64,000 nt of DNA. It comes from Microbulbifer sediminum (GTDB lineage: Bacteria > Pseudomonadota > Gammaproteobacteria > Pseudomonadales > Cellvibrionaceae). Position 1 is the first letter of the stretch, and each line of letters starts with the position of its first letter. A program made the position numbers and the translations under genes. Shown in pieces: positions 1 through 64,000 of the stretch. The notes under the pieces are model-generated. The model did no database searches. It was not told the DNA's origin and saw only the letters and a program-made list of their open reading frames with translations. The stretch covers positions 124,001 to 188,000 of the forward strand of contig NZ_JAJSAP010000007.1 of NCBI RefSeq assembly GCF_021729035.1. The letters run 5' to 3'.

Positions 1-1
1 G

Positions 2-1549
2 ATCGCCATGCTGATGTACCAGGAGAGCTGGCGCGAGGCGCTGGCGATCGGCCTGATCCTGGGACTGTCCTCCACCGCCATCGTCCTGCAGTCGCTCACC
101 GAGAAGAAGTTGCTGCGTACCGAGGGCGGCCGCGGGGCCTTTGCGGTACTGCTGCTGCAGGACCTGGCAGTAATCCCCATTCTGGCGCTGCTGCCACTGC
201 TGTCGGGCAGCCCGCCCGAACCGGACCAGGACGGCCTGTCCGGATGGCGTTACGGCGCTGCGGTAATCGGCACCATGGTGGCATTCGGGCTGGTGGGCCG
301 TTACGTCCTCGGCCCGCTGCTGCGGCTGGTGGCGGGCAGCCAGTTACGGGAAATGTTTACCGTGACCTCGCTGCTGATCGTGATGGCGTCGGCGGCGGTC
401 ATGAGCTGGCTCGAGCTCTCGCCCGCGCTGGGCACCTTCCTGGCCGGCGTGATCCTGGCGGAGAGTGAATTCCGGCACGAGCTGGAGGCGGATATCGAGC
501 CCTTCAAGGGGCTGCTGCTGGGGCTGTTCTTTATCGCCGTGGGCGCCAACCTGAATTTCAACCTGGTGGCAGATAACCCGCTGTTGTTGCTGGGCCTGCT
601 GGTACTCCTGGTCACGGTCAAGTTCGTGGTGCTGTTCTCGCTGGCGCGGGTGACCGGCATGTCCCGCGGCGAGGACTGGCTATTTGCCCTGTCCCTGGCG
701 CAGGCGGGGGAGTTCGGCTTTGTGTTGGTATCCTTCGCGGCGCAGAACCGGGTACTGGACAGCGTCACCGGCAACCTGCTGATCGCCCTGATCGCATTGT
801 CCATGGCTCTCACCCCGGTACTACTGCTGATCTATGAACAGTGGATCCAGCCCCGCTACCGCCGCGGTGCCGGCACCAAGCGCGAAGGGGAGGAAGAACC
901 CCCACAGGATGAGGGCTCACCGGTCATCATTGTCGGTTACGGCCGCTTCGGCCAGATCGCCGGGCGAATGCTGAATGCCTGTGGCTTTGAGACCACGCTG
1001 CTGGAGCGCAACGCGGCCCAGCTGGATATGGTGCGCCGTTACGGCATCAAGGCTTACTATGGCGATGCGTCGCGGGAAGACCTGCTGCGATCCGCAGGGG
1101 CCAGGAACGCGAAACTGGTGATCCTGACCCTCAGCGACCAGGCCGCGTCACTGGAAATTGTCACCCAGCTGCAGAAGCACTTCCCGCACCTGACCATCCT
1201 GGCGCGGGCACGCAATCGGATGCACCACTACGCGCTGATGGAAGCGGGAGTGAAATATATCTTCCGCGAAACCGTGGATTCGGCGCTTTCCATCGGTGAA
1301 AAGGCGCTGGAGCTGCTGGGCCTGAGCCCGTTGCAGGCACGCCGGGCAGCGCGTAAGTTCAAGCAGCATGACCAGCGTATGCTGGAGGCCCTCTTCCCCT
1401 ACTGGCGCGATGAGTCACAGCAGATCGCCCAGACCAGGATTTACCGCGAACAGCTGCTGCAGGCCCTGCGTGAGGATCGACGTGATCGCGACCTGCACCT
1501 CGACCATCACTGGGACACGCAGGAACCGAACGGCAAGCCCGGGAACTAG
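2..1549 (+). CDS. Monovalent cation:proton antiporter, CPA2/Kef type (5' end outside window)
   Basis: This is an inner-membrane K+/Na+:H+ antiporter of the CPA2 (KefB/KefC-like) family. The reading frame is open from the first bases of the window, so the true start lies upstream and roughly the first 100 residues are missing compared with family members of about 600 residues. The visible part has a run of hydrophobic helices over about 280 residues, then a linker rich in Glu and Arg, then a cytoplasmic RCK/TrkA-N Rossmann domain with the nucleotide motif GYGRFGQ near residue 309 counted from base 8. An acidic residue (LLERN) ends the second strand, as in NAD(H)-binding RCK domains. No separate TrkA-C domain is seen; the tail is short and charged. 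It runs convergently with glmS. The exact ion is unknown. Confidence 0.9.
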   Translation: MAMLMYQESWREALAIGLILGLSSTAIVLQSLTEKKLLRTEGGRGAFAVLLLQDLAVIPILALLPLLSGSPPEPDQDGLSGWRYGAAVIGTMVAFGLVGRYVLGPLLRLVAGSQLREMFTVTSLLIVMASAAVMSWLELSPALGTFLAGVILAESEFRHELEADIEPFKGLLLGLFFIAVGANLNFNLVADNPLLLLGLLVLLVTVKFVVLFSLARVTGMSRGEDWLFALSLAQAGEFGFVLVSFAAQNRVLDSVTGNLLIALIALSMALTPVLLLIYEQWIQPRYRRGAGTKREGEEEPPQDEGSPVIIVGYGRFGQIAGRMLNACGFETTLLERNAAQLDMVRRYGIKAYYGDASREDLLRSAGARNAKLVILTLSDQAASLEIVTQLQKHFPHLTILARARNRMHHYALMEAGVKYIFRETVDSALSIGEKALELLGLSPLQARRAARKFKQHDQRMLEALFPYWRDESQQIAQTRIYREQLLQALREDRRDRDLHLDHHWDTQEPNGKPGN

Positions 1550-1627
1550 CTTTCCACCGCGTCGCCCCCAGCGCCGGTAAAAGCAGCAGCGGGGCAGGCC
1601 CGGTTTCCCGGACGGTCCCGCTTGCTC

Positions 1628-1646
1628 CGGTGGAATTATTCCACCG
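1628..1646 (-). terminator. Perfect 9-1-9 palindrome overlapping the glmS stop codon
   Basis: CGGTGGAAT at 1628-1636 and ATTCCACCG at 1638-1646 are exact inverted repeats around one central base. The glmS stop codon (1636-1638, minus strand) lies in the centre. There is no T-tract, so it may be a weak terminator or an mRNA 3' structure rather than a classical rho-independent terminator. Confidence 0.4.
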
Positions 1647-3465
1647 TTACCGACTTGGCCAGGTTACGCGGCTGGTCCACATCGGTGCCCTTGAGCAGTG
1701 CCACGTGGTAGGAGAGCAGCTGCAGGGGCACCGTGTAGAGGATGGGGGCCAGGCTCTCCGGTGCATCGGGTACCTCTACCACCGTCACACCGGGCTCACT
1801 GGCAAAACCCGCTTGCGGGCTGGCAAACACAAACAGTTCACCGCCGCGGGCGCGGACCTCCTGCAGGTTGGACTTGAGCTTCTCCAACAGTTCGTTGTTG
1901 GGCGCCACCACCACTACCGGCATATCCGCATCCACCAGGGCCAGGGGGCCGTGCTTCAGCTCGCCGGCGGGGTAGGCCTCGGCGTGGATATAGGAAATCT
2001 CCTTCAGCTTGAGGGCACCCTCGAGCGCAATCGGGTACTCCACGCCGCGACCGAGGAACAGTGTATGGTGCTTCTCGGCGAATGCCTCGCTGGTGGCCTG
2101 CACCAGCTTGTCCAGCCCGGTGAATTCTTCCATCAGGCCCGGCAACCGGTGCAGCGCCTGTACCAGTTCCGCTTCCCGTTCGGCGGGCAGGCCATTGACC
2201 TTGGCCAGTGCGATGCAGAACAGCTGCAGCGCCACCAGCTGGGTGGTGAACGCCTTGGTGGAGGCCACGCCGATCTCGGGACCCGCCTCGGTCATCAGCG
2301 AGAGTTCCGACTCCCGCACCAGCGAACTGTTGGGGACGTTGCAAATGGTCATGGAGGCCAGGTAACCCAGCTCCTTCGCCTGCCGCAGCGCCGCCAGCGT
2401 GTCGGCCGTTTCGCCAGACTGGGAGATGGTGACAAACAGGGTACCGGGACGCACTGCCGTACGGCGATAGCGAATCTCACTGGCCACCTCAACCGAGCAG
2501 GGAATGCCGGCCCAGTCCTCCAGCCAGTACCTGGCCACCAGGCCGGCGTGGTAGCTGGTCCCGCAGGCGACAATCTGTACCTGCCTGACCTCCGGCAGGA
2601 TTTCGTTGGCGCGGGCACCCAGCGCTTCCGCCAGGACCGACTCAGTGCCGATGCGGCCGGCGAGCGTGGCCCGGACCACTTCCGGCTGCTCGAAGATCTC
2701 CTTCTGCATGAAGTGGCGGTAGCGGCCCTTGTCTGCGGCGTCATGGCCGCCATCAAGTTTCTGTACCGGGCGGCTGACTTCCTCGCCTGCGCGATCGAAG
2801 ACAGCAATGCCATCCAGGGTCACTTGCGCCACATCCCCCTCTTCCAGGAAGACAAAGCGGTCGGTGACCTGGCGCAGGGCCATGGGATCGGAGGCGATAA
2901 AGTTTTCCTCGATTCCCACACCGATCACCAGCGGGCTGCCGGCGCGGGCACAGACCAGGGTTTGCGGCTCCCGGGCGCTGATCACACCCAGCGCATAGGC
3001 GCCCTCCAGCTCGTGGGTGGCTGCGGTCACCGCTTCCAGCAGGCCCAGGCCCTCGCTGGTGAGGGAGTGGACCAGGTGCACTACCACCTCGGTATCGGTG
3101 TCAGAAAGGAACTCATACCCCAGTCCCTGTAACCGGGCGCGCAGGTCGCGGTAGTTCTCGATAATGCCGTTGTGGACCAGGGCGATATCACCGGAAACGT
3201 GCGGATGGGAATTTAGGTCGGATGGCGCGCCGTGGGTGGCCCAGCGGGTATGGGCAATACCCAGCTGGCCGGCGGCGGGGCAGGCAGCAAGCCTCGACTC
3301 CAGGTCGGCCACCTTGCCCTCACTCTTGCGCAGCTGCAGCTGCTGCTCCCCGTCCACCAGGCACACGCCGGCAGAGTCGTAACCACGGTACTCCAGCCGC
3401 CGCAGGCCTTCCAGCAGGATTTCATTTACATTGCGCTGGGCCAGCGCGCCGACAATGCCACACAT
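1636..3465 (-). CDS. glmS: Glutamine--fructose-6-phosphate aminotransferase (isomerizing)
   Basis: GlmS makes glucosamine-6-phosphate from fructose-6-phosphate and glutamine, the first committed step towards UDP-GlcNAc for peptidoglycan and LPS. It is cytoplasmic and 609 residues long, the normal size. The N-terminal glutaminase half starts MCGIVGAL, so Cys2 is the nucleophile, and carries HTRWATHG. Two SIS sugar-isomerase domains follow ([12 protein letters not shown] near residue 300 and SQSGETADT near 350), and the C-terminus is the typical [11 protein letters not shown]. It lies downstream of a DeoR-type regulator 81 bases away, the same pair as in Pseudomonas (glmR-glmS). No glmS ribozyme-like leader is expected in this lineage and none was recognised. 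Confidence 0.98.
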
Positions 3466-3546
3466 AAAAACCTCGATCTATCTCTTTCACGGGCCGTTAC
3501 CCCCAGCTGCGCCGATGGGCAGGGCACCCGCATTATTTTGCCTGCA

Positions 3547-4317
3547 TCAGGCGTAAGTACTCACTTCGGCGCAGATTACCCGCACCCCAAGCTGCTCCAG
3601 GGCGGCCCGCGCCGAGTCGGCCAGCCCGGCGTCACTCACGAGCGTATTGACCTGCTCCCAGGGCAGTTCCAGGTTGGGGATCCGCCGCCCCACCTTGCTC
3701 GACTCCGCCAGCACCACCACCTCACGGGCCACTTCGGCCATCACCCGGGACAGGCCGATCTGCTCGTTGAAAGTGCAGGTACCACGCTCCAGGTCGATAC
3801 CGTCGGCACCGATAAAGGCCTGGTCGAAGTCGTAACCGCGCAATACCTGCTCGGCGACACGCCCCTGGAAGCCCTCGAAGTGGGGATCCCAGGTGCCGCC
3901 GGTCATCAACAGGGTCGGCTCGTTCTCCAGCTCCCGCAGGGCATTGGCCACATGCAGGGAATTGGTCATCACCACCAGCCCGCGCTTGTGGTCCAGCTCG
4001 GGGATCATGGCCGCCGTGGTGCGACCGTAGTCGATCACGATGCGGTGGTGGTCGGGGATCAGGGCCGCGGCGGCGCGCCCGATGGCGCGCTTGACCTCAG
4101 AGGGGGCCTCTTCCACCACCAGCTCCCTTGGCACCGGGATGGCGCCGCCATGGCGACGCAGCAGCAGGCCGTGGTTCTCCATGGTGGTGAGATCCTTGCG
4201 AATCGTAACCTCAGAGGTTTCGAATTCCCGCGCGAGCTGTTCCACGCTGGCCTCGCCCACCTCGTTCAGGAGCGCCATTATCTGGTGGCGGCGTTGCTGT
4301 GTATTCCGTTTCGACAT
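3547..4317 (-). CDS. DeoR/GlpR-family transcriptional regulator (GlmR-like)
   Basis: This is a 256-residue DNA-binding repressor of the DeoR family. The N-terminal helix-turn-helix covers about residues 1-60 (QRRHQIMALLNEVGEASVEQ, then SEVTIRKDL). The C-terminal DeoR sensor domain, related to phosphosugar isomerases, begins near residue 75 and contains IDYGRTTAAM, LLMTGG and the FIGADGI motif that binds sugar-phosphate ligands. Position directly upstream of glmS matches Pseudomonas glmR, so the likely role is amino-sugar-dependent control of glmS; that is inferred from synteny. The upstream 50 bases carry three AGTTTC elements that look like its own operator. Confidence 0.9.
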   Translation of the reverse strand: MSKRNTQQRRHQIMALLNEVGEASVEQLAREFETSEVTIRKDLTTMENHGLLLRRHGGAIPVPRELVVEEAPSEVKRAIGRAAAALIPDHHRIVIDYGRTTAAMIPELDHKRGLVVMTNSLHVANALRELENEPTLLMTGGTWDPHFEGFQGRVAEQVLRGYDFDQAFIGADGIDLERGTCTFNEQIGLSRVMAEVAREVVVLAESSKVGRRIPNLELPWEQVNTLVSDAGLADSARAALEQLGVRVICAEVSTYA

Positions 4318-4325
4318 GGCTCAAC

Positions 4326-4364
4326 AAGTTTCGATTTGAAACTTAAGCATAGCAAAACGAAACT
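4326..4364. promoter_or_regulatory. Candidate DeoR-family operator: three AGTTTC elements
   Basis: AGTTTC occurs at 4327-4332 on the plus strand and at 4338-4343 and 4359-4364 on the minus strand. The first two form a perfect 7-5-7 inverted repeat (4326-4344). The two minus-strand copies are exactly 21 bases apart, two helical turns. DeoR-family proteins are known to bind repeated TTTC-type elements, and this set lies directly upstream of the regulator start at 4317, so autoregulation is likely. Binding itself is inferred. Confidence 0.5.
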
Positions 4365-4440
4365 AAAATGCCCACAGCCGGACAGGGCGTGAGGCCCGGG
4401 GATGGATCGGCTTCAGTGGATACTGCTGTGCAGGCCCATA

Positions 4441-5619
4441 TCAGCGGGCCAGTGCCCTGACCAGCGCCTGTAGGAAGCGGGCCAGCTCCCCCCCGGTAAC
4501 GGCCCGGTGGTCGGCGCTGACGGAGAGGGGCAGCAGCGGTCGCACCGCGGCCTTGCCCCCCACGGCCACCACGCCTTCATGGGTGCGCCCGGCCCCGACA
4601 ATGGCCACCGTCGGCGGCATCACCACCGGTGTCGCATAACGGCCACCCAGGGCGCCGAAATTCGACAGCAGGATGGTGCTTCCCTGCAGATCCTCCCGGG
4701 CGATACCGGTGTCACGGGCCTGCTCCTTGTAGTCCTCGATCCGGCGCAGGAGATCGTTGTCGGTACAATTCACCACATCCCTGAGTACCGGCACGAACAG
4801 TCCCCGCGGGGAATCCACGGCCAGGCCGATATTGATCACACGGGCAGGCCGGAGTTGCCCGTCCTCATAGGTGGCATTGAGGTTTGGTTCTTCCCCGCAG
4901 GCCTGCTGCACCGCGCGGACCAGCCGTAAGGTTGCACTCTCACGGCCCCACCAGGCGGAAATATCCACCTCATCACTCAGGGTCATCGGCGTCACCTGGT
5001 CCCGGGACCGGGTCATGGCAAGGGCCATTGCCCGACGGGCCGGGGAATCCGCAGGACCTGTCACTGCCTGCTCGGGCTCGCCCCTGTCCGGGGATGGCGC
5101 GAGGGCCGGCTCTTTCCCGCCATCCCCGGCCAGCCGCCGCACCTCGGCCTCAGTAAACCGCACCTCCCGGGGCTGGTGTCGCGCCAGGTCGATCCCCAGC
5201 CGCCGTGCCAGGGCGCGTACGCCCGGGGTGGCCCGGCGCGCCGCCCGTTCTCCCGGAGCCTGCTCACTGCCCAGCAACTCGCTCCCGCCCTGGATTCGGC
5301 CAACGACGGTGCCGGCATCACCCGCCTGTACCCCCTTTTCCGGCGGTGCTGTTTTCTCGCCGGCTTCCTGTCGTGCTTCGGCCCCGCCGTCGGCAAAGCC
5401 AACCAACGGCTGGCCCACCTCGACCGTGTCACCTTCGGCGGCGTACAGCTTTTCCACGATGCCGCCCCGGGGTGCGGGCACCTCCACCAGGGCCTTGGCC
5501 GTCTCAACGGTGACCAGGCTGTCATGGGCACCGATGCTGTCGCCTTCGGCCACATGCCACTCGCGGATCACCGCGTCCGGCAGCCCCTCGCCCAGGTCCG
5601 GCAGCTTGAATATGTTCAT
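4441..5619 (-). CDS. 2-oxo acid dehydrogenase E2 component (dihydrolipoamide acyltransferase)
   Basis: This is the E2 core subunit that transfers acyl groups from E1 to CoA through lipoyl-lysine. It is 392 residues long. Domains in order: one lipoyl domain (residues about 1-78, lipoylated Lys in VETAKALVEV), an Ala/Pro/Glu-rich linker, a peripheral subunit-binding domain near 130-165 (ATPGVRALARRLGID), a second linker, and the catalytic acyltransferase domain. The C-terminal catalytic motif reads DHRAVTGGE where the common form is DHRxxDG. The gene overlaps the E1-beta gene by 4 bases, so the two are co-translated. Branched-chain or related 2-oxoacid substrate is likely from the two-subunit E1, but pyruvate or acetoin type cannot be excluded. 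No E3 gene is nearby. Confidence 0.9.
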   Translation of the reverse strand: MNIFKLPDLGEGLPDAVIREWHVAEGDSIGAHDSLVTVETAKALVEVPAPRGGIVEKLYAAEGDTVEVGQPLVGFADGGAEARQEAGEKTAPPEKGVQAGDAGTVVGRIQGGSELLGSEQAPGERAARRATPGVRALARRLGIDLARHQPREVRFTEAEVRRLAGDGGKEPALAPSPDRGEPEQAVTGPADSPARRAMALAMTRSRDQVTPMTLSDEVDISAWWGRESATLRLVRAVQQACGEEPNLNATYEDGQLRPARVINIGLAVDSPRGLFVPVLRDVVNCTDNDLLRRIEDYKEQARDTGIAREDLQGSTILLSNFGALGGRYATPVVMPPTVAIVGAGRTHEGVVAVGGKAAVRPLLPLSVSADHRAVTGGELARFLQALVRALAR

Positions 5620-6599
5620 GCCGGGTACTCCAGGGTGCGGCGGATCCCGGCCAGGATGCGGTCGACGTCGGGCAGGTAGTGATTCTCCAGCCGGTAATAC
5701 GGCATCACCGTGTCATATCCGGTGACCCGGTATACCGGCGCGTCGAGCAGGTCGAAGGCATATTCATTAACCTGGGCGATGATTTCGGCACCCAGGCCAC
5801 CGAAGCGTGCAGCCTCGTGGACAACCACACAGCGACGGGTCTTCTCCAGTGAGTCGATGATGGTATGGATATCCAGCGGCTTGAGGGTTGCCGGGTCGAT
5901 GACTTCGGCCTCAACTCCTTCAGCGGACAGGGCCTCCGCCGCAGCCAATGTCTCTTTCAATGCGGCACCCCAGGCCACCAGGGTGATATCGGAACCTTCC
6001 CGCAGACGGAAAGCCTGGTCCAGGGGCAGGGCTTCTCCGTTGTCGGGGACCTCCTGGCGGGCGGCGCGGTAGATGCGTTTGGGTTCCAGGAACAGTACCG
6101 GGTCCGGGTCACGTATCGCTGCCAGCAACAGGCCGTAAGCGCGGGCAGGGGAGGAGGGCACGACCACTCGCAGCCCGGGCATATGGGTGAACAGCGCCTC
6201 GGTGCTCTCTGAGTGGTGCTCCGGGGCATGGATCCCGCCGCCGTAGGGGGCGCGGTAGACCAGCGGGCATGACAGGCGGCCCCGGGTCCGGTTCCGCAAG
6301 CGGCCGGCGTGATTCAGGACCTGGTCGATCACCGGGTAGATAAACCCCATAAACTGGAATTCGGCCACCGGCCGCAGCCCCTGCGCCGCCATACCGATGG
6401 CGATGCCCGCAATCATGTTTTCCGCCAGCGGTGTGTCCATGACGCGACCACTGCCGAACTCGGCCTGCAGCCCGTCGGTGGCGCGGAAAACACCACCGTT
6501 GACGCCGATATCCTGGCCAAACACCACGACCCGATTGTCTTCCCGGAGCTCATGGGCCAGGGCCTGGGTTACCGCCTCCACCATGGTAATCGCCGTCAT
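5616..6599 (-). CDS. 2-oxo acid dehydrogenase E1 component, beta subunit
   Basis: This 327-residue protein is the beta chain of a heterotetrameric thiamine-pyrophosphate E1 decarboxylase. It has the transketolase pyrimidine-binding domain in the N-terminal half (GQDIGVNGGVFRAT near residue 29, then PLAENMIAGIAIGMA), followed by the C-terminal transketolase domain (VIDPATLKPLD, VVHEAARFGGLGAEI). The conserved RAPYGGG is present near residue 117. It shares one base with the E1-alpha stop and overlaps the E2 start by 4 bases, so all three subunits form one tight operon. Confidence 0.93.
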   Translation of the reverse strand: MTAITMVEAVTQALAHELREDNRVVVFGQDIGVNGGVFRATDGLQAEFGSGRVMDTPLAENMIAGIAIGMAAQGLRPVAEFQFMGFIYPVIDQVLNHAGRLRNRTRGRLSCPLVYRAPYGGGIHAPEHHSESTEALFTHMPGLRVVVPSSPARAYGLLLAAIRDPDPVLFLEPKRIYRAARQEVPDNGEALPLDQAFRLREGSDITLVAWGAALKETLAAAEALSAEGVEAEVIDPATLKPLDIHTIIDSLEKTRRCVVVHEAARFGGLGAEIIAQVNEYAFDLLDAPVYRVTGYDTVMPYYRLENHYLPDVDRILAGIRRTLEYPA

Positions 6600-7708
6600 C
6601 AGGCTTCATCCCCGGCCGGGCGCACAGTCGCGACCTCGTCATACTGTTCCAGTAGCGCCTCGGGCAGTCGGGCATAGAGGTGATCAAACATGGCGGTCGG
6701 TGCATCCGTCTCCCACTCACGATAGGCATGCAGTTCGCGCTCCATGATTTCCGCCAGTTCCCGCTGCAGCTCCTCCTCGCGGCCGTCATCCCACAGCCCG
6801 GCGTGTTCGAGGTACAGACGCAGGCGCCGCAGGGGCTCACGGGTACGGGCCTGTTCCAGCTCCTCCCGGGGACAGTAACGCGACGCGTCATCGGCGGTTG
6901 TGTGGTCACTGAGCCGGTAGCTGACCGCCTCGATCAGCATCGGGCCACCACCTGTGCGCGCTCGCTCCACCGCATCTGCCACCGCGGCGCGCACCGCGAC
7001 CACATCGTTTCCATCCACCTGCAGGCAGTTGATGCCGGCGGCCACCGCTTTCTGGGCGATGGTGCAGGCAGCGGTCTGGGCCTTAAGAGGCACCGAAATT
7101 GCCCACTGGTTGTTGTTGATCACAAATACCACCGGCAGTTTCCAGACCCCGGCCAGGTTAATCGCCTCGTAAAAATCCCCTTTTGAAGTGGCGCCGTCAC
7201 CGGCACTGGTCACCGCGACGCGGGCTTTCGCCCCCATTTCTCGTTGTTGGTAGGCGAGGGCAAAGGCCACCCCGGCAGCATGCAGCAACTGCGTGGCGAT
7301 GGGCACACAGAGCGGGAAATCCGCTGCGGCATGGGTAAAGCACTGGCCGCGTTCATCACCGCCCCATATTGCCAGGATCTCGGCAATACTGACGCCACGC
7401 TCCAGCAGGGCACCGGTTTCCCGGTAATAGGGGCAATAAACGTCGTCTTTGCGCAGGGCATTGCCGGTGCCAACACCGATGGCCTCCTGGCCCAGGCTGG
7501 AGGGGTAGGTGCCCAGCTGGCCGGTGCGCTGCAGCTTTACCGCCCGGTCGTCGACCAGCCGCGCGAGCGCCATCTGTCGATAAAGTGACAGCAGGGTATC
7601 GGGTGTGGCGAAGTCGGGCAGTGCCTGGGTGGCATGCCCCTGCTCATCGAGATACCGCAGGTGCGCAATATCGAATGAGGCCACCAGGTGCAATCGGGGT
7701 TTGTGCAT
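6599..7708 (-). CDS. 2-oxo acid dehydrogenase E1 component, alpha subunit
   Basis: This is the alpha chain of the E1 decarboxylase, 369 residues. The TPP-binding signature starts with GDGATSKGDFYEAINLAG and ends with INNNQW, in the middle of the protein. LSDHTTADDASRY in the C-terminal part is the loop near the active site typical of branched-chain or pyruvate E1-alpha. The ATG at 7708 was chosen over an upstream in-frame TTG at 7738 because AAAGGGA sits at the right distance before it. It is the first gene of the E1-alpha, E1-beta, E2 operon, 126 bases downstream of glmU. The acyl substrate is not decided by sequence alone. Confidence 0.92.
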   Translation of the reverse strand: MHKPRLHLVASFDIAHLRYLDEQGHATQALPDFATPDTLLSLYRQMALARLVDDRAVKLQRTGQLGTYPSSLGQEAIGVGTGNALRKDDVYCPYYRETGALLERGVSIAEILAIWGGDERGQCFTHAAADFPLCVPIATQLLHAAGVAFALAYQQREMGAKARVAVTSAGDGATSKGDFYEAINLAGVWKLPVVFVINNNQWAISVPLKAQTAACTIAQKAVAAGINCLQVDGNDVVAVRAAVADAVERARTGGGPMLIEAVSYRLSDHTTADDASRYCPREELEQARTREPLRRLRLYLEHAGLWDDGREEELQRELAEIMERELHAYREWETDAPTAMFDHLYARLPEALLEQYDEVATVRPAGDEA

Positions 7709-7811
7709 CGGGTAATTCCCTTTATTCCCGATGCGCAAGTGTAATGGATCAGCCAGCCGGGGCTGGCATCCGGGGAGGGCTTAGCCGCCGGATTTTCATC
7801 GCCATCCCGCT

Positions 7812-7831
7812 GGCGGAATGGCGATTCCGCC
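7812..7831 (-). terminator. Hairpin just downstream of glmU
   Basis: GGCGGAAT (7812-7819) and ATTCCGCC (7824-7831) form a perfect 8-bp stem with a 4-base loop, 3 bases after the glmU stop. There is no T-run, so termination strength is uncertain, but it separates glmU from the dehydrogenase operon. Confidence 0.45.
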
Positions 7832-7834
7832 GGG

Positions 7835-9196
7835 TCAGGACTTCCTGGCGGGTCGCTGCCAGCCGCTGATATTGCGCTGCTTGCCACGGGCCACAGCCAG
7901 CTCATCACCCGGTACTTCCCGGGTAATGGTGGATCCCGCCCCTACCGTCGCGCCCGCACCCACCTTGACCGGGGCCACCAGCGCTGTATTGGAACCGATA
8001 AAGGCGCCATCGCCGATTTCCGTCAGGGACTTGTTGACGCCGTCGTAGTTGCAGGTGATGGTGCCGGCACCGATATTCACCTGATCGCCCACCTCGGCAT
8101 CACCCACATAGGAAAGGTGGTTGACCTTGCTGCCACGGCCGATCCGGGCTTTCTTGGTCTCGACGAAATTACCCACCTTGGCACCATCCGCCAACGCGGT
8201 ACCGGGACGCAGGCGCGCGAAGGGACCGATGGTACAACTCTCGCCCACCTGGGCATCCTCGATCATGGAATTGGCCTCCACACGGGTACCGGCAGCCAGG
8301 CGGCAGTTTTTCAGGGTGCAGTTGGGCCCCACCTGTACACCATCGCCCAGCACTACCTCGCCTTCGAAAATACAATTGATGTCGATGGAGACGTCGGTAC
8401 CGCACTCCAGGTTACCGCGCAGGTCGAAGCGCGCCGGATCCAGCAGGGTAACACCGGCATTCATCAGGGCCAGGGCGCGGCCGTGCTGCAGGGCGCGCTC
8501 CATCTGTGCCTGCTGGGCCCGGCTGTTGACGCCGGCGACTTCCAGGGGGTCGCTGGCACGTACGCCGGTAACGGCAATATCCTCACTCACGGAGCGGGCG
8601 ATCACATCGGTCAGGTAGTACTCGCCCTGGGCATTGTCACTGGAGAGTTCCGGCAACCACTGTTTCAGCAGGTCGGCCGGTGCCGCCAGGATGCCGGTAT
8701 TTACCTCGCGGATTGCCAGGGTATCGGCATCAGCGTCCTTTTCCTCAACGATGGCCTGCACCCGCCCGCTGTCGTCGCGCACAATTCGCCCATAGCCTGC
8801 CGGGTTCGCCATCTCCACTGACAGTAGCGCCGGCCCCTTGTCCGAGGACGACAGCAGCGACTGCAGGGTACCCGCCTTGACCAGTGGTACATCGCCGTAG
8901 AGTACCAGCACTGTGGCGCCGGGGCGGAAGTTCGGGATGGCCTGGGCCACCGCATGGCCGGTACCCAGCTGCTCGGTCTGCTCCACAAACTTCACCCCAC
9001 AGCCGGCATACTGGTCCCGCACCAGCTGGGCCCCGTGCCCCACCACCACGGTAATCTCCACATCACCCAGCTGCTGCGCGGTTTCGATCACCCGCCCCAG
9101 CATGGGCATACCGCCAATCGGATGCAGGACCTTCGGGAGGTCGGAGCGCATGCGGGTGCCCTTACCAGCGGCGAGAATAACGATATCGGTGGCCAT
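7835..9196 (-). CDS. glmU: Bifunctional UDP-N-acetylglucosamine pyrophosphorylase / glucosamine-1-phosphate N-acetyltransferase
   Basis: GlmU performs the last two steps to UDP-GlcNAc: acetylation of glucosamine-1-phosphate, then uridylylation. It is 453 residues, the usual length. The N-terminal pyrophosphorylase domain starts with AAGKGTRM (residues 8-15) and includes LPKVLHPIGG. The C-terminal half is a left-handed beta-helix of hexapeptide repeats (for example GDGVQVGPNCTLKN), ending in the acetyltransferase active-site region with NHLSYVGDAEVG and NIGAGTITCNYDG. In Pseudomonas it is next to glmR-glmS; here the E1/E2 cluster lies between. Confidence 0.98.
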   Translation of the reverse strand: MATDIVILAAGKGTRMRSDLPKVLHPIGGMPMLGRVIETAQQLGDVEITVVVGHGAQLVRDQYAGCGVKFVEQTEQLGTGHAVAQAIPNFRPGATVLVLYGDVPLVKAGTLQSLLSSSDKGPALLSVEMANPAGYGRIVRDDSGRVQAIVEEKDADADTLAIREVNTGILAAPADLLKQWLPELSSDNAQGEYYLTDVIARSVSEDIAVTGVRASDPLEVAGVNSRAQQAQMERALQHGRALALMNAGVTLLDPARFDLRGNLECGTDVSIDINCIFEGEVVLGDGVQVGPNCTLKNCRLAAGTRVEANSMIEDAQVGESCTIGPFARLRPGTALADGAKVGNFVETKKARIGRGSKVNHLSYVGDAEVGDQVNIGAGTITCNYDGVNKSLTEIGDGAFIGSNTALVAPVKVGAGATVGAGSTITREVPGDELAVARGKQRNISGWQRPARKS

Positions 9197-9404
9197 GGAA
9201 CCTCTTCTAATTCAAAGGGAAAACTCGGGCGGCAATTGTGGCCAGTTCCGCAGGCGATCACAAGGACGAGGAATGGCGGGGCCACCGAGAATCGAACCGG
9301 AATCGGGATCCGGCCGGACAAGAGCCGGGACGGGGAACCTGGTGACTTGCGGCTGCCCGTACCCGGCCGCAGCTCAATGGTGACCCATGCGTCCCGGATG
9401 CAGG

Positions 9405-10253
9405 CTATTTCAGGGGCCGGCGGGGCCAGCGTTTCGGTTCCTCAGTGCTTCGTGGTGCCTTGTCGCTACTGATATAACCGTACTTGAGCATTCCCACGAA
9501 TACACTACCGCCAACGGCGTTACCCACCGTGGCACGGGCGATATACCCCAGCATCTCACTGGTATCGATAGCAGTGGGACTGCCCAGCCAACCACTGAAC
9601 ATGGCCACGGATCCCGCGATGCAGTGGGCAAGACCACCGGCACCAATGACAAAGGTAGTCAGTATAATCAGCACGATCCGGCCGATGGTGTCGGTCGATG
9701 ATGTGGCCACCCAGCCCAGCAGCCCCATCAGCCAACCCGCCAGTACCGCACCGAGAAAGACGCCCAATCCCGACTGCATCAGGCTTTTTTCGCCGTAATA
9801 CGAGAGTGCTTTCGGGTCGATATAGGGGCTCACCGCCTCATACTGGACCAGCAGCAGGCTGAACATCATTGCTCCCAACAGGTTGCCGCTGTATATCACC
9901 CCCCAAACCCTGCCCAGTGCCAGCACGCTCTCGCGACGGTCCAGCACCGGCAGGATCGCGAGCGTGGTGTGTTCGGTGAAGAGATCGGCACGCCCCATTA
10001 TCACCATCACGAAACCGATGGGATAGCTGGCGGCCATCAGCATGTGCAGCTGGTGCTTTCCCAGCTCGTCGCTGAATAGCGTATAAAACACCGCCATCAG
10101 GAAGAAACTGAAGCCGATCTCCAGCCCAGCGGCGGTGGCAGACATGAAAAGTGATGAAGTATTGCGCCGGTACTCGTGCAGGCTCGCATCCATTTGCTCC
10201 TGCAGGATCTGGCGGTCGCTTTTGGGGCGGGTTTCGTCTTTGGCTGCGGCCAT
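9405..10253 (-). CDS. Formate/nitrite transporter (FNT) family channel
   Basis: This 282-residue inner-membrane protein belongs to the FNT family of small-anion channels (formate, nitrite, hydrosulfide). A charged N-terminal cytoplasmic stretch of about 35 residues precedes six predicted membrane helices. Family marks include SGNLLGAMMFSLL in the middle and GLAHCIAGSVAMFSG near residue 210, where the His corresponds to the pore His of FocA-type channels. A charged tail rich in Arg and Pro ends the protein. There is no neighbouring nitrite reductase or formate dehydrogenase gene, so the substrate is open; it resembles the YfdC-like branch more than NirC or FocA. Confidence 0.85.
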   Translation of the reverse strand: MAAAKDETRPKSDRQILQEQMDASLHEYRRNTSSLFMSATAAGLEIGFSFFLMAVFYTLFSDELGKHQLHMLMAASYPIGFVMVIMGRADLFTEHTTLAILPVLDRRESVLALGRVWGVIYSGNLLGAMMFSLLLVQYEAVSPYIDPKALSYYGEKSLMQSGLGVFLGAVLAGWLMGLLGWVATSSTDTIGRIVLIILTTFVIGAGGLAHCIAGSVAMFSGWLGSPTAIDTSEMLGYIARATVGNAVGGSVFVGMLKYGYISSDKAPRSTEEPKRWPRRPLK

Positions 10254-10352
10254 CCTTGGCGCAATTCCCCCCGTGGATTGCCCTCCGGTCCGGGGCGCAA
10301 AAGGGTTACCGGTGCCAATAGCTTAGATCAAGCCGGCTGGCGCAGAGGAAGG

Positions 10353-10388
10353 TGCCGGCGCTGTGCCGATCAGGGCACAGCGCCGGCA
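10353..10388 (-). terminator. Perfect 15-bp hairpin downstream of the GST gene
   Basis: Bases 10353-10367 and 10374-10388 are exact inverted complements (arms begin TGCCGGCGC) around a 6-base loop. It begins 4 bases past the GST stop codon. It lacks a T-tract but is very stable; it probably ends GST transcription or protects the mRNA 3' end. Confidence 0.6.
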
Positions 10389-10391
10389 TGC

Positions 10392-11021
10392 TCAGGCACC
10401 ACTGGGCTCTGCCGCCAGGGCGTCATCCAGTTCGGTGGCCCGGCGGAAAGCATCGCGATCACTGACGCGGGCAAAGTAATCGATAAACTCCTGCCTTTTT
10501 TCGATAGTCCCGAACTGCAGCCCCCAGCCCACCTGGGCACCGACATACACATCCGCTGCGGTAAACCGCTGCCCGGCGATAAAGGGGTTCTCCTTTACCG
10601 CATGAGATAGGGCATCCAGTGTCATTTTGTAGTTACCGTAACCAACCATGCGCTGTTTTTCGGGGGCAGGATCGCCACCAAAAATGCTGCGATTGGTCAG
10701 CGCCGCTTCAAGTGGGCCCGCAGTAAAAAACAGCCATCGATAATAATTTGCACGCTCACCTGCCGTCGGCGCCAGTCCGGCTGCGGGAAAAGCCTCCGCC
10801 AGGTAAGCGCAGATCGCCGCGGTCTCAGTGACAATATGTTCACCATGCTGGATGGTCGGAACCTTGCCCATGGGGTTAATGGCAAGGAATTCGGGAGATT
10901 TCATGGCGGCGCCATAATCGACCACCTCGACTGTATAGGGTTGCCCGATCTCCTCCAGCATCCAGCGAACAATCCGGCCGCGTGATTGTGGTGTGGTATA
11001 GAAAGTGATAGCTGCTGCCAT
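10392..11021 (-). CDS. Glutathione S-transferase family protein
   Basis: This is a 209-residue cytoplasmic GST-like protein. The thioredoxin-fold N-domain has ITFYTTPQSRGRIVRWMLEE, with Ser in the first-helix catalytic position (SRGR), cis-Pro in GKVPTIQ, and the glutathione gamma-Glu site ETAAI (about residue 65). An all-helical C-domain follows with FTAADVYVGAQ, the N-capping box of the fold. The ATG at 11021 is preferred over one 9 bases upstream because an AGGG-type site precedes both and the family start fits better; the difference is small. Substrate is unknown. It has no operon partner. Confidence 0.85.
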   Translation of the reverse strand: MAAAITFYTTPQSRGRIVRWMLEEIGQPYTVEVVDYGAAMKSPEFLAINPMGKVPTIQHGEHIVTETAAICAYLAEAFPAAGLAPTAGERANYYRWLFFTAGPLEAALTNRSIFGGDPAPEKQRMVGYGNYKMTLDALSHAVKENPFIAGQRFTAADVYVGAQVGWGLQFGTIEKRQEFIDYFARVSDRDAFRRATELDDALAAEPSGA

Positions 11022-11202
11022 GGCCCTCATCCCTGGTGATCCAATTTTTCAGTTTCCAACTTTACCCCAGTGGCGATCCGGTTCCATTGGATCCTTGCCG
11101 TATTGAGGACAGGTTTGCAGCACCGCAGCTAATCCGGCGCCAGGCATCGGCCTCAAGCAAATGGCTAGACTTGTGTGAGAAGAAAACCGGGGCCTGGCCA
11201 AA

Positions 11203-12849
11203 ATGAAGATCGCAAACCATTTCGACAGCAAGTGTTTATCCCTCTTGCTTACCGTCACCCTCATGCTTTCAGTGATAACGAGTTCGGCGATGGCAGCAGT
11301 ACCCACGGGCGAGCGGCAGGACATCGGCACAGTCAGTTTTTCGACCTCCTGCTCAACGTCAGTGCAGACAGACTTCAACCGCGCGGTGGCCCTACTGCAC
11401 CACATGATGTACGTGCAGTCGCAAGAACTCTTTGCCGATATTGCGCGGAGGGACCCGGATTGCGCCATGGCATACTGGGGTGTCGCTATGACAGCCTTCC
11501 ATCCCCTCTGGGCGCCGCCGCCGGCAGAGGCTCTGGCACGTGGTCAGGAGGCTTTGCGCAAAGCCGGTGCGCTCTCTCCGGGTACAGCAAGGGAGAAGGG
11601 ATATATTGATGCCGCCAGTGCTTTTTACCGGGACTGGGACAAGGACCGGCACCGGGAAAACCTTGAGGCCTGGCGCAAAGCCCAACAACAGCTCTTCGAG
11701 CGCTACCCGGATGATGTCGACGCCGGTGCACTGTATGCGCTCTCCCTGGTGGCCACTGCGCCAAAGGGGGACCGGGAATACATGCGCCAGAAAGAAGCGG
11801 GCAAGCTTCTCGAGCGCCTGCGCGTCGAGGCGCCCCGCCACCCGGCCATGTATCACTACCTGATACACGCCTACGACAATCCCGCCCTTGCCGACCGCGC
11901 ACTGGATGTTGCACGAGAGTATGACAAGATCGCCCCCGAAGTGCCGCATGCACTGCACATGCCTTCGCATATTTTTGTACGATTGGGCATCTGGCCCGAC
12001 ACCATTGAGTGGAACAAGCGCTCCGCGGCAGCGGCCAGGCGCCAGCCCGCGGACGGTAAGATCTCGCTGCATTTTTACCATGCACTCGATTACCTGCTCT
12101 ATGCCTACCTGCAGCAGGGACGAGACGATGATGCTAAGGCCACCCTGGCAGAGGTGCGGGCCGCAGCGGTTCCCCAGGATGAATTTGCCTCCGCTTACGG
12201 TATCTCGGCAGCCCGTGCACGCTATCGGCTGGAAAAGCGCGACTGGCAGGGTGCCGCATCCCTTGATCCCCGCTTGCCCGCGGATTTCCCCTGGGATAAC
12301 TACCCGTGGACCGAAGCCATAGTGGAGTTTGCCCGGGGTATCGGCGCCGCTCGCAGTGGTGATACCCCTGCTGCCGTGAGGTCGGCCAAGAGGCTGGCTG
12401 AGCTTCAAGAGCAGACGGCAGCCGCGGGCGAGAAATACTGGGCCCAGCAAGTGGAGGTGCAGCGCCTGGCGGTAGAGGCATGGTCTGCACTATCTGCAGG
12501 CAAGGAGCGTCAAGCGCTGGTGTTGATGCGCAAAGCGGCGAACATGGAAGATTCCATGGACAAACATCCGGTGACACCCGGGCCGGTGCTTCCTGCACGG
12601 GAATTGCTGGGTGATATGCTGCTGGCGTCCGGTAAACCAAAAGAGGCGCTCGAGGCCTACCGAAAAACACTGGAGGTTAACGCCGGGCGGTTCAACAGTC
12701 TCTATGGCGCAGCCAGTGCGGCCGCGGAATCCGGTGATCCCCCCGTGGCGGAAAAATTCTACCGCGAGCTGCTCGAGCAAGCCGGTGAACATGGCGGCAG
12801 CAGGGAGGAGCTTGCCGAGGCACGGAAGTTTGTGGGCAAGCGGCCGTGA
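11203..12849 (+). CDS. Secreted TPR-repeat protein of unknown function
   Basis: The product is 548 residues. Residues 1-31 form a signal peptide ending near SSAMAAVP, so it is exported to the periplasm or beyond. The mature part has several tetratricopeptide-like helical pairs: QELFADIARRDPDCAMAYWG near residue 70, a central block around FVRLGIWPDTIEWN, and a C-terminal pair RELLGDMLLASGKPKEALEA near residue 465. The sequence MYHYLIHAYDNPALADRALD is characteristic of a family of tetratricopeptide proteins seen in many environmental bacteria, whose function I do not know. No enzyme motif was recognised. It stands alone between a divergent GST gene and a convergent patatin gene. Confidence 0.8.
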   Translation: MKIANHFDSKCLSLLLTVTLMLSVITSSAMAAVPTGERQDIGTVSFSTSCSTSVQTDFNRAVALLHHMMYVQSQELFADIARRDPDCAMAYWGVAMTAFHPLWAPPPAEALARGQEALRKAGALSPGTAREKGYIDAASAFYRDWDKDRHRENLEAWRKAQQQLFERYPDDVDAGALYALSLVATAPKGDREYMRQKEAGKLLERLRVEAPRHPAMYHYLIHAYDNPALADRALDVAREYDKIAPEVPHALHMPSHIFVRLGIWPDTIEWNKRSAAAARRQPADGKISLHFYHALDYLLYAYLQQGRDDDAKATLAEVRAAAVPQDEFASAYGISAARARYRLEKRDWQGAASLDPRLPADFPWDNYPWTEAIVEFARGIGAARSGDTPAAVRSAKRLAELQEQTAAAGEKYWAQQVEVQRLAVEAWSALSAGKERQALVLMRKAANMEDSMDKHPVTPGPVLPARELLGDMLLASGKPKEALEAYRKTLEVNAGRFNSLYGAASAAAESGDPPVAEKFYRELLEQAGEHGGSREELAEARKFVGKRP

Positions 12850-12862
12850 CAAGGCACGGCCG
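12841..12862 (+). terminator. Hairpin overlapping the end of the TPR gene
   Basis: CGGCCGTG (12841-12848) and CACGGCCG (12855-12862) make a perfect 8-bp stem that includes the stop codon. No T-run follows, so it is only a candidate terminator. Confidence 0.4.
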
Positions 12863-12959
12863 CTATGTCTGCTGGACCAATTCCCGGGATTACCGAGCCT
12901 GCCAGGGCAGGCCCGGTTATTGCCGTGACAGGGTTGATAACGCTCTGGGGCAGTGCTCG

Positions 12960-13946
12960 TCAGGTTGACGGCACTACATCCTCAATCCAGGTTTTGACGC
13001 GCTCCACTTCCGCCCTGCCTGCTGCGACAGCCTCGGCGGCACGGGAAAACTCCATACTGCCTATTCCACCGACCTTGGGCATAATCATGATGTCCGGGGG
13101 TGACCCCACTAGCCGCGAGCGCTTGTGACGCCGCTCCAGGATCTCCATGGCTGTCGACATGGTCTCCAGCATGCCCGGGGCATAGGGCGCGCCTCTGGTA
13201 AAGCGGTCACCGATCTGGGACAGCTGTTCGCGGCCCTGGGTCAGCAGCTTTTCAAGTGACTTGCCCCCTGTAGCCCCCGCATCGGTTTCCTCCTGGAGAA
13301 CTTCCCCCTCCGGGCTTTCCCCATCGTTCCCGTCACTCGCCAGCGTTTCCACGTCACCCTGTCGGTGTTCCCTCGGAGATGCGCCATCCTCGGTCACATC
13401 GACCGCAATCACACAGGTTGCTCCCATCGCCCGACAGACATCGATCGGCACGGGGTTGACCACAGCCCCGTCGACCAGCCAGCGCCCGGCAACCTGTTTC
13501 GGGGACAGCAACCCGGGAATGGAGCTGGACGCACTCACCGCGTCGCTGAGGTTGCCTTCCTGTAACCAGATTTCCTGGCCGCTGTTCAGGTCAGTTGCCA
13601 CTGCGGTAAAAGGTACAGGAAGATCCTCGATATTCTGGTAGGCGAAGTTCTCGAAGAAGGCCTGGAAGGGTTTCTTGCCGCCGATCAGGCCGCCACTGAA
13701 TGTCCAGTTGATATCCAGCAGGGAGAACACCCGCCAGTTATCCAGCATGTTCACCCACTTCTCAAGTCTATCCAGGCACCCCGCGGCACAGGCGGCCCCG
13801 ACAAACGCTCCCATGGAAGAACCGGCGATCACCTGGGGGCGAATTCCCATCTCTTCCAGCGCACTCAGCACACCGATATGGGCAAAGCCCTTGGCAGCGC
13901 CGCTGCCGAGGGCGATGCCGACGCAGGGCTTCGAAGAATCGGTCAT
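12960..13946 (-). CDS. Patatin-like phospholipase family protein (RssA-like)
   Basis: This is a 328-residue serine hydrolase of the patatin family, expected to act on phospholipid or acyl esters. The oxyanion motif GSGAAKG is at residues 14-20, the nucleophile elbow GSSMG at 42-46 (Ser44), and the catalytic Asp is in VDGAVVNP (Asp159), so the Ser-Asp dyad is intact. From about 185 to 225 there is an acidic, low-complexity insert (GDVETLASDGNDGESPEGE) before a helical C-terminal part. There is no signal peptide. The substrate and role are unknown; it is monocistronic and convergent with the TPR gene. Confidence 0.9.
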   Translation of the reverse strand: MTDSSKPCVGIALGSGAAKGFAHIGVLSALEEMGIRPQVIAGSSMGAFVGAACAAGCLDRLEKWVNMLDNWRVFSLLDINWTFSGGLIGGKKPFQAFFENFAYQNIEDLPVPFTAVATDLNSGQEIWLQEGNLSDAVSASSSIPGLLSPKQVAGRWLVDGAVVNPVPIDVCRAMGATCVIAVDVTEDGASPREHRQGDVETLASDGNDGESPEGEVLQEETDAGATGGKSLEKLLTQGREQLSQIGDRFTRGAPYAPGMLETMSTAMEILERRHKRSRLVGSPPDIMIMPKVGGIGSMEFSRAAEAVAAGRAEVERVKTWIEDVVPST

Positions 13947-14167
13947 TGCGGACTCCTTTAGTCAATTGCATACCACCACGCCAATGCCGGGCAGCGTAAT
14001 AAGTGTCGGGGGAATATATTCTCCATCGTCTGGTCTCCCCAAACAGGTCTTTACAGGCAAGCCGAGTCGTATCACCAAACAACAACCTTTGCTGATTTTT
14101 TCCAAAGGGAAGTCACCGCTTACGAGCCAAGGGGCAGGGCAGCCCCTCGGTTTCGCTGGTGAACCTT

Positions 14168-16291
14168 TTACTGGGAAAGTATGAGGTATTGCCGTGTCTC
14201 TCGGTCCAGCACCGCAATACTACGATTTGGTAAAGCAAGATAGATGGTGCCCGTATCCCGATCGATGGCGGGGAGGAATGTGACATGCTCATTTTCTAAT
14301 TGGGTTAACTTGAGCAGGTCAGTGCGGTCGCCGGTCATTAGGTCAACTTCAACCAGGACGACGTCTGATTTTCCTGTGTCCGGGTTTTTACCAATGTAGT
14401 TTTCCACCAGCAGGAAGCCCGTAGCGGAATCCAGGGCCATTTGTCCCAATTCTATAAAGTCAGGACCCGCGCCGACGCCGTCCCCCGATAGCAGTTGTTT
14501 CCCGCCCGTTTCAAGATCGATGGCGAGTATGCCACCTTCCGCATTCGCCAGATAGGCACGATCATTCGCACTATCTACAACCAGGTCGCTGACGTGTCCC
14601 CAGTATCCCTCTGTCCCATAGCTTGCTGAACACGTGAGTATTTCACGATCGCCGGAAGTGGGGTCAACCCTTAGCAGACAGCCCCCTTGATCGACGACGA
14701 AGCCGGTAGCCAGAAGGGTATTGCGTCGGGAATCGAACGCGATTGCGGTAAAGGATCCGAGCTCCGGGCCGCTGCCGGCTTTGCCGTCGGTTAACTCTTC
14801 CCACACAGCCTGTCCCGGGGATAAAGCCAGTATTGCACTCGGTTGGGTATAACTCCATCTGACGGCAAAAACAGCACCATCGACGGGGTTTACCTCGACG
14901 GACTCCAGAAAGTCCGATGCGGGGGCTGGTTCTGCGGCGGAGCCGCTCAGGAATTTCCGATCGCCGGTATCCCGGTGTATCGCAATCAACTGGCTGTATT
15001 CGTCATATATGTCGTTAATTGCGATCAAGTTGCCAGTGACGCTGTTGTATGCCAGCTCCTTGAGGTAGGTGGGCGAGGGCCCTTGCCCGCGGATAATGCG
15101 ACCTAACTGTTTCCGCTGCCCGGTTGCCTTGTCAATCAGGAAACTGTGACCGGTACTGCAGGAATTTACCAGCACAGAGCTGCCGGTATCAGCGAAGCCA
15201 TAGCGCAGCCAGTCAAAAACCCTGTTTAGCTCGCCGCCGCCCAGCCGGGTAGAAGCCACCTCCCGGTCACCGGTGGCAAGGTTGATTTCAAGTAACCTGT
15301 TGTACTCGTCCCCCACATAGGCCCTTCCCTGGACGAGGTCGACTGCCAGGCCCGCAGCACGGATCAGTTCCGGGCCGCTGCCAACATTTGGGCCAGACAA
15401 TTCCTTGACTGTGCTGGTTGACGGGTCGAGCTCAAGAAGTGCGTCCACTGTTACAAAAAAGAATCTACCGCCGACCACGCGGAAGCCCGGGTTTGCATCA
15501 AGGGGAGGGGTTCCGTCTGCGTATTTCCACCCGCCGATATGGGTTCTGGCCCCTGTCGCGGGATCCACAGCGACAACGTAGGACGCCCACCACTCGAGCA
15601 CATAAATAGTGCCCGTGGCTTCGTCAATAGATATCTGCGGATTGCTGCCGAAAGAGGGGGATTGAGCGGGCGAAACGACAGTGGGCCCATGGAAACCAGA
15701 ATCGTATGAATACAGGATATCGTTCTGGATCAGGAGGAAACGGCCACTGGCTGGATCAAAAGTCGCGCCATCGACATCGTCGAGTTCCACCGGTAACGCT
15801 TGCTCAATTCCGGTTTCGAGATCCAGTGCCGATGGTGGGCTGAACGTGTAGGCTGTATTGGCTGTGGAGTCGTAGGCAACCGGCCCGCAAAACCGGTAAC
15901 TGTCGAAGCGGTCGTATGCATTCACCGTGGTTTCAGCTGCGTTCGAAGTGACGTTTCCGCTGGTGTCGGTAACCACCACCTCAATATTCGTCGCCCCGCC
16001 CGCCTTGAGGCTGACGGGTGCAGTCCAGTTCAAAAAGCCGTCAGTAGTCTCGGCTTCCACACCATTGACGACTACCTTGGCAATTCCAGCGTTATCCGCG
16101 GATGTTCCCCGGATAATCAGGATCTCCTGGTCGCTCCATAAGCCGGGCTTCGGTGGGAATTCTATTTGTGCTGTCGGCGCCTCGGTATCCGCCACGTCCT
16201 CGTTGCCGTTGTCCGAGGACGATCCTCCCCCGCCAGAACAAGCTCCCAATACCAGAATCAGTGAGAATAAGGAGATTCTGTAAAAGTCCAT
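14168..16291 (-). CDS. Lipoprotein with Ig-like domain and beta-propeller-like repeats, function unknown
   Basis: The 707-residue product starts with a lipoprotein signal ending in the lipobox LVLGAC, so Cys is near residue 17 when the ATG at 16291 is used; an upstream start 57 bases away would bury this signal and is rejected. After a Gly/Ser/Asp-rich tether, an Ig-like domain covers roughly 35-125 (APTAQIEFP to VVTDTSGNVTS). The rest is made of repeated units of about 45-60 residues in the style LLEINLATGDREVAS, AIDLETGGKQLLSGDG and VEVDLMTGDRTDLLK, as expected of a beta-propeller. No catalytic motif was seen. It is probably surface or periplasmic and may bind sugar or protein. It has no operon partners. 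Confidence 0.75.
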   Translation of the reverse strand: MDFYRISLFSLILVLGACSGGGGSSSDNGNEDVADTEAPTAQIEFPPKPGLWSDQEILIIRGTSADNAGIAKVVVNGVEAETTDGFLNWTAPVSLKAGGATNIEVVVTDTSGNVTSNAAETTVNAYDRFDSYRFCGPVAYDSTANTAYTFSPPSALDLETGIEQALPVELDDVDGATFDPASGRFLLIQNDILYSYDSGFHGPTVVSPAQSPSFGSNPQISIDEATGTIYVLEWWASYVVAVDPATGARTHIGGWKYADGTPPLDANPGFRVVGGRFFFVTVDALLELDPSTSTVKELSGPNVGSGPELIRAAGLAVDLVQGRAYVGDEYNRLLEINLATGDREVASTRLGGGELNRVFDWLRYGFADTGSSVLVNSCSTGHSFLIDKATGQRKQLGRIIRGQGPSPTYLKELAYNSVTGNLIAINDIYDEYSQLIAIHRDTGDRKFLSGSAAEPAPASDFLESVEVNPVDGAVFAVRWSYTQPSAILALSPGQAVWEELTDGKAGSGPELGSFTAIAFDSRRNTLLATGFVVDQGGCLLRVDPTSGDREILTCSASYGTEGYWGHVSDLVVDSANDRAYLANAEGGILAIDLETGGKQLLSGDGVGAGPDFIELGQMALDSATGFLLVENYIGKNPDTGKSDVVLVEVDLMTGDRTDLLKLTQLENEHVTFLPAIDRDTGTIYLALPNRSIAVLDRETRQYLILSQ

Positions 16292-16398
16292 AGTGGTAGC
16301 CGCCCCCACGGCAGAGTTCCTTAATGTGCCACGTATCCAAGTTACCACAGCGGGGCCCTTGGTTTTGGGAACACGTTACAAGGGCGTTCAGAAGGCAC

Positions 16399-16425
16399 AA
16401 AAAAAGCAGCCGAAGCTGCTTTTTT
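16399..16425 (-). terminator. Rho-independent terminator of the atp operon (UUCG tetraloop)
   Basis: On the minus strand a GCAGC stem, a TTCG loop and a GCTGC stem are flanked by A-run and T-run of about 6-7 bases. This is a strong intrinsic terminator 26 bases after the atpC stop. The A-run on the other side may also let it act bidirectionally. Confidence 0.9.
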
Positions 16426-16450
16426 GCACAGGCTGATCGGTAAGTTGGTT

Positions 16451-16870
16451 TTACTTACCGGCCGCCTTGCGGATGGCCTGCATGGTGCGCAGGCGCGCCT
16501 CGGCCTCGGCCAGCTGGGCGGAGATGCGGGCATAGTCCACCTCGGAGGGCGCCTGGTGCAGGGCGTGGGCCGCTTCCTCGCGGGCCTTCTGCGCGGCTTC
16601 CTCGTCGATTTCCCGCTCGGCGATATCGGCGAGAATGGTGATCATGTTCGGCTGCACCTCGGCGTAACCGCCACTTACGAACAGCACTTCCTCTTCACCA
16701 CCCTGCTTGATGATCCGCACCGGGCCCGGCTTCAACGCCGTAAGCAGCTGGGCGTGACCATAGGAAATTCCCAGTTCGCCCTCGACACCGGTGACGACAA
16801 CCATCTCCACCAGTCCGGAGAACAGGGATTCCTCAGCGCTTACGATATCGCAATGTACAGTCATAGCCAT
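16451..16870 (-). CDS. atpC: ATP synthase F1 epsilon subunit
   Basis: Epsilon is part of the central rotor stalk and inhibits ATP hydrolysis. The protein has 139 residues, normal for the family. The N-terminal beta-sandwich (residues 1-85) contains [19 protein letters not shown] and [14 protein letters not shown]. The C-terminal helical hairpin follows ([16 protein letters not shown] and later [11 protein letters not shown]). The start at 16870 is preceded by GAGG at a 7-base spacing. It is the last gene of the operon, 82 bases after atpD. Confidence 0.97.
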
Positions 16871-16952
16871 AAGGCTACCTCATTCTCTGCAGTTTGCCTT
16901 GCGAATTCCCGCCGCCGTGCCCGGATAGGGCAGGGCGGTGGGGGTTCCGCGC

Positions 16953-18380
<1,428 letters not shown>

Positions 18381-18399
18381 TCAAAATTCGTTCAGCCGC

Positions 18400-19260
18400 T
18401 TAAACCGCTGCGGCGCCGCCCACGATTTCGGACAGCTCCTGGGTAATCGCTGCCTGGCGCGCCTTGTTGTAAACAAGTTGCAGCGCATCGATCAGCTCGC
18501 CGGCGTTGTCGGTGGCGCTCTTCATGGCAATCATGCGCGCCGCCTGCTCGCAGGCCTTGTTTTCGACCACGGCCTGGTACACCTGTGACTCGATGTAGCG
18601 AGCCAGCAGTCCGTCGAGCAGTTCCACCGGCTCCGGCTCGTACAGGTAATCCCAGTTATGCTTGAGCTGGTCGTTATCCTCTTTCGGCAGCGGCAGCAAC
18701 TGTTCCACGCGCGGCTTCTGCGACATGGTGTTGACGAACTCGTTGGACACGAGGAACAGACGGTCGATTTCGCCTTCCGCGAAGCGGTCCATCATGACCT
18801 TTACCGAACCGATCAGCTTGTTCGCCTGCGGGTTGTCACCCACATCGCGCAGGGCCGCCACCACCTTGCCACCGATGGTGTTGAAGAAGCTGGCCGCCTT
18901 GTTGCCCACCGCGCAGATCTCGACGTCGACGCCGCGCTCCGACCAGGCCTGCATATCGCGGATGGCCGCCTTGAACATGTTGATGTTCAGGCCACCGCAG
19001 AGACCGCGGTCAGTGGATACCAGGATAAAACCCACCCGCTTGGCCTCGCGCTCCTGCAGGTAGATATGCTGGTATTCGGCCGAGGCGTTGGCGACGTGGC
19101 CGATCACCGCGCGTATGCGCTGGGCGTAGGGACGCCCCAGAGCCATGCGATCCTGAGCCTTGCGCATCTTACTCGCCGCGACCATTTCCATCGCGGAGGT
19201 AATTTTCTGCGTGCTCTTGATGCTGGCAATTTTTGTGCGTACTTCTTTTCCGCCTGCCAT
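18400..19260 (-). CDS. atpG: ATP synthase F1 gamma subunit
   Basis: Gamma is the rotating central shaft. It is 286 residues. The N-terminal helix [20 protein letters not shown] and the C-terminal helix with [20 protein letters not shown], which form the coiled coil inside the hexamer, are both present, as is the middle Rossmann-like part with [11 protein letters not shown] near residue 85. It lies between atpA (83 bases upstream) and atpD in the canonical order. Confidence 0.98.
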
Positions 19261-19343
19261 AGTGATTTACCTTGTTCGCTGGATTTCTCAGAACCGCAGG
19301 AGCGGGCCCTCACCGGGCCGGCCCCTGCAGGCCTCCAGGGTGC

Positions 19344-20888
<1,545 letters not shown>

Positions 20889-20939
20889 GCTCTGTTCCTC
20901 AAGTTCCCAAATGCCGGAAACGACGTCCGGGAAAGTTGT

Positions 20940-21476
20940 TTAGGAGTTCATCGCCTCGGCGAGTTTGGCCAACCGGCCGCGCACTGTGCCATCGATGACC
21001 GTATCGCCGGCGCGCACGATTGCGCCGCCCAGAAGGCTCTCGTCCACGGAGCCGTGCAGATGCACTTCGCGCCCGAACTTCTTGCTGAGCGCCTGGGTCA
21101 GCTGCTGCGCCTGCGCCTCGCTCAGCGGGCGCGCGGAGACAACTTCAACCTCCAGGGAGGCTTCGGCCTGTGCCTTGAGCTCTTCAAACAGCTCGTGGAT
21201 TTCCGGCAACAGCGGCAGGCGGTGGTTTTCCGCCAGCAGCCGGATAAAGTTCTTGCCGGAGTCACTGAGGTCATCTGAACAGATGGACAGGAATTTTTCT
21301 GCGCGTTGTTCGCTGGTGAGCTGCGGGTTTTCCAGCATCTCACCAACTTTCTCGCTTTGGCTGACCGCGGCCGCCGTCGCCAGCGCAGTACTCCACCCAC
21401 CGAGATCGGAGGCTTCCTGCGCGTAGGCAAACGCCGCTTTGGCATAAGGCCGGGCCAGTGTGCTGAGTTCCGCCAT
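20940..21476 (-). CDS. atpH: ATP synthase F1 delta subunit
   Basis: Delta joins F1 to the peripheral b-stalk. It is 178 residues. The N-terminal helical domain starts MAELSTLARPYAKAAFAYA, the usual OSCP/delta opening, and the C-terminal part has the signature VDESLLGGAIVRAGDTVIDG near residue 140. It starts 12 bases after the atpF stop, as expected in this operon. Confidence 0.98.
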   Translation of the reverse strand: MAELSTLARPYAKAAFAYAQEASDLGGWSTALATAAAVSQSEKVGEMLENPQLTSEQRAEKFLSICSDDLSDSGKNFIRLLAENHRLPLLPEIHELFEELKAQAEASLEVEVVSARPLSEAQAQQLTQALSKKFGREVHLHGSVDESLLGGAIVRAGDTVIDGTVRGRLAKLAEAMNS

Positions 21477-21488
21477 GGGGTTCCTCGC

Positions 21489-21959
21489 TTACAGCTCGGC
21501 TGCCAGTTTGTCGATCAGATCGTCATGCGCCTTGGCATCGATATTAACCGAGAGAATCTTCTCCGCACCGGCCACAGACAGGGCGGCAACGCGGCTGCGT
21601 AGCTGCTCCTTGGCACGGTTCACTTCCTGGTCGATCTCGGCCTTGGCCGCGGCTTTCAGGCGATCCCCTTCCTCGACTGCGGCCTGCTTGGCCTCGTCGA
21701 GGATCTGGTTGGCACGCTTGTTGGCACCTTCGATGATTTCCGCAGCCTGCTCTTTGGCTTCCTTCAGCTGTTCAGCGGCCTTGCGCTGAGCCAGCTCCAG
21801 ATCCTTACCGGCGCGCTCGGCCTCTTCGAGACCGGTGGCGATCTTCTGCTCGCGTTCCTGCATGACGCCGAGCAGGGCAGGCCATACATACTTCCAGCAG
21901 AACCATACGAAGACCAGGAATGTAATCGACTGGCCTATTAGAGTCAGGTTGATATTCAC
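21489..21959 (-). CDS. atpF: ATP synthase Fo b subunit
   Basis: Subunit b forms the dimeric peripheral stalk. It is 156 residues with one N-terminal membrane helix ([20 protein letters not shown]) followed by a long Ala/Glu/Lys-rich amphipathic helix with heptad-like spacing. It is a single atpF as in other gammaproteobacteria. It lies 69 bases after atpE. Confidence 0.98.
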
Positions 21960-22028
21960 ACCGACACCTCTTGCTCTTTGCTCTTTATAAAAAGAACGGG
22001 GGGGTTAAGGGCAATTGGAACGATGGAA

Positions 22029-23281
<1,253 letters not shown>

Positions 23282-23318
23282 TCAGCACTCAATCAATTGA
23301 ATTTGTCTTCTGCGCCGG

Positions 23319-23681
23319 TCAGCGGACCAGACGCGCCACCAACAGCCACTGCAGAATGATGCAGCAGCTGTAGCTGATAAACAGCGCGGCCGCGTCGAGC
23401 GGCCTTACCACGGCAAACACTGCCGCGAACCCCGCCAGGGTCAGGATGAACTTGCCCGTTTCCGCGCGGTAGAACGAAGCTACCACCCGGTCGGCGTCGC
23501 GCGCGCCGCGATGGCGGAAGGCGCGGAAGCCAAAATAGGCATTGGGCAGCGCACACAGCGCGCCACCGATAAAAACCGACAGCGCCGTTACCGGCCGCCC
23601 GTAAAAATGCAATACCGATCCCGCCAGCGATACCAGCACCAGCTGTACCGCAGCGACCAACAACACCGGGGGTCTATACAT
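23319..23681 (-). CDS. atpI: ATP synthase subunit I
   Basis: AtpI is a small membrane protein of 120 residues with four predicted helices, which helps assemble the c-ring and is not essential in E. coli. The start MYRPPVLLVAAVQLVLVSLA and the motif GALCALPNAYFGFRAFRHRG are typical. It is the first gene of the atp operon, about 50 bases downstream of the predicted promoter start. Confidence 0.88.
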   Translation of the reverse strand: MYRPPVLLVAAVQLVLVSLAGSVLHFYGRPVTALSVFIGGALCALPNAYFGFRAFRHRGARDADRVVASFYRAETGKFILTLAGFAAVFAVVRPLDAAALFISYSCCIILQWLLVARLVR

Positions 23682-23714
23682 AGGCGGGACTTGGCCGACC
23701 AGGTTAGCGCTTTC

Positions 23715-23731
23715 CGCCCAAAATTTGGGCG
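23715..23731. promoter_or_regulatory. Inverted repeat at the atp transcription start
   Basis: CGCCCAAA (23715-23722) and TTTGGGCG (23724-23731) are perfect inverted repeats around one base. They lie 5-22 bases downstream of the -10 box, at or just after the expected start site, where a repressor operator or a short 5' hairpin would act. No known binding protein was recognised. Confidence 0.4.
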
Positions 23732-23736
23732 TGCGA

Positions 23737-23766
23737 ATTATAGGAGTAACCCCATTCCCGGTTCAA
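23737..23766 (-). promoter_or_regulatory. Sigma-70-type promoter of the atp operon
   Basis: On the minus strand a -35 box TTGAAC (23761-23766) and a perfect -10 box TATAAT (23737-23742) are separated by 18 bases. It lies 56 bases upstream of the atpI start and is the only clear promoter before the nine-gene operon. Confidence 0.75.
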
Positions 23767-23862
23767 CTGCAAAATCTGGCCAACTTATTTAATTTTCGGC
23801 GTTTTTTCGTTGCAGATTGCCCAGGCAGTGAGTATTCACCAACTTTTATCCCTAAAGGCATT

Positions 23863-23883
23863 GTGCGCCGTTTTGGGGCGCAC
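23863..23883 (-). terminator. Hairpin downstream of parB
   Basis: GTGCGCC (23863-23869) and GGCGCAC (23877-23883) form a 7-bp stem with a 7-base loop, 12 bases past the parB stop. There is no T-tract; candidate terminator of the mnmG-rsmG-parA-parB unit. Confidence 0.45.
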
Positions 23884-23895
23884 GAAACCACCAGA

Positions 23896-24795
23896 TCAAT
23901 CCTCGCGGTACCCCAGGTGGGCGAGGATACCGTCCAGCTCATCGAGGCTGTTGTATTTCAGCACCAGCTTGCCCACACCTTTCTCGTTGTGATCGATATT
24001 GACCGGCACTCCCACCTTTTCCGACAGCCGCTCGCTAAGCCGGCGGATGTTCGGATCCTGCTTCGGCTTGGCCGGCGCGGGATGCTGGGCCTGGTGCACA
24101 ATCCGGCGCACCAGCGCCTCGGTCTGGCGGACCGTCAGGCCCTTGTCCACCACCTGGCGTGCCGCGGCGCGCTGGGCCTCACCCGCCAGCCCCAGCAGGG
24201 TCTTGGCGTGGCCCAGCTCCAGGTCGCCGCGCTCAAGGAAGGTGCGTACATCCTCGGTCAGACTGAGCAGGCGCAACAGGTTGGTGACGGCGGTGCGGGA
24301 CTTGCCCACCGCTTCGGCCACCTGCTGCTGGGTCAGCTCGAATTCGTCCTGCAGTCGCTTCAGGGCCAGCGCTTCCTCGACCGGGTTCAGGTCCTCGCGC
24401 TGGATATTCTCGATCAGCGCCATGGCGATGGCGGCTTCGTCGGGCACGTCACGCACCAGCGCCGGCACCCGGTCCAGCTCAGCCAGCTGGGCGGCCCGCC
24501 AGCGGCGCTCCCCGGCAATAATCTCGTAGGCCTGCTCGCCCACGGGCCGTACCACGATCGGCTGCATGATGCCCTGGGCGCGGATGGAGTCCGCCAGCTC
24601 CTGCAGGGACTCCTGCGGGAAATCGCGGCGCGGCTGGTAGCGGCCGCGCTGCAGGAATTCAATCGGCAGCTCGCGCAGCTCGCCATCGACGGCGTTCTTG
24701 CTCTCACTGCCGGTTGCCATGGCGATGGCCTGGCTGGCCTCGCCACTGATCAGGTGGGACAGGTTCTTGCCCAGCCCCTTGCGCCTGGTGGCCAT
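23896..24795 (-). CDS. parB: Chromosome partitioning protein ParB
   Basis: ParB binds parS, spreads on DNA as a CTP-dependent clamp and helps segregate origins. It has 299 residues. The N-terminal ParB/Spo0J domain contains the CTP-binding boxes RYQPRRDF near residue 55 and GERRWRAA near 98. The helix-turn-helix follows around FELTQQQVAEAVGKSRTAVT near 150. A C-terminal dimerisation domain ends the protein. Two perfect parS sites lie in recF in this window. It starts 17 bases after parA. Confidence 0.97.
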   Translation of the reverse strand: MATRRKGLGKNLSHLISGEASQAIAMATGSESKNAVDGELRELPIEFLQRGRYQPRRDFPQESLQELADSIRAQGIMQPIVVRPVGEQAYEIIAGERRWRAAQLAELDRVPALVRDVPDEAAIAMALIENIQREDLNPVEEALALKRLQDEFELTQQQVAEAVGKSRTAVTNLLRLLSLTEDVRTFLERGDLELGHAKTLLGLAGEAQRAAARQVVDKGLTVRQTEALVRRIVHQAQHPAPAKPKQDPNIRRLSERLSEKVGVPVNIDHNEKGVGKLVLKYNSLDELDGILAHLGYRED

Positions 24796-24812
24796 ATGGT
24801 TCTTACCTCAAG

Positions 24813-25607
24813 TTAAACGGCTTCCGCCACCGGGCGGTTCGGGTTGGTGGCGTGGCGACGGGTCATTTCACCGGCCAGCGCCAGGTAGGCAATCGCTCCC
24901 TTGGAGTGCTTGTCGTAATCCAGTGCCGGCTTGCCGTAACTTGGCGCCTCGGCCAGGCGCACGTTGCGCGGGATACAGGTGCGGTAGAGGCGCTCGCCGA
25001 AATACTCGGACAGCTGCTCGGAAACGTCGCTGGTCAGGCTGTTGCGCGGGTCGTACATGGTGCGCAGGATGCCCTCGATCCTCAACTCCGGGTTGGCGGC
25101 GCGCTGGATCTGGGTGATGGTATCGATCAGGGCTGACAGCCCCTCCAGCGCGTAGTACTCACACTGCATCGGGATCAAAACACCGTTGGCGGCACAGAGC
25201 GCGTTCACCGTAAGCATGTTCAGGGAGGGGGGGCAATCCACCACGATGTAGTCGTAATCCTCCGCGATCGGGCGCAGGGCCCGGCGCAGGCGCGACTCAC
25301 GGCCGTCCATATCCAGCAACTCCACTTCCGCGGCGGAGAGATCGCCGTTGGCCGGCAACAAGTCGAAACCACTCTCGGTCCGGACCACCCCGTCCCGGGC
25401 GGCCGCGTCCCCGGCCAGTACGTCGTAGGAGGAAAGTGATAGCTGGCTCTTGTCCACGCCGCTGCCCATGGTGGCATTACCCTGGGGATCCAGGTCGATC
25501 AGCAGGACCCGGCGACGACTGGCGACAAGGGAGGCGGCCAGGTTGACACAGGTGGTGGTCTTGCCCACACCGCCTTTCTGGTTGGCTACGGCAAATATCT
25601 TGCTCAA
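24813..25607 (-). CDS. parA: Chromosome partitioning ATPase ParA (Soj)
   Basis: ParA is a deviant Walker ATPase that moves ParB-parS complexes. It has 264 residues. The Walker A motif KGGVGKTTT lies at residues 11-19 with the signature Lys, Walker A' is VLLIDLDPQGNATMGSG near 35, and Walker B is YIVVDCPPSLNML near 120. It follows rsmG and precedes parB, the standard order next to the origin. Confidence 0.97.
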   Translation of the reverse strand: MSKIFAVANQKGGVGKTTTCVNLAASLVASRRRVLLIDLDPQGNATMGSGVDKSQLSLSSYDVLAGDAAARDGVVRTESGFDLLPANGDLSAAEVELLDMDGRESRLRRALRPIAEDYDYIVVDCPPSLNMLTVNALCAANGVLIPMQCEYYALEGLSALIDTITQIQRAANPELRIEGILRTMYDPRNSLTSDVSEQLSEYFGERLYRTCIPRNVRLAEAPSYGKPALDYDKHSKGAIAYLALAGEMTRRHATNPNRPVAEAV

Positions 25608-25776
25608 GGTTCTTGTCCTTTATTCTCCCCGGGGACGCCCTCCCTGAAGTCGCCCGGGTCGCACGGCAACGGCCGGCGTCAGCAGGCACGGCCCGATCTG
25701 GGGGCGCGCGCAGGTCTCGGAATTCTGTTATTCAAACTGGTTCTTTTCAGCGCGGGAAAGTCGCCAGGCCGCCGTT

Positions 25777-26409
25777 TCAGTCACGGCGGAGGACGATGAG
25801 GTGGCGATCCGCATCGCAACCCGGTACCGACAGGGGATGCACCTGCTCGACCTTAATCGCTTTTGGGAGCGTGCTCAACTCATCTTCCGGCCACTTGCCT
25901 TTCATAGCGTAAAACCTGCCACCATCAGTTAGCAAGTGCTCACACCAATGCACCATATCGGTCACCGAGGCAAATGCCCGGGAGACCACTCCGGCAAACC
26001 GCCGCTCCGGACGGTAGGCCTCCACCCGGTCGTTGACCACCGTGACATTGGGCAGCGGCAGCTGGCTTGCCACCTGGAACAGGAAACGGGTCTTCTTGCC
26101 GTTGCTGTCGAGCAACGTAATCGGTCGGTCCGGGTACATGATTGCCAGCGGGATGCCAGGCAGGCCACCGCCACTGCCCACGTCGATCAGGGGTGAATCG
26201 GCAGCGCCGCAGAGCTTCACTACACTGAGACTGTCGATGATGTGGCGCTCGAGCATCTGCGCGGGATCACGGACCGCCGACAGGTTGTAGGCGGCATTCC
26301 AGCGCGCGAACAGTGCCAGATACTCCAGCAGCTTGTCCTGCTGCTCCCGGGTCAGATTCAGCCCCATCGATTCCGCGGCCTGGGTGAGGCGCGGGCGGAA
26401 CTCTTCCAT
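25777..26409 (-). CDS. rsmG: 16S rRNA (guanine527-N7)-methyltransferase
   Basis: RsmG methylates G527 of 16S rRNA using S-adenosylmethionine. From the ATG at 26409 it has 210 residues, the family length. The longer open frame reaching back to a TTG at 26505 adds 32 residues without family likeness, though no good ribosome site is seen at 26409 (GGGGAGA is about 20 bases upstream). The SAM motif is DVGSGGGLPGIPLAI near residue 75. It lies directly after mnmG, in the classical mnmG-rsmG-parA-parB order. Confidence 0.93.
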   Translation of the reverse strand: MEEFRPRLTQAAESMGLNLTREQQDKLLEYLALFARWNAAYNLSAVRDPAQMLERHIIDSLSVVKLCGAADSPLIDVGSGGGLPGIPLAIMYPDRPITLLDSNGKKTRFLFQVASQLPLPNVTVVNDRVEAYRPERRFAGVVSRAFASVTDMVHWCEHLLTDGGRFYAMKGKWPEDELSTLPKAIKVEQVHPLSVPGCDADRHLIVLRRD

Positions 26410-26501
26410 TTGCAGAGAAATTGTCGGATCTCCCCTGTTTACCCCGAGGGGCACAACCTCGTAAGCGGGGGCGGGCACCGCCCCCGGGTATTCGCGGCCA
26501 G

Positions 26502-28391
26502 TCAACCGGCCTTTTTGCGGACCAACAGGCCGCGCTTTTTCAACTGGATCAGCAGCAGCGATACCGCCGCCGGTGTCACGCCGGGTATTCGCGATGCCCG
26601 TGCCAGGGTATCGGGGCGGGTCTCCTCGAGCTTCTGCTTTACCTCGCTGGAGAGTCCGGACACCCCACCGTAGTCAAAGTCCGCAGGCAACGGCGTATCT
26701 TCATAGGCCTGCAACCGCTCGATTTCCTCTCGCTGGCGGTCGATGTAACCGGCGTACTTGGCCGAGATTTCCACCTGCTCGGCGACGCGCTCGTCCGCGA
26801 CCGCCTGGCCCTTGAGCCCGGCCACCTCGGCATAGCCCAACTCCGGGCGGCGCAGCAGGTCCATCAGGCTGTATTCCCGCGCCAACGGCTGCGGCAGGCG
26901 CTTCTCCACCGCTTCCGCCTGGGGGGTCTTCGGGTGCACCCAGGTATCGCGCAGCCGCTGGGTTTCCTGCTCGATGGCCTCGCGCTTCTCGCAAAAGGCC
27001 TGCCAGCGCGCATCCGGGACCAGGCCCAGCTCACGGCCGGTCTCGGTCAGGCGCAGGTCGGCATTGTCCTCGCGCAGCATCAGCCGGTACTCGGCGCGGC
27101 TGGTAAACATGCGGTACGGTTCCTTGGTGCCGCTGGTAATCAGGTCGTCCACCAGCACGCCCAGATAGGCCTCGTCGCGGCGCGGGCACCAGGCCTCTCG
27201 GCCACTGGCGCGCAGGGCGGCATTGGCGCCCGCCAACAGCCCCTGGGCGGCGGCCTCCTCGTAGCCGGTGGTGCCGTTGATCTGTCCGGCGAAGAAAAGC
27301 CCCTCGATGAACTTGGTTTCCAGTGACGGCTTCAGGTCGCGCGGATCAAAGAAATCGTACTCGATGGCATAGCCGGGGCGGGTGATATGGGCCCGCTCAA
27401 ACCCGCGGATGGAATGCACCAGTTCCAGCTGCACATCGAAAGGCAGGCTGGTGGAGATGCCGTTGGGGTAGAGCTCATTGGTGGTCAGCCCCTCCGGCTC
27501 CACGAAAATCTGGTGGCTGTCCTTGTCGGCAAAGCGGTGCACCTTGTCCTCGATCGACGGGCAGTAGCGCGGCCCGACGCCCTCGATGACCCCGGAGAAC
27601 ATCGGCGAACGGTCCAGGCCGCCGCGGATCACATCGTGGGTGCGGGTGTTGGTGTGGGTGATCCAGCAACAGGCCTGGCGCGGGTGCTGGGCACGGCTGC
27701 CGAGGTAAGACATCACCGGGGTCGGGGTGTCCCCCCACTGCTCCTCCATCACGGAGAAGTCCACCGAGCGGGCGTCAATGCGCGGCGGGGTTCCGGTTTT
27801 CAGGCGCTCCACCCGGAAGGGCAGGTCCCGCAGGCGCTCGGCGAGGGCAATCGACGGCGGATCACCGGCGCGGCCACCGGAAAGGCTGTCCATGCCGATG
27901 TGGATGCGGCCGCCGAGGAAGGTACCGGCCGTGATCACCACGTTCGTTGCCCGGAATCGCAAGCCGGCGTTCGTGACCACGCCAACCACCCGGTCGCCCT
28001 CGACGATCAGGTCGTCCGCGGCCTGCTGGAAGATCGCCAGGTTGGGCTGTGACTCGAGCACCTCGCGGATGGCACTCCGGTACAGGGCCCGGTCAGCCTG
28101 GGCGCGCGTGGCCCGGACGGCCGGTCCCTTGCGGGCGTTGAGGACCCGGAACTGGATGCCTGCGCGATCGGTGGCTTCTGCCATGGCACCGCCCAGGGCG
28201 TCCACCTCCTTGACCAGGTGGCTCTTGCCAATGCCGCCAATCGCCGGGTTACAGGACATCTGGCCGAGTGTCTCGATGTTGTGTGTCAGCAGCAGTGTGG
28301 ACGCGCCCATGCGCGCCGCGGCGAGGGACGCCTCGGTGCCTGCGTGACCGCCGCCGATCACAATCACATCAAAGTGTTTGGGGTATTCCAT
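26502..28391 (-). CDS. mnmG: tRNA uridine 5-carboxymethylaminomethyl modification enzyme MnmG
   Basis: MnmG (GidA) works with MnmE to install cmnm5 or nm5 groups at the wobble uridine of several tRNAs, using FAD and methylene-tetrahydrofolate. The product has 629 residues from the ATG at 28391, preceded by GAGG; an upstream start 33 bases earlier is rejected. The FAD-binding motif is [13 protein letters not shown] near residue 13, the second GidA signature [11 protein letters not shown] is in the middle, and the C-terminal helical domain binds MnmE and tRNA. Unusually its partner mnmE is also close by, separated only by the candidate origin. Confidence 0.97.
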
Positions 28392-28828
28392 AACCTCGAC
28401 CAGGGGGAGTTGAAAAGGGCGCACATTTTATAGCCAGTGCGGGTTCACAGCAAATCGATCTTTCCCACCTTCGGGGGCTCTCAACGGCATTGTAGGGTCA
28501 GTCCGCCAGGGATAATCCCCAAGCGGGGATGACTTTCTCCAAGTTGCCGATGCCTTTCTCAGAATAATTAAAGTTATACATGTCTATGTAGAGAGTTTGT
28601 TCTGTATTTGTTGTAACTATTGGGGCGCCCGGTTTTCTGTATAAAACTAAAAATGTTCACAAAATCAATCAGTTATATTGGCTGCTAGCCTGACCATAAC
28701 CCGTTTGCCAGAGCAGGGGTAAGCCCGGTACGTCGCTGTGGACAGACGGGATAACTTTTGACGTTTATCGCGGCAGTGGAATTTATGCCCGGGTTCCTCC
28801 GCAGGTTACGGCGGTTTTATCCTCTTTT

Positions 28829-28837
28829 TTATGCACA
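28829..28837 (+). promoter_or_regulatory. DnaA box
   Basis: TTATGCACA matches the DnaA consensus TTATNCACA exactly. It is the best site of the cluster in the mnmG-mnmE gap. Confidence 0.6.
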
Positions 28838-29036
28838 GGGGGCGTTCCGCTTCCGCTGCCTGTGGGTAACAGCTGGTAAAAACTGTCCCAAGCCTGTGAC
28901 TGGAAGGCGGGCTCTGGATAACCCTGTGGTCAGGTGTGCGCAACTTCTGTGTCCAGGCGGTTGATTTCCACTGGGTGAAATCTGGATCCTCCCGGAGTGG
29001 TCACGGTGCGGAAGCCAAAGGCTTGGCGGAAATGAA

Positions 29037-29064
29037 GGGGCCGGCCACTCCCGGAACCGGCCCC
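29037..29064 (-). terminator. Hairpin downstream of mnmE
   Basis: GGGGCCGG (29037-29044) and CCGGCCCC (29057-29064) form a perfect 8-bp stem, 19 bases past the mnmE stop. The T-run is poor. It would insulate the candidate origin from mnmE transcription. Confidence 0.55.
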
Positions 29065-29082
29065 GAGTAGGCGACAGGTGGG

Positions 29083-30459
29083 TTATTTGCCGATACAGAA
29101 GCTGCCAAATATCTTGCCGAGTAGTTCGTCCGCGGTCATGGCGCCGGTGATCTCGCCGAGTGCCTGCTGGGCCTGGCGCAGGTCCTCGGCCAGCAGCTCT
29201 CCGGCACCACTGGAATGCAACTGGCTTGCCCCGGCTTCGATAAAGGCGCGGGCGCGGGCAAGGGCGTCCAGGTGGCGGCGGCGGGCGCTGAAATTTCCCT
29301 CTGCCGCGCCGCTGAATCCCATGCACTGTTTCAGGTGCTGGCGGAGGGCATCGAGGCCGGCACCGGTTTTCGCGCTAATGGCGATAACCGGGACGCCGTC
29401 GGTATGAGCCTGCAGTCCGGCGCTGTAGTCGGTCAGGTCGATCTTGTTCAAGACGAGGGTCAGCTTGTCCGGGTCTGGCAGGCGGGCGGTAAACTCGGGC
29501 CAGACAGCGTCCGGGTCGAGCGAGTGTGCCTGCTCTGCGTCGACCATCAGGAGTACGCGGTCCGCATGGCTGATCTCCTCCCAGGCCCGCTGGATCCCGA
29601 TCTGCTCAACCTGGTCGGGTGAGTCACGCAGGCCGGCGGTGTCGGCGAACTGCAGTGGCATGCCATCGATATCCACATACTCCCGCAGGATATCCCGGGT
29701 GGTCCCGGCGATATCGGTGACGATGGCCGCGTCCCGGCCGGCCAGGGCGTTGAGCAGGCTCGACTTACCGGCATTCGGACGGCCGGCGATGGCCACCTGC
29801 ATGCCCTCGCGCATGATGCTGCCCTGACGCGCCTGGACTTCGACCGATCCCAGGTGCTGTAAAAGTTGTTCAAGGTCCGCTGCAACCTTCCCGTCGGCAA
29901 GGAAATCGATTTCTTCTTCCGGAAAATCGATTGATGCTTCGACGTAAATACGTAAATTCGTCAAAGATTGGGATAAGTCTTCGATTTTTTCGGAGAAAGC
30001 GCCTTGCAGAGAGCGCATAGCGTTGCGTGCCGCCTGGGTGCTGCCGGCCTCGATCAGGTCCGCGATGGCCTCGGCCTGGGCCAGGTCAATCTTGTCATTG
30101 AGGAAAGCGCGCTCGGAAAACTCCCCCGGTCGAGCCTGCCGCGCACCCTCGCTGATGCAGGCCTCCAGGAGCTGGTCGAGAATGACCGGGCCGCCATGCC
30201 CCTGCAGTTCCACCACATCCTCACCGGTAAAGGAATGGGGGCCGGGAAAGAAGAGGGCGATGCCCTGGTCCAGGAGCTCCCCCTGATGGCGAAAATCCCG
30301 GTAATGGGCCCGGCGTGGTTGCAAGGGGGAGTCACCGGCGATAACGGCGGCAATATCTGCGGCCCGGGGTCCGGACAGGCGGATCACGCCGATACCGCCG
30401 CGTCCTGGCGCCGTGGCAACTGCTGCAATGGTATCCCGGTTGAGATTAAGCTCTGACAT
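29083..30459 (-). CDS. mnmE: tRNA uridine-5-carboxymethylaminomethyl synthesis GTPase MnmE
   Basis: MnmE (TrmE) is the GTPase partner of MnmG in wobble-uridine modification. It has 458 residues. The N-terminal domain binds folate ([20 protein letters not shown] near residue 70). The inserted G domain has [12 protein letters not shown] (G1, near 222), DTAGLRD (G3) and LNKIDL (G4). The C-terminus ends CIGK, whose Cys is the conserved catalytic residue. It follows yidC by about 100 bases with a strong hairpin between. Confidence 0.97.
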
Positions 30460-30498
30460 GGGAAAAGTTTATCCGAAAGGGAAGTTTCTGCGTTACTA

Positions 30499-30531
30499 CG
30501 AAACAGGGCCGCATAGTGCGGCCCTGTTTCG
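30499..30531. terminator. Perfect 15-bp hairpin between yidC and mnmE
   Basis: Bases 30499-30513 and 30517-30531 are exact inverted complements (arm begins CGAAACAGGG) with a 3-base loop. It lies 26 bases past the yidC stop and 40 bases before the mnmE start. The stem ends in AAA/TTT pairs but has no long T-run. Likely yidC terminator, with mnmE then needing its own promoter. Confidence 0.6.
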
Positions 30532-30556
30532 GATGACTGTGAGAACGGAGCCCTGG

Positions 30557-32203
30557 TCAGTTGCCCGCTGTCTCGATCTGCTTGTTGAGGTACCAGGTCT
30601 GGCTGATGGTGATCAGGTTGTTCGCGATCCAGTAGATCACCAGCCCCGCCGGGAACCACAGGAAGAAGAAGGTCATCATCACCGGCATCAGTTGCATGAT
30701 GCGCGCCTGCGTCGGGTCTGAGGGCTGCGGCTGGAGCTTCTGCATCAGCCACATGCTGGCGCCCATGATCACTGGCAGGATGAAGTATGGGTCCTTCACG
30801 GACAGGTCGTTAATCCACAGGATCCACGGGGCGTGCCGTAGCTCCACGGTTTCCATCAGCATCCAGTAGAGGCCGATAAAGACCGGCATCTGCAGCAGGA
30901 TCGGGAAACACCCCCCCATGGGGTTGATCTTCTCGCGCCGGTAGAGCTTCATCGTCTCCTCGGCGAGCTTCTGGCGATTGTCCTTATACTGCTCCTGCAG
31001 TTTCTTCATCTGCGGGGCAAACTTCCGCATGCGCGCCATGGACTTGATACCGGCGGAACTCAGCGGGTAGAGCAGAGCCTTGATGAACACCGTCAGCAGG
31101 ATGATGGCCCAGCCCCAGTTGTCGACGATATGCTCGTGGATAAAGTTCAGCACCCGGAACAGGGGCTTGGCGATCCACCACAGCCAGCCGTAGTCCACGG
31201 TCAGGTCCAGGTAGGGAGAGATCTCCTCCAGGCGGTAGACGTCCTTGGGACCGGCGTAAAATGAGGCGTGCAGTTCACCCTCACCACCCGGCGCAACCTG
31301 CACCGGCGGCGAGACGAAGCGCATGACATACAGGCCGCTTTTGAGCTGGCGCATCTCGAAGGTGTTGCGGACCTCCTGCTCCGGAATCCAGGCACTCAGG
31401 AAGTAGTGCTGGACCATGGCCACCCATCCGCCCTCGATCTTGACGGTGGTGGGTTCCTCGGCCATTTCCTCGAAATCCCGCTTGTAGTAGTTCTCGTCCG
31501 GAGTGCGCAATGCGCCGCCGAGGAACGGTGACATGCCAAGCCCGGCATCACTGGCTGGTACGTGGGCGTCCCGCTTGATCTGGCCGTACAGTGCGGCAGA
31601 CCAGGGGGTGGATCCGCTGTTCTGCACCTTGTAGTTGACATCGATCAGGTAGTCGCCGCGGTGGAAAGTGAAGCTTTTGGTGATCTCCGCATCGCCTTGC
31701 TGGAGCTTCAGGTCCACGGTGAGGGTATCCTGTCCCTCTTCCAGTGCATAAGAGTTTTTCTCGGCGTGGAAGAGCGGGCGGCCCTTGGCGCTATCGGTGC
31801 CGTTGTCGCCGATCAGCCCGCTCTGGGAGATATAAGTGGAGTCCCGGGTCTGCTTAAGCAACAGGAGAGGCTGGTCTGGTGTTTCACGCTCCTGCGCGTG
31901 CTGGCGCAGGGCTACCTTGACGATATCGCCGCCGCGGGGGTTGATCAGTAGCTCAAACTCGTCGGTGGTAACACTGATCAGCTTGCCGTCGTCAGCCAGG
32001 TCCGGGCCCGTGCTGCCTGGTTGCTGGAGCTGCGGGACGTCGCCTTCCTCTCCCGGGGTCGGCACAGTGCCGGCCTGCCCGGTGTTGACGATCTCTCGGT
32101 CGATTTCCGGGGCGCGCCGTTCCTGGAAAGCGTTCCACTGGAAAATCAGGGCCAGTAAAACTGCGGCGATTCCGCCCAGCAGCGCGTAACGTTGCCAATC
32201 CAT
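30557..32203 (-). CDS. yidC: Membrane protein insertase YidC
   Basis: YidC inserts and folds inner-membrane proteins, alone or with SecYEG; the ATP synthase c and a subunits are classic clients. It has 548 residues from the ATG at 32203, which has AGGA 6 bases upstream; the open frame further upstream (to 32302) is rejected. The first helix is YALLGGIAAVLLALIFQW, then a large periplasmic beta-sandwich domain (about 60-330), then five helices of the conserved insertase core with PLSSAGIKSMARMRKFAPQM and FPILLQMPVFIGLYWML. It follows yidD and rnpA in the standard order. Confidence 0.97.
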   Translation of the reverse strand: MDWQRYALLGGIAAVLLALIFQWNAFQERRAPEIDREIVNTGQAGTVPTPGEEGDVPQLQQPGSTGPDLADDGKLISVTTDEFELLINPRGGDIVKVALRQHAQERETPDQPLLLLKQTRDSTYISQSGLIGDNGTDSAKGRPLFHAEKNSYALEEGQDTLTVDLKLQQGDAEITKSFTFHRGDYLIDVNYKVQNSGSTPWSAALYGQIKRDAHVPASDAGLGMSPFLGGALRTPDENYYKRDFEEMAEEPTTVKIEGGWVAMVQHYFLSAWIPEQEVRNTFEMRQLKSGLYVMRFVSPPVQVAPGGEGELHASFYAGPKDVYRLEEISPYLDLTVDYGWLWWIAKPLFRVLNFIHEHIVDNWGWAIILLTVFIKALLYPLSSAGIKSMARMRKFAPQMKKLQEQYKDNRQKLAEETMKLYRREKINPMGGCFPILLQMPVFIGLYWMLMETVELRHAPWILWINDLSVKDPYFILPVIMGASMWLMQKLQPQPSDPTQARIMQLMPVMMTFFFLWFPAGLVIYWIANNLITISQTWYLNKQIETAGN

Positions 32204-32235
32204 CTTATATCCTGGGGTGTCTGCTTTGAGGTTTG

Positions 32236-32469
32236 CTAGTGGTCTTGTTCGCCGGAAGCGGGTGGAACCGGATCCAGGCCACCGGGATGCCAAGGGTGGC
32301 ATTTTATAAGGCGGCGTCCGGTTAAATAACCCCCCTTAAGGAATCCGTGTGCTTTTAATGCCTCCTCCGCATAATGGGAGCAGGTGGGGTAGAAGCGGCA
32401 CTGGTTGCCGACCCAGGGACTGAGCAGGTAGCGATAACCGTGGATCAGCCTGATCGCCAGCCAGGTCAT
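32236..32469 (-). CDS. yidD: Membrane protein insertion efficiency factor YidD
   Basis: YidD is a small, membrane-associated protein that assists YidC-dependent insertion. It has 77 residues from the ATG at 32469 (AGAGGGG about 9 bases upstream). The family signature is complete: RLIHGYRYLLSPWVGNQCRF, YPTCSHYAEEAL, and CHPWHPGGLDPVP, with the three conserved Cys residues. It overlaps the end of rnpA by 4 bases (ATGA), so translation is coupled. Confidence 0.95.
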   Translation of the reverse strand: MTWLAIRLIHGYRYLLSPWVGNQCRFYPTCSHYAEEALKAHGFLKGGYLTGRRLIKCHPWHPGGLDPVPPASGEQDH

Positions 32470-32861
32470 CGCCGTTTGCCCCTCTCTTGTGGATCGTTCA
32501 TGCGCCGGGTCAGTTTGCGCCACTGCTTGTCGAACAGCTTTGCCAGCGCTTCGTTGTCCAGCTCACCGACACCCGGGCGGGCGATGACCACGGCGTCTAC
32601 AGCCGGCAGCGCGTGCTGGCGCAGGCGGAAGGACTCGCGGGCGATACGTTTGATGCGATTGCGGTCGGTGGCGTTGCGGACATGCTTTTTGGCCACAACC
32701 AGTCCCAGGCGGGGATGCCCGAGCTCGTTTGGAACGGCGAGGATCAGGAGGTTGGGGTGCGCGGCACGTACCTGGGTCCCGGAGAAAACGGTCCGGTACT
32801 GTGCCGCGTTAAGCAGGCGCAGCGGCTTGGCAAATCCGAAGTCGCTGCGTTCCTGTTGCAT
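32466..32861 (-). CDS. rnpA: Ribonuclease P protein component
   Basis: RnpA is the protein subunit of RNase P, which removes 5' leaders of pre-tRNAs. It has 131 residues. The RNA-binding RNR motif is in ATDRNRIKRIARESFRL near residue 65, and LGLVVAKKHVRNA precedes it. It lies 35 bases downstream of rpmH, as in nearly all bacteria, and overlaps yidD. Confidence 0.96.
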   Translation of the reverse strand: MQQERSDFGFAKPLRLLNAAQYRTVFSGTQVRAAHPNLLILAVPNELGHPRLGLVVAKKHVRNATDRNRIKRIARESFRLRQHALPAVDAVVIARPGVGELDNEALAKLFDKQWRKLTRRMNDPQERGKRR

Positions 32862-32896
32862 ATATAAGGAAGGACGTCCCGCAGGGCGGGGCGAAC

Positions 32897-33031
32897 TTAT
32901 GCAGACAGGACCTTGCGACCCTTGGCGCGGCGACGGGCCAGTACCTTGCGACCGTTTTTGGTGGCCATGCGGGCACGGAAGCCGTGGTTGCGCTTGCGCT
33001 TCAAGTTGCTGGGCTGGAATGTACGTTTCAT
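32897..33031 (-). CDS. rpmH: 50S ribosomal protein L34
   Basis: L34 is a 44-residue, very basic protein of the large ribosomal subunit. The translation starts [20 protein letters not shown] and ends [10 protein letters not shown], matching the universal L34 pattern; it was read directly from the sequence as it is too short for usual gene-length cut-offs. It leads the rpmH-rnpA-yidD-yidC unit and has a good promoter at 33140-33168. Confidence 0.97.
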
Positions 33032-33139
33032 GGTCTTGCTACCTGAGACTTTGTATTCGGATATTCATGGGGCGGACCCCGGCCGCTGGCTCTGCTCCCG
33101 GCCCGTTTGGGGCGGAACTGTGCGCTGCGAAGGCGGCGG

Positions 33140-33168
33140 ATTGTATAGAAAGGCACCAGTGAAATCAA
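33140..33168 (-). promoter_or_regulatory. Sigma-70-type promoter of rpmH
   Basis: On the minus strand TTGATT (33163-33168) and TACAAT (33140-33145) are separated by exactly 17 bases. The expected start site leaves a leader of about 100 bases before rpmH. Confidence 0.75.
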
Positions 33169-33302
33169 CGGAGTTGGGCGGAGAAATCACGGGCAGGGCT
33201 ATCAGTTTCCCTTTTATTCTAGCCCTGGGCGGGGGTGGGCAAGGTGGCGCACGGTGTCTTCCTGAATGCCCACCGCTTTACCCCAAGATACCCACAGCCT
33301 GA

Positions 33303-33311
33303 TGTGGATAA
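33303..33311 (-). promoter_or_regulatory. DnaA box (perfect consensus)
   Basis: TGTGGATAA is the exact complement of TTATCCACA, the strongest DnaA site. It lies about 130 bases upstream of the dnaA -10 box. Confidence 0.8.
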
Positions 33312-33409
33312 GTCTGACGGGAGGTTGTCTGGAGTTGGTCATATATTGTTCAAGCCTTTGAATCTAGGGCGTTTTTTTACCTGTGATTATTAATAAAAGA
33401 GGTTCCTGT

Positions 33410-33418
33410 TGTGGATAA
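33410..33418 (-). promoter_or_regulatory. DnaA box overlapping the dnaA promoter
   Basis: This second perfect TGTGGATAA covers the -35 region expected for the dnaA promoter, whose -10 box is 18 bases downstream. This is the usual arrangement for DnaA autorepression. Confidence 0.8.
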
Positions 33419-33435
33419 CCGGGCGCGGGGAAGGT

Positions 33436-33441
33436 TATAAT
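33436..33441 (+). promoter_or_regulatory. -10 box of the dnaA promoter
   Basis: A perfect TATAAT lies about 100 bases upstream of dnaA. The -35 region is weak and overlaps the DnaA box at 33410-33418, so the promoter is likely controlled by DnaA itself. Confidence 0.65.
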
Positions 33442-33543
33442 CCGGGGTCTTTCGCGCGGCCCCGCAGGTCCCCTGAGAGGGGCCGGTAGCTTTGCCGTGA
33501 CACTCTTTATTTATTTTCATTTCCTGGGTTTGTGGGGGGTTCT

Positions 33544-35115
33544 TTGTCTGAGTCCGTATGGAAGCAGTGCGCGGCCTGTTTGCAGGACGAATTGCCGTCA
33601 CAGCAGTTCAATACCTGGATACGGCCCCTGCGGGTAACGTCCGCGACTGCCGGCGAATTGCGCCTGCAGGCTCCGAACCGGTTCGTGCTCGACTGGGTAA
33701 ACGGCAAGTTCCTCAACCGTATCCGCGAGCTGGTGGCCCATTACAGCGGCGGTGAGCCGCTGGAGATCGTGCTCGAATCTGCCGCTCGGGGCACGGCCCC
33801 ACGGTTTTCGCGGGGCCGTCGCGCGGCAGCAGATACTGGCCGTGCCCCGGCGCCCCAGGGGCACGGGCGTCCGGTGGCACCGGTTTCGGAGGAGGCCGCA
33901 GCGCCCCATGCGGTTGCCGCGGAGGAGGCCACCGCCGAGCAGGTCAGCAGTGGTGAGTTAGCGCTCACTGATGTCCGGGGCCCGGCGCGTCCAGCGCCTG
34001 CAGCGCCCTCTCCGACGCCGGTGGGGGGTAACCCTACCGGGCGAGCGGCGTCTGAGGGCGGTCGGAATGTAGAGGTTGAAGGGGCGATCAAGCACGGCAG
34101 CTCCCTCAATCGTAATTTTACCTTCACGTCTTTTGTCGAGGGGAAGTCGAACCAGCTGGGCCTGGCGGCGGCGCAACAGATTGCGGACAATCCAGGCGGT
34201 GCCTACAACCCCCTCTTTATTTATGGTGGTGTGGGGCTGGGCAAGACCCACCTGATGCACGCGGTGGGTAATGCATTGCTGGAGCGCAACCCCAACGCCA
34301 AAGTGGTTTACCTGCACTCGGAGCGATTTGTGGCCGATATGGTTAAAGCGCTCCAGTTGAACGCGATCAGTGATTTCAAGCGATACTATCGGTCAGTTGA
34401 TGCTCTCCTGATTGACGATATCCAGTTTTTTGCCGGCAAGGAGCGCTCCCAGGAAGAGTTCTTCCATACCTTCAATGCCCTGCTCGAGGGTGGCCAGCAG
34501 ATCATCCTGACCTGTGATCGCTACCCGAAGGAGATCGACGGCCTCGAGGAGCGACTAAAGTCCCGCTTCGGATGGGGGCTGACGGTTGCGGTTGAGCCCC
34601 CGGAACTTGAGACGCGGGTGGCTATCCTGATGAAAAAGGCGGAGCAGGTAGGGGTGGACCTGCCTCATGATTCCGCATTCTTTATCGCGCAGCGTATTCG
34701 CAGCAATGTACGGGAGCTGGAAGGGGCGCTGCGGCGGGTTGTTGCCAACGCCCAGTTCACAGGTCGCCCGATCGATGACGTGCTGGTGCGCGAAGCATTG
34801 AAGGACCTGCTGGCGCTGCAGGACCGGCTGGTAAGTATCGATAATATCCAGCGTGTGGTGGCTGAGTACTACAAGATCAAGGTGGCGGACCTGCTGTCGA
34901 AGCGCCGCAGCCGCTCGGTGGCCCGGCCCCGCCAGGTTGCGATGTCCCTGGCCAAGGAGCTGACCAACCACAGCCTGCCCGAGATTGGTGACGCATTTGG
35001 TGGTCGTGATCACACGACGGTGCTACACGCGTGCCGTAAAATCCGGGAGCTACAGGAATCCGATGCAGATATTCGCGAGGACGTGAAGCTGCTGACTCGC
35101 TCGCTGACTACCTGA
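33544..35115 (+). CDS. dnaA: Chromosomal replication initiator protein DnaA
   Basis: DnaA binds DnaA boxes and opens oriC. I chose a TTG start at 33544 (SESVWKQC follows; GGGGGG lies 4 bases upstream), giving 523 residues; an in-frame GTG at 33532 adds four residues and is the alternative. Domain I is residues 1-80, domain II is an unusually Ala/Pro-rich linker of about 100 residues, domain III is AAA+ with Walker [11 protein letters not shown] and Walker [10 protein letters not shown], and domain IV ends with the DNA-binding signature [13 protein letters not shown]. It leads the dnaA-dnaN-recF-gyrB group. Confidence 0.98.
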
Positions 35116-35148
35116 CCCAATAAACGACAACACAAGGCGATAAGACCC

Positions 35149-36255
35149 ATGAAATTCAATGTGAGCCGGGACGCCCTGCTGAAACCGCTACAACTGGTTG
35201 CCGGCGTGGTAGAAAAGCGCCAGACCCTGCCGGTACTGGCCAATGTGCTGATGCAACTGCGGGGGCAGGAGTTGTCCCTCACTGGTACCGACCTGGAGGT
35301 GGAAATTGTCGGGCGGCTGCCGGTCGATGCCGTAGAGCTCGAAGGCGAGGTGACTGTCCCGGCACGCAAGCTGCTCGACCTCTGCCGCTCCCTCCCGGAT
35401 GGTGCCGAACTCAAGTTCGAGCGCGATGGTGAGCGGCTGATCCTGCGCAGTGGCCGCAGCCGCTTCCAGCTATCCACCTTGCCGGCGACCGATTTCCCGA
35501 ATCAGGAGGAGACCAGTGCCCAGACGCGATTCTCCATTTCCCAGCGGGAGATACGGCGCCTGATCGAGGCTACCGGTTTCGCCATGGCCCAGCAGGATGT
35601 CCGCTACTACCTCAACGGCCTGCTGCTGGAGTGTCGCCCGCAGCAGCTGCGCGCAGTGGCGACCGATGGCCACCGGCTGGCACTCTGCGACCGCGATGCA
35701 CCGGGCCTGAATGTTGAGGGGCCGTTGCAGGCTATCCTGCCCCGCAAGGGGGTGCTGGAACTGGGCCGGCTGCTGGAGGATACCGATGCGCCAGCGGAGG
35801 TGGTGCTGGGCAATAACCATATCCGCGTCATCAGTGGGCAGTTCACTTTCACTTCAAAGCTTGTTGACGGCAAGTTCCCTGATTATGAGCGCGTCCTGCC
35901 CCGGGCCACGGGCAATGAGATCTATGCTGACCGCCAGGCGCTGCGCCAGGCGTTTTCCCGTGCAGCGATCCTCTCCAATGAGAAGTATCGGGGCGTACGC
36001 CTGCAAATCTCTGAAGGGTTGCTGCAGATTGTCGCGAATAACCCGGAGCAGGAAGAGGCTGAAGAGCAGGTTGTGGTCGATTACGTCGGCGAGCCGCTGG
36101 AGATCGGTTTCAATGTCAGCTACCTGCTGGATGTGACGGCGGCGATCCATAGCGACCAGATTCGTATTGGCCTGGCGGATGCCAACAGCAGTGCGCTGCT
36201 GCAGCAACCGGAGGAGGGGGATGCCCTCTATGTGATCATGCCGATGCGCCTGTAA
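35149..36255 (+). CDS. dnaN: DNA polymerase III subunit beta (sliding clamp)
   Basis: The beta clamp encircles DNA and tethers polymerase III. It has 368 residues in three similar clamp domains of about 120 residues. The start MKFNVSRDALLKPLQLVAGV and end LYVIMPMRL are the usual ones. It starts 33 bases after dnaA, so it is probably co-transcribed; a hairpin follows it. Confidence 0.98.
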   Translation: MKFNVSRDALLKPLQLVAGVVEKRQTLPVLANVLMQLRGQELSLTGTDLEVEIVGRLPVDAVELEGEVTVPARKLLDLCRSLPDGAELKFERDGERLILRSGRSRFQLSTLPATDFPNQEETSAQTRFSISQREIRRLIEATGFAMAQQDVRYYLNGLLLECRPQQLRAVATDGHRLALCDRDAPGLNVEGPLQAILPRKGVLELGRLLEDTDAPAEVVLGNNHIRVISGQFTFTSKLVDGKFPDYERVLPRATGNEIYADRQALRQAFSRAAILSNEKYRGVRLQISEGLLQIVANNPEQEEAEEQVVVDYVGEPLEIGFNVSYLLDVTAAIHSDQIRIGLADANSSALLQQPEEGDALYVIMPMRL

Positions 36256-36301
36256 CTCCCTGTTTGTGATCGGTATTTTTAATATTCTCGCCCTCTTCAG
36301 C

Positions 36302-36324
36302 GCCGGGGCTGTATACGCCCCGGC
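36302..36324 (+). terminator. Hairpin between dnaN and recF
   Basis: GCCGGGGC (36302-36309) and GCCCCGGC (36317-36324) form a perfect 8-bp stem with a 7-base loop. A pyrimidine-rich but not pure T stretch follows. It may end part of the dnaA-dnaN transcripts. Confidence 0.55.
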
Positions 36325-36393
36325 ATCTCTCCCCTCAGGCACGCCTTCCACTTCATTCTGGGTTGTAGCTTTGGCTTCTCCGGAGCAGTGGTC

Positions 36394-39940
<3,547 letters not shown>

Positions 39941-39988
39941 TGGTTACCGGGTTGTGTCCCGAACCTGACCACGACAAGGTGAACAAAC

Positions 39989-40016
39989 AAAAACGGCCGC
40001 TCCTGCGGCCGTTTTT
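39989..40016. terminator. Bidirectional terminator between gyrB and the cysH-like gene
   Basis: AAAAACGGCCGC (39989-40000), a TCCT loop and GCGGCCGTTTTT (40005-40016) form a 12-bp stem with a T-run for either strand. It separates convergent gyrB and the CysH-like gene. Confidence 0.92.
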
Positions 40017-40059
40017 GCATTGACTGGGCGAAGCCCAGCCCCGCTACCTTTCTACCTAG

Positions 40060-40743
40060 CTACCTCTCCAGCAGCAGCCCACACTCGCGGTGCTCCTCAC
40101 CCTTGGTGGGGTCGAAATAGATATCGTTGTCGGGCAGCTCGTTCTCGTAAACGTACTCCTCAACATCCAGTTCGGTGAGGTGGAACATGGGTGCCACCCG
40201 GATGGTGCCATGATTGCCCTCGGTAAAGATATCCAGGTTCCGGCGGTGGGCATTCTGGTCGTGACGGATACCGTTCAGCCACACATCCGGTTTCAATTCC
40301 TGCATGGCCCGGTTGAAGGGTTCAAGCTTTACCGTACGGGAAAAGAAGTCGTGCTCCGGGGTATCCAGTTGCGGGATACCCCCGTAGACCGCGTTGTAGT
40401 GGGCCGCGGACATCTTTGGCGAGTACGTATGCAGGTTGAGGTCTAACTGCTTGATCAGCCGCTCGATATGCCGGTAGGTCTCCGGCGTATTGTAGCCGTG
40501 GTCTACCCAGATCACAGGGATATCCGGCTTGGCGCGGGTCACCAGGTGCAGGAATGCCACCGCCAGCGGCCTGAAATTGGTGAAAACTACCGGGTTCTCC
40601 GCATGCTCCATGGTAAAGCGCATGATCTCGCTGGGCTTCGCGGCTCGGAAGCGATCGTTCAACCCCTGCAGGTCGGCACCGTGATGAAAGGTACGCTGTT
40701 GGGGCAGGGGCTGGGCGAGCGCGCTGGTCGATTTGCTTTCCAC
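40060..40743 (-). CDS. Phosphoadenosine phosphosulfate reductase family protein (CysH-like)
   Basis: This 227-residue protein resembles CysH, which reduces PAPS to sulfite. Shared parts are PVIWVDHGYNTPETYRHIE near residue 85, VYGGIP-type loops, LEPFNRAMQELKPDVWLNGI (near 145-165) followed by an RxxQ-like RHDQNAHR, and a C-terminal ECGLL holding the catalytic-position Cys. Differences are notable: the usual SFGxxxAV phosphate loop is FTNFRPLAVAFL, the GYxSIG-type segment is missing, and it lacks the Cys pairs of iron-sulfur APS reductases. Sulfite production is possible, but another nucleotide-binding role cannot be excluded. No other sulfate-assimilation gene is near. Confidence 0.75.
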   Translation of the reverse strand: MESKSTSALAQPLPQQRTFHHGADLQGLNDRFRAAKPSEIMRFTMEHAENPVVFTNFRPLAVAFLHLVTRAKPDIPVIWVDHGYNTPETYRHIERLIKQLDLNLHTYSPKMSAAHYNAVYGGIPQLDTPEHDFFSRTVKLEPFNRAMQELKPDVWLNGIRHDQNAHRRNLDIFTEGNHGTIRVAPMFHLTELDVEEYVYENELPDNDIYFDPTKGEEHRECGLLLER

Positions 40744-40877
40744 GTCAGGATTTCCCGGTTGGACTACTGGATTCGAGACTGCATGCTACTTGGTCGAGGC
40801 AAGGCTGAAAAATAATAAAACAGAGTCAGGCTAGACCAATCAGTTATATGGGGCAGGAGGTGACCCGGTCTGTAGCA

Positions 40878-41339
40878 TCAGGCGCGCCGGCGCATAGATT
40901 CAGTGCGCAGCTCCTCACGGTACATCACCAGTTCCTGCTGCCCGGCAACGGGATTGGCCTCGCGCCCGGTTTCGATAAATCCATAGCGCTGCAGAAAGAA
41001 GCGCCCGCCGAGGTTTTCCTCCAGCACCCGCACCGACCGCACGCGGTTTTCTTCCACTACATGGTCAAGCAGCAGGCTGCCGGCGCCCGTTCCCTGTAGC
41101 GCGCGCGCTACGAACAGGCACTGTAGTTCACCGTCACTGGACACGGAGACCAGTCCATCGGGCCGCACAAGCCCGCACCGGGAGAAAACCCTGACGGTCT
41201 CCGCAGCAAGTGCGCGATAAAACACCGGTCGTCGGGCCTCCCAGAAACGGCGCGGCAGGGAGGGGTGGGCCTCGCTAAAGGTATCGATCCAGAGACGCTC
41301 CAGGCGCTCCCTGTCGGCTGGTACCAGAGGACGAATCAT
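40878..41339 (-). CDS. GNAT family N-acetyltransferase
   Basis: This 153-residue protein has the GNAT fold. The acetyl-CoA loop is LQCLFVARALQGTGAGSLLL near residue 85-100, and YGFIETGREANPVAGQQELV is the usual motif B end. The ATG at 41339 is preferred to one 21 bases upstream because GGGG lies 5 bases before it. The acceptor is unknown; it is a single-gene unit. Confidence 0.85.
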   Translation of the reverse strand: MIRPLVPADRERLERLWIDTFSEAHPSLPRRFWEARRPVFYRALAAETVRVFSRCGLVRPDGLVSVSSDGELQCLFVARALQGTGAGSLLLDHVVEENRVRSVRVLEENLGGRFFLQRYGFIETGREANPVAGQQELVMYREELRTESMRRRA

Positions 41340-41489
41340 TGCTACCCCGTAAGTAAGCACTCGCCAGCTATCTTAATCCGCCGTCTGCACGCTTCCGAAC
41401 CTGAAGAGCGAAGCGCGGGAGGCACCTCCACAAAGCAGGCGTGGTAAAGGGCAATTAACAGTAGCGTCCCCGTAAACCTGATAGTAAAA

Positions 41490-41508
41490 TTGAATCATTC
41501 TCATTAAC
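41490..41508. promoter_or_regulatory. Candidate Fur box upstream of the TonB receptor
   Basis: TTGAATCATTCTCATTAAC agrees with a Fur-type site GATAATGATTCTCATTATC at 14 of 19 positions. It lies 41 bases before the receptor start, where iron-dependent repression would act. Confidence 0.5.
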
Positions 41509-41548
41509 AAGCTCAATTGAATAACACTGTACCGTCCATGGAGGATGC

Positions 41549-43717
41549 ATGACCCGCTTTGTTCTCTCGCCGCTGGCGATTGCCCTGGCTAGCGCCGTTT
41601 CTGTTCCCGCCATCGCCCAGGAGGAGACTCCGGCACTGGAAACCCTGTCGGTGATCGGTGATAGCGAGTCGGTAAAGACGCTGCCCGGATCCGCCCACCT
41701 GGTGGATGCTGAAGAGCTCGCAAAATTCGAGTTTGTGGACATCAACCGTATTGTCCGCAGCGTTCCCGGCGTCTACCTGCGTGAGGAAGACGGATATGGG
41801 CTGCGCCCGAACCTGGGTATCCGGGGCTCCGGCAGCGGCCGCTCCAGCAAGATCTCGCTGATGGAGGACGGTGTCCTGGCTGCGCCGGCACCCTATGCTG
41901 CCCCCTCCGCATACTACTTCCCCACTGCCGGCCGCCTGAGCGGTATCGAGGTACTCAAGGGGCCGGCAACACTGAAGTACGGGCCCTTTACGGTCGGTGG
42001 CGCGGTAAACATGCTCAGCACCCCGATTCCCGAGACGACCGCTGGCGCCGTGAAGGTTGAGGCCGGGCAAAACGGTGAGAATCGCCTGCACACCTACTAC
42101 GGCAGCAGCACGGATACCACCGGCTTCCTGCTGGAAACCCACAAGCAGTATGCGGATGGTTTCCGCGATATCGATCGCGCCGGCAGTGCCGATATCCAGA
42201 AGGAAGACTACCTGATCAAGGGCCGCCTCAAGTCCGCTGCGAGTGCCACCTACCAGCAGCAGCTGGATGTGAAGCTGCAGTATTCTGAAGAGCTGTCCGG
42301 CATGAGCTATGTGGGCCTGACCGATAGCGATTTCGACAGCGACCCGAACCGCCGCTACGGCCTTACGGCGCTGGACGAGATGCAGAACCGCCACAGCACA
42401 GTGCAGCTCAACCACAGCATTGCCCTGAGCGACAGCTTCTCCATCCACACCCAGGCCTACTACAACAAGTTCAAGCGTGACTGGTTCAAGGCCAACAATG
42501 CCGGCGACTTGCTCGATGCCGCCAATGAAGGCGACACCCTGGCGCAGGCGATCCTGGATGGCGATGCCGATTTCCAGGGCCTCGAAGTGAAGCACAACAA
42601 CCGCAAATACGACGCCCGCGGACTGCAAGTAAGTGCTAACTGGCAGCTGACTACAGGCACCATCGGCCATGACCTTGATTTCGGTCTGCGCCGCCACTGG
42701 GATGAGGTGGACCGCTTCCAGCCAGTGGAAATCTATGACCAGGTGGATGGATCGCTATCCTTCGTTGAAAAGGAGCTTCCCACCGGGGGTAACAACCGTG
42801 TGGAAGAGGCGGATGCCACATCCTTCTTTATTTACGACGATATCGCGCTGGCGGACAACCTGACCCTCACTGCGGCACTGCGCTACGAGGACGTTGAAAC
42901 GGAACAGCAGCGCTACGACGATGTGGAGCGCAATGTGGCGGGAAGCTCCCGCTCCAACCAGGTAGACGAGTGGCTGCCGGGCGTCGGGCTGGTCTACGAC
43001 ATCAATGGCCAGTGGAGCCTGCTGGCTGGTGTCCATCGCGGCTTTGCGCCTCCCGGTGCCGGTTCCAAGGACGGCGTAGGTGCTGAGCTGTCCACCAACT
43101 ACGAGTGGGGTGCACGCTTCGACAACGGTAACCTGAATGGTGAGCTGATCGCCTTCTACAGCGATTACGAAAATACCGTGCAGAACTGCTCCGTGGCCGT
43201 ACCCTGCCCGGATGGCGCCGACAGCGGCACCTTTGGCCTGGGCGAGGCTGAGATCCAGGGCTTTGAAGCTGCGCTGGGCAGTGAGTGGGCACTCGCAAAC
43301 GGCTGGATCATCCCCCTGCGCGCGACCTATACCTTCACCGATGCCGAGACCACCGAGAACAGTGACGATGGCGCCATCCTTGCCGGGGACAACCTGGCAT
43401 ACGTGCCGGAAAACGTCTTTGCCCTCAGCACCGGAATCGACAGTGGCGCCAACTGGCGGATCAACCTGAGTGCGGCGTTCCAGGATGAGATGTGCGTAAA
43501 CACCGACTGCAACCGCGGTGGTACCGATCAGTACGACTACACCGGTTCCCTGTGGGTATTGGATGCAGCGGCTCATTACGACTTCAGCCAGGACCTGAGC
43601 GGCTACCTGAAAGTCGACAACCTGCTGGACGAGCAGGAGATCATCAGCCGTAGCCCCGACGGTGCCCGCGCCAACAAGCCGCGCACTGCAATCCTGGGTG
43701 TGAAGTACGCCTTCTGA
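41549..43717 (+). CDS. TonB-dependent receptor, FecA-like
   Basis: This outer-membrane receptor has 722 residues. A signal peptide of about 24 residues (ending AIAQEE) is followed at once by the plug domain (about 40-160) with the FecA-type run GLRPNLGIRGSGSGRS and later APAPYAAPSAYYFP. The barrel of 22 strands fills the rest and ends in the usual Phe (GVKYAF). There is no N-terminal signalling domain, so FecIR-type control is not expected. It most resembles ferric dicitrate receptors; the exact ligand is inferred. GGAGG lies 4 bases before the ATG. The Fur-like site suggests iron repression. Confidence 0.9.
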   Translation: MTRFVLSPLAIALASAVSVPAIAQEETPALETLSVIGDSESVKTLPGSAHLVDAEELAKFEFVDINRIVRSVPGVYLREEDGYGLRPNLGIRGSGSGRSSKISLMEDGVLAAPAPYAAPSAYYFPTAGRLSGIEVLKGPATLKYGPFTVGGAVNMLSTPIPETTAGAVKVEAGQNGENRLHTYYGSSTDTTGFLLETHKQYADGFRDIDRAGSADIQKEDYLIKGRLKSAASATYQQQLDVKLQYSEELSGMSYVGLTDSDFDSDPNRRYGLTALDEMQNRHSTVQLNHSIALSDSFSIHTQAYYNKFKRDWFKANNAGDLLDAANEGDTLAQAILDGDADFQGLEVKHNNRKYDARGLQVSANWQLTTGTIGHDLDFGLRRHWDEVDRFQPVEIYDQVDGSLSFVEKELPTGGNNRVEEADATSFFIYDDIALADNLTLTAALRYEDVETEQQRYDDVERNVAGSSRSNQVDEWLPGVGLVYDINGQWSLLAGVHRGFAPPGAGSKDGVGAELSTNYEWGARFDNGNLNGELIAFYSDYENTVQNCSVAVPCPDGADSGTFGLGEAEIQGFEAALGSEWALANGWIIPLRATYTFTDAETTENSDDGAILAGDNLAYVPENVFALSTGIDSGANWRINLSAAFQDEMCVNTDCNRGGTDQYDYTGSLWVLDAAAHYDFSQDLSGYLKVDNLLDEQEIISRSPDGARANKPRTAILGVKYAF

Positions 43718-43736
43718 TCCAGGACCAAAGCCCCGG

Positions 43737-43770
43737 AAAAAAAGCCGCGACATTGTCGCGGCTTTTTTTT
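43737..43770 (+). terminator. Rho-independent terminator of the TonB receptor gene
   Basis: GCCGCGACA and TGTCGCGGC (43744-43762) are inverted, flanked by runs of 7-8 A and 8 T. Strong intrinsic terminator about 20 bases past the stop. Confidence 0.92.
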
Positions 43771-43891
43771 GCCTGGTTCACGGGTGGTGGTACTTCATGC
43801 AAGTCGGTCGGCTGGGTTGAACAACGGCCAGGCACTACCATATCCAATGGCTGGGAATTGATGAAAAACAGAGACCCGGGAGCAAATGAGC

Positions 43892-44236
43892 ATGAAACAG
43901 AAGCTGGTGTCCGCCTGCGTTGCCGCGCTGATCCTGCAAAGCGCACTTGTCCTGGCTGAGCAGCCGCAAGTCGGCGCGGAAGAGGCGAAACAACAGGCGA
44001 TCACTGTAGCAGCCGATTACCTGGACGTGCGTGCCGACCGCCTGGCGGTGATTGCCATTGAACCCCGCACCTGGTCCGATTCCAGCCTCGGCTGCCCGAA
44101 ACCCGGCCGCCGTTACCTGCCTGCCACTATCGAGGGCTATATCGCTACCGTCGCGCACGGCAGTGAACATTACCGCGTGCACCTGGGCGATAACCGCGGG
44201 CTGGTCTGCGAGGGTGTCTTGCGAGAGGGAGCCTGA
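43892..44236 (+). CDS. Small secreted protein of unknown function with a W-x-DSSLGCP motif
   Basis: The product has 114 residues. Residues 1-20 look like a signal peptide (KLVSACVAALILQSALVLA), so the mature form of about 94 residues is exported. It has two Cys in the mature part, one in TWSDSSLGCPKPGRRY and one in GLVCEGVL, which could form a disulfide. The pattern Asp-Ser-Ser-Leu-Gly-Cys-Pro followed by Gly-Tyr and a late Tyr-His occurs in small secreted proteins of several phyla, but I know no function. The start at 43892 is preferred to one at 43886 because GGGAG is then 9 bases away. No operon partners are seen. Confidence 0.7.
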   Translation: MKQKLVSACVAALILQSALVLAEQPQVGAEEAKQQAITVAADYLDVRADRLAVIAIEPRTWSDSSLGCPKPGRRYLPATIEGYIATVAHGSEHYRVHLGDNRGLVCEGVLREGA

Positions 44237-45413
44237 TGCCAGGCAAAGGACATGGCCCGAGACTAGACGTAAAAATATAGCGCGCTACGACGACGGGAGG
44301 GCGATGTAACAATACGAGGCCGGAGAATGGCACGGCGGGAATCCGGTCGTCGTCAGTCTCTCCTGTAGCGAATAACAGTGCCCGCCTGCGTGCATGGCAC
44401 CGGACGCGTCAATCGATGCTGGACGTATACCTGAAGCGGAGAAAGCGGCCTTGCTGCTCGCTTTGTGCAAGCTTACTTGAATTCCGTTAGCGCATCCCTG
44501 CATAGCAGCTATGAACATCGCACCCAAATGACAAAATGACATAGGCCTCCGGGCACTATTTACCGCGCGCTGCCGGGGACGGTAGGGCTTCTGGGCACCA
44601 AAGCCAAAGTAATTCCCAATGGCACCGGTCTATTAAGTGCCGGGCCTGGCAGTACCATGCACCTCCCGATGCTCTGTGTCCTCAAGGAACCGGATCCTCC
44701 ACCAGGCTGTTCTGGTAAAGGACACAGTGAGCGCGCGGATTCATTGAGTAAACGAACTGGTTTCGGGAAAGAATCCATTTCGACTAAGCACCAGTTGCCG
44801 CACAATTTAGTGAAGCCCGGGTAATGCCAGAGAAAGCCTATAGCAATGAACACTGGCGAGGGGCGTCCTACGCTTCGGAAAAAAATATCCGCTCAAATAT
44901 TCCCTGTCGTTTTACAGTGAAGCTGCCACAGGCATTGTCTCCATTCTAACGCCACAGGAACGGCCGACCTGCTTACCTGTACAAGGAAAAATTCGCCTGC
45001 CTGCCGGAATTGGTCGGGGCTTTCTTGCATAACCTGACAACGAAATTCTCGCCGGGATGAAACTGTGCCTGGGTCTCACTGGAAGCTGGCCCTGGGCAAA
45101 GCTGCTTCCCCGGGGAATATCAACAATGCTAGTCATGCAAACAAAAAAGGATCAAAAGAATTAGCGAAAGCTCTGGTGTCGATGCAAAAATGTATCGATG
45201 CAAAAAACTGGCGACGATGCGCAAAACAGTTCATTGAACCGGAAAGCAAAACCCGAAAGATCACTTCACGGTGACATCTTCCTTTCGAGGCCCGCTGCCT
45301 CTCCGGGGCAAAGATTGCTGGTCCGCTCTGCTTGGTAAGAAAATACTGGAAGAAGAGATGACAACCGGGGGAGGGATGGCGGCTAGATCGGACGCCTTGC
45401 CGGCGGCGCAACA
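44237..45413. other. Gene-poor 1.2-kb stretch
   Basis: No convincing gene was found on either strand. Small open frames of 60-100 residues exist (minus strand 44285-44542, 44560-44853, 44912-45136; plus strand 45065-45274), but none has a good ribosome site together with protein-like sequence. The last, ending in KALVSMQKCIDAKNWRRCAK, looks most like a remnant of a real protein. Composition is less GC-rich than the neighbours, which suits decayed or acquired DNA. Confidence 0.4.
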
Positions 45414-45962
45414 CTACTGCAATACAAACCGGGAGAATTGCAGCAGGTCGTCAAACAGGGCGGTCTGCACCAGCGCCTCGTCGGGATTGCTGACCAGCTG
45501 CTGTAGGGTTTCCTCGCCCCGGCCAGTGCGCACCAGTACCGGTTTACAGCCCTTGGCCACCGCGGCCTGCAGGTCACGCGGGCGATCGCCAACGAAATAA
45601 CAATCGTGAAGGCTGGTATCGAACTCCGCCTCGATCACATCCAGCAGGCCGGTGGCGGGCTTACGGCAGCGGCAGTTGTCCGCATCGTCGTGTGGGCAGT
45701 AAAAGATGGCCGCCACCTCACCGCCGGCATCCTCCACCAGTGCACGCATCTTGGCGTGCATGGCCTCAAGGTCGTCGAGGTCAAACCAACCGCGGGCCAA
45801 GCCAGGCTGGTTGGTGGCGATGGCGAGCTGGTAGCCGGCCTGCGACAGCCCGGCCATGGCCTCGATACTGCCGGGCAGGGGCACCCAGTCGTCGGCGCTG
45901 CGGCAGCCACCTTCCACTTCGCGGTTAATCACCCCGTCCCGGTCGAGTACGATAATGGTCAT
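45414..45962 (-). CDS. gmhB: D-glycero-beta-D-manno-heptose 1,7-bisphosphate 7-phosphatase
   Basis: GmhB removes the 7-phosphate in ADP-heptose synthesis for LPS core. It has 182 residues, HAD type. The nucleophile motif is DRDGVINRE (residues 7-15, with Asp7 and Asp9), the second motif ATNQPGLARG near 50, and the Zn-binding loop CPHDDADNCRCRKP near 90 separates GmhB from histidinol phosphatase. GDRPRDLQAA near 123 is the third motif. In P. aeruginosa it also lies next to glyS, here 69 bases downstream of it. Confidence 0.93.
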   Translation of the reverse strand: MTIIVLDRDGVINREVEGGCRSADDWVPLPGSIEAMAGLSQAGYQLAIATNQPGLARGWFDLDDLEAMHAKMRALVEDAGGEVAAIFYCPHDDADNCRCRKPATGLLDVIEAEFDTSLHDCYFVGDRPRDLQAAVAKGCKPVLVRTGRGEETLQQLVSNPDEALVQTALFDDLLQFSRFVLQ

Positions 45963-46031
45963 AGTCCGAGCCTGGTTGCACCATGGCAGGAGCCCGTACC
46001 AGCAGGCCCCTGCGCTCTGGATGGGGTGGGG

Positions 46032-48113
46032 TTATTTTGCCGGGGCCAGCAGGGAGATATCGGCAACCTCCAGGAACAGTGCGCGCAACTGTGCCAGCAG
46101 CGCCAGGCGGTTGTTGCGCAGCTGCTCGTCGTCCGCCATCACCATAACGTTATCGAAGAAGCTGTCGACGGTTTCCCGCAGGCCAGACAGGCCGGCCAGG
46201 CCGTCAGTAAACATGGCCGCCGCGTACAGCGGTTGTACCTGTTGCTGCGCATCCGTGATTGCGGCATGAAGCGCCTTTTCGGCGTCTTCCTGCAGCAGTT
46301 CTTCATCCACGGACGAAGGCACCGGGCCATCCAGCTTCGCGAGGATGTTCGATACACGCTTGTTTGCCGCTGCCAGTGCCGACGCTTCCGGCAGCTGGCT
46401 GAAGGTATGTACGGCATGTACCCGGTTATCGATGTCCAGCGGGCGTGACAGTTTGCGCGCGGCCACTGCCATAAACACCTCGGCGGGAATACCCTGGTCC
46501 TCGTAGCGGGCACGGAAGCGCTCGAGCATGTAGGCGAGGGCCTGCTCGACGACGGTGTTATATTCTCCCAGTGCGGTGCGAGGATAGTTGTCGCGGGCCA
46601 GTTCCAGTAGCGTGCGCAGGTCCAGGTCCAGTTTCTTTTCCACCAGCAGGCGAATTACCCCGAGGCTGGCGCGGCGCAGGGCGAAGGGATCGCGGGAGCC
46701 GCTGGGCGGCTGGCCGATTCCGAAAATCCCCACCAGGGTATCCAGCCGGTCCGCCAGTGCCAGCACGGTGCCGGTCTCGCTCTTGGGCAGCTCGTCACCG
46801 GCGAACTTGGGCATGTACTGTTCGTACATGGACTTGGCCACGTCCAGTGGCTCACCGTCGTTCTCGGCGTAGTAGTAGCCGGCCACACCCTGCAGGTCGG
46901 CGAATTCGAATACCATCTCGGTCACCAGGTCCGACTTGCACAGCTTGGCGGCGCGCTCGGCCTGGCTCTCGTCGGCGCCGATGGCGGCGGCAATCTTCGG
47001 TGCCAGAACGGCCAGGCGCTCGGTCTTGTCATAGATGGTGCCCAGCTTCTGCTGGAAGATTACCTGCTTGAGCTTCTCGCGCCGGGCCTCGAGGCTGGTC
47101 TTCTTGTCAGTGTCGAAGAAGAAAGCGGCATCGGACAGGCGCGGGCGGATCACCCGCTCGTTGCCCTCGATGACCTGCTTCGGGTCCCGGCTCTCGATAT
47201 TGGCCACGGTGACGAAGAACGGCAGCAACTGGCCGTCGCCGTCCACTACGTGGAAATATTTCTGGTGTTCCTTCATGGAGGAAATCAGGGCTTCCGCAGG
47301 GACGTCCAGGAAGCGCTGCTCGAAGCGGCCGGTGAGCGCCACCGGCCATTCAACCAGCGCGGTGACTTCATCCAGCAGGTCGTCGTCGATGACCGCCTCG
47401 CCGTTGACGTTGTGGGCCTCGGCGGTAACCTGGTCGCGGATCATCTCGCGGCGCTCGGCGAAATCCACCACCACGTAGCCGGGATCGCGCAACTGTTGCA
47501 CGTAATCCTTGGCGGAATGCACTTCCAGCTCGCGGTTACAGTGGAAGCGATGGCCGCGACTGGTATTGCCCGCCTGCAGGCCCAGCACCTCACCGTTGAC
47601 CACTTCGTTGCCGAACAGCATCAGCAGCCAGTGCACCGGGCGCACGAACTCCTCGCGCCGGGCACCCCAGCGCATGCGCTTGGGGATCGGCAGCTGGGCC
47701 AGGGATTTCTCCACAATGCCGGGCAGCAGGCTGACGGTGTCAGCCCCTTTTTGCTCACTGACAAACGCCAGGCGTTCGCCCTTGTCGGTTTCCTTCCGTG
47801 ACAGCTGGTCCACGGTGACACCGTTGCTGCGGGCAAAGCCCTCGGCTGCCTTACTGGGGTTACCTTCCTTGTCGAACGCGGCCTTTACGGCCGGACCCAG
47901 CTTCTCAATCTGCTTGTCCTGCTGGCGCTCCGCCAGGCCGGACACGGCGACTGCCAGGCGCCGGGGTGCGGCGTAGGCTTTTACCTCGCCGAACTCCAGC
48001 TCTGCGCCCCGGAGGCCCTGCTCGATTCCGTCGGCGAATGCCTGCATCAATGTGTGCAGTGCGGTTGGCGGCAGTTCCTCGGTGCCCAGCTCTACCAGAA
48101 AATCCTGCGCCAT
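46032..48113 (-). CDS. glyS: Glycine--tRNA ligase beta subunit
   Basis: GlyS is the large chain of the alpha2-beta2 glycyl-tRNA synthetase. It has 693 residues, typical. It starts AQDFLVELGTEELPPTAL, the family hallmark, and contains HRFHCNRELEV and the HD-like and anticodon-binding domains in the C-terminal half. Its start shares one base with the glyQ stop (TAATG), so the subunits are translationally coupled. Confidence 0.97.
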   Translation of the reverse strand: MAQDFLVELGTEELPPTALHTLMQAFADGIEQGLRGAELEFGEVKAYAAPRRLAVAVSGLAERQQDKQIEKLGPAVKAAFDKEGNPSKAAEGFARSNGVTVDQLSRKETDKGERLAFVSEQKGADTVSLLPGIVEKSLAQLPIPKRMRWGARREEFVRPVHWLLMLFGNEVVNGEVLGLQAGNTSRGHRFHCNRELEVHSAKDYVQQLRDPGYVVVDFAERREMIRDQVTAEAHNVNGEAVIDDDLLDEVTALVEWPVALTGRFEQRFLDVPAEALISSMKEHQKYFHVVDGDGQLLPFFVTVANIESRDPKQVIEGNERVIRPRLSDAAFFFDTDKKTSLEARREKLKQVIFQQKLGTIYDKTERLAVLAPKIAAAIGADESQAERAAKLCKSDLVTEMVFEFADLQGVAGYYYAENDGEPLDVAKSMYEQYMPKFAGDELPKSETGTVLALADRLDTLVGIFGIGQPPSGSRDPFALRRASLGVIRLLVEKKLDLDLRTLLELARDNYPRTALGEYNTVVEQALAYMLERFRARYEDQGIPAEVFMAVAARKLSRPLDIDNRVHAVHTFSQLPEASALAAANKRVSNILAKLDGPVPSSVDEELLQEDAEKALHAAITDAQQQVQPLYAAAMFTDGLAGLSGLRETVDSFFDNVMVMADDEQLRNNRLALLAQLRALFLEVADISLLAPAK

Positions 48114-49081
48114 TACTGCTTCTCCTCTTGTTCGGACTGCTGTTCCGGTTGTTCCGCCAGAATCTCTTTGCGAATCTCTTCCGCCGCCAGGGGGAAGCCC
48201 AGTGCGCGCCGCGCATCGTAATAGGCCTGGGCCACGGCCCGGGCCAGGGTGCGCACCCGCAGGATGTAACGCTGGCGCTCGGTGACGGAAATCGCGTGAC
48301 GGGCGTCCAGCAGGTTGAAGGCGTGGGAGGCTTTCATTACCTGCTCATAGGCGGGCAGCGGCAGGCCCAGCTCGATCAGGCGCTGGCTTTCCCGCTCACT
48401 GTGATCGAAGGTATTGAACAGGAACTCCACATCCGCGTGTTCGAAGTTGTAATGGGACATCTCCACCTCGTTCTGGTGGAAGACGTCACCATAGGTTACC
48501 GGGCTGCCATCCGGGTTGCGGGTCCAGACCAGGTCATAGATGGATTCGACGTTCTGCAGGTACATGGCGATCCGCTCGAGGCCGTAAGTGATCTCGCCGG
48601 TCACCGGGTAACACTCGAGACCGCCCACCTGCTGGAAATAAGTGAACTGGGTCACCTCCATGCCGTTTAGCCACACCTCCCAGCCCAGGCCCCAGGCGCC
48701 CAGCGTGGGGGATTCCCAGTTATCCTCAACAAAGCGGATATCGTGAATGGCCGGGTCCACGCCCATGGCGCGCAGGCTGTCCAGGTAGAGATCCTGGATA
48801 TTGTCCGGCGACGGCTTCATCACCACCTGGTACTGGTAGTAATGCTGCAGGCGGTTGGGGTTGTCGCCGTAGCGGCCGTCGGTGGGGCGGCGGCAGGGCT
48901 GCACATAGGCGGCGTTCCAGGTTTCCGGGCCGATCGCACGCAGGAAAGTAGCCGGGTGGAAGGTGCCGGCACCCACTTCCATATCCAGAGGCTGTAGAAT
49001 GACGCACCCCTGGCGCGCCCAGTAGTCCTGCAGGGCAAAGATCAGCCCCTGGAAAGTGCTTAGGTCGTATTGCTTGGACAC
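48113..49081 (-). CDS. glyQ: Glycine--tRNA ligase alpha subunit
   Basis: GlyQ is the catalytic small chain of glycyl-tRNA synthetase. From a GTG at 49081 it has 322 residues; GGAG lies 6 bases upstream and the protein then starts [20 protein letters not shown] as relatives do. The longer open frame (to 49165) adds an unrelated Arg-rich stretch and is rejected. The motif [19 protein letters not shown] near residue 35 and [14 protein letters not shown] near 57 are class II aminoacylation parts. Confidence 0.97.
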
Positions 49082-49305
49082 CGCTATCTCCGGATATCTG
49101 TTGTGTGCGGCCCGTACGGCGGCCCGGAATCGATCCCGGCCGCGAGCGCGGGCAAAGGGTCGCAATTATAGCGGCAGCAGGGGACGCACTAAAGCCGTGG
49201 GGCACGGTGCGTGGCCCAGGCGCCGCAATCAATCACCATATTGGAGGGACAGGGCCGCGGGCCCGCGGTTCCGTATTTGTGTAACTGGCAGAGGAAGTTG
49301 TTGTC

Positions 49306-50190
49306 TTGGATATCAAGGGCCGGTTGGCGCTATTCACCCTGAAGCTGGTGGGCCGGCTGCCGTTGCGCTGGTCGCGCCGGCTGGGCCGTGTCGTGGGTTG
49401 GCTCGCGGTGCTGGTACGCGGCGAAACCCTGCGCCTGACCCGCATCAACCTGGCGCGCTGCTACCCGGCTATGGAGACGGGGGAGCGCGAGCGGCTGGCG
49501 CGCCAGAGCGTGGTGCACACTGCCATGACCGGCTTCGAGGTGGCTACCATCTGGCAGCAACCATGGAGTCGCAGCGAGGACCAGATTGTGCGGGTGCGCA
49601 ACCAGCAACTGCTCACCGACGAGGTGGATGACGAGCGGGGTGTCCTGGTGCTGATACCCCACATCGGCAACTGGGAGATCTTCGGCATGTACCTGGCAAC
49701 CCTGGGCCCGTCCACCGCCATGTACGCACCGCCCAAGCTCGCCGCCCTTGACCCGGTGATCCGCGGGGCCCGCGAGGCCACCGGCGCAAACCTGGTACCT
49801 ACCGACATGCGCGGGGTGCGGGCCCTGCTCAAGGCCCTGAAAGGCGGCGAAATCGTGATGGTGCTGCCGGACCAGGAGCCCGACAGCGGTGGCGATTTCG
49901 CCCCCTTCTTCGGCCGCCCGGCACTCACCATGACCCTGGCCCACAACCTGCTGCAGCGCACCGGCTGCCGCTGCGTATTCGGTTTTGGCAAGCGGGTCGA
50001 CGACGGCTTCGAGCTGGTGTTGCTGCCGGCAGAGCAGGCCATCTACAGCGACGAGCAGAAGGTGTCGCTGGCGGCCATGAACCGGGGGGTGGAGGCCTGT
50101 ATCGGTGAGGCGCCGGAGCAGTACCAGTGGGAATACAAGCGGTTTCGCCGCCAGCCTGAGGGAAAGAGCGGTATCTATCGCAGGCCGTGA
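49306..50190 (+). CDS. Lipid A biosynthesis lauroyl/acyl-transferase (LpxL/HtrB family)
   Basis: This 294-residue membrane-anchored enzyme adds a secondary acyl chain to lipid A. The HX4E catalytic motif is HIGNWEIFG near residue 118 (His and Glu), and LPDQEPDSGGDFAPFFG near 187 is the acyl-acceptor region of the family. The N-terminal helix is short and amphipathic. A TTG start at 49306 is used, with GAGG 11 bases upstream. P. aeruginosa carries a homologue at the same place (PA0011). Divergent from glyQ. Confidence 0.9.
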   Translation: MDIKGRLALFTLKLVGRLPLRWSRRLGRVVGWLAVLVRGETLRLTRINLARCYPAMETGERERLARQSVVHTAMTGFEVATIWQQPWSRSEDQIVRVRNQQLLTDEVDDERGVLVLIPHIGNWEIFGMYLATLGPSTAMYAPPKLAALDPVIRGAREATGANLVPTDMRGVRALLKALKGGEIVMVLPDQEPDSGGDFAPFFGRPALTMTLAHNLLQRTGCRCVFGFGKRVDDGFELVLLPAEQAIYSDEQKVSLAAMNRGVEACIGEAPEQYQWEYKRFRRQPEGKSGIYRRP

Positions 50191-50227
50191 GGCGCAGGGC
50201 CCCGCACCGATTGCCTCACCAATGATG

Positions 50228-50242
50228 CCGGGGTCTCCCCGG
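50228..50242. terminator. Weak hairpin between convergent lpxL-like and nupC-like genes
   Basis: CCGGGG (50228-50233) and CCCCGG (50237-50242) form a 6-bp stem around TCT. No T-tract on either side. Confidence 0.3.
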
Positions 50243-50323
50243 GCTCCGGCGCCCGGCGATCATACCTGAACGCACTTCACGCAAACTGCTCCCAGTGCAC
50301 ACGCTCCAGCAGTTGGCACCTCC

Positions 50324-51559
50324 TCAACCGCCGTGCAGCAGCCCCACCACCGTCCCCGTCATGCAGGTCGCCAGCAGCCCGGCAAACAGGGCACGGGTGG
50401 CAAGGTAGGCCACCTCGGCGGTGCGGCCGGGCACGATCGTGGAAATAGTCCCCACCACCAGGCCCAGGCTGGCAAAGTTGGCAAAGCCGCAGATGGCATA
50501 GACCAGGATCAGGTAACTGTGGGGCGAGAGGGCATCGGGGCCCAGTTCGGCGATCCGCTGGTAGGCGACAAACTCATTGAATATCAGCTTGATACTCATC
50601 AGCTCCGCCGCCTGCCCCAGGTCCGCGCCGTCCACGCCCATCAGCCACACGATGGGGTGGAAGAGGAAAGAGGCCAGGTACTCGATGGTGATGCGCTCGC
50701 CGAACAGGGCCCCCAGCAGGGCGTTGACCAGGTAAATCAGTGCAAACAGCACCACGATCATGCCGATGATATTGAGCAGCAGCTTGACGCCGTCCTCGGT
50801 GCCACGCACCAGTGCGTCGAGGGTGCTCTGGGCCTCGCTGCGCACCGGTGGGATCTGGTGTGGCTCGCGGTCCGCGGGCGGCACCCACAGCTGTGCGAAC
50901 AGTACTGCCGCCGGCATGCTGATCAGGGAGGCCACCAGGATATGCCCCGCCGGGTTGGCAATGATCCCCTCCAGCTGGCTGGCGTATAAGACCATGACCG
51001 TGCCCGCCACCGTGGACATGGCGGCGGTAATCAGCAGGAACAGGGTCGAGCGGGACATGGACTCGAAGTAGGGCCGTACCAGCAGCGGCGCCTCGACAAT
51101 GCCGAAGAACACGCTGGATGCCACGCTGAAGGTCTGCAGGCCGTCCAGGCGCAGGGCCTTTTGCAGCAGGAAGCCGAGGCCGCCGATGATTTTCTGTAGA
51201 ATGCCCCAGTAGAACAGGATCGCGGAGAGGGCGCTCATCACCAGGACGATGGGCAGGACCTGGAAGGCGATGATAAACGGGGAGCCGGGCCCGTCAGCCT
51301 CGAACGGGAGATCCGCACCGCCCAGGTAACCGAACATATAACTGCTGCCCGCCAGCGCAGCCTGCTCGAGCACCTTTACCGCGCTGTTCAGCCCCAGCAG
51401 CAGGTCCTGTACCCAGGTGACCCGCAGCATCAGCCAGGCAATGGCAAACTGCAGCCCCAGGCAGGCCAGGACCATGCGCGGCGAGATTGCCCGGCGGTTT
51501 TCGCTCAGCAGGACGGGGATGGCGGTAAAGACCAGAATTCCCAACAGGGCTTGCCACAT
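50324..51559 (-). CDS. Concentrative nucleoside transporter (NupC/CNT family)
   Basis: This 411-residue inner-membrane protein takes up nucleosides with Na+ or H+. It has three N-terminal helices, then the CNT core. Family segments are GIVEAPLLVRPYF near residue 155, ITAAMSTVAGTVMVLYA near 180, LIFNEFVAYQRIAELG near 330 and ALCGF-type ICGFANFASLGLVVG near 360. It is monocistronic, 43 bases from a divergent CDP-alcohol phosphatidyltransferase gene. Confidence 0.92.
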   Translation of the reverse strand: MWQALLGILVFTAIPVLLSENRRAISPRMVLACLGLQFAIAWLMLRVTWVQDLLLGLNSAVKVLEQAALAGSSYMFGYLGGADLPFEADGPGSPFIIAFQVLPIVLVMSALSAILFYWGILQKIIGGLGFLLQKALRLDGLQTFSVASSVFFGIVEAPLLVRPYFESMSRSTLFLLITAAMSTVAGTVMVLYASQLEGIIANPAGHILVASLISMPAAVLFAQLWVPPADREPHQIPPVRSEAQSTLDALVRGTEDGVKLLLNIIGMIVVLFALIYLVNALLGALFGERITIEYLASFLFHPIVWLMGVDGADLGQAAELMSIKLIFNEFVAYQRIAELGPDALSPHSYLILVYAICGFANFASLGLVVGTISTIVPGRTAEVAYLATRALFAGLLATCMTGTVVGLLHGG

Positions 51560-51602
51560 AAACTGGAGATCCTAAGCGCCTTGGGCGCGGTTATTATCGA
51601 CA

Positions 51603-52211
51603 ATGGACAGAAGCCAGCCTTCCGTATTTCGCTACATTCCCAACTGCCTGTCGGTGCTGCGCATCCTGCTGATCCCGGTGGTGATCTGGCTGGTGCTCGA
51701 CAACAAGGCGGTGCCGGCGCTGATCGCCTTTGCCATTGGGGCCCTCACCGATTTCCTCGACGGCCAGCTGGCGCGACGGTGCGGCTGGCATTCCCATGTC
51801 GGGGCATTGATGGACCCGGTGGCAGACAAGCTGTTTGTGCTCTGCCTGATGCCGCTGATGTGGAACTTCGGCCCGGTGGTGGCGGTGTTTGCGGTGCTGG
51901 TGATCGTCCGCTATGCCATCCAGCTGACGGTGTTCCCGGTGCTGATGGGCTGGCTCAAGCGACCCTTCAAGGTGGCACCGCGCTTCCTGCCCAAACTGGC
52001 CACCGCGGTGGCCTTCCTGGTGCTGGGACTGGGGCTGTTGCAGAACGTGCTGCTGGAAATATCCCCCGATTATTATTTCTCCGGCAGCCCGCTGGCCAAA
52101 ACCATCGGCGCCATCAGCCTGCTCGGCAGCCTCCTGGAAATCTATGTGCTGGTAACCTTCGTGCCCCGTTACTGGCAGATCATTCGCGGTAAGCACGACA
52201 CGTTTGAGTAG
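51603..52211 (+). CDS. CDP-alcohol phosphatidyltransferase family protein
   Basis: This 202-residue integral membrane enzyme transfers a phosphatidyl group from CDP-diacylglycerol to an alcohol, as in phosphatidylglycerol or cardiolipin-type synthesis. The family motif DxxDG-xx-AR-x8-G-xxx-D-xxx-D is complete in TDFLDGQLARRCGWHS and GALMDPVADK near residues 55-82. Six helices are expected. The alcohol is not decided by the sequence; PgsA or an unusual CDP-alcohol transferase are both possible. Confidence 0.9.
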   Translation: MDRSQPSVFRYIPNCLSVLRILLIPVVIWLVLDNKAVPALIAFAIGALTDFLDGQLARRCGWHSHVGALMDPVADKLFVLCLMPLMWNFGPVVAVFAVLVIVRYAIQLTVFPVLMGWLKRPFKVAPRFLPKLATAVAFLVLGLGLLQNVLLEISPDYYFSGSPLAKTIGAISLLGSLLEIYVLVTFVPRYWQIIRGKHDTFE

Positions 52212-52234
52212 TGCCACTGCGCACTTTGTTACCG

Positions 52235-52266
52235 CTTGCGGCCACGCCGCCAGCGGCCGCCGCAAG
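52235..52266. terminator. Inverted repeat between convergent genes
   Basis: CTTGCGGC (52235-52242) and GCCGCAAG (52259-52266) pair perfectly with a 16-base loop that itself can fold. It lies between the CDP-alcohol transferase gene and trkH, both ending here. Confidence 0.45.
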
Positions 52267-52271
52267 AGTAT

Positions 52272-53723
52272 TCAGTGACGCCAGAATGCCGGGGTCAGTA
52301 GCACCAGCAGGGTGAAGATCTCCAGGCGGCCCATCAGCATTGCCAGGATCAGGAACCACTTGGCCACTTCATTGACCGTACCGTAGTGCGCTGCGGCGTC
52401 GCCCAGCGCCGGACCGATATTACTCAGGCACGAGGCCACGGTGGAAAACGACGTGACAAAGTTTTCCCCGGTCGCCATAACGATAATGGTCAGCACGAAA
52501 AATGACAGGATGTAGACCGCGAAGAACCCCCACACCGCGTCAGTGACCCGCTCCGGCACGATCTTGCCGTTCACCTTGATCGGTACCACCGCATTGGCAT
52601 GTACCAGCCGGTTTAATTCGCGCATGCCCGATTTCATGATCAGCATGCCGCGCACCGCCTTGATCCCGCCACAGGTGGAACCGGCACAGGCGCCCAGGAT
52701 GCCCAGCATCAGCAGTACATAGGGCAGGAACGCCGGCCATGCGGAGAAATTCTCCGAGGCAAAGCCCGCGGTGGTGCCGATGGAAACCACCTGGAAAAAA
52801 CCGTGCAGGAAACTGCTGCCGGGGGAGAAGATTCCCAGCCACCACAGGTAGGCACTGATCAGCAACGCGGAGCACAGTGTCAGCGTGACCCAGAAACGGA
52901 ATTCCGAATCGCGCCAGTAGTGTGACAGGGTGCGGTTGCGGAAGGCGAAGAAGTGCAGCCCGAAGTTGATCGCTGCCGTAAACATGAAAAAGATGCAGAT
53001 CGCCATGATTGCATGGTTGTTGGCATAGAAGCCCATGCTGGCGTCGTGGGTGGAGAAGCCGCCGTTGGCGACGGTGGAAAATGCGTGCCCGACGGCATCA
53101 AATATGGACATGCCGGCCCACCAGTAGCCCAGGCCACAGAGCAGGGTCAGAATAATGTAGATAACGAACAGGGCGCGCGCCGTCTCGGCGATCCGCGGGG
53201 TCAGTTTGGTGTCCTTGATTGGCCCCGGGGTTTCGGCCTTGTACAGCTGCATGCCACCGATACCCAGCATGGGCAGGATCGCCAGCGCGATCACAATGAC
53301 GCCGATACCGCCGAACCACTGCAGTTGCTGGCGGTAGTACAGGATTGCCGGCGGCAGGCTGTCCAGGCCGGTGATCACCGTGGCCCCGGTGGTGGTCAGC
53401 CCGGACAGGGATTCGAAAATCGAGTCGGTGATGCCGAGGTTGGGTTGCGGGCTGATGATCAGTGGCAGGGAGCCGAAACTACCCAGTACCAGCCAGAACA
53501 GTGAGGTCACCACGAAGCCGTCCCGGGTGCGCATTTCCTGGCGCAGGTCGTGCACCGGTAGCCACATGAACAGGCCGGTGAGCAGGGTAATGGCGAAGGC
53601 GATGCTGAAGGCAGTGTGGGTGCCGTCGTCGTACCACAGGGACACGCCGATGGGCGGCAGCAGCGTGAGGCTGAATACCGTCAGCAGGATCCCGAAAACT
53701 CGCGCAATTACAGCAATTCGCAT
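52272..53723 (-). CDS. trkH: Trk potassium uptake membrane subunit TrkH
   Basis: TrkH is the K+-translocating subunit of the Trk system. It has 483 residues and about 10-12 helices with four pore-loop repeats; selectivity-filter glycines appear in SGLTTTGATV near residue 110, NGGFSTHDAS near 224, SIGTTAGFAS near 320 and SCLSNIGPALG near 435. It lies downstream of trkA, 81 bases away, so both subunits can be made together. Confidence 0.95.
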   Translation of the reverse strand: MRIAVIARVFGILLTVFSLTLLPPIGVSLWYDDGTHTAFSIAFAITLLTGLFMWLPVHDLRQEMRTRDGFVVTSLFWLVLGSFGSLPLIISPQPNLGITDSIFESLSGLTTTGATVITGLDSLPPAILYYRQQLQWFGGIGVIVIALAILPMLGIGGMQLYKAETPGPIKDTKLTPRIAETARALFVIYIILTLLCGLGYWWAGMSIFDAVGHAFSTVANGGFSTHDASMGFYANNHAIMAICIFFMFTAAINFGLHFFAFRNRTLSHYWRDSEFRFWVTLTLCSALLISAYLWWLGIFSPGSSFLHGFFQVVSIGTTAGFASENFSAWPAFLPYVLLMLGILGACAGSTCGGIKAVRGMLIMKSGMRELNRLVHANAVVPIKVNGKIVPERVTDAVWGFFAVYILSFFVLTIIVMATGENFVTSFSTVASCLSNIGPALGDAAAHYGTVNEVAKWFLILAMLMGRLEIFTLLVLLTPAFWRH

Positions 53724-53804
53724 CGGCGCATTTCAGCCTGTGGTTTGTCCTTTGTACGCTTCATGCAGCAGCGACCGCCCCTGCGAAACGTGAATAAAAA
53801 TGGT

Positions 53805-55190
53805 TCAGAAAAAACTGAACCCAACCTGGAACAGCCGCTCCACGTGGCGGGTGTGGCGGCGGTCCACCAGGAACACGATCACGTGATCATCGCTCTGCAC
53901 CACCACGTCGTCGTGGGCGATCAACACTTCGCTGCCGTGGTTGGTCTCGCGGACGATGGCACCGATGGCCGCTCCCTCCGGCAGGTCGATATCCTCGATC
54001 TTGCGGCCCACCACCTTGGAGGTGCGCTTGTCACCGTGGGCGATCACCTCGATAGCTTCGGCGGCACCGCGACGCAGGGAGTGCACATTGACCATGTCAC
54101 CGCGGCGAACATGGGTGAGCAGGCTGCCGATGGTGTTCTGCTGGGGCGAGATGGCGATATCGATCTCCCCGCCCTGCACCAGTTCCACGTAGGCACGGTT
54201 GTTGATCAGCGTCATCACCTTGCGTGCCCCGAGCCGCTTGGCCAGCAGCGACGACATGATATTGGCCTCGTCGTCATTGGTCAGCGCCAGGAACACGTCC
54301 GTGTCCTCGATGCTTTCCTCCAGCAGCAGGTCCTGGTCGGAGGCACTGCCGTGCAGGATGATGCTATTGGAGAGCTCCTCCGACAGGAAGATGCAGCGCT
54401 CGTGACTCTGCTCGATGATCTTCACCGTGTAACGGTTTTCCAGCTTGTGGGCCAGACGCAGGCCGATATTGCCGCCGCCGGCAATGGTCACCCGCTTGTA
54501 ACCGTGCTCCAGGCGGCGCAGCTCACTCATTACCGCACGGATGTCGGCGCGGGCGGCGATAAAGAATACCTCGTCGCCTGCCTCGATCACCGTATCACCC
54601 TGGGGGATGATGGGGCTGTTACGGCGGTAGATGGCCGCCACCCGGGTATCCACCTTGGGCATGTGCTGGCGCAGGTAGCGCAGCTGGTGGCCCACCAGCG
54701 GGCCACCCTGGATCGCGCGCACCGCAACCAGCTGGACCCGCCCGTTGGCGAAATCCAGTACCTGCAGGGCGCCCGGGTGTTCCATCAGGCGGGCGATATA
54801 CTCGGATACCAGCTGCTCGGGGCTGATCAACACGTCGATGGGAATCGACTGGGGATCGAAAAGTTGTGGGTATTGAAGGTAGGCGGCGGCCCGCACCCTG
54901 GCGATCTTGGTGGGTACGCGAAACAACGAGTGGGCAATCTGGCACGCGGCCATATTGGTCTCGTCGTTGTTGGTCACCGCCACCAGGATGTCGGCGTCCT
55001 CGATTCCCGCTTCCTGCAGGATGTCGGGGTGCGAGGCATGGCCGGCGACGATGCCGATATCGATGCGGTCACGAAGCTCGCGCAGGGTTTTCTCGTCGCT
55101 GTCCACCAGCACAATGTCGTTGCGTTCGGATGCCAGGCTTTCCGCCAGTGAACCACCCACCTGGCCGGCGCCGAGAATGACAATTTTCAT
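53805..55190 (-). CDS. trkA: Trk system potassium uptake regulatory protein TrkA
   Basis: TrkA is the peripheral NAD(H)-binding subunit that gates TrkH. It has 461 residues arranged as two tandem RCK units, each with a TrkA-N Rossmann domain ([15 protein letters not shown] at residue 4; [16 protein letters not shown] near 234) and a TrkA-C domain. It follows rsmB, which is typical of Pseudomonas-like genomes where def, fmt, rsmB and trkA are in one unit. Confidence 0.97.
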
Positions 55191-55265
55191 AGGATTATGT
55201 TTGGCTCACGGCCGCAGCCGCCCTAGCTGTTATTGTCCGGTCCCGCGCCGGTCCTTCTGCCGGCT

Positions 55266-56576
55266 TTACTGCGGGGCCTTGCGCAGCAGCGCGTAGAAAA
55301 AGCCGTCGCCGCCTGCGGCGTCGGGAAATAGCTGCATCCCCGCTGCCTGCGGTTCACCCCAGGCAACCCCGTTCAGCAATTGTGGCGTATTGTCGCTCGC
55401 ATCCCCGGTCTCCGCAATGAAGCGGGCGACGACATCGCTGTTTTCAGTCGGCAGGACGGAGCAGGTGGCGTAAAGCAGGCTGCCGCCGGGGCGCAACAAC
55501 TGCCACTGGGCGTGCAGTATGCGGCCCTGCAGCTCTGCCAGCGCGGGAATATCCTCCTCCCGGCGCAACAGCTTGATGTCCGGGTTGCGCCGTATGACGC
55601 CGGTGGCAGAGCAGGGGGCATCCAGCAGGATACGGTCGTAGGGCTCGCCATCCCACCAGTCGCGGGTTTCCGCCGCGTCGGCACACAGCAGTTCGGCGGT
55701 GGCACCCATGCGCTCGAGGTTCTCTGCCACGCGGTCGAGCCGTTCTTCGTCGATATCCAGGCAGGCCAGGTGGGTGTCGGGCTGCAGTTCCAGCAGGTGG
55801 CAGCTCTTTCCGCCGGGGGCGGCGCAGGCATCCAGCACTCGCTCGCCGGCCGCCGGTTGCAGCAGCAGGGCCGCCAACTGGGCCGATTCATCCTGGACAC
55901 TGACATCGCCGTCGGCGAAGCCCGGCAGGTCGGCAACCGCCTGTGCCTCCTCGAGTGTCACCCCAACCGGCGAAACCAGCGTGGCACTGGCGGCGATGCC
56001 AGCCTCGGCCAGCCGCGCCAGGTAGGCGTCGCGGGAGGTTCGTGCGGCGTTTACCCGCAGCGTCATCGGCGGCGGGGTGTTGTTGGCGCGGAAAATGTCC
56101 GCCGCCCGGGGGCCCCAGGCGGCCTTGATGTGCTGCTGCAGCCACGCGGGGTGCATGGAGCTGAATTGCGGGTTGCCGGACAGCTTGCGTTGCAGTTGCT
56201 CGCGATTGCGCTGGGCATTGCGCAGCACACCGTTGATCAATCCCGTCGACCGCTCCAGCTTCAATGCCCGGGCGGCCTCCACGGTGGCGGAAATAGCGGC
56301 GTGATCGGGGATGCGGGTGTACTCGAGCTGGTACAGGCCCAGCAGTAGCAGCGCCTGTACCCGGTTGTCCCCCGGCGGGCGCCGCACCAGCTTGTCCGCC
56401 AGCAGTTGCAGGCGCGGTGCCGTGCGGGCACAGCCATAACACAGCTCTCGCAGCAGGCTGCGATCGCGCTCGGCCACGGATTGCTCTGCGCGCGGTAACA
56501 GGCGCGCCAGCGACCCCTGGCCCTGGAGCAGCGTGGCGACGACTTCGGCCGCCGCAGCGCGGGTGTCAGTGGTCAT
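55266..56576 (-). CDS. rsmB: 16S rRNA (cytosine967-C5)-methyltransferase
   Basis: RsmB (Sun/Fmu) methylates C967 of 16S rRNA. It has 436 residues. The NusB-like RNA-binding domain covers the first 140 residues; the SAM domain has [18 protein letters not shown] near residue 240 and the catalytic Cys in [15 protein letters not shown] near 310, with the second conserved Cys in [11 protein letters not shown]. It overlaps fmt by 11 bases, so translation is coupled. Confidence 0.96.
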
Positions 56577-57540
56577 TGGCAGTTACTCCGTCGAGTCGCT
56601 GGCCCGGTACGAACAGGTCCGGGTAACCCCGCAGTATCTCCGCCGCTTCCAGTGCTTTCTTGCCCGGTAGCTGCAGTAACTGCAATCGCAGTGCCTCGCG
56701 CCCGCAGGCGACCAGGATGCCCTCTGCATCTGCAGCGATGACGGTACCGGGGATGTCGCTGTGGCAGCCGCGCTCCAGCTGCGCGCGATACACCCGCAGT
56801 CGCTGTTCGCCCCGGTTGTCGGAATAGGTGGTCCAGCACACAGGGAATGGGTTGAAGGCGCGAATCTGGCGCTCGATCTCGACTGCAGGGCGCAGCCAGT
56901 CGATGCGCGCCTCCTCCTTGCTGATCTTGCCCGCATAGTTGGCCCGGCCGTCGTCCTGTGGTCGCGGTTCTGCCGTGCCCGCGGCCAGCTGCGCCAGGGC
57001 CTCCAGCAGCGCCGGGCCACCGAGGCCGGCGAGTTTGTCATGCAGGCTGCCGCCAGTGTCGGCGGGGGTGATAGTGCAGCGGCTCTCTACCAGCACGGGG
57101 CCGGTGTCCAGGCCCTCTTCCATCTGCATGATGGCGACGCCGCTTTCTGCATCCCCGGCCTCGATGGCGCGCTGGATCGGTGCGGCCCCGCGCCAGCGGG
57201 GCAGCAGTGATGCGTGCACGTTGACGCAGCCCAGGCGCGGGGTATCCAGTACCGCCCGGGGCAGGATCAGGCCGTAGGCCACCACGACCATGATGTCGGC
57301 GCCAAGCGCCGCCAGTTCAGCCTGTGCGGCTTCATCGCGGAGGCTTGGCGGCTGGTAGACAGGGATATCGTGCCGCAGTGCCAGTTGCTTGACCGGGCTG
57401 GCGAGCAGTTTCTTGCCACGCCCGGCGGGGCGGTCCGGCTGGCTATAGACAGCGACCACATTGTGTTCGCTGTCGAGCAGCGCCTGCAGGTGCACGGCGG
57501 CAAAGTCCGGCGTGCCGGCGAAAATAATGTTCAGGCTCAT
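56566..57540 (-). CDS. fmt: Methionyl-tRNA formyltransferase
   Basis: Fmt formylates initiator Met-tRNA using 10-formyl-tetrahydrofolate. It has 324 residues from the ATG at 57540 ([20 protein letters not shown] follows); the open frame further upstream is rejected as it lacks family likeness. The formyltransferase motif is [17 protein letters not shown] near residue 107, with the catalytic Asn-His-Asp set. The C-terminal tRNA-binding domain is present. It is 110 bases downstream of def. Confidence 0.97.
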
Positions 57541-57650
57541 ATAACGTCGTTGTTCTGGTATGGCGGGGATGTTGGTAGTGACCGGATGTTTCACAGTGTA
57601 GCGAGCGGGTTGCCGGTGCACGGGCACCGGCCAGGGACTGTGGGGCCGTG

Positions 57651-58157
57651 TCAGGCGCGCTTGCGCTGGGCCTTTTCCAGCTTGGAGCGGATACGATTGC
57701 GCTTCAGCGGCGAGATGTAATCGACGAACAGCTTGCCGTCCAGGTGGTCCAGCTCGTGCTGGATACACACGGCCAGCAGGCCCTCGGCCTCCATGGCAAA
57801 CGCTTCGCCATTGCGGTCCAGCGCCTTCACGCGCACAAGGCGCGGCCGCTCCACGGTTTCGTAGAAGCCGGGCACTGACAGGCAGCCCTCGTCGTACTGG
57901 TGGATCTCCGGATCCAGCACTTCTACTTCCGGGTTGATAAAGACCAGCGGCTCGCTCTGGTCCTCGGAGACATCGATTACAACGATACGCTGGTGCACAT
58001 TGACCTGGGTCGCCGCCAGGCCCACCCCGGGTGCCTCGTACATGGTCTCGAACATGTCGTCCAAGAGCGTTCGCAGCTCATCGGTGACCTTTTCGACGGG
58101 CTTGGCCACCTGACGGAGGCGGGGATCGGGGAATTCTAGGATCTCGAGCTTGGCCAT
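57651..58157 (-). CDS. def: Peptide deformylase
   Basis: Def removes the N-formyl group from new proteins. It has 168 residues. All three motifs are intact: [10 protein letters not shown] near residue 45, EGCLSVPGF near 90 (metal-binding Cys) and QHELDHLDG near 132 (HExxH). It is the first gene of the def-fmt-rsmB-trkA-trkH run and is divergent from the LysM gene. Confidence 0.98.
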
Positions 58158-58341
58158 ATCACCTGTGACAAACTTCTAGTAAACATGGAACTTGCGCTGA
58201 TAACATAATGATCGCGCTCGATATTTGCCGCAAGGAGCCGCTGCAGGCCGTGCCTGCCGGATGCTGTTAACAAGGCTCCCGCCACCGAGGCTGTGGCCCG
58301 GCGCTGAGAATTATAGCGATAAAGAGCATAGGAATGCTTCC

Positions 58342-59403
58342 ATGAAAAAAATTATTCTGGCCGCCGGCGTCCTGCTGGCCGCGGCGTTCGGCATCCAGGC
58401 GGCCGACGTGCGCCTCAATCCGGACCACCCGGACGAGTATGTGGTCCAGAAGGGCGACACCCTCTGGGACATTTCCGGTACCTTTCTCGCCCAGCCCTGG
58501 TACTGGCCCGAAATATGGCAGGTTAACCCCCAGGTCGAAAACCCCCACCTGATTTATCCCGGTGACCGCCTGCGCCTGGTCTACGTCGAGGGCCAGCCGC
58601 GGCTGCAGCTCGAGCGCGCACCGCGCCCCTATCGCCTGTCGCCGGGGGCCGACCGCCTGGCGCCGCAGGTGCGCCGCGAGGCAGTGACTGAAGCCATTCC
58701 CGCAATCCCGCTGGACGCCATCAATGCCTTCCTGTCCCGCACCCGAATCGTCGAGCCCAACGCCTTCGAGGGCACCCCCTACGTGATTTCCGGACAGGAC
58801 CAGCGGATTTTGATGGGCGCCGGCGAGCGTATCTACGCCCGCGGTGACTTTCGCGCGCCCCTCGCCTCTTATGGCATCTATCGCCCGGGCGAGGTTTACG
58901 CCGACCCCTACACCGGTGAGATCCTGGGTATGCAGGCACTGGATGTCGGCGATGTTGACCTCTACCAGCTGGATCCTGACGAGCGCCAGGACTTCGCCGT
59001 GGCGACCATGGAGGTGACCCGCACTTCCCGCGAAATCCGCCTGGAGGATCGCCTGCTGCCGGTGGAGGAGCGCTCCATTGCCGCGCTGTTCCAGCCGGGC
59101 GCGCCGGCCACTCCGGTGGAGGGCGTGATCCTGGGGGTTGAAGAGGGCGTGACCCAGATCGGCAAGTACGATGTGGTTGCCATCAACCAGGGCGAGCGCG
59201 AGGGCCTGCAGCCGGGCCACGTACTGGCGATTTACAAGCGCGGTGCCGTGGTGCACGACCGTATTGAGCGCGAAAACGTGAAACTGCCCGACGAGCGTGC
59301 CGGCCTGCTGATGGTGTTCCGCACCTTCGATAAGATGAGCCTGGGCCTGGTGCTCGAGGCCGACCGGGCACTGGAAGTCCTGGACCTGGTCCGCAACCCG
59401 TAA
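58342..59403 (+). CDS. LysM-domain secreted protein
   Basis: This 353-residue protein has an N-terminal signal peptide (KKIILAAGVLLAAAFGIQA) and one LysM peptidoglycan-binding domain near residues 32-80 (VVQKGDTLWDISGTFLAQPW, then NPHLIYPGDRLRLVY). The rest is a conserved domain of unknown role found with LysM in this genomic position (P. aeruginosa PA0020). The ATG at 58342 was chosen since AGGA precedes it at 8 bases and the longer frame from 58225 hides the signal. It is expected in the periplasm, attached to peptidoglycan. Confidence 0.9.
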   Translation: MKKIILAAGVLLAAAFGIQAADVRLNPDHPDEYVVQKGDTLWDISGTFLAQPWYWPEIWQVNPQVENPHLIYPGDRLRLVYVEGQPRLQLERAPRPYRLSPGADRLAPQVRREAVTEAIPAIPLDAINAFLSRTRIVEPNAFEGTPYVISGQDQRILMGAGERIYARGDFRAPLASYGIYRPGEVYADPYTGEILGMQALDVGDVDLYQLDPDERQDFAVATMEVTRTSREIRLEDRLLPVEERSIAALFQPGAPATPVEGVILGVEEGVTQIGKYDVVAINQGEREGLQPGHVLAIYKRGAVVHDRIERENVKLPDERAGLLMVFRTFDKMSLGLVLEADRALEVLDLVRNP

Positions 59404-59505
59404 CCCGGCGCGGGGCACTCGTCGCCCCGCACCACTGCCCCTGCAGACAGCCCGCCGGAAGCCGGCCGCAGCAGGCAGGAACCCCACCGACACCCCGGAA
59501 GACGC

Positions 59506-60648
59506 ATGGACGCGCTGACCCACACGATGGCCCTGCTGCGCCTGGAAGGCCTGGGCCCCGCCCGCTACTGGCAGCTGCTGGAACACTATGGCGACCCGGC
59601 GGCGGCCCTCCGTTCCCTGCCGGAATCCCTGCTCGACAAGCTGCCCCCGCGGGCCCGCCAGCAGTGGCGCGAATACCGCGAACGCGGTGAAGACAGTGCC
59701 CTCGTGCGCTGGGTGCGGGAAGAGCTGGAGCGCTGCAGCGACAGCGGCATCCACACCATCCACCACCGCGACGATGACTACCCGGCCCTGTTACGTGAGA
59801 TCTCCCGGCCACCGCCGGTCCTCTATCTGCGCGGTAACCCCGCCGTGCTGCACCTGCCGCAGATTGCCGTGGTGGGAGCGAGGCGTGCCTCCCGGGTGGG
59901 CCTGGACAACGCCCGCGCCTTCGCCCGCGACCTGGCTGCCGGCGGCTTCGCCATCAGCTCCGGACTGGCGCTGGGCGTCGATGGAGCCGCGCACCGCGGC
60001 GCACTCGACAGTGACGGCGCCACGATTGCGGTGCTGGGCAGCGGTATCGACCGTATCTATCCGCGCCGCCACGATGCACTGGCCGCGAAGATTGCCGAGC
60101 GCGGCGGTGCCCTGCTCAGTGAACAGACGCTCGGCAGCGCGGCGGAAGCCGCCAATTTCCCCCGGCGCAACCGCATCATCAGCGGCCTGGCCCGCGGCGT
60201 ATTGCTGGTGGAGGCGGCGGTGCGTTCCGGTTCCCTGATCACCGCGCGCCTGGCACTGGAGCAGAACCGGGAGGTATTTGCCATTCCCGGTTCCATCCAC
60301 AACCCGCTGGCACGTGGCTGCCACGAGATGATCAAGCAGGGCGCCGCCCTGGTGGAAACCGCAGCTGAAATCGTCGCCCAGCTGGGAGGTGTCTACCTGC
60401 CGCCAGCGACGGAGCGACCCTCCGGGGTTGAATTGCCCGAGGCGGAGAGACGCCTGGTGCTGGCGCTGGGTGGGGATCTGCGAAGCCTGGAACAGCTGGC
60501 GATTGATACCGGTCAGGGCACCAGCGAACTGATGGCAACCCTGGTGCGGATGGAACTGGCCGGCCTGGTCGAGCAGGTACCCGGTGGTTACCAGCTGACG
60601 GGGCAGGGCGAGGCGCACATGACTGCCCACCTGCAGGGAGCGGACTGA
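59506..60648 (+). CDS. dprA: DNA-processing protein DprA
   Basis: DprA (Smf) protects incoming single-stranded DNA and loads RecA during natural transformation. It has 380 residues: an N-terminal helical region, a Rossmann core with VVGARRASRVGLDNA near residue 124, then SSGLALGVDGAAHRGAL and LLVEAAVRSGSLITARLALE near 230, and a C-terminal winged-helix-like part ending near residue 375. Typical for this locus. Confidence 0.96.
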   Translation: MDALTHTMALLRLEGLGPARYWQLLEHYGDPAAALRSLPESLLDKLPPRARQQWREYRERGEDSALVRWVREELERCSDSGIHTIHHRDDDYPALLREISRPPPVLYLRGNPAVLHLPQIAVVGARRASRVGLDNARAFARDLAAGGFAISSGLALGVDGAAHRGALDSDGATIAVLGSGIDRIYPRRHDALAAKIAERGGALLSEQTLGSAAEAANFPRRNRIISGLARGVLLVEAAVRSGSLITARLALEQNREVFAIPGSIHNPLARGCHEMIKQGAALVETAAEIVAQLGGVYLPPATERPSGVELPEAERRLVLALGGDLRSLEQLAIDTGQGTSELMATLVRMELAGLVEQVPGGYQLTGQGEAHMTAHLQGAD

Positions 60649-60879
60649 GGCGGCGCCGGGCGGGTATGCAGGGGTGCCAGCCGCCGCCATTGGCGCCCGC
60701 AATCGCTGAAGTTGCGCTTTATTGTTGGTAGTGGCCCCTCAAGGTGGTGATGGGAACACCGGCTTGCCCCAGCTGACATCCGCGGGCAGGGCGGTCGCGG
60801 GGGCAGAACTTGTTTTGCGCAGGGCAATCCGCTAGATTGCCGCGTCTTTACCGCATCGACCGTGTTAGAGAGAGCTGAA

Positions 60880-61395
60880 ATGAGCAAGCCTTTTGTCGCC
60901 ATCCTGATGGGTTCTGATTCAGACCTTCCGGTAATGGAAGCCGCCTTCGGCGTGCTGGAGAAGTTCGATATTCCCTTCGAGGTGAAGGTAACTTCCGCCC
61001 ACCGCACCCCGGAAAACACCCACAAGTATGTGACCGACGCCGACCAGCGCGGTTGCGCGGCCTTTATCTGTGCCGCCGGCATGGCTGCCCACCTGGCCGG
61101 TGCCGTGTCCGCAACCACCCTGAAGCCGGTAATTGGTGTGCCGATCAATGCTTCCCTCGACGGCCTGGACGCTCTGCTGTCCACCGTACAGATGCCCGGC
61201 GGTATCCCGGTGGCCACCGTGGCGATTGGCAAGGCCGGCGCCAAGAACGCTGCTTACCTGGCCGCGCAGATCATCGGCTCTGCCGACAAGGAAATGCACC
61301 AGAAGCTGGTGGATGAGCGTCGCGCCAACGCCGATGCCATCATCGCCAAGGACGAGCAGCTGCAGAAAGACCTCGAGCAGCGCAAGACCAAGTAA
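60880..61395 (+). CDS. purE: N5-carboxyaminoimidazole ribonucleotide mutase
   Basis: PurE converts N5-CAIR to CAIR in purine synthesis (class I). It has 171 residues from the ATG at 60880, which has GAGAG 5 bases upstream. The signature MGSDSDLPVM is at residues 10-19 and HRTPENT near 45 holds the catalytic His. Its usual partner purK does not follow; tsaC does, 11 bases later. Confidence 0.96.
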   Translation: MSKPFVAILMGSDSDLPVMEAAFGVLEKFDIPFEVKVTSAHRTPENTHKYVTDADQRGCAAFICAAGMAAHLAGAVSATTLKPVIGVPINASLDGLDALLSTVQMPGGIPVATVAIGKAGAKNAAYLAAQIIGSADKEMHQKLVDERRANADAIIAKDEQLQKDLEQRKTK

Positions 61396-61406
61396 GCGGC
61401 CGCCAG

Positions 61407-62923
<1,517 letters not shown>

Positions 62924-62959
62924 TCGATGTGTGGCATGGCAATAGCGGAGTAACCGGCA

Positions 62960-63391
62960 TTGGATAAGGCGCGCGAACAGGAGATCAACAGACTGTTTCT
63001 GGAGTACCGCCGGACCTTCGAAAGCGGTGATGCCGAGCAGGTCGCGGATTTTTACCGTTTTCCATTGCACTATTACAGCGAGAGCGGCGGCAAGGCGGCG
63101 GTGGACCGGCCCCAGTTTGAGCGGCTGGTGGCGCGCCTGCTGGCGATCTACCGGCGGCTGGGTGTCGAGCAGATTGTCGGCACCATTGCCGGGATCAACG
63201 AACTGAACGAGAACAGTGCACAGGTTTCGCTGAACTGGATCCTGCTGCGGGCGGGCAATGGCGAGCGCCAGCCGGTGTACAGCGCCACCACCCGTTACCT
63301 GGTGGGCGAGTGCGACGGCTTCCTCCGGATCGATGGCCTGATCGCCGTGGATGAAACCCGCAAGATTCGCGCGGCGCTGCGCCAGCCCTGA
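62960..63391 (+). CDS. Small NTF2-like protein of unknown function
   Basis: This 143-residue cytoplasmic protein has the pattern of an NTF2/SnoaL-type cone fold: an opening helix pair (INRLFLEYRRTFESGDAEQV), a short hydrophobic strand with FYRFPLHYYSE, and later strands such as SAQVSLNWILLRAGNGE and FLRIDGLIAVDE. Members bind small ligands or act as enzymes, but the sequence gives no hint of which. It uses a TTG start at 62960 with GGAG 9 bases upstream. It lies 36 bases after hemF, 34 before aroE, and may be co-transcribed. Confidence 0.7.
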   Translation: MDKAREQEINRLFLEYRRTFESGDAEQVADFYRFPLHYYSESGGKAAVDRPQFERLVARLLAIYRRLGVEQIVGTIAGINELNENSAQVSLNWILLRAGNGERQPVYSATTRYLVGECDGFLRIDGLIAVDETRKIRAALRQP

Positions 63392-63425
63392 GCGCCGGCG
63401 CCCGGTGCTGGACCGGGCAAAATCA

Positions 63426-64000
63426 ATGGAAATGGTCGTGACAGATAGATACGCCGTTGTCGGCAATCCCATCGGGCATTCCCGCTCGCCGGAAATCCAT
63501 ACCGCCTTCGCTGCCCAGACCGGCCAGGATATCGATTACCGCCGGGAGCTGGCTGAACCCGGTGGTTTTGTGGACTTTGCCCGGCACTTCTTTGCCGCTG
63601 GCGGCTGCGGCCTGAATGTCACCGTGCCCTTCAAGCTGGCTGCCTGCGACTTTGCCGACCGGCTGACGGAGCGGGCGCGGGCCGCCGGGGCGGTCAATAC
63701 GCTCAAGCGCGAGAGCGATGGCTCGATTCTCGGCGACAATACCGACGGCGCCGGCCTCGTGGCGGACCTGCTGCGGCTGGGCTGGCCGCCCCGCGGGCAA
63801 CGAATCCTGTTGCTGGGTGCCGGCGGCGCGGGGCGGGGAGCGATACTGCCACTGCTGCAGGAAGCGCCGGCCGCGCTGCATATTGCCAACCGCACCCCGG
63901 GGAAGGCCCTGCAGCTGGCGGAGTCCTTTGCCGGTATGGGACCTGTAAGTGGCGGAGGCCTGGAGGATATCCCCGGCCAGTATGACCTGGTGATCAACGC
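63426..64000 (+). CDS. aroE: Shikimate dehydrogenase (3' end outside window)
   Basis: AroE reduces 3-dehydroshikimate to shikimate with NADPH on the aromatic amino-acid pathway. The first 191 residues are visible. The shikimate site is GNPIGHSRSPEIH near residue 14, the catalytic Lys is in NVTVPFKLAA near 68, and the NADP motif is LGAGGAGRGA near 130. The start may be ATG at 63426, ATG at 63432 or GTG at 63438. The frame runs off the window edge. Confidence 0.95.
   Translation, partial: MEMVVTDRYAVVGNPIGHSRSPEIHTAFAAQTGQDIDYRRELAEPGGFVDFARHFFAAGGCGLNVTVPFKLAACDFADRLTERARAAGAVNTLKRESDGSILGDNTDGAGLVADLLRLGWPPRGQRILLLGAGGAGRGAILPLLQEAPAALHIANRTPGKALQLAESFAGMGPVSGGGLEDIPGQYDLVIN

Follow-up and report, generated by a model that had tools for sequence, protein, structure and literature searches.

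A likely chromosomal replication origin upstream of mnmG in Microbulbifer sediminum

Introduction

Because ori1 of Vibrio cholerae is reported in the gap between gidA and mioC (PMC6284228), a predicted Yersinia pestis origin is placed between the same two genes (PMC10225481), sectors of the Pseudoalteromonas chromosome are described as beginning at gidA as the origin (PMC8496264), and gidA is listed as an origin indicator gene (PMC2275245, PMC2099444), a chromosomal origin (oriC) linked to mnmG, also called gidA, is already a known kind. Within the E. coli oriC, an IHF site is described as acting between R1 and R5 (PMC8407004), and the Vibrio origin is reported to be under Dam/SeqA control (PMC2865523). 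In contrast, the oriC of Pseudomonas putida is reported between rpmH and dnaA (PMC3056050).

A literature search combining Microbulbifer and oriC found no description of its origin, although predictions in DoriC and BOriS DB may include it. A study of a Coxiella burnetii autonomous replication sequence reportedly concerned the neighbourhood of gidA, and Yee and Smith in 1990 and Jiang in 2006 are said to have studied Pseudomonas origins. Here, we analysed 64,000 nucleotides (64 kb; hereafter the window) of Microbulbifer sediminum, which sit on a 247-kb contig of a draft assembly of 15 contigs, and compared the gap between mnmG and mnmE with the systems described above.

Results

A DnaA box cluster beside unstable DNA in the mnmG-mnmE gap

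Family models matched parB, rsmG, mnmG, mnmE, yidC, rnpA, dnaA and dnaN above cut-off in the window, and a ParA-like protein only below the cut-offs; rpmH was identified by eye as a 44-residue frame (32897-33031). The genes mnmG (26502-28391; TIGR00136) and mnmE (thdF/trmE; 29083-30459; NF003661, TIGR00450) lie on the minus strand and dnaA (33532-35115; TIGR00362) on the plus strand. The MnmE protein is 85% identical to that of Microbulbifer marinus, the closest named one, and together with 47 other genomes the window genome forms a set of 48 Microbulbifer genomes. Two perfect parS palindromes (TGTTCCACGTGGAACA; 36803-36818 and 37448-37463, plus strand) fall in what we take to be the recF-gyrB stretch, its genes being named from their position.

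The proposed oriC is the intergenic region 28392-29082, whose 691 bases run from the mnmG ATG (28391, minus strand) to the mnmE stop (29083), and it stands out by box enrichment, conservation and a nearby skew switch. The 64 kb were scanned in 691-base segments, in steps of 50 bases, for 9-mers with at most two mismatches to the DnaA box TTATCCACA. Seven such boxes start in the gap, at 28513, 28636, 28737, 28817, 28829 (TTATGCACA), 28861 and 28913, three of them with at most one mismatch. A count of seven was reached solely by segments overlapping the gap, and the best segment elsewhere held five. With position 5 left free, the gap contains four boxes at no more than one mismatch, compared to 0.39 in dinucleotide shuffles, and none of 100 shuffles reached four; boxes are thus clustered beyond chance, as in a DnaA-dependent chromosomal oriC. 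The initial annotation had counted five boxes between 28636 and 28921: the cluster and its TTATGCACA member at 28829 were recovered, although six boxes, not five, lie there at up to two mismatches.

The boxes adjoin an AT-rich block (28559-28680) that composition and stability mark as a candidate DNA unwinding element. The 36 G or C previously counted in 28561-28680 were found again exactly, and no other 100 bases in the window are as AT-rich as 28561-28660 (68%, in steps of 10). By nearest-neighbour energy, only one 120-bp locus in the 247-kb contig is less stable than this block, which ranks third for lengths of 50 and 100 bp. Low-stability AT-rich DNA thus lies next to the boxes, as predicted for an oriC.

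Conservation across the genus

An alignment to the right of mnmG gave 46 rows, representing 45 of the 48 genomes (G007, G044 and G054 were excluded; L004 and L206 are one contig with identical gaps, and L002 and L003 stand for G012 and G022). Counted over the first 691 bp of each gap, or the entire gap when shorter, the rows hold 220 boxes compared to 30.9 in shuffles (sd 5.7; largest of 100, 45), counts that are not independent events because the rows share kinship. In every row, 2-9 boxes lie no further than 720 bp from mnmG. The blocks conserved in the genus are a promoter-like stretch, the AT-rich block, a weak R1-like place and the boxes at 28737, 28829 and 28913.

Closest to mnmG, the promoter-like block (28417-28433) reads CTATAAAATGTGCGCCC on the minus strand, with most columns of the genus alignment at 90% or more, and may act as the mnmG promoter. 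Within the AT-rich block, a DnaA-trio-like tract of repeated NAN (28585-28622, minus strand) reads toward mnmG. Basal unwinding is described as depending on a box followed, no more than 16 bp to its 3' side, by at least three NAN trinucleotides in phase (PMC8287927). Runs of at least three occur in 46/46 rows, although shuffles already average 4.56 and runs were scored without the box spacer. The 46-row mean of 6.07 exceeds the largest of 200 shuffle means (5.20), whereas the run of the window itself is 4, about the shuffle mean and no longer than chance.

Adjoining the AT-rich block, the weak R1-like box TTATACAGA (28636-28644, minus strand) keeps a TTATAC core in 32/46 rows. Its use as a working box outside a few species is doubtful, since only 7/46 rows come within two mismatches of TTATCCACA at this place. 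The IHF-consensus site AATCAATCAGTTA (28663-28675, plus strand) is the sole match to WATCARNNNNTTR in the window, a single match that is not improbable given a chance expectation of 0.43 in 64 kb for the stricter form; across the genus, an IHF-like site occupies the aligned place in 18/46 rows compared to 0.3 in shuffles. Further from mnmG, boxes with at most two mismatches were found in 33/46 rows for CTGTCCACA (28737-28745, minus strand), in 15 for the weak TTATCCTCT (28817-28825, plus strand), in 45 for TTATGCACA (28829-28837, plus strand), in 11 at the aligned place of TTACCCACA (28861-28869, minus strand) and in 40 for TTATCCAGA (28913-28921, minus strand). The TTATGCACA box lies 193 bp from the R1-like box, and in 30/46 rows the R1-like place and a plus-strand box are 192-196 bp apart, a spacing figure that has no control.

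The array follows mnmG rather than mnmE. In 16/46 rows, the distance between the two genes is 1.4-15.8 kb, and in every one of these wide-gap rows (above 1.2 kb) the 720 bp next to mnmG contain 4-8 boxes. In the 800 bp beside mnmE, 13 of them have no box and three have one. The box array therefore belongs to mnmG, not to mnmE.

Varied genes enter between the array and mnmE, at about 3464-19290 in locus L149 (G005) and in 15 other Microbulbifer rows. Ten frames from five wide-gap loci were tested. They include MFS transporters in L004 and L205, a two-component pair and a DUF4397 protein in L197, a ChrR-like cupin in L002, and a histidine kinase, two flavoprotein-type oxidoreductases and a YHYH protein in G005. 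The confirmed frames closest to mnmG have predicted starts at 494 (L002), 651 (L197), 662 (L004) and 821 bp (L205); with 223 residues, the matching frame of L178 is shorter than that of L002, whose true start may be further out.

GC skew switches on the mnmG side

The initial annotation had expected the skew minimum within 28.4-29.1 kb. This was not observed: the raw cumulative minimum falls within mnmG at 27243, with the gap 1.15 kb and dnaA 6.3 kb to its right. Such a minimum lies 1.1-1.6 kb inside mnmG in our contig, G018 and G005. As a control, 200 kb around the E. coli oriC placed the raw minimum at 3925597, also inside mnmG and 147 bp from oriC.

The hand counts of G and C in rsmG, mnmG, mnmE and rnpA that had pointed to a switch of bias at the gap, and not at dnaA, were all four exact on recount. 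Fourfold-degenerate sites were tried as a cleaner measure of skew and rejected, showing no switch here in our contig or in G018; because their skew has the same sign on both sides of the gap, codon preference seems to dominate it. In G005, these sites place the switch at 309.5-315 kb, with the mnmG start inside this interval and mnmE and dnaA outside. A step model with classes for gene strand and codon position took their place. With lnL differences that are too large, since the fits treat bases as independent, the mnmG start was favored over the dnaA start in all seven contigs, by 6.7 (our contig), 8.6 (G018), 33.3 (G005), 9.5 (G014), 5.1 (G041), 8.1 (G052) and 9.0 (G040). The preference for mnmG over dnaA was thus upheld, whereas the best point never fell in the gap itself. 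It lies left of the mnmG start by 1.1-5.8 kb in five contigs, 28 kb in G041 and 65 kb in G052, and the mnmG start is no more than 3 lnL from it in 5/7 contigs. For our contig, the 3-lnL interval (12250-29250 in window coordinates) takes in most of the gap, leaves dnaA out and is far wider than the gap. In G005, where dnaA is 20 kb from the gap, the best point is 1.2 kb inside mnmG.

That the skew minima and best switch points of all seven contigs lie left of the mnmG start would suit a true origin somewhere on that side, the boxes then being a DnaA-controlled promoter or titration sites, and a conserved promoter-like block does adjoin mnmG. However, the raw minimum of E. coli is likewise inside mnmG even though its oriC is outside, no comparable box cluster was found elsewhere in the 64 kb, and the AT-rich block and spacing would be unexpected for a plain promoter. 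We consider this reading highly improbable.

Skew was also compared between genes of the same strand, as the difference between mnmE plus yidC and mnmG plus rsmG over all sites. It was +0.028 in Microbulbifer (sd 0.035, n=46) and -0.011 in Pseudomonas (sd 0.020, n=26, including L062, a metagenome-assembled genome titled Paucimonas), the ranges of the two genera overlapping. Vibrio/Photobacterium (+0.093, n=2) and Marinomonas (+0.058, n=5) gave positive values and Stutzerimonas -0.006 (n=3); the positive value of Halopseudomonas (+0.036, n=2) contradicts the prediction from a dnaA-side origin there.

The dnaA side as a competing site

Upstream of dnaA, two perfect TTATCCACA boxes lie on the minus strand, at 33303-33311 and, 107 bp from the first, at 33410-33418. 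Among the 41 rows that could be compared (L180, L186, L188, L190 and L210 lack dnaA), 39 have such a perfect pair, spaced by 106-109 bp in 38 of them; the pair probably serves dnaA autoregulation. An IHF-like site is present in the dnaA gap of 32/41 rows, 150-191 bp from dnaA in many of them, and so does not single out the mnmG gap. As a discriminator between the sites, IHF was rejected, strict sites being commoner in the dnaA gap (30/41) than in the mnmG gap (17/46).

These features make the rpmH-dnaA region a rival candidate for the origin, the mnmG array then being either a relic or an additional site that is silent. The conserved pair about 107 bp apart, the IHF-like sites, fairly unstable DNA (11th among the 120-bp loci of the contig) and a gene order shared with Pseudomonas, whose oriC is reported there (PMC3056050), all speak for it. 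However, the array is longer on the mnmG side in most rows and, by skew only, the dnaA start fits worse by 5.1-33.3 lnL in 7/7 contigs, the largest deficit being that of G005, where the two sites are 20 kb apart. An origin on the dnaA side of Microbulbifer thus appears unlikely, and the mnmG-mnmE gap remains our preferred site.

Comparison with the origins of E. coli and Vibrio

The E. coli-like plan proposed earlier, with the AT-rich part on the mnmG side, was supported by the order of elements. Outward from mnmG come the AT-rich block, the trio-like tract, the R1-like minus-strand place, the IHF-like site and the further boxes, so that the Microbulbifer gap lies upstream of mnmG with its predicted unwinding block on the mnmG side. 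The E. coli oriC (mnmG-mioC) similarly lies beside the mnmG start and has an AT-rich block on the mnmG side and an adjoining minus-strand R1-type box; its IHF site may have a counterpart in the IHF-like site of the window. Its minus-strand R1 is 168 bp from the mnmG start, with plus-strand boxes at 274 and 348 bp; the names R1, R2 and R4 are used for these boxes. A plus-strand box follows R1 at 180 bp in E. coli and at about 193 bp in the window.

Several differences were also found. The E. coli origin is flanked by mioC, and mioC is also reported next to ori1 of V. cholerae (PMC6284228), whereas mnmE directly adjoins the gap of the window, with no mioC there. An origin of the E. coli/Vibrio type would be expected to have a strong R1 box next to its unwinding DNA, whereas the window box TTATACAGA is weak. 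The 700 bp to the right of mnmG contain only two GATC sites in the window (0-7 in the genus) compared to 20 in E. coli. Over the wider mnmG region of L001, 22 GATC sites were counted against 15.9 expected, which is no clear excess, as 12/200 shuffles reach it. No SeqA (PF03925) match was found in the 48 Microbulbifer genomes, while the E. coli control matched; re-initiation in Microbulbifer may be limited by other means than SeqA. A search of our genome for DciA (PF05258) gave no match, and since none of the seven matching controls (out of 14) is a gammaproteobacterium, no inference can be drawn on DciA as helicase operator.

On the Vibrio side, the Vibrio salinus and Photobacterium loci L068 and L074 share the order of mnmG, mnmE and dnaA and have boxes upstream of mnmG, which in L068 and L074 are stronger (3-4 perfect boxes) than in Microbulbifer.

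Paired arrays in Pseudomonadaceae

The gene order from parB to dnaN is identical in Microbulbifer and Pseudomonas, and box clusters occur at both mnmG and dnaA in both genera. Pseudomonas loci have 3-8 boxes on the dnaA side, 1-6 of them perfect; in Microbulbifer, this side holds the conserved pair, and the skew switches on the mnmG side. Given the oriC reported at rpmH-dnaA in P. putida (PMC3056050), the initial suggestion of a choice differing from Pseudomonas within a syntenic region was supported. Because Pseudomonas loci also have a box array upstream of mnmG, the data support a difference in which site is used rather than in which site exists.

The arrays that precede mnmG and dnaA in Pseudomonadaceae are in register: of 31 loci, 30 were usable, and 27 of these share at least three boxes in register, compared to 1/30 with one array reversed. 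Similarity between the two arrays was detected by blastn in 11/30 loci. In the Halopseudomonas loci L012 and L064, for example, the boxes of the two arrays agree in strand and in their spacings of 100, 18 and 62 bp. Among 13 loci of other genera, two had an in-register match, compared to one with reversal. These patterns suggest that origin elements may have been duplicated in Pseudomonadaceae, with a lineage-specific choice afterwards.

In Porticoccus locus L025 (4953-13410), mnmG and dnaA enclose the rnpA-yidC-mnmE block in inverted orientation. A box cluster lies at either end; the one toward mnmG has three perfect boxes and the one toward dnaA has one.

The paired arrays of Pseudomonadaceae, together with the conservation of each cluster in Microbulbifer and a study that reportedly concerns two putative P. 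aeruginosa origins, raise a further explanation, namely, that the mnmG and dnaA clusters work jointly, either as parts of a single split origin or as a pair of alternative origins. The Microbulbifer clusters do not correspond, however: no in-register match was found in 41 rows, 40 of which share only a trivial single box, and mnmG and dnaA lie anywhere from about 5 to 20 kb apart. Joint use therefore seems to us exceedingly improbable in this genus.

Discussion

Clustered boxes, adjacent unstable DNA, conservation in the genus and a skew switch on the mnmG side all point to the mnmG-mnmE gap, which is very probably the chromosomal oriC of this Microbulbifer. In this reading, DnaA would bind the boxes at 28737-28921 and, less tightly, the R1-like box at 28636, while a bend induced by IHF at 28663 may join the box groups. 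A DnaA oligomer could then extend leftward along a single strand of the AT-rich DNA at 28559-28680 and open this block. The helicase would load at the opened block and two forks depart, the rightward one copying the mnmE-yidC-rnpA-rpmH block.

As for the history of the region, we tentatively envisage an ancestor with two origin elements, perhaps arising by duplication, that flanked the 5-kb mnmE-yidC-rnpA-rpmH block, one of which was later used in each lineage. This scenario is possible, if rather doubtful. Under it, Pseudomonas would use the dnaA side, and Microbulbifer, Vibrio and enterics the mnmG side, with Pseudomonadaceae keeping both arrays in register.

These results provide a likely origin for a genus without a described one in the literature searched, and place an mnmG-linked origin within a gene order where Pseudomonas uses the dnaA side. 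They also present an E. coli-like origin plan in a genus without detectable SeqA. The site next to the origin takes in varied genes, while the first ~500 bp beside mnmG remain intact, and the two candidate sites are set apart by a natural experiment in the genome whose mnmG and mnmE lie 15.8 kb from each other. Taken together, the Microbulbifer locus and the in-register arrays of Pseudomonadaceae make origin relocation testable by coverage data in named genera.
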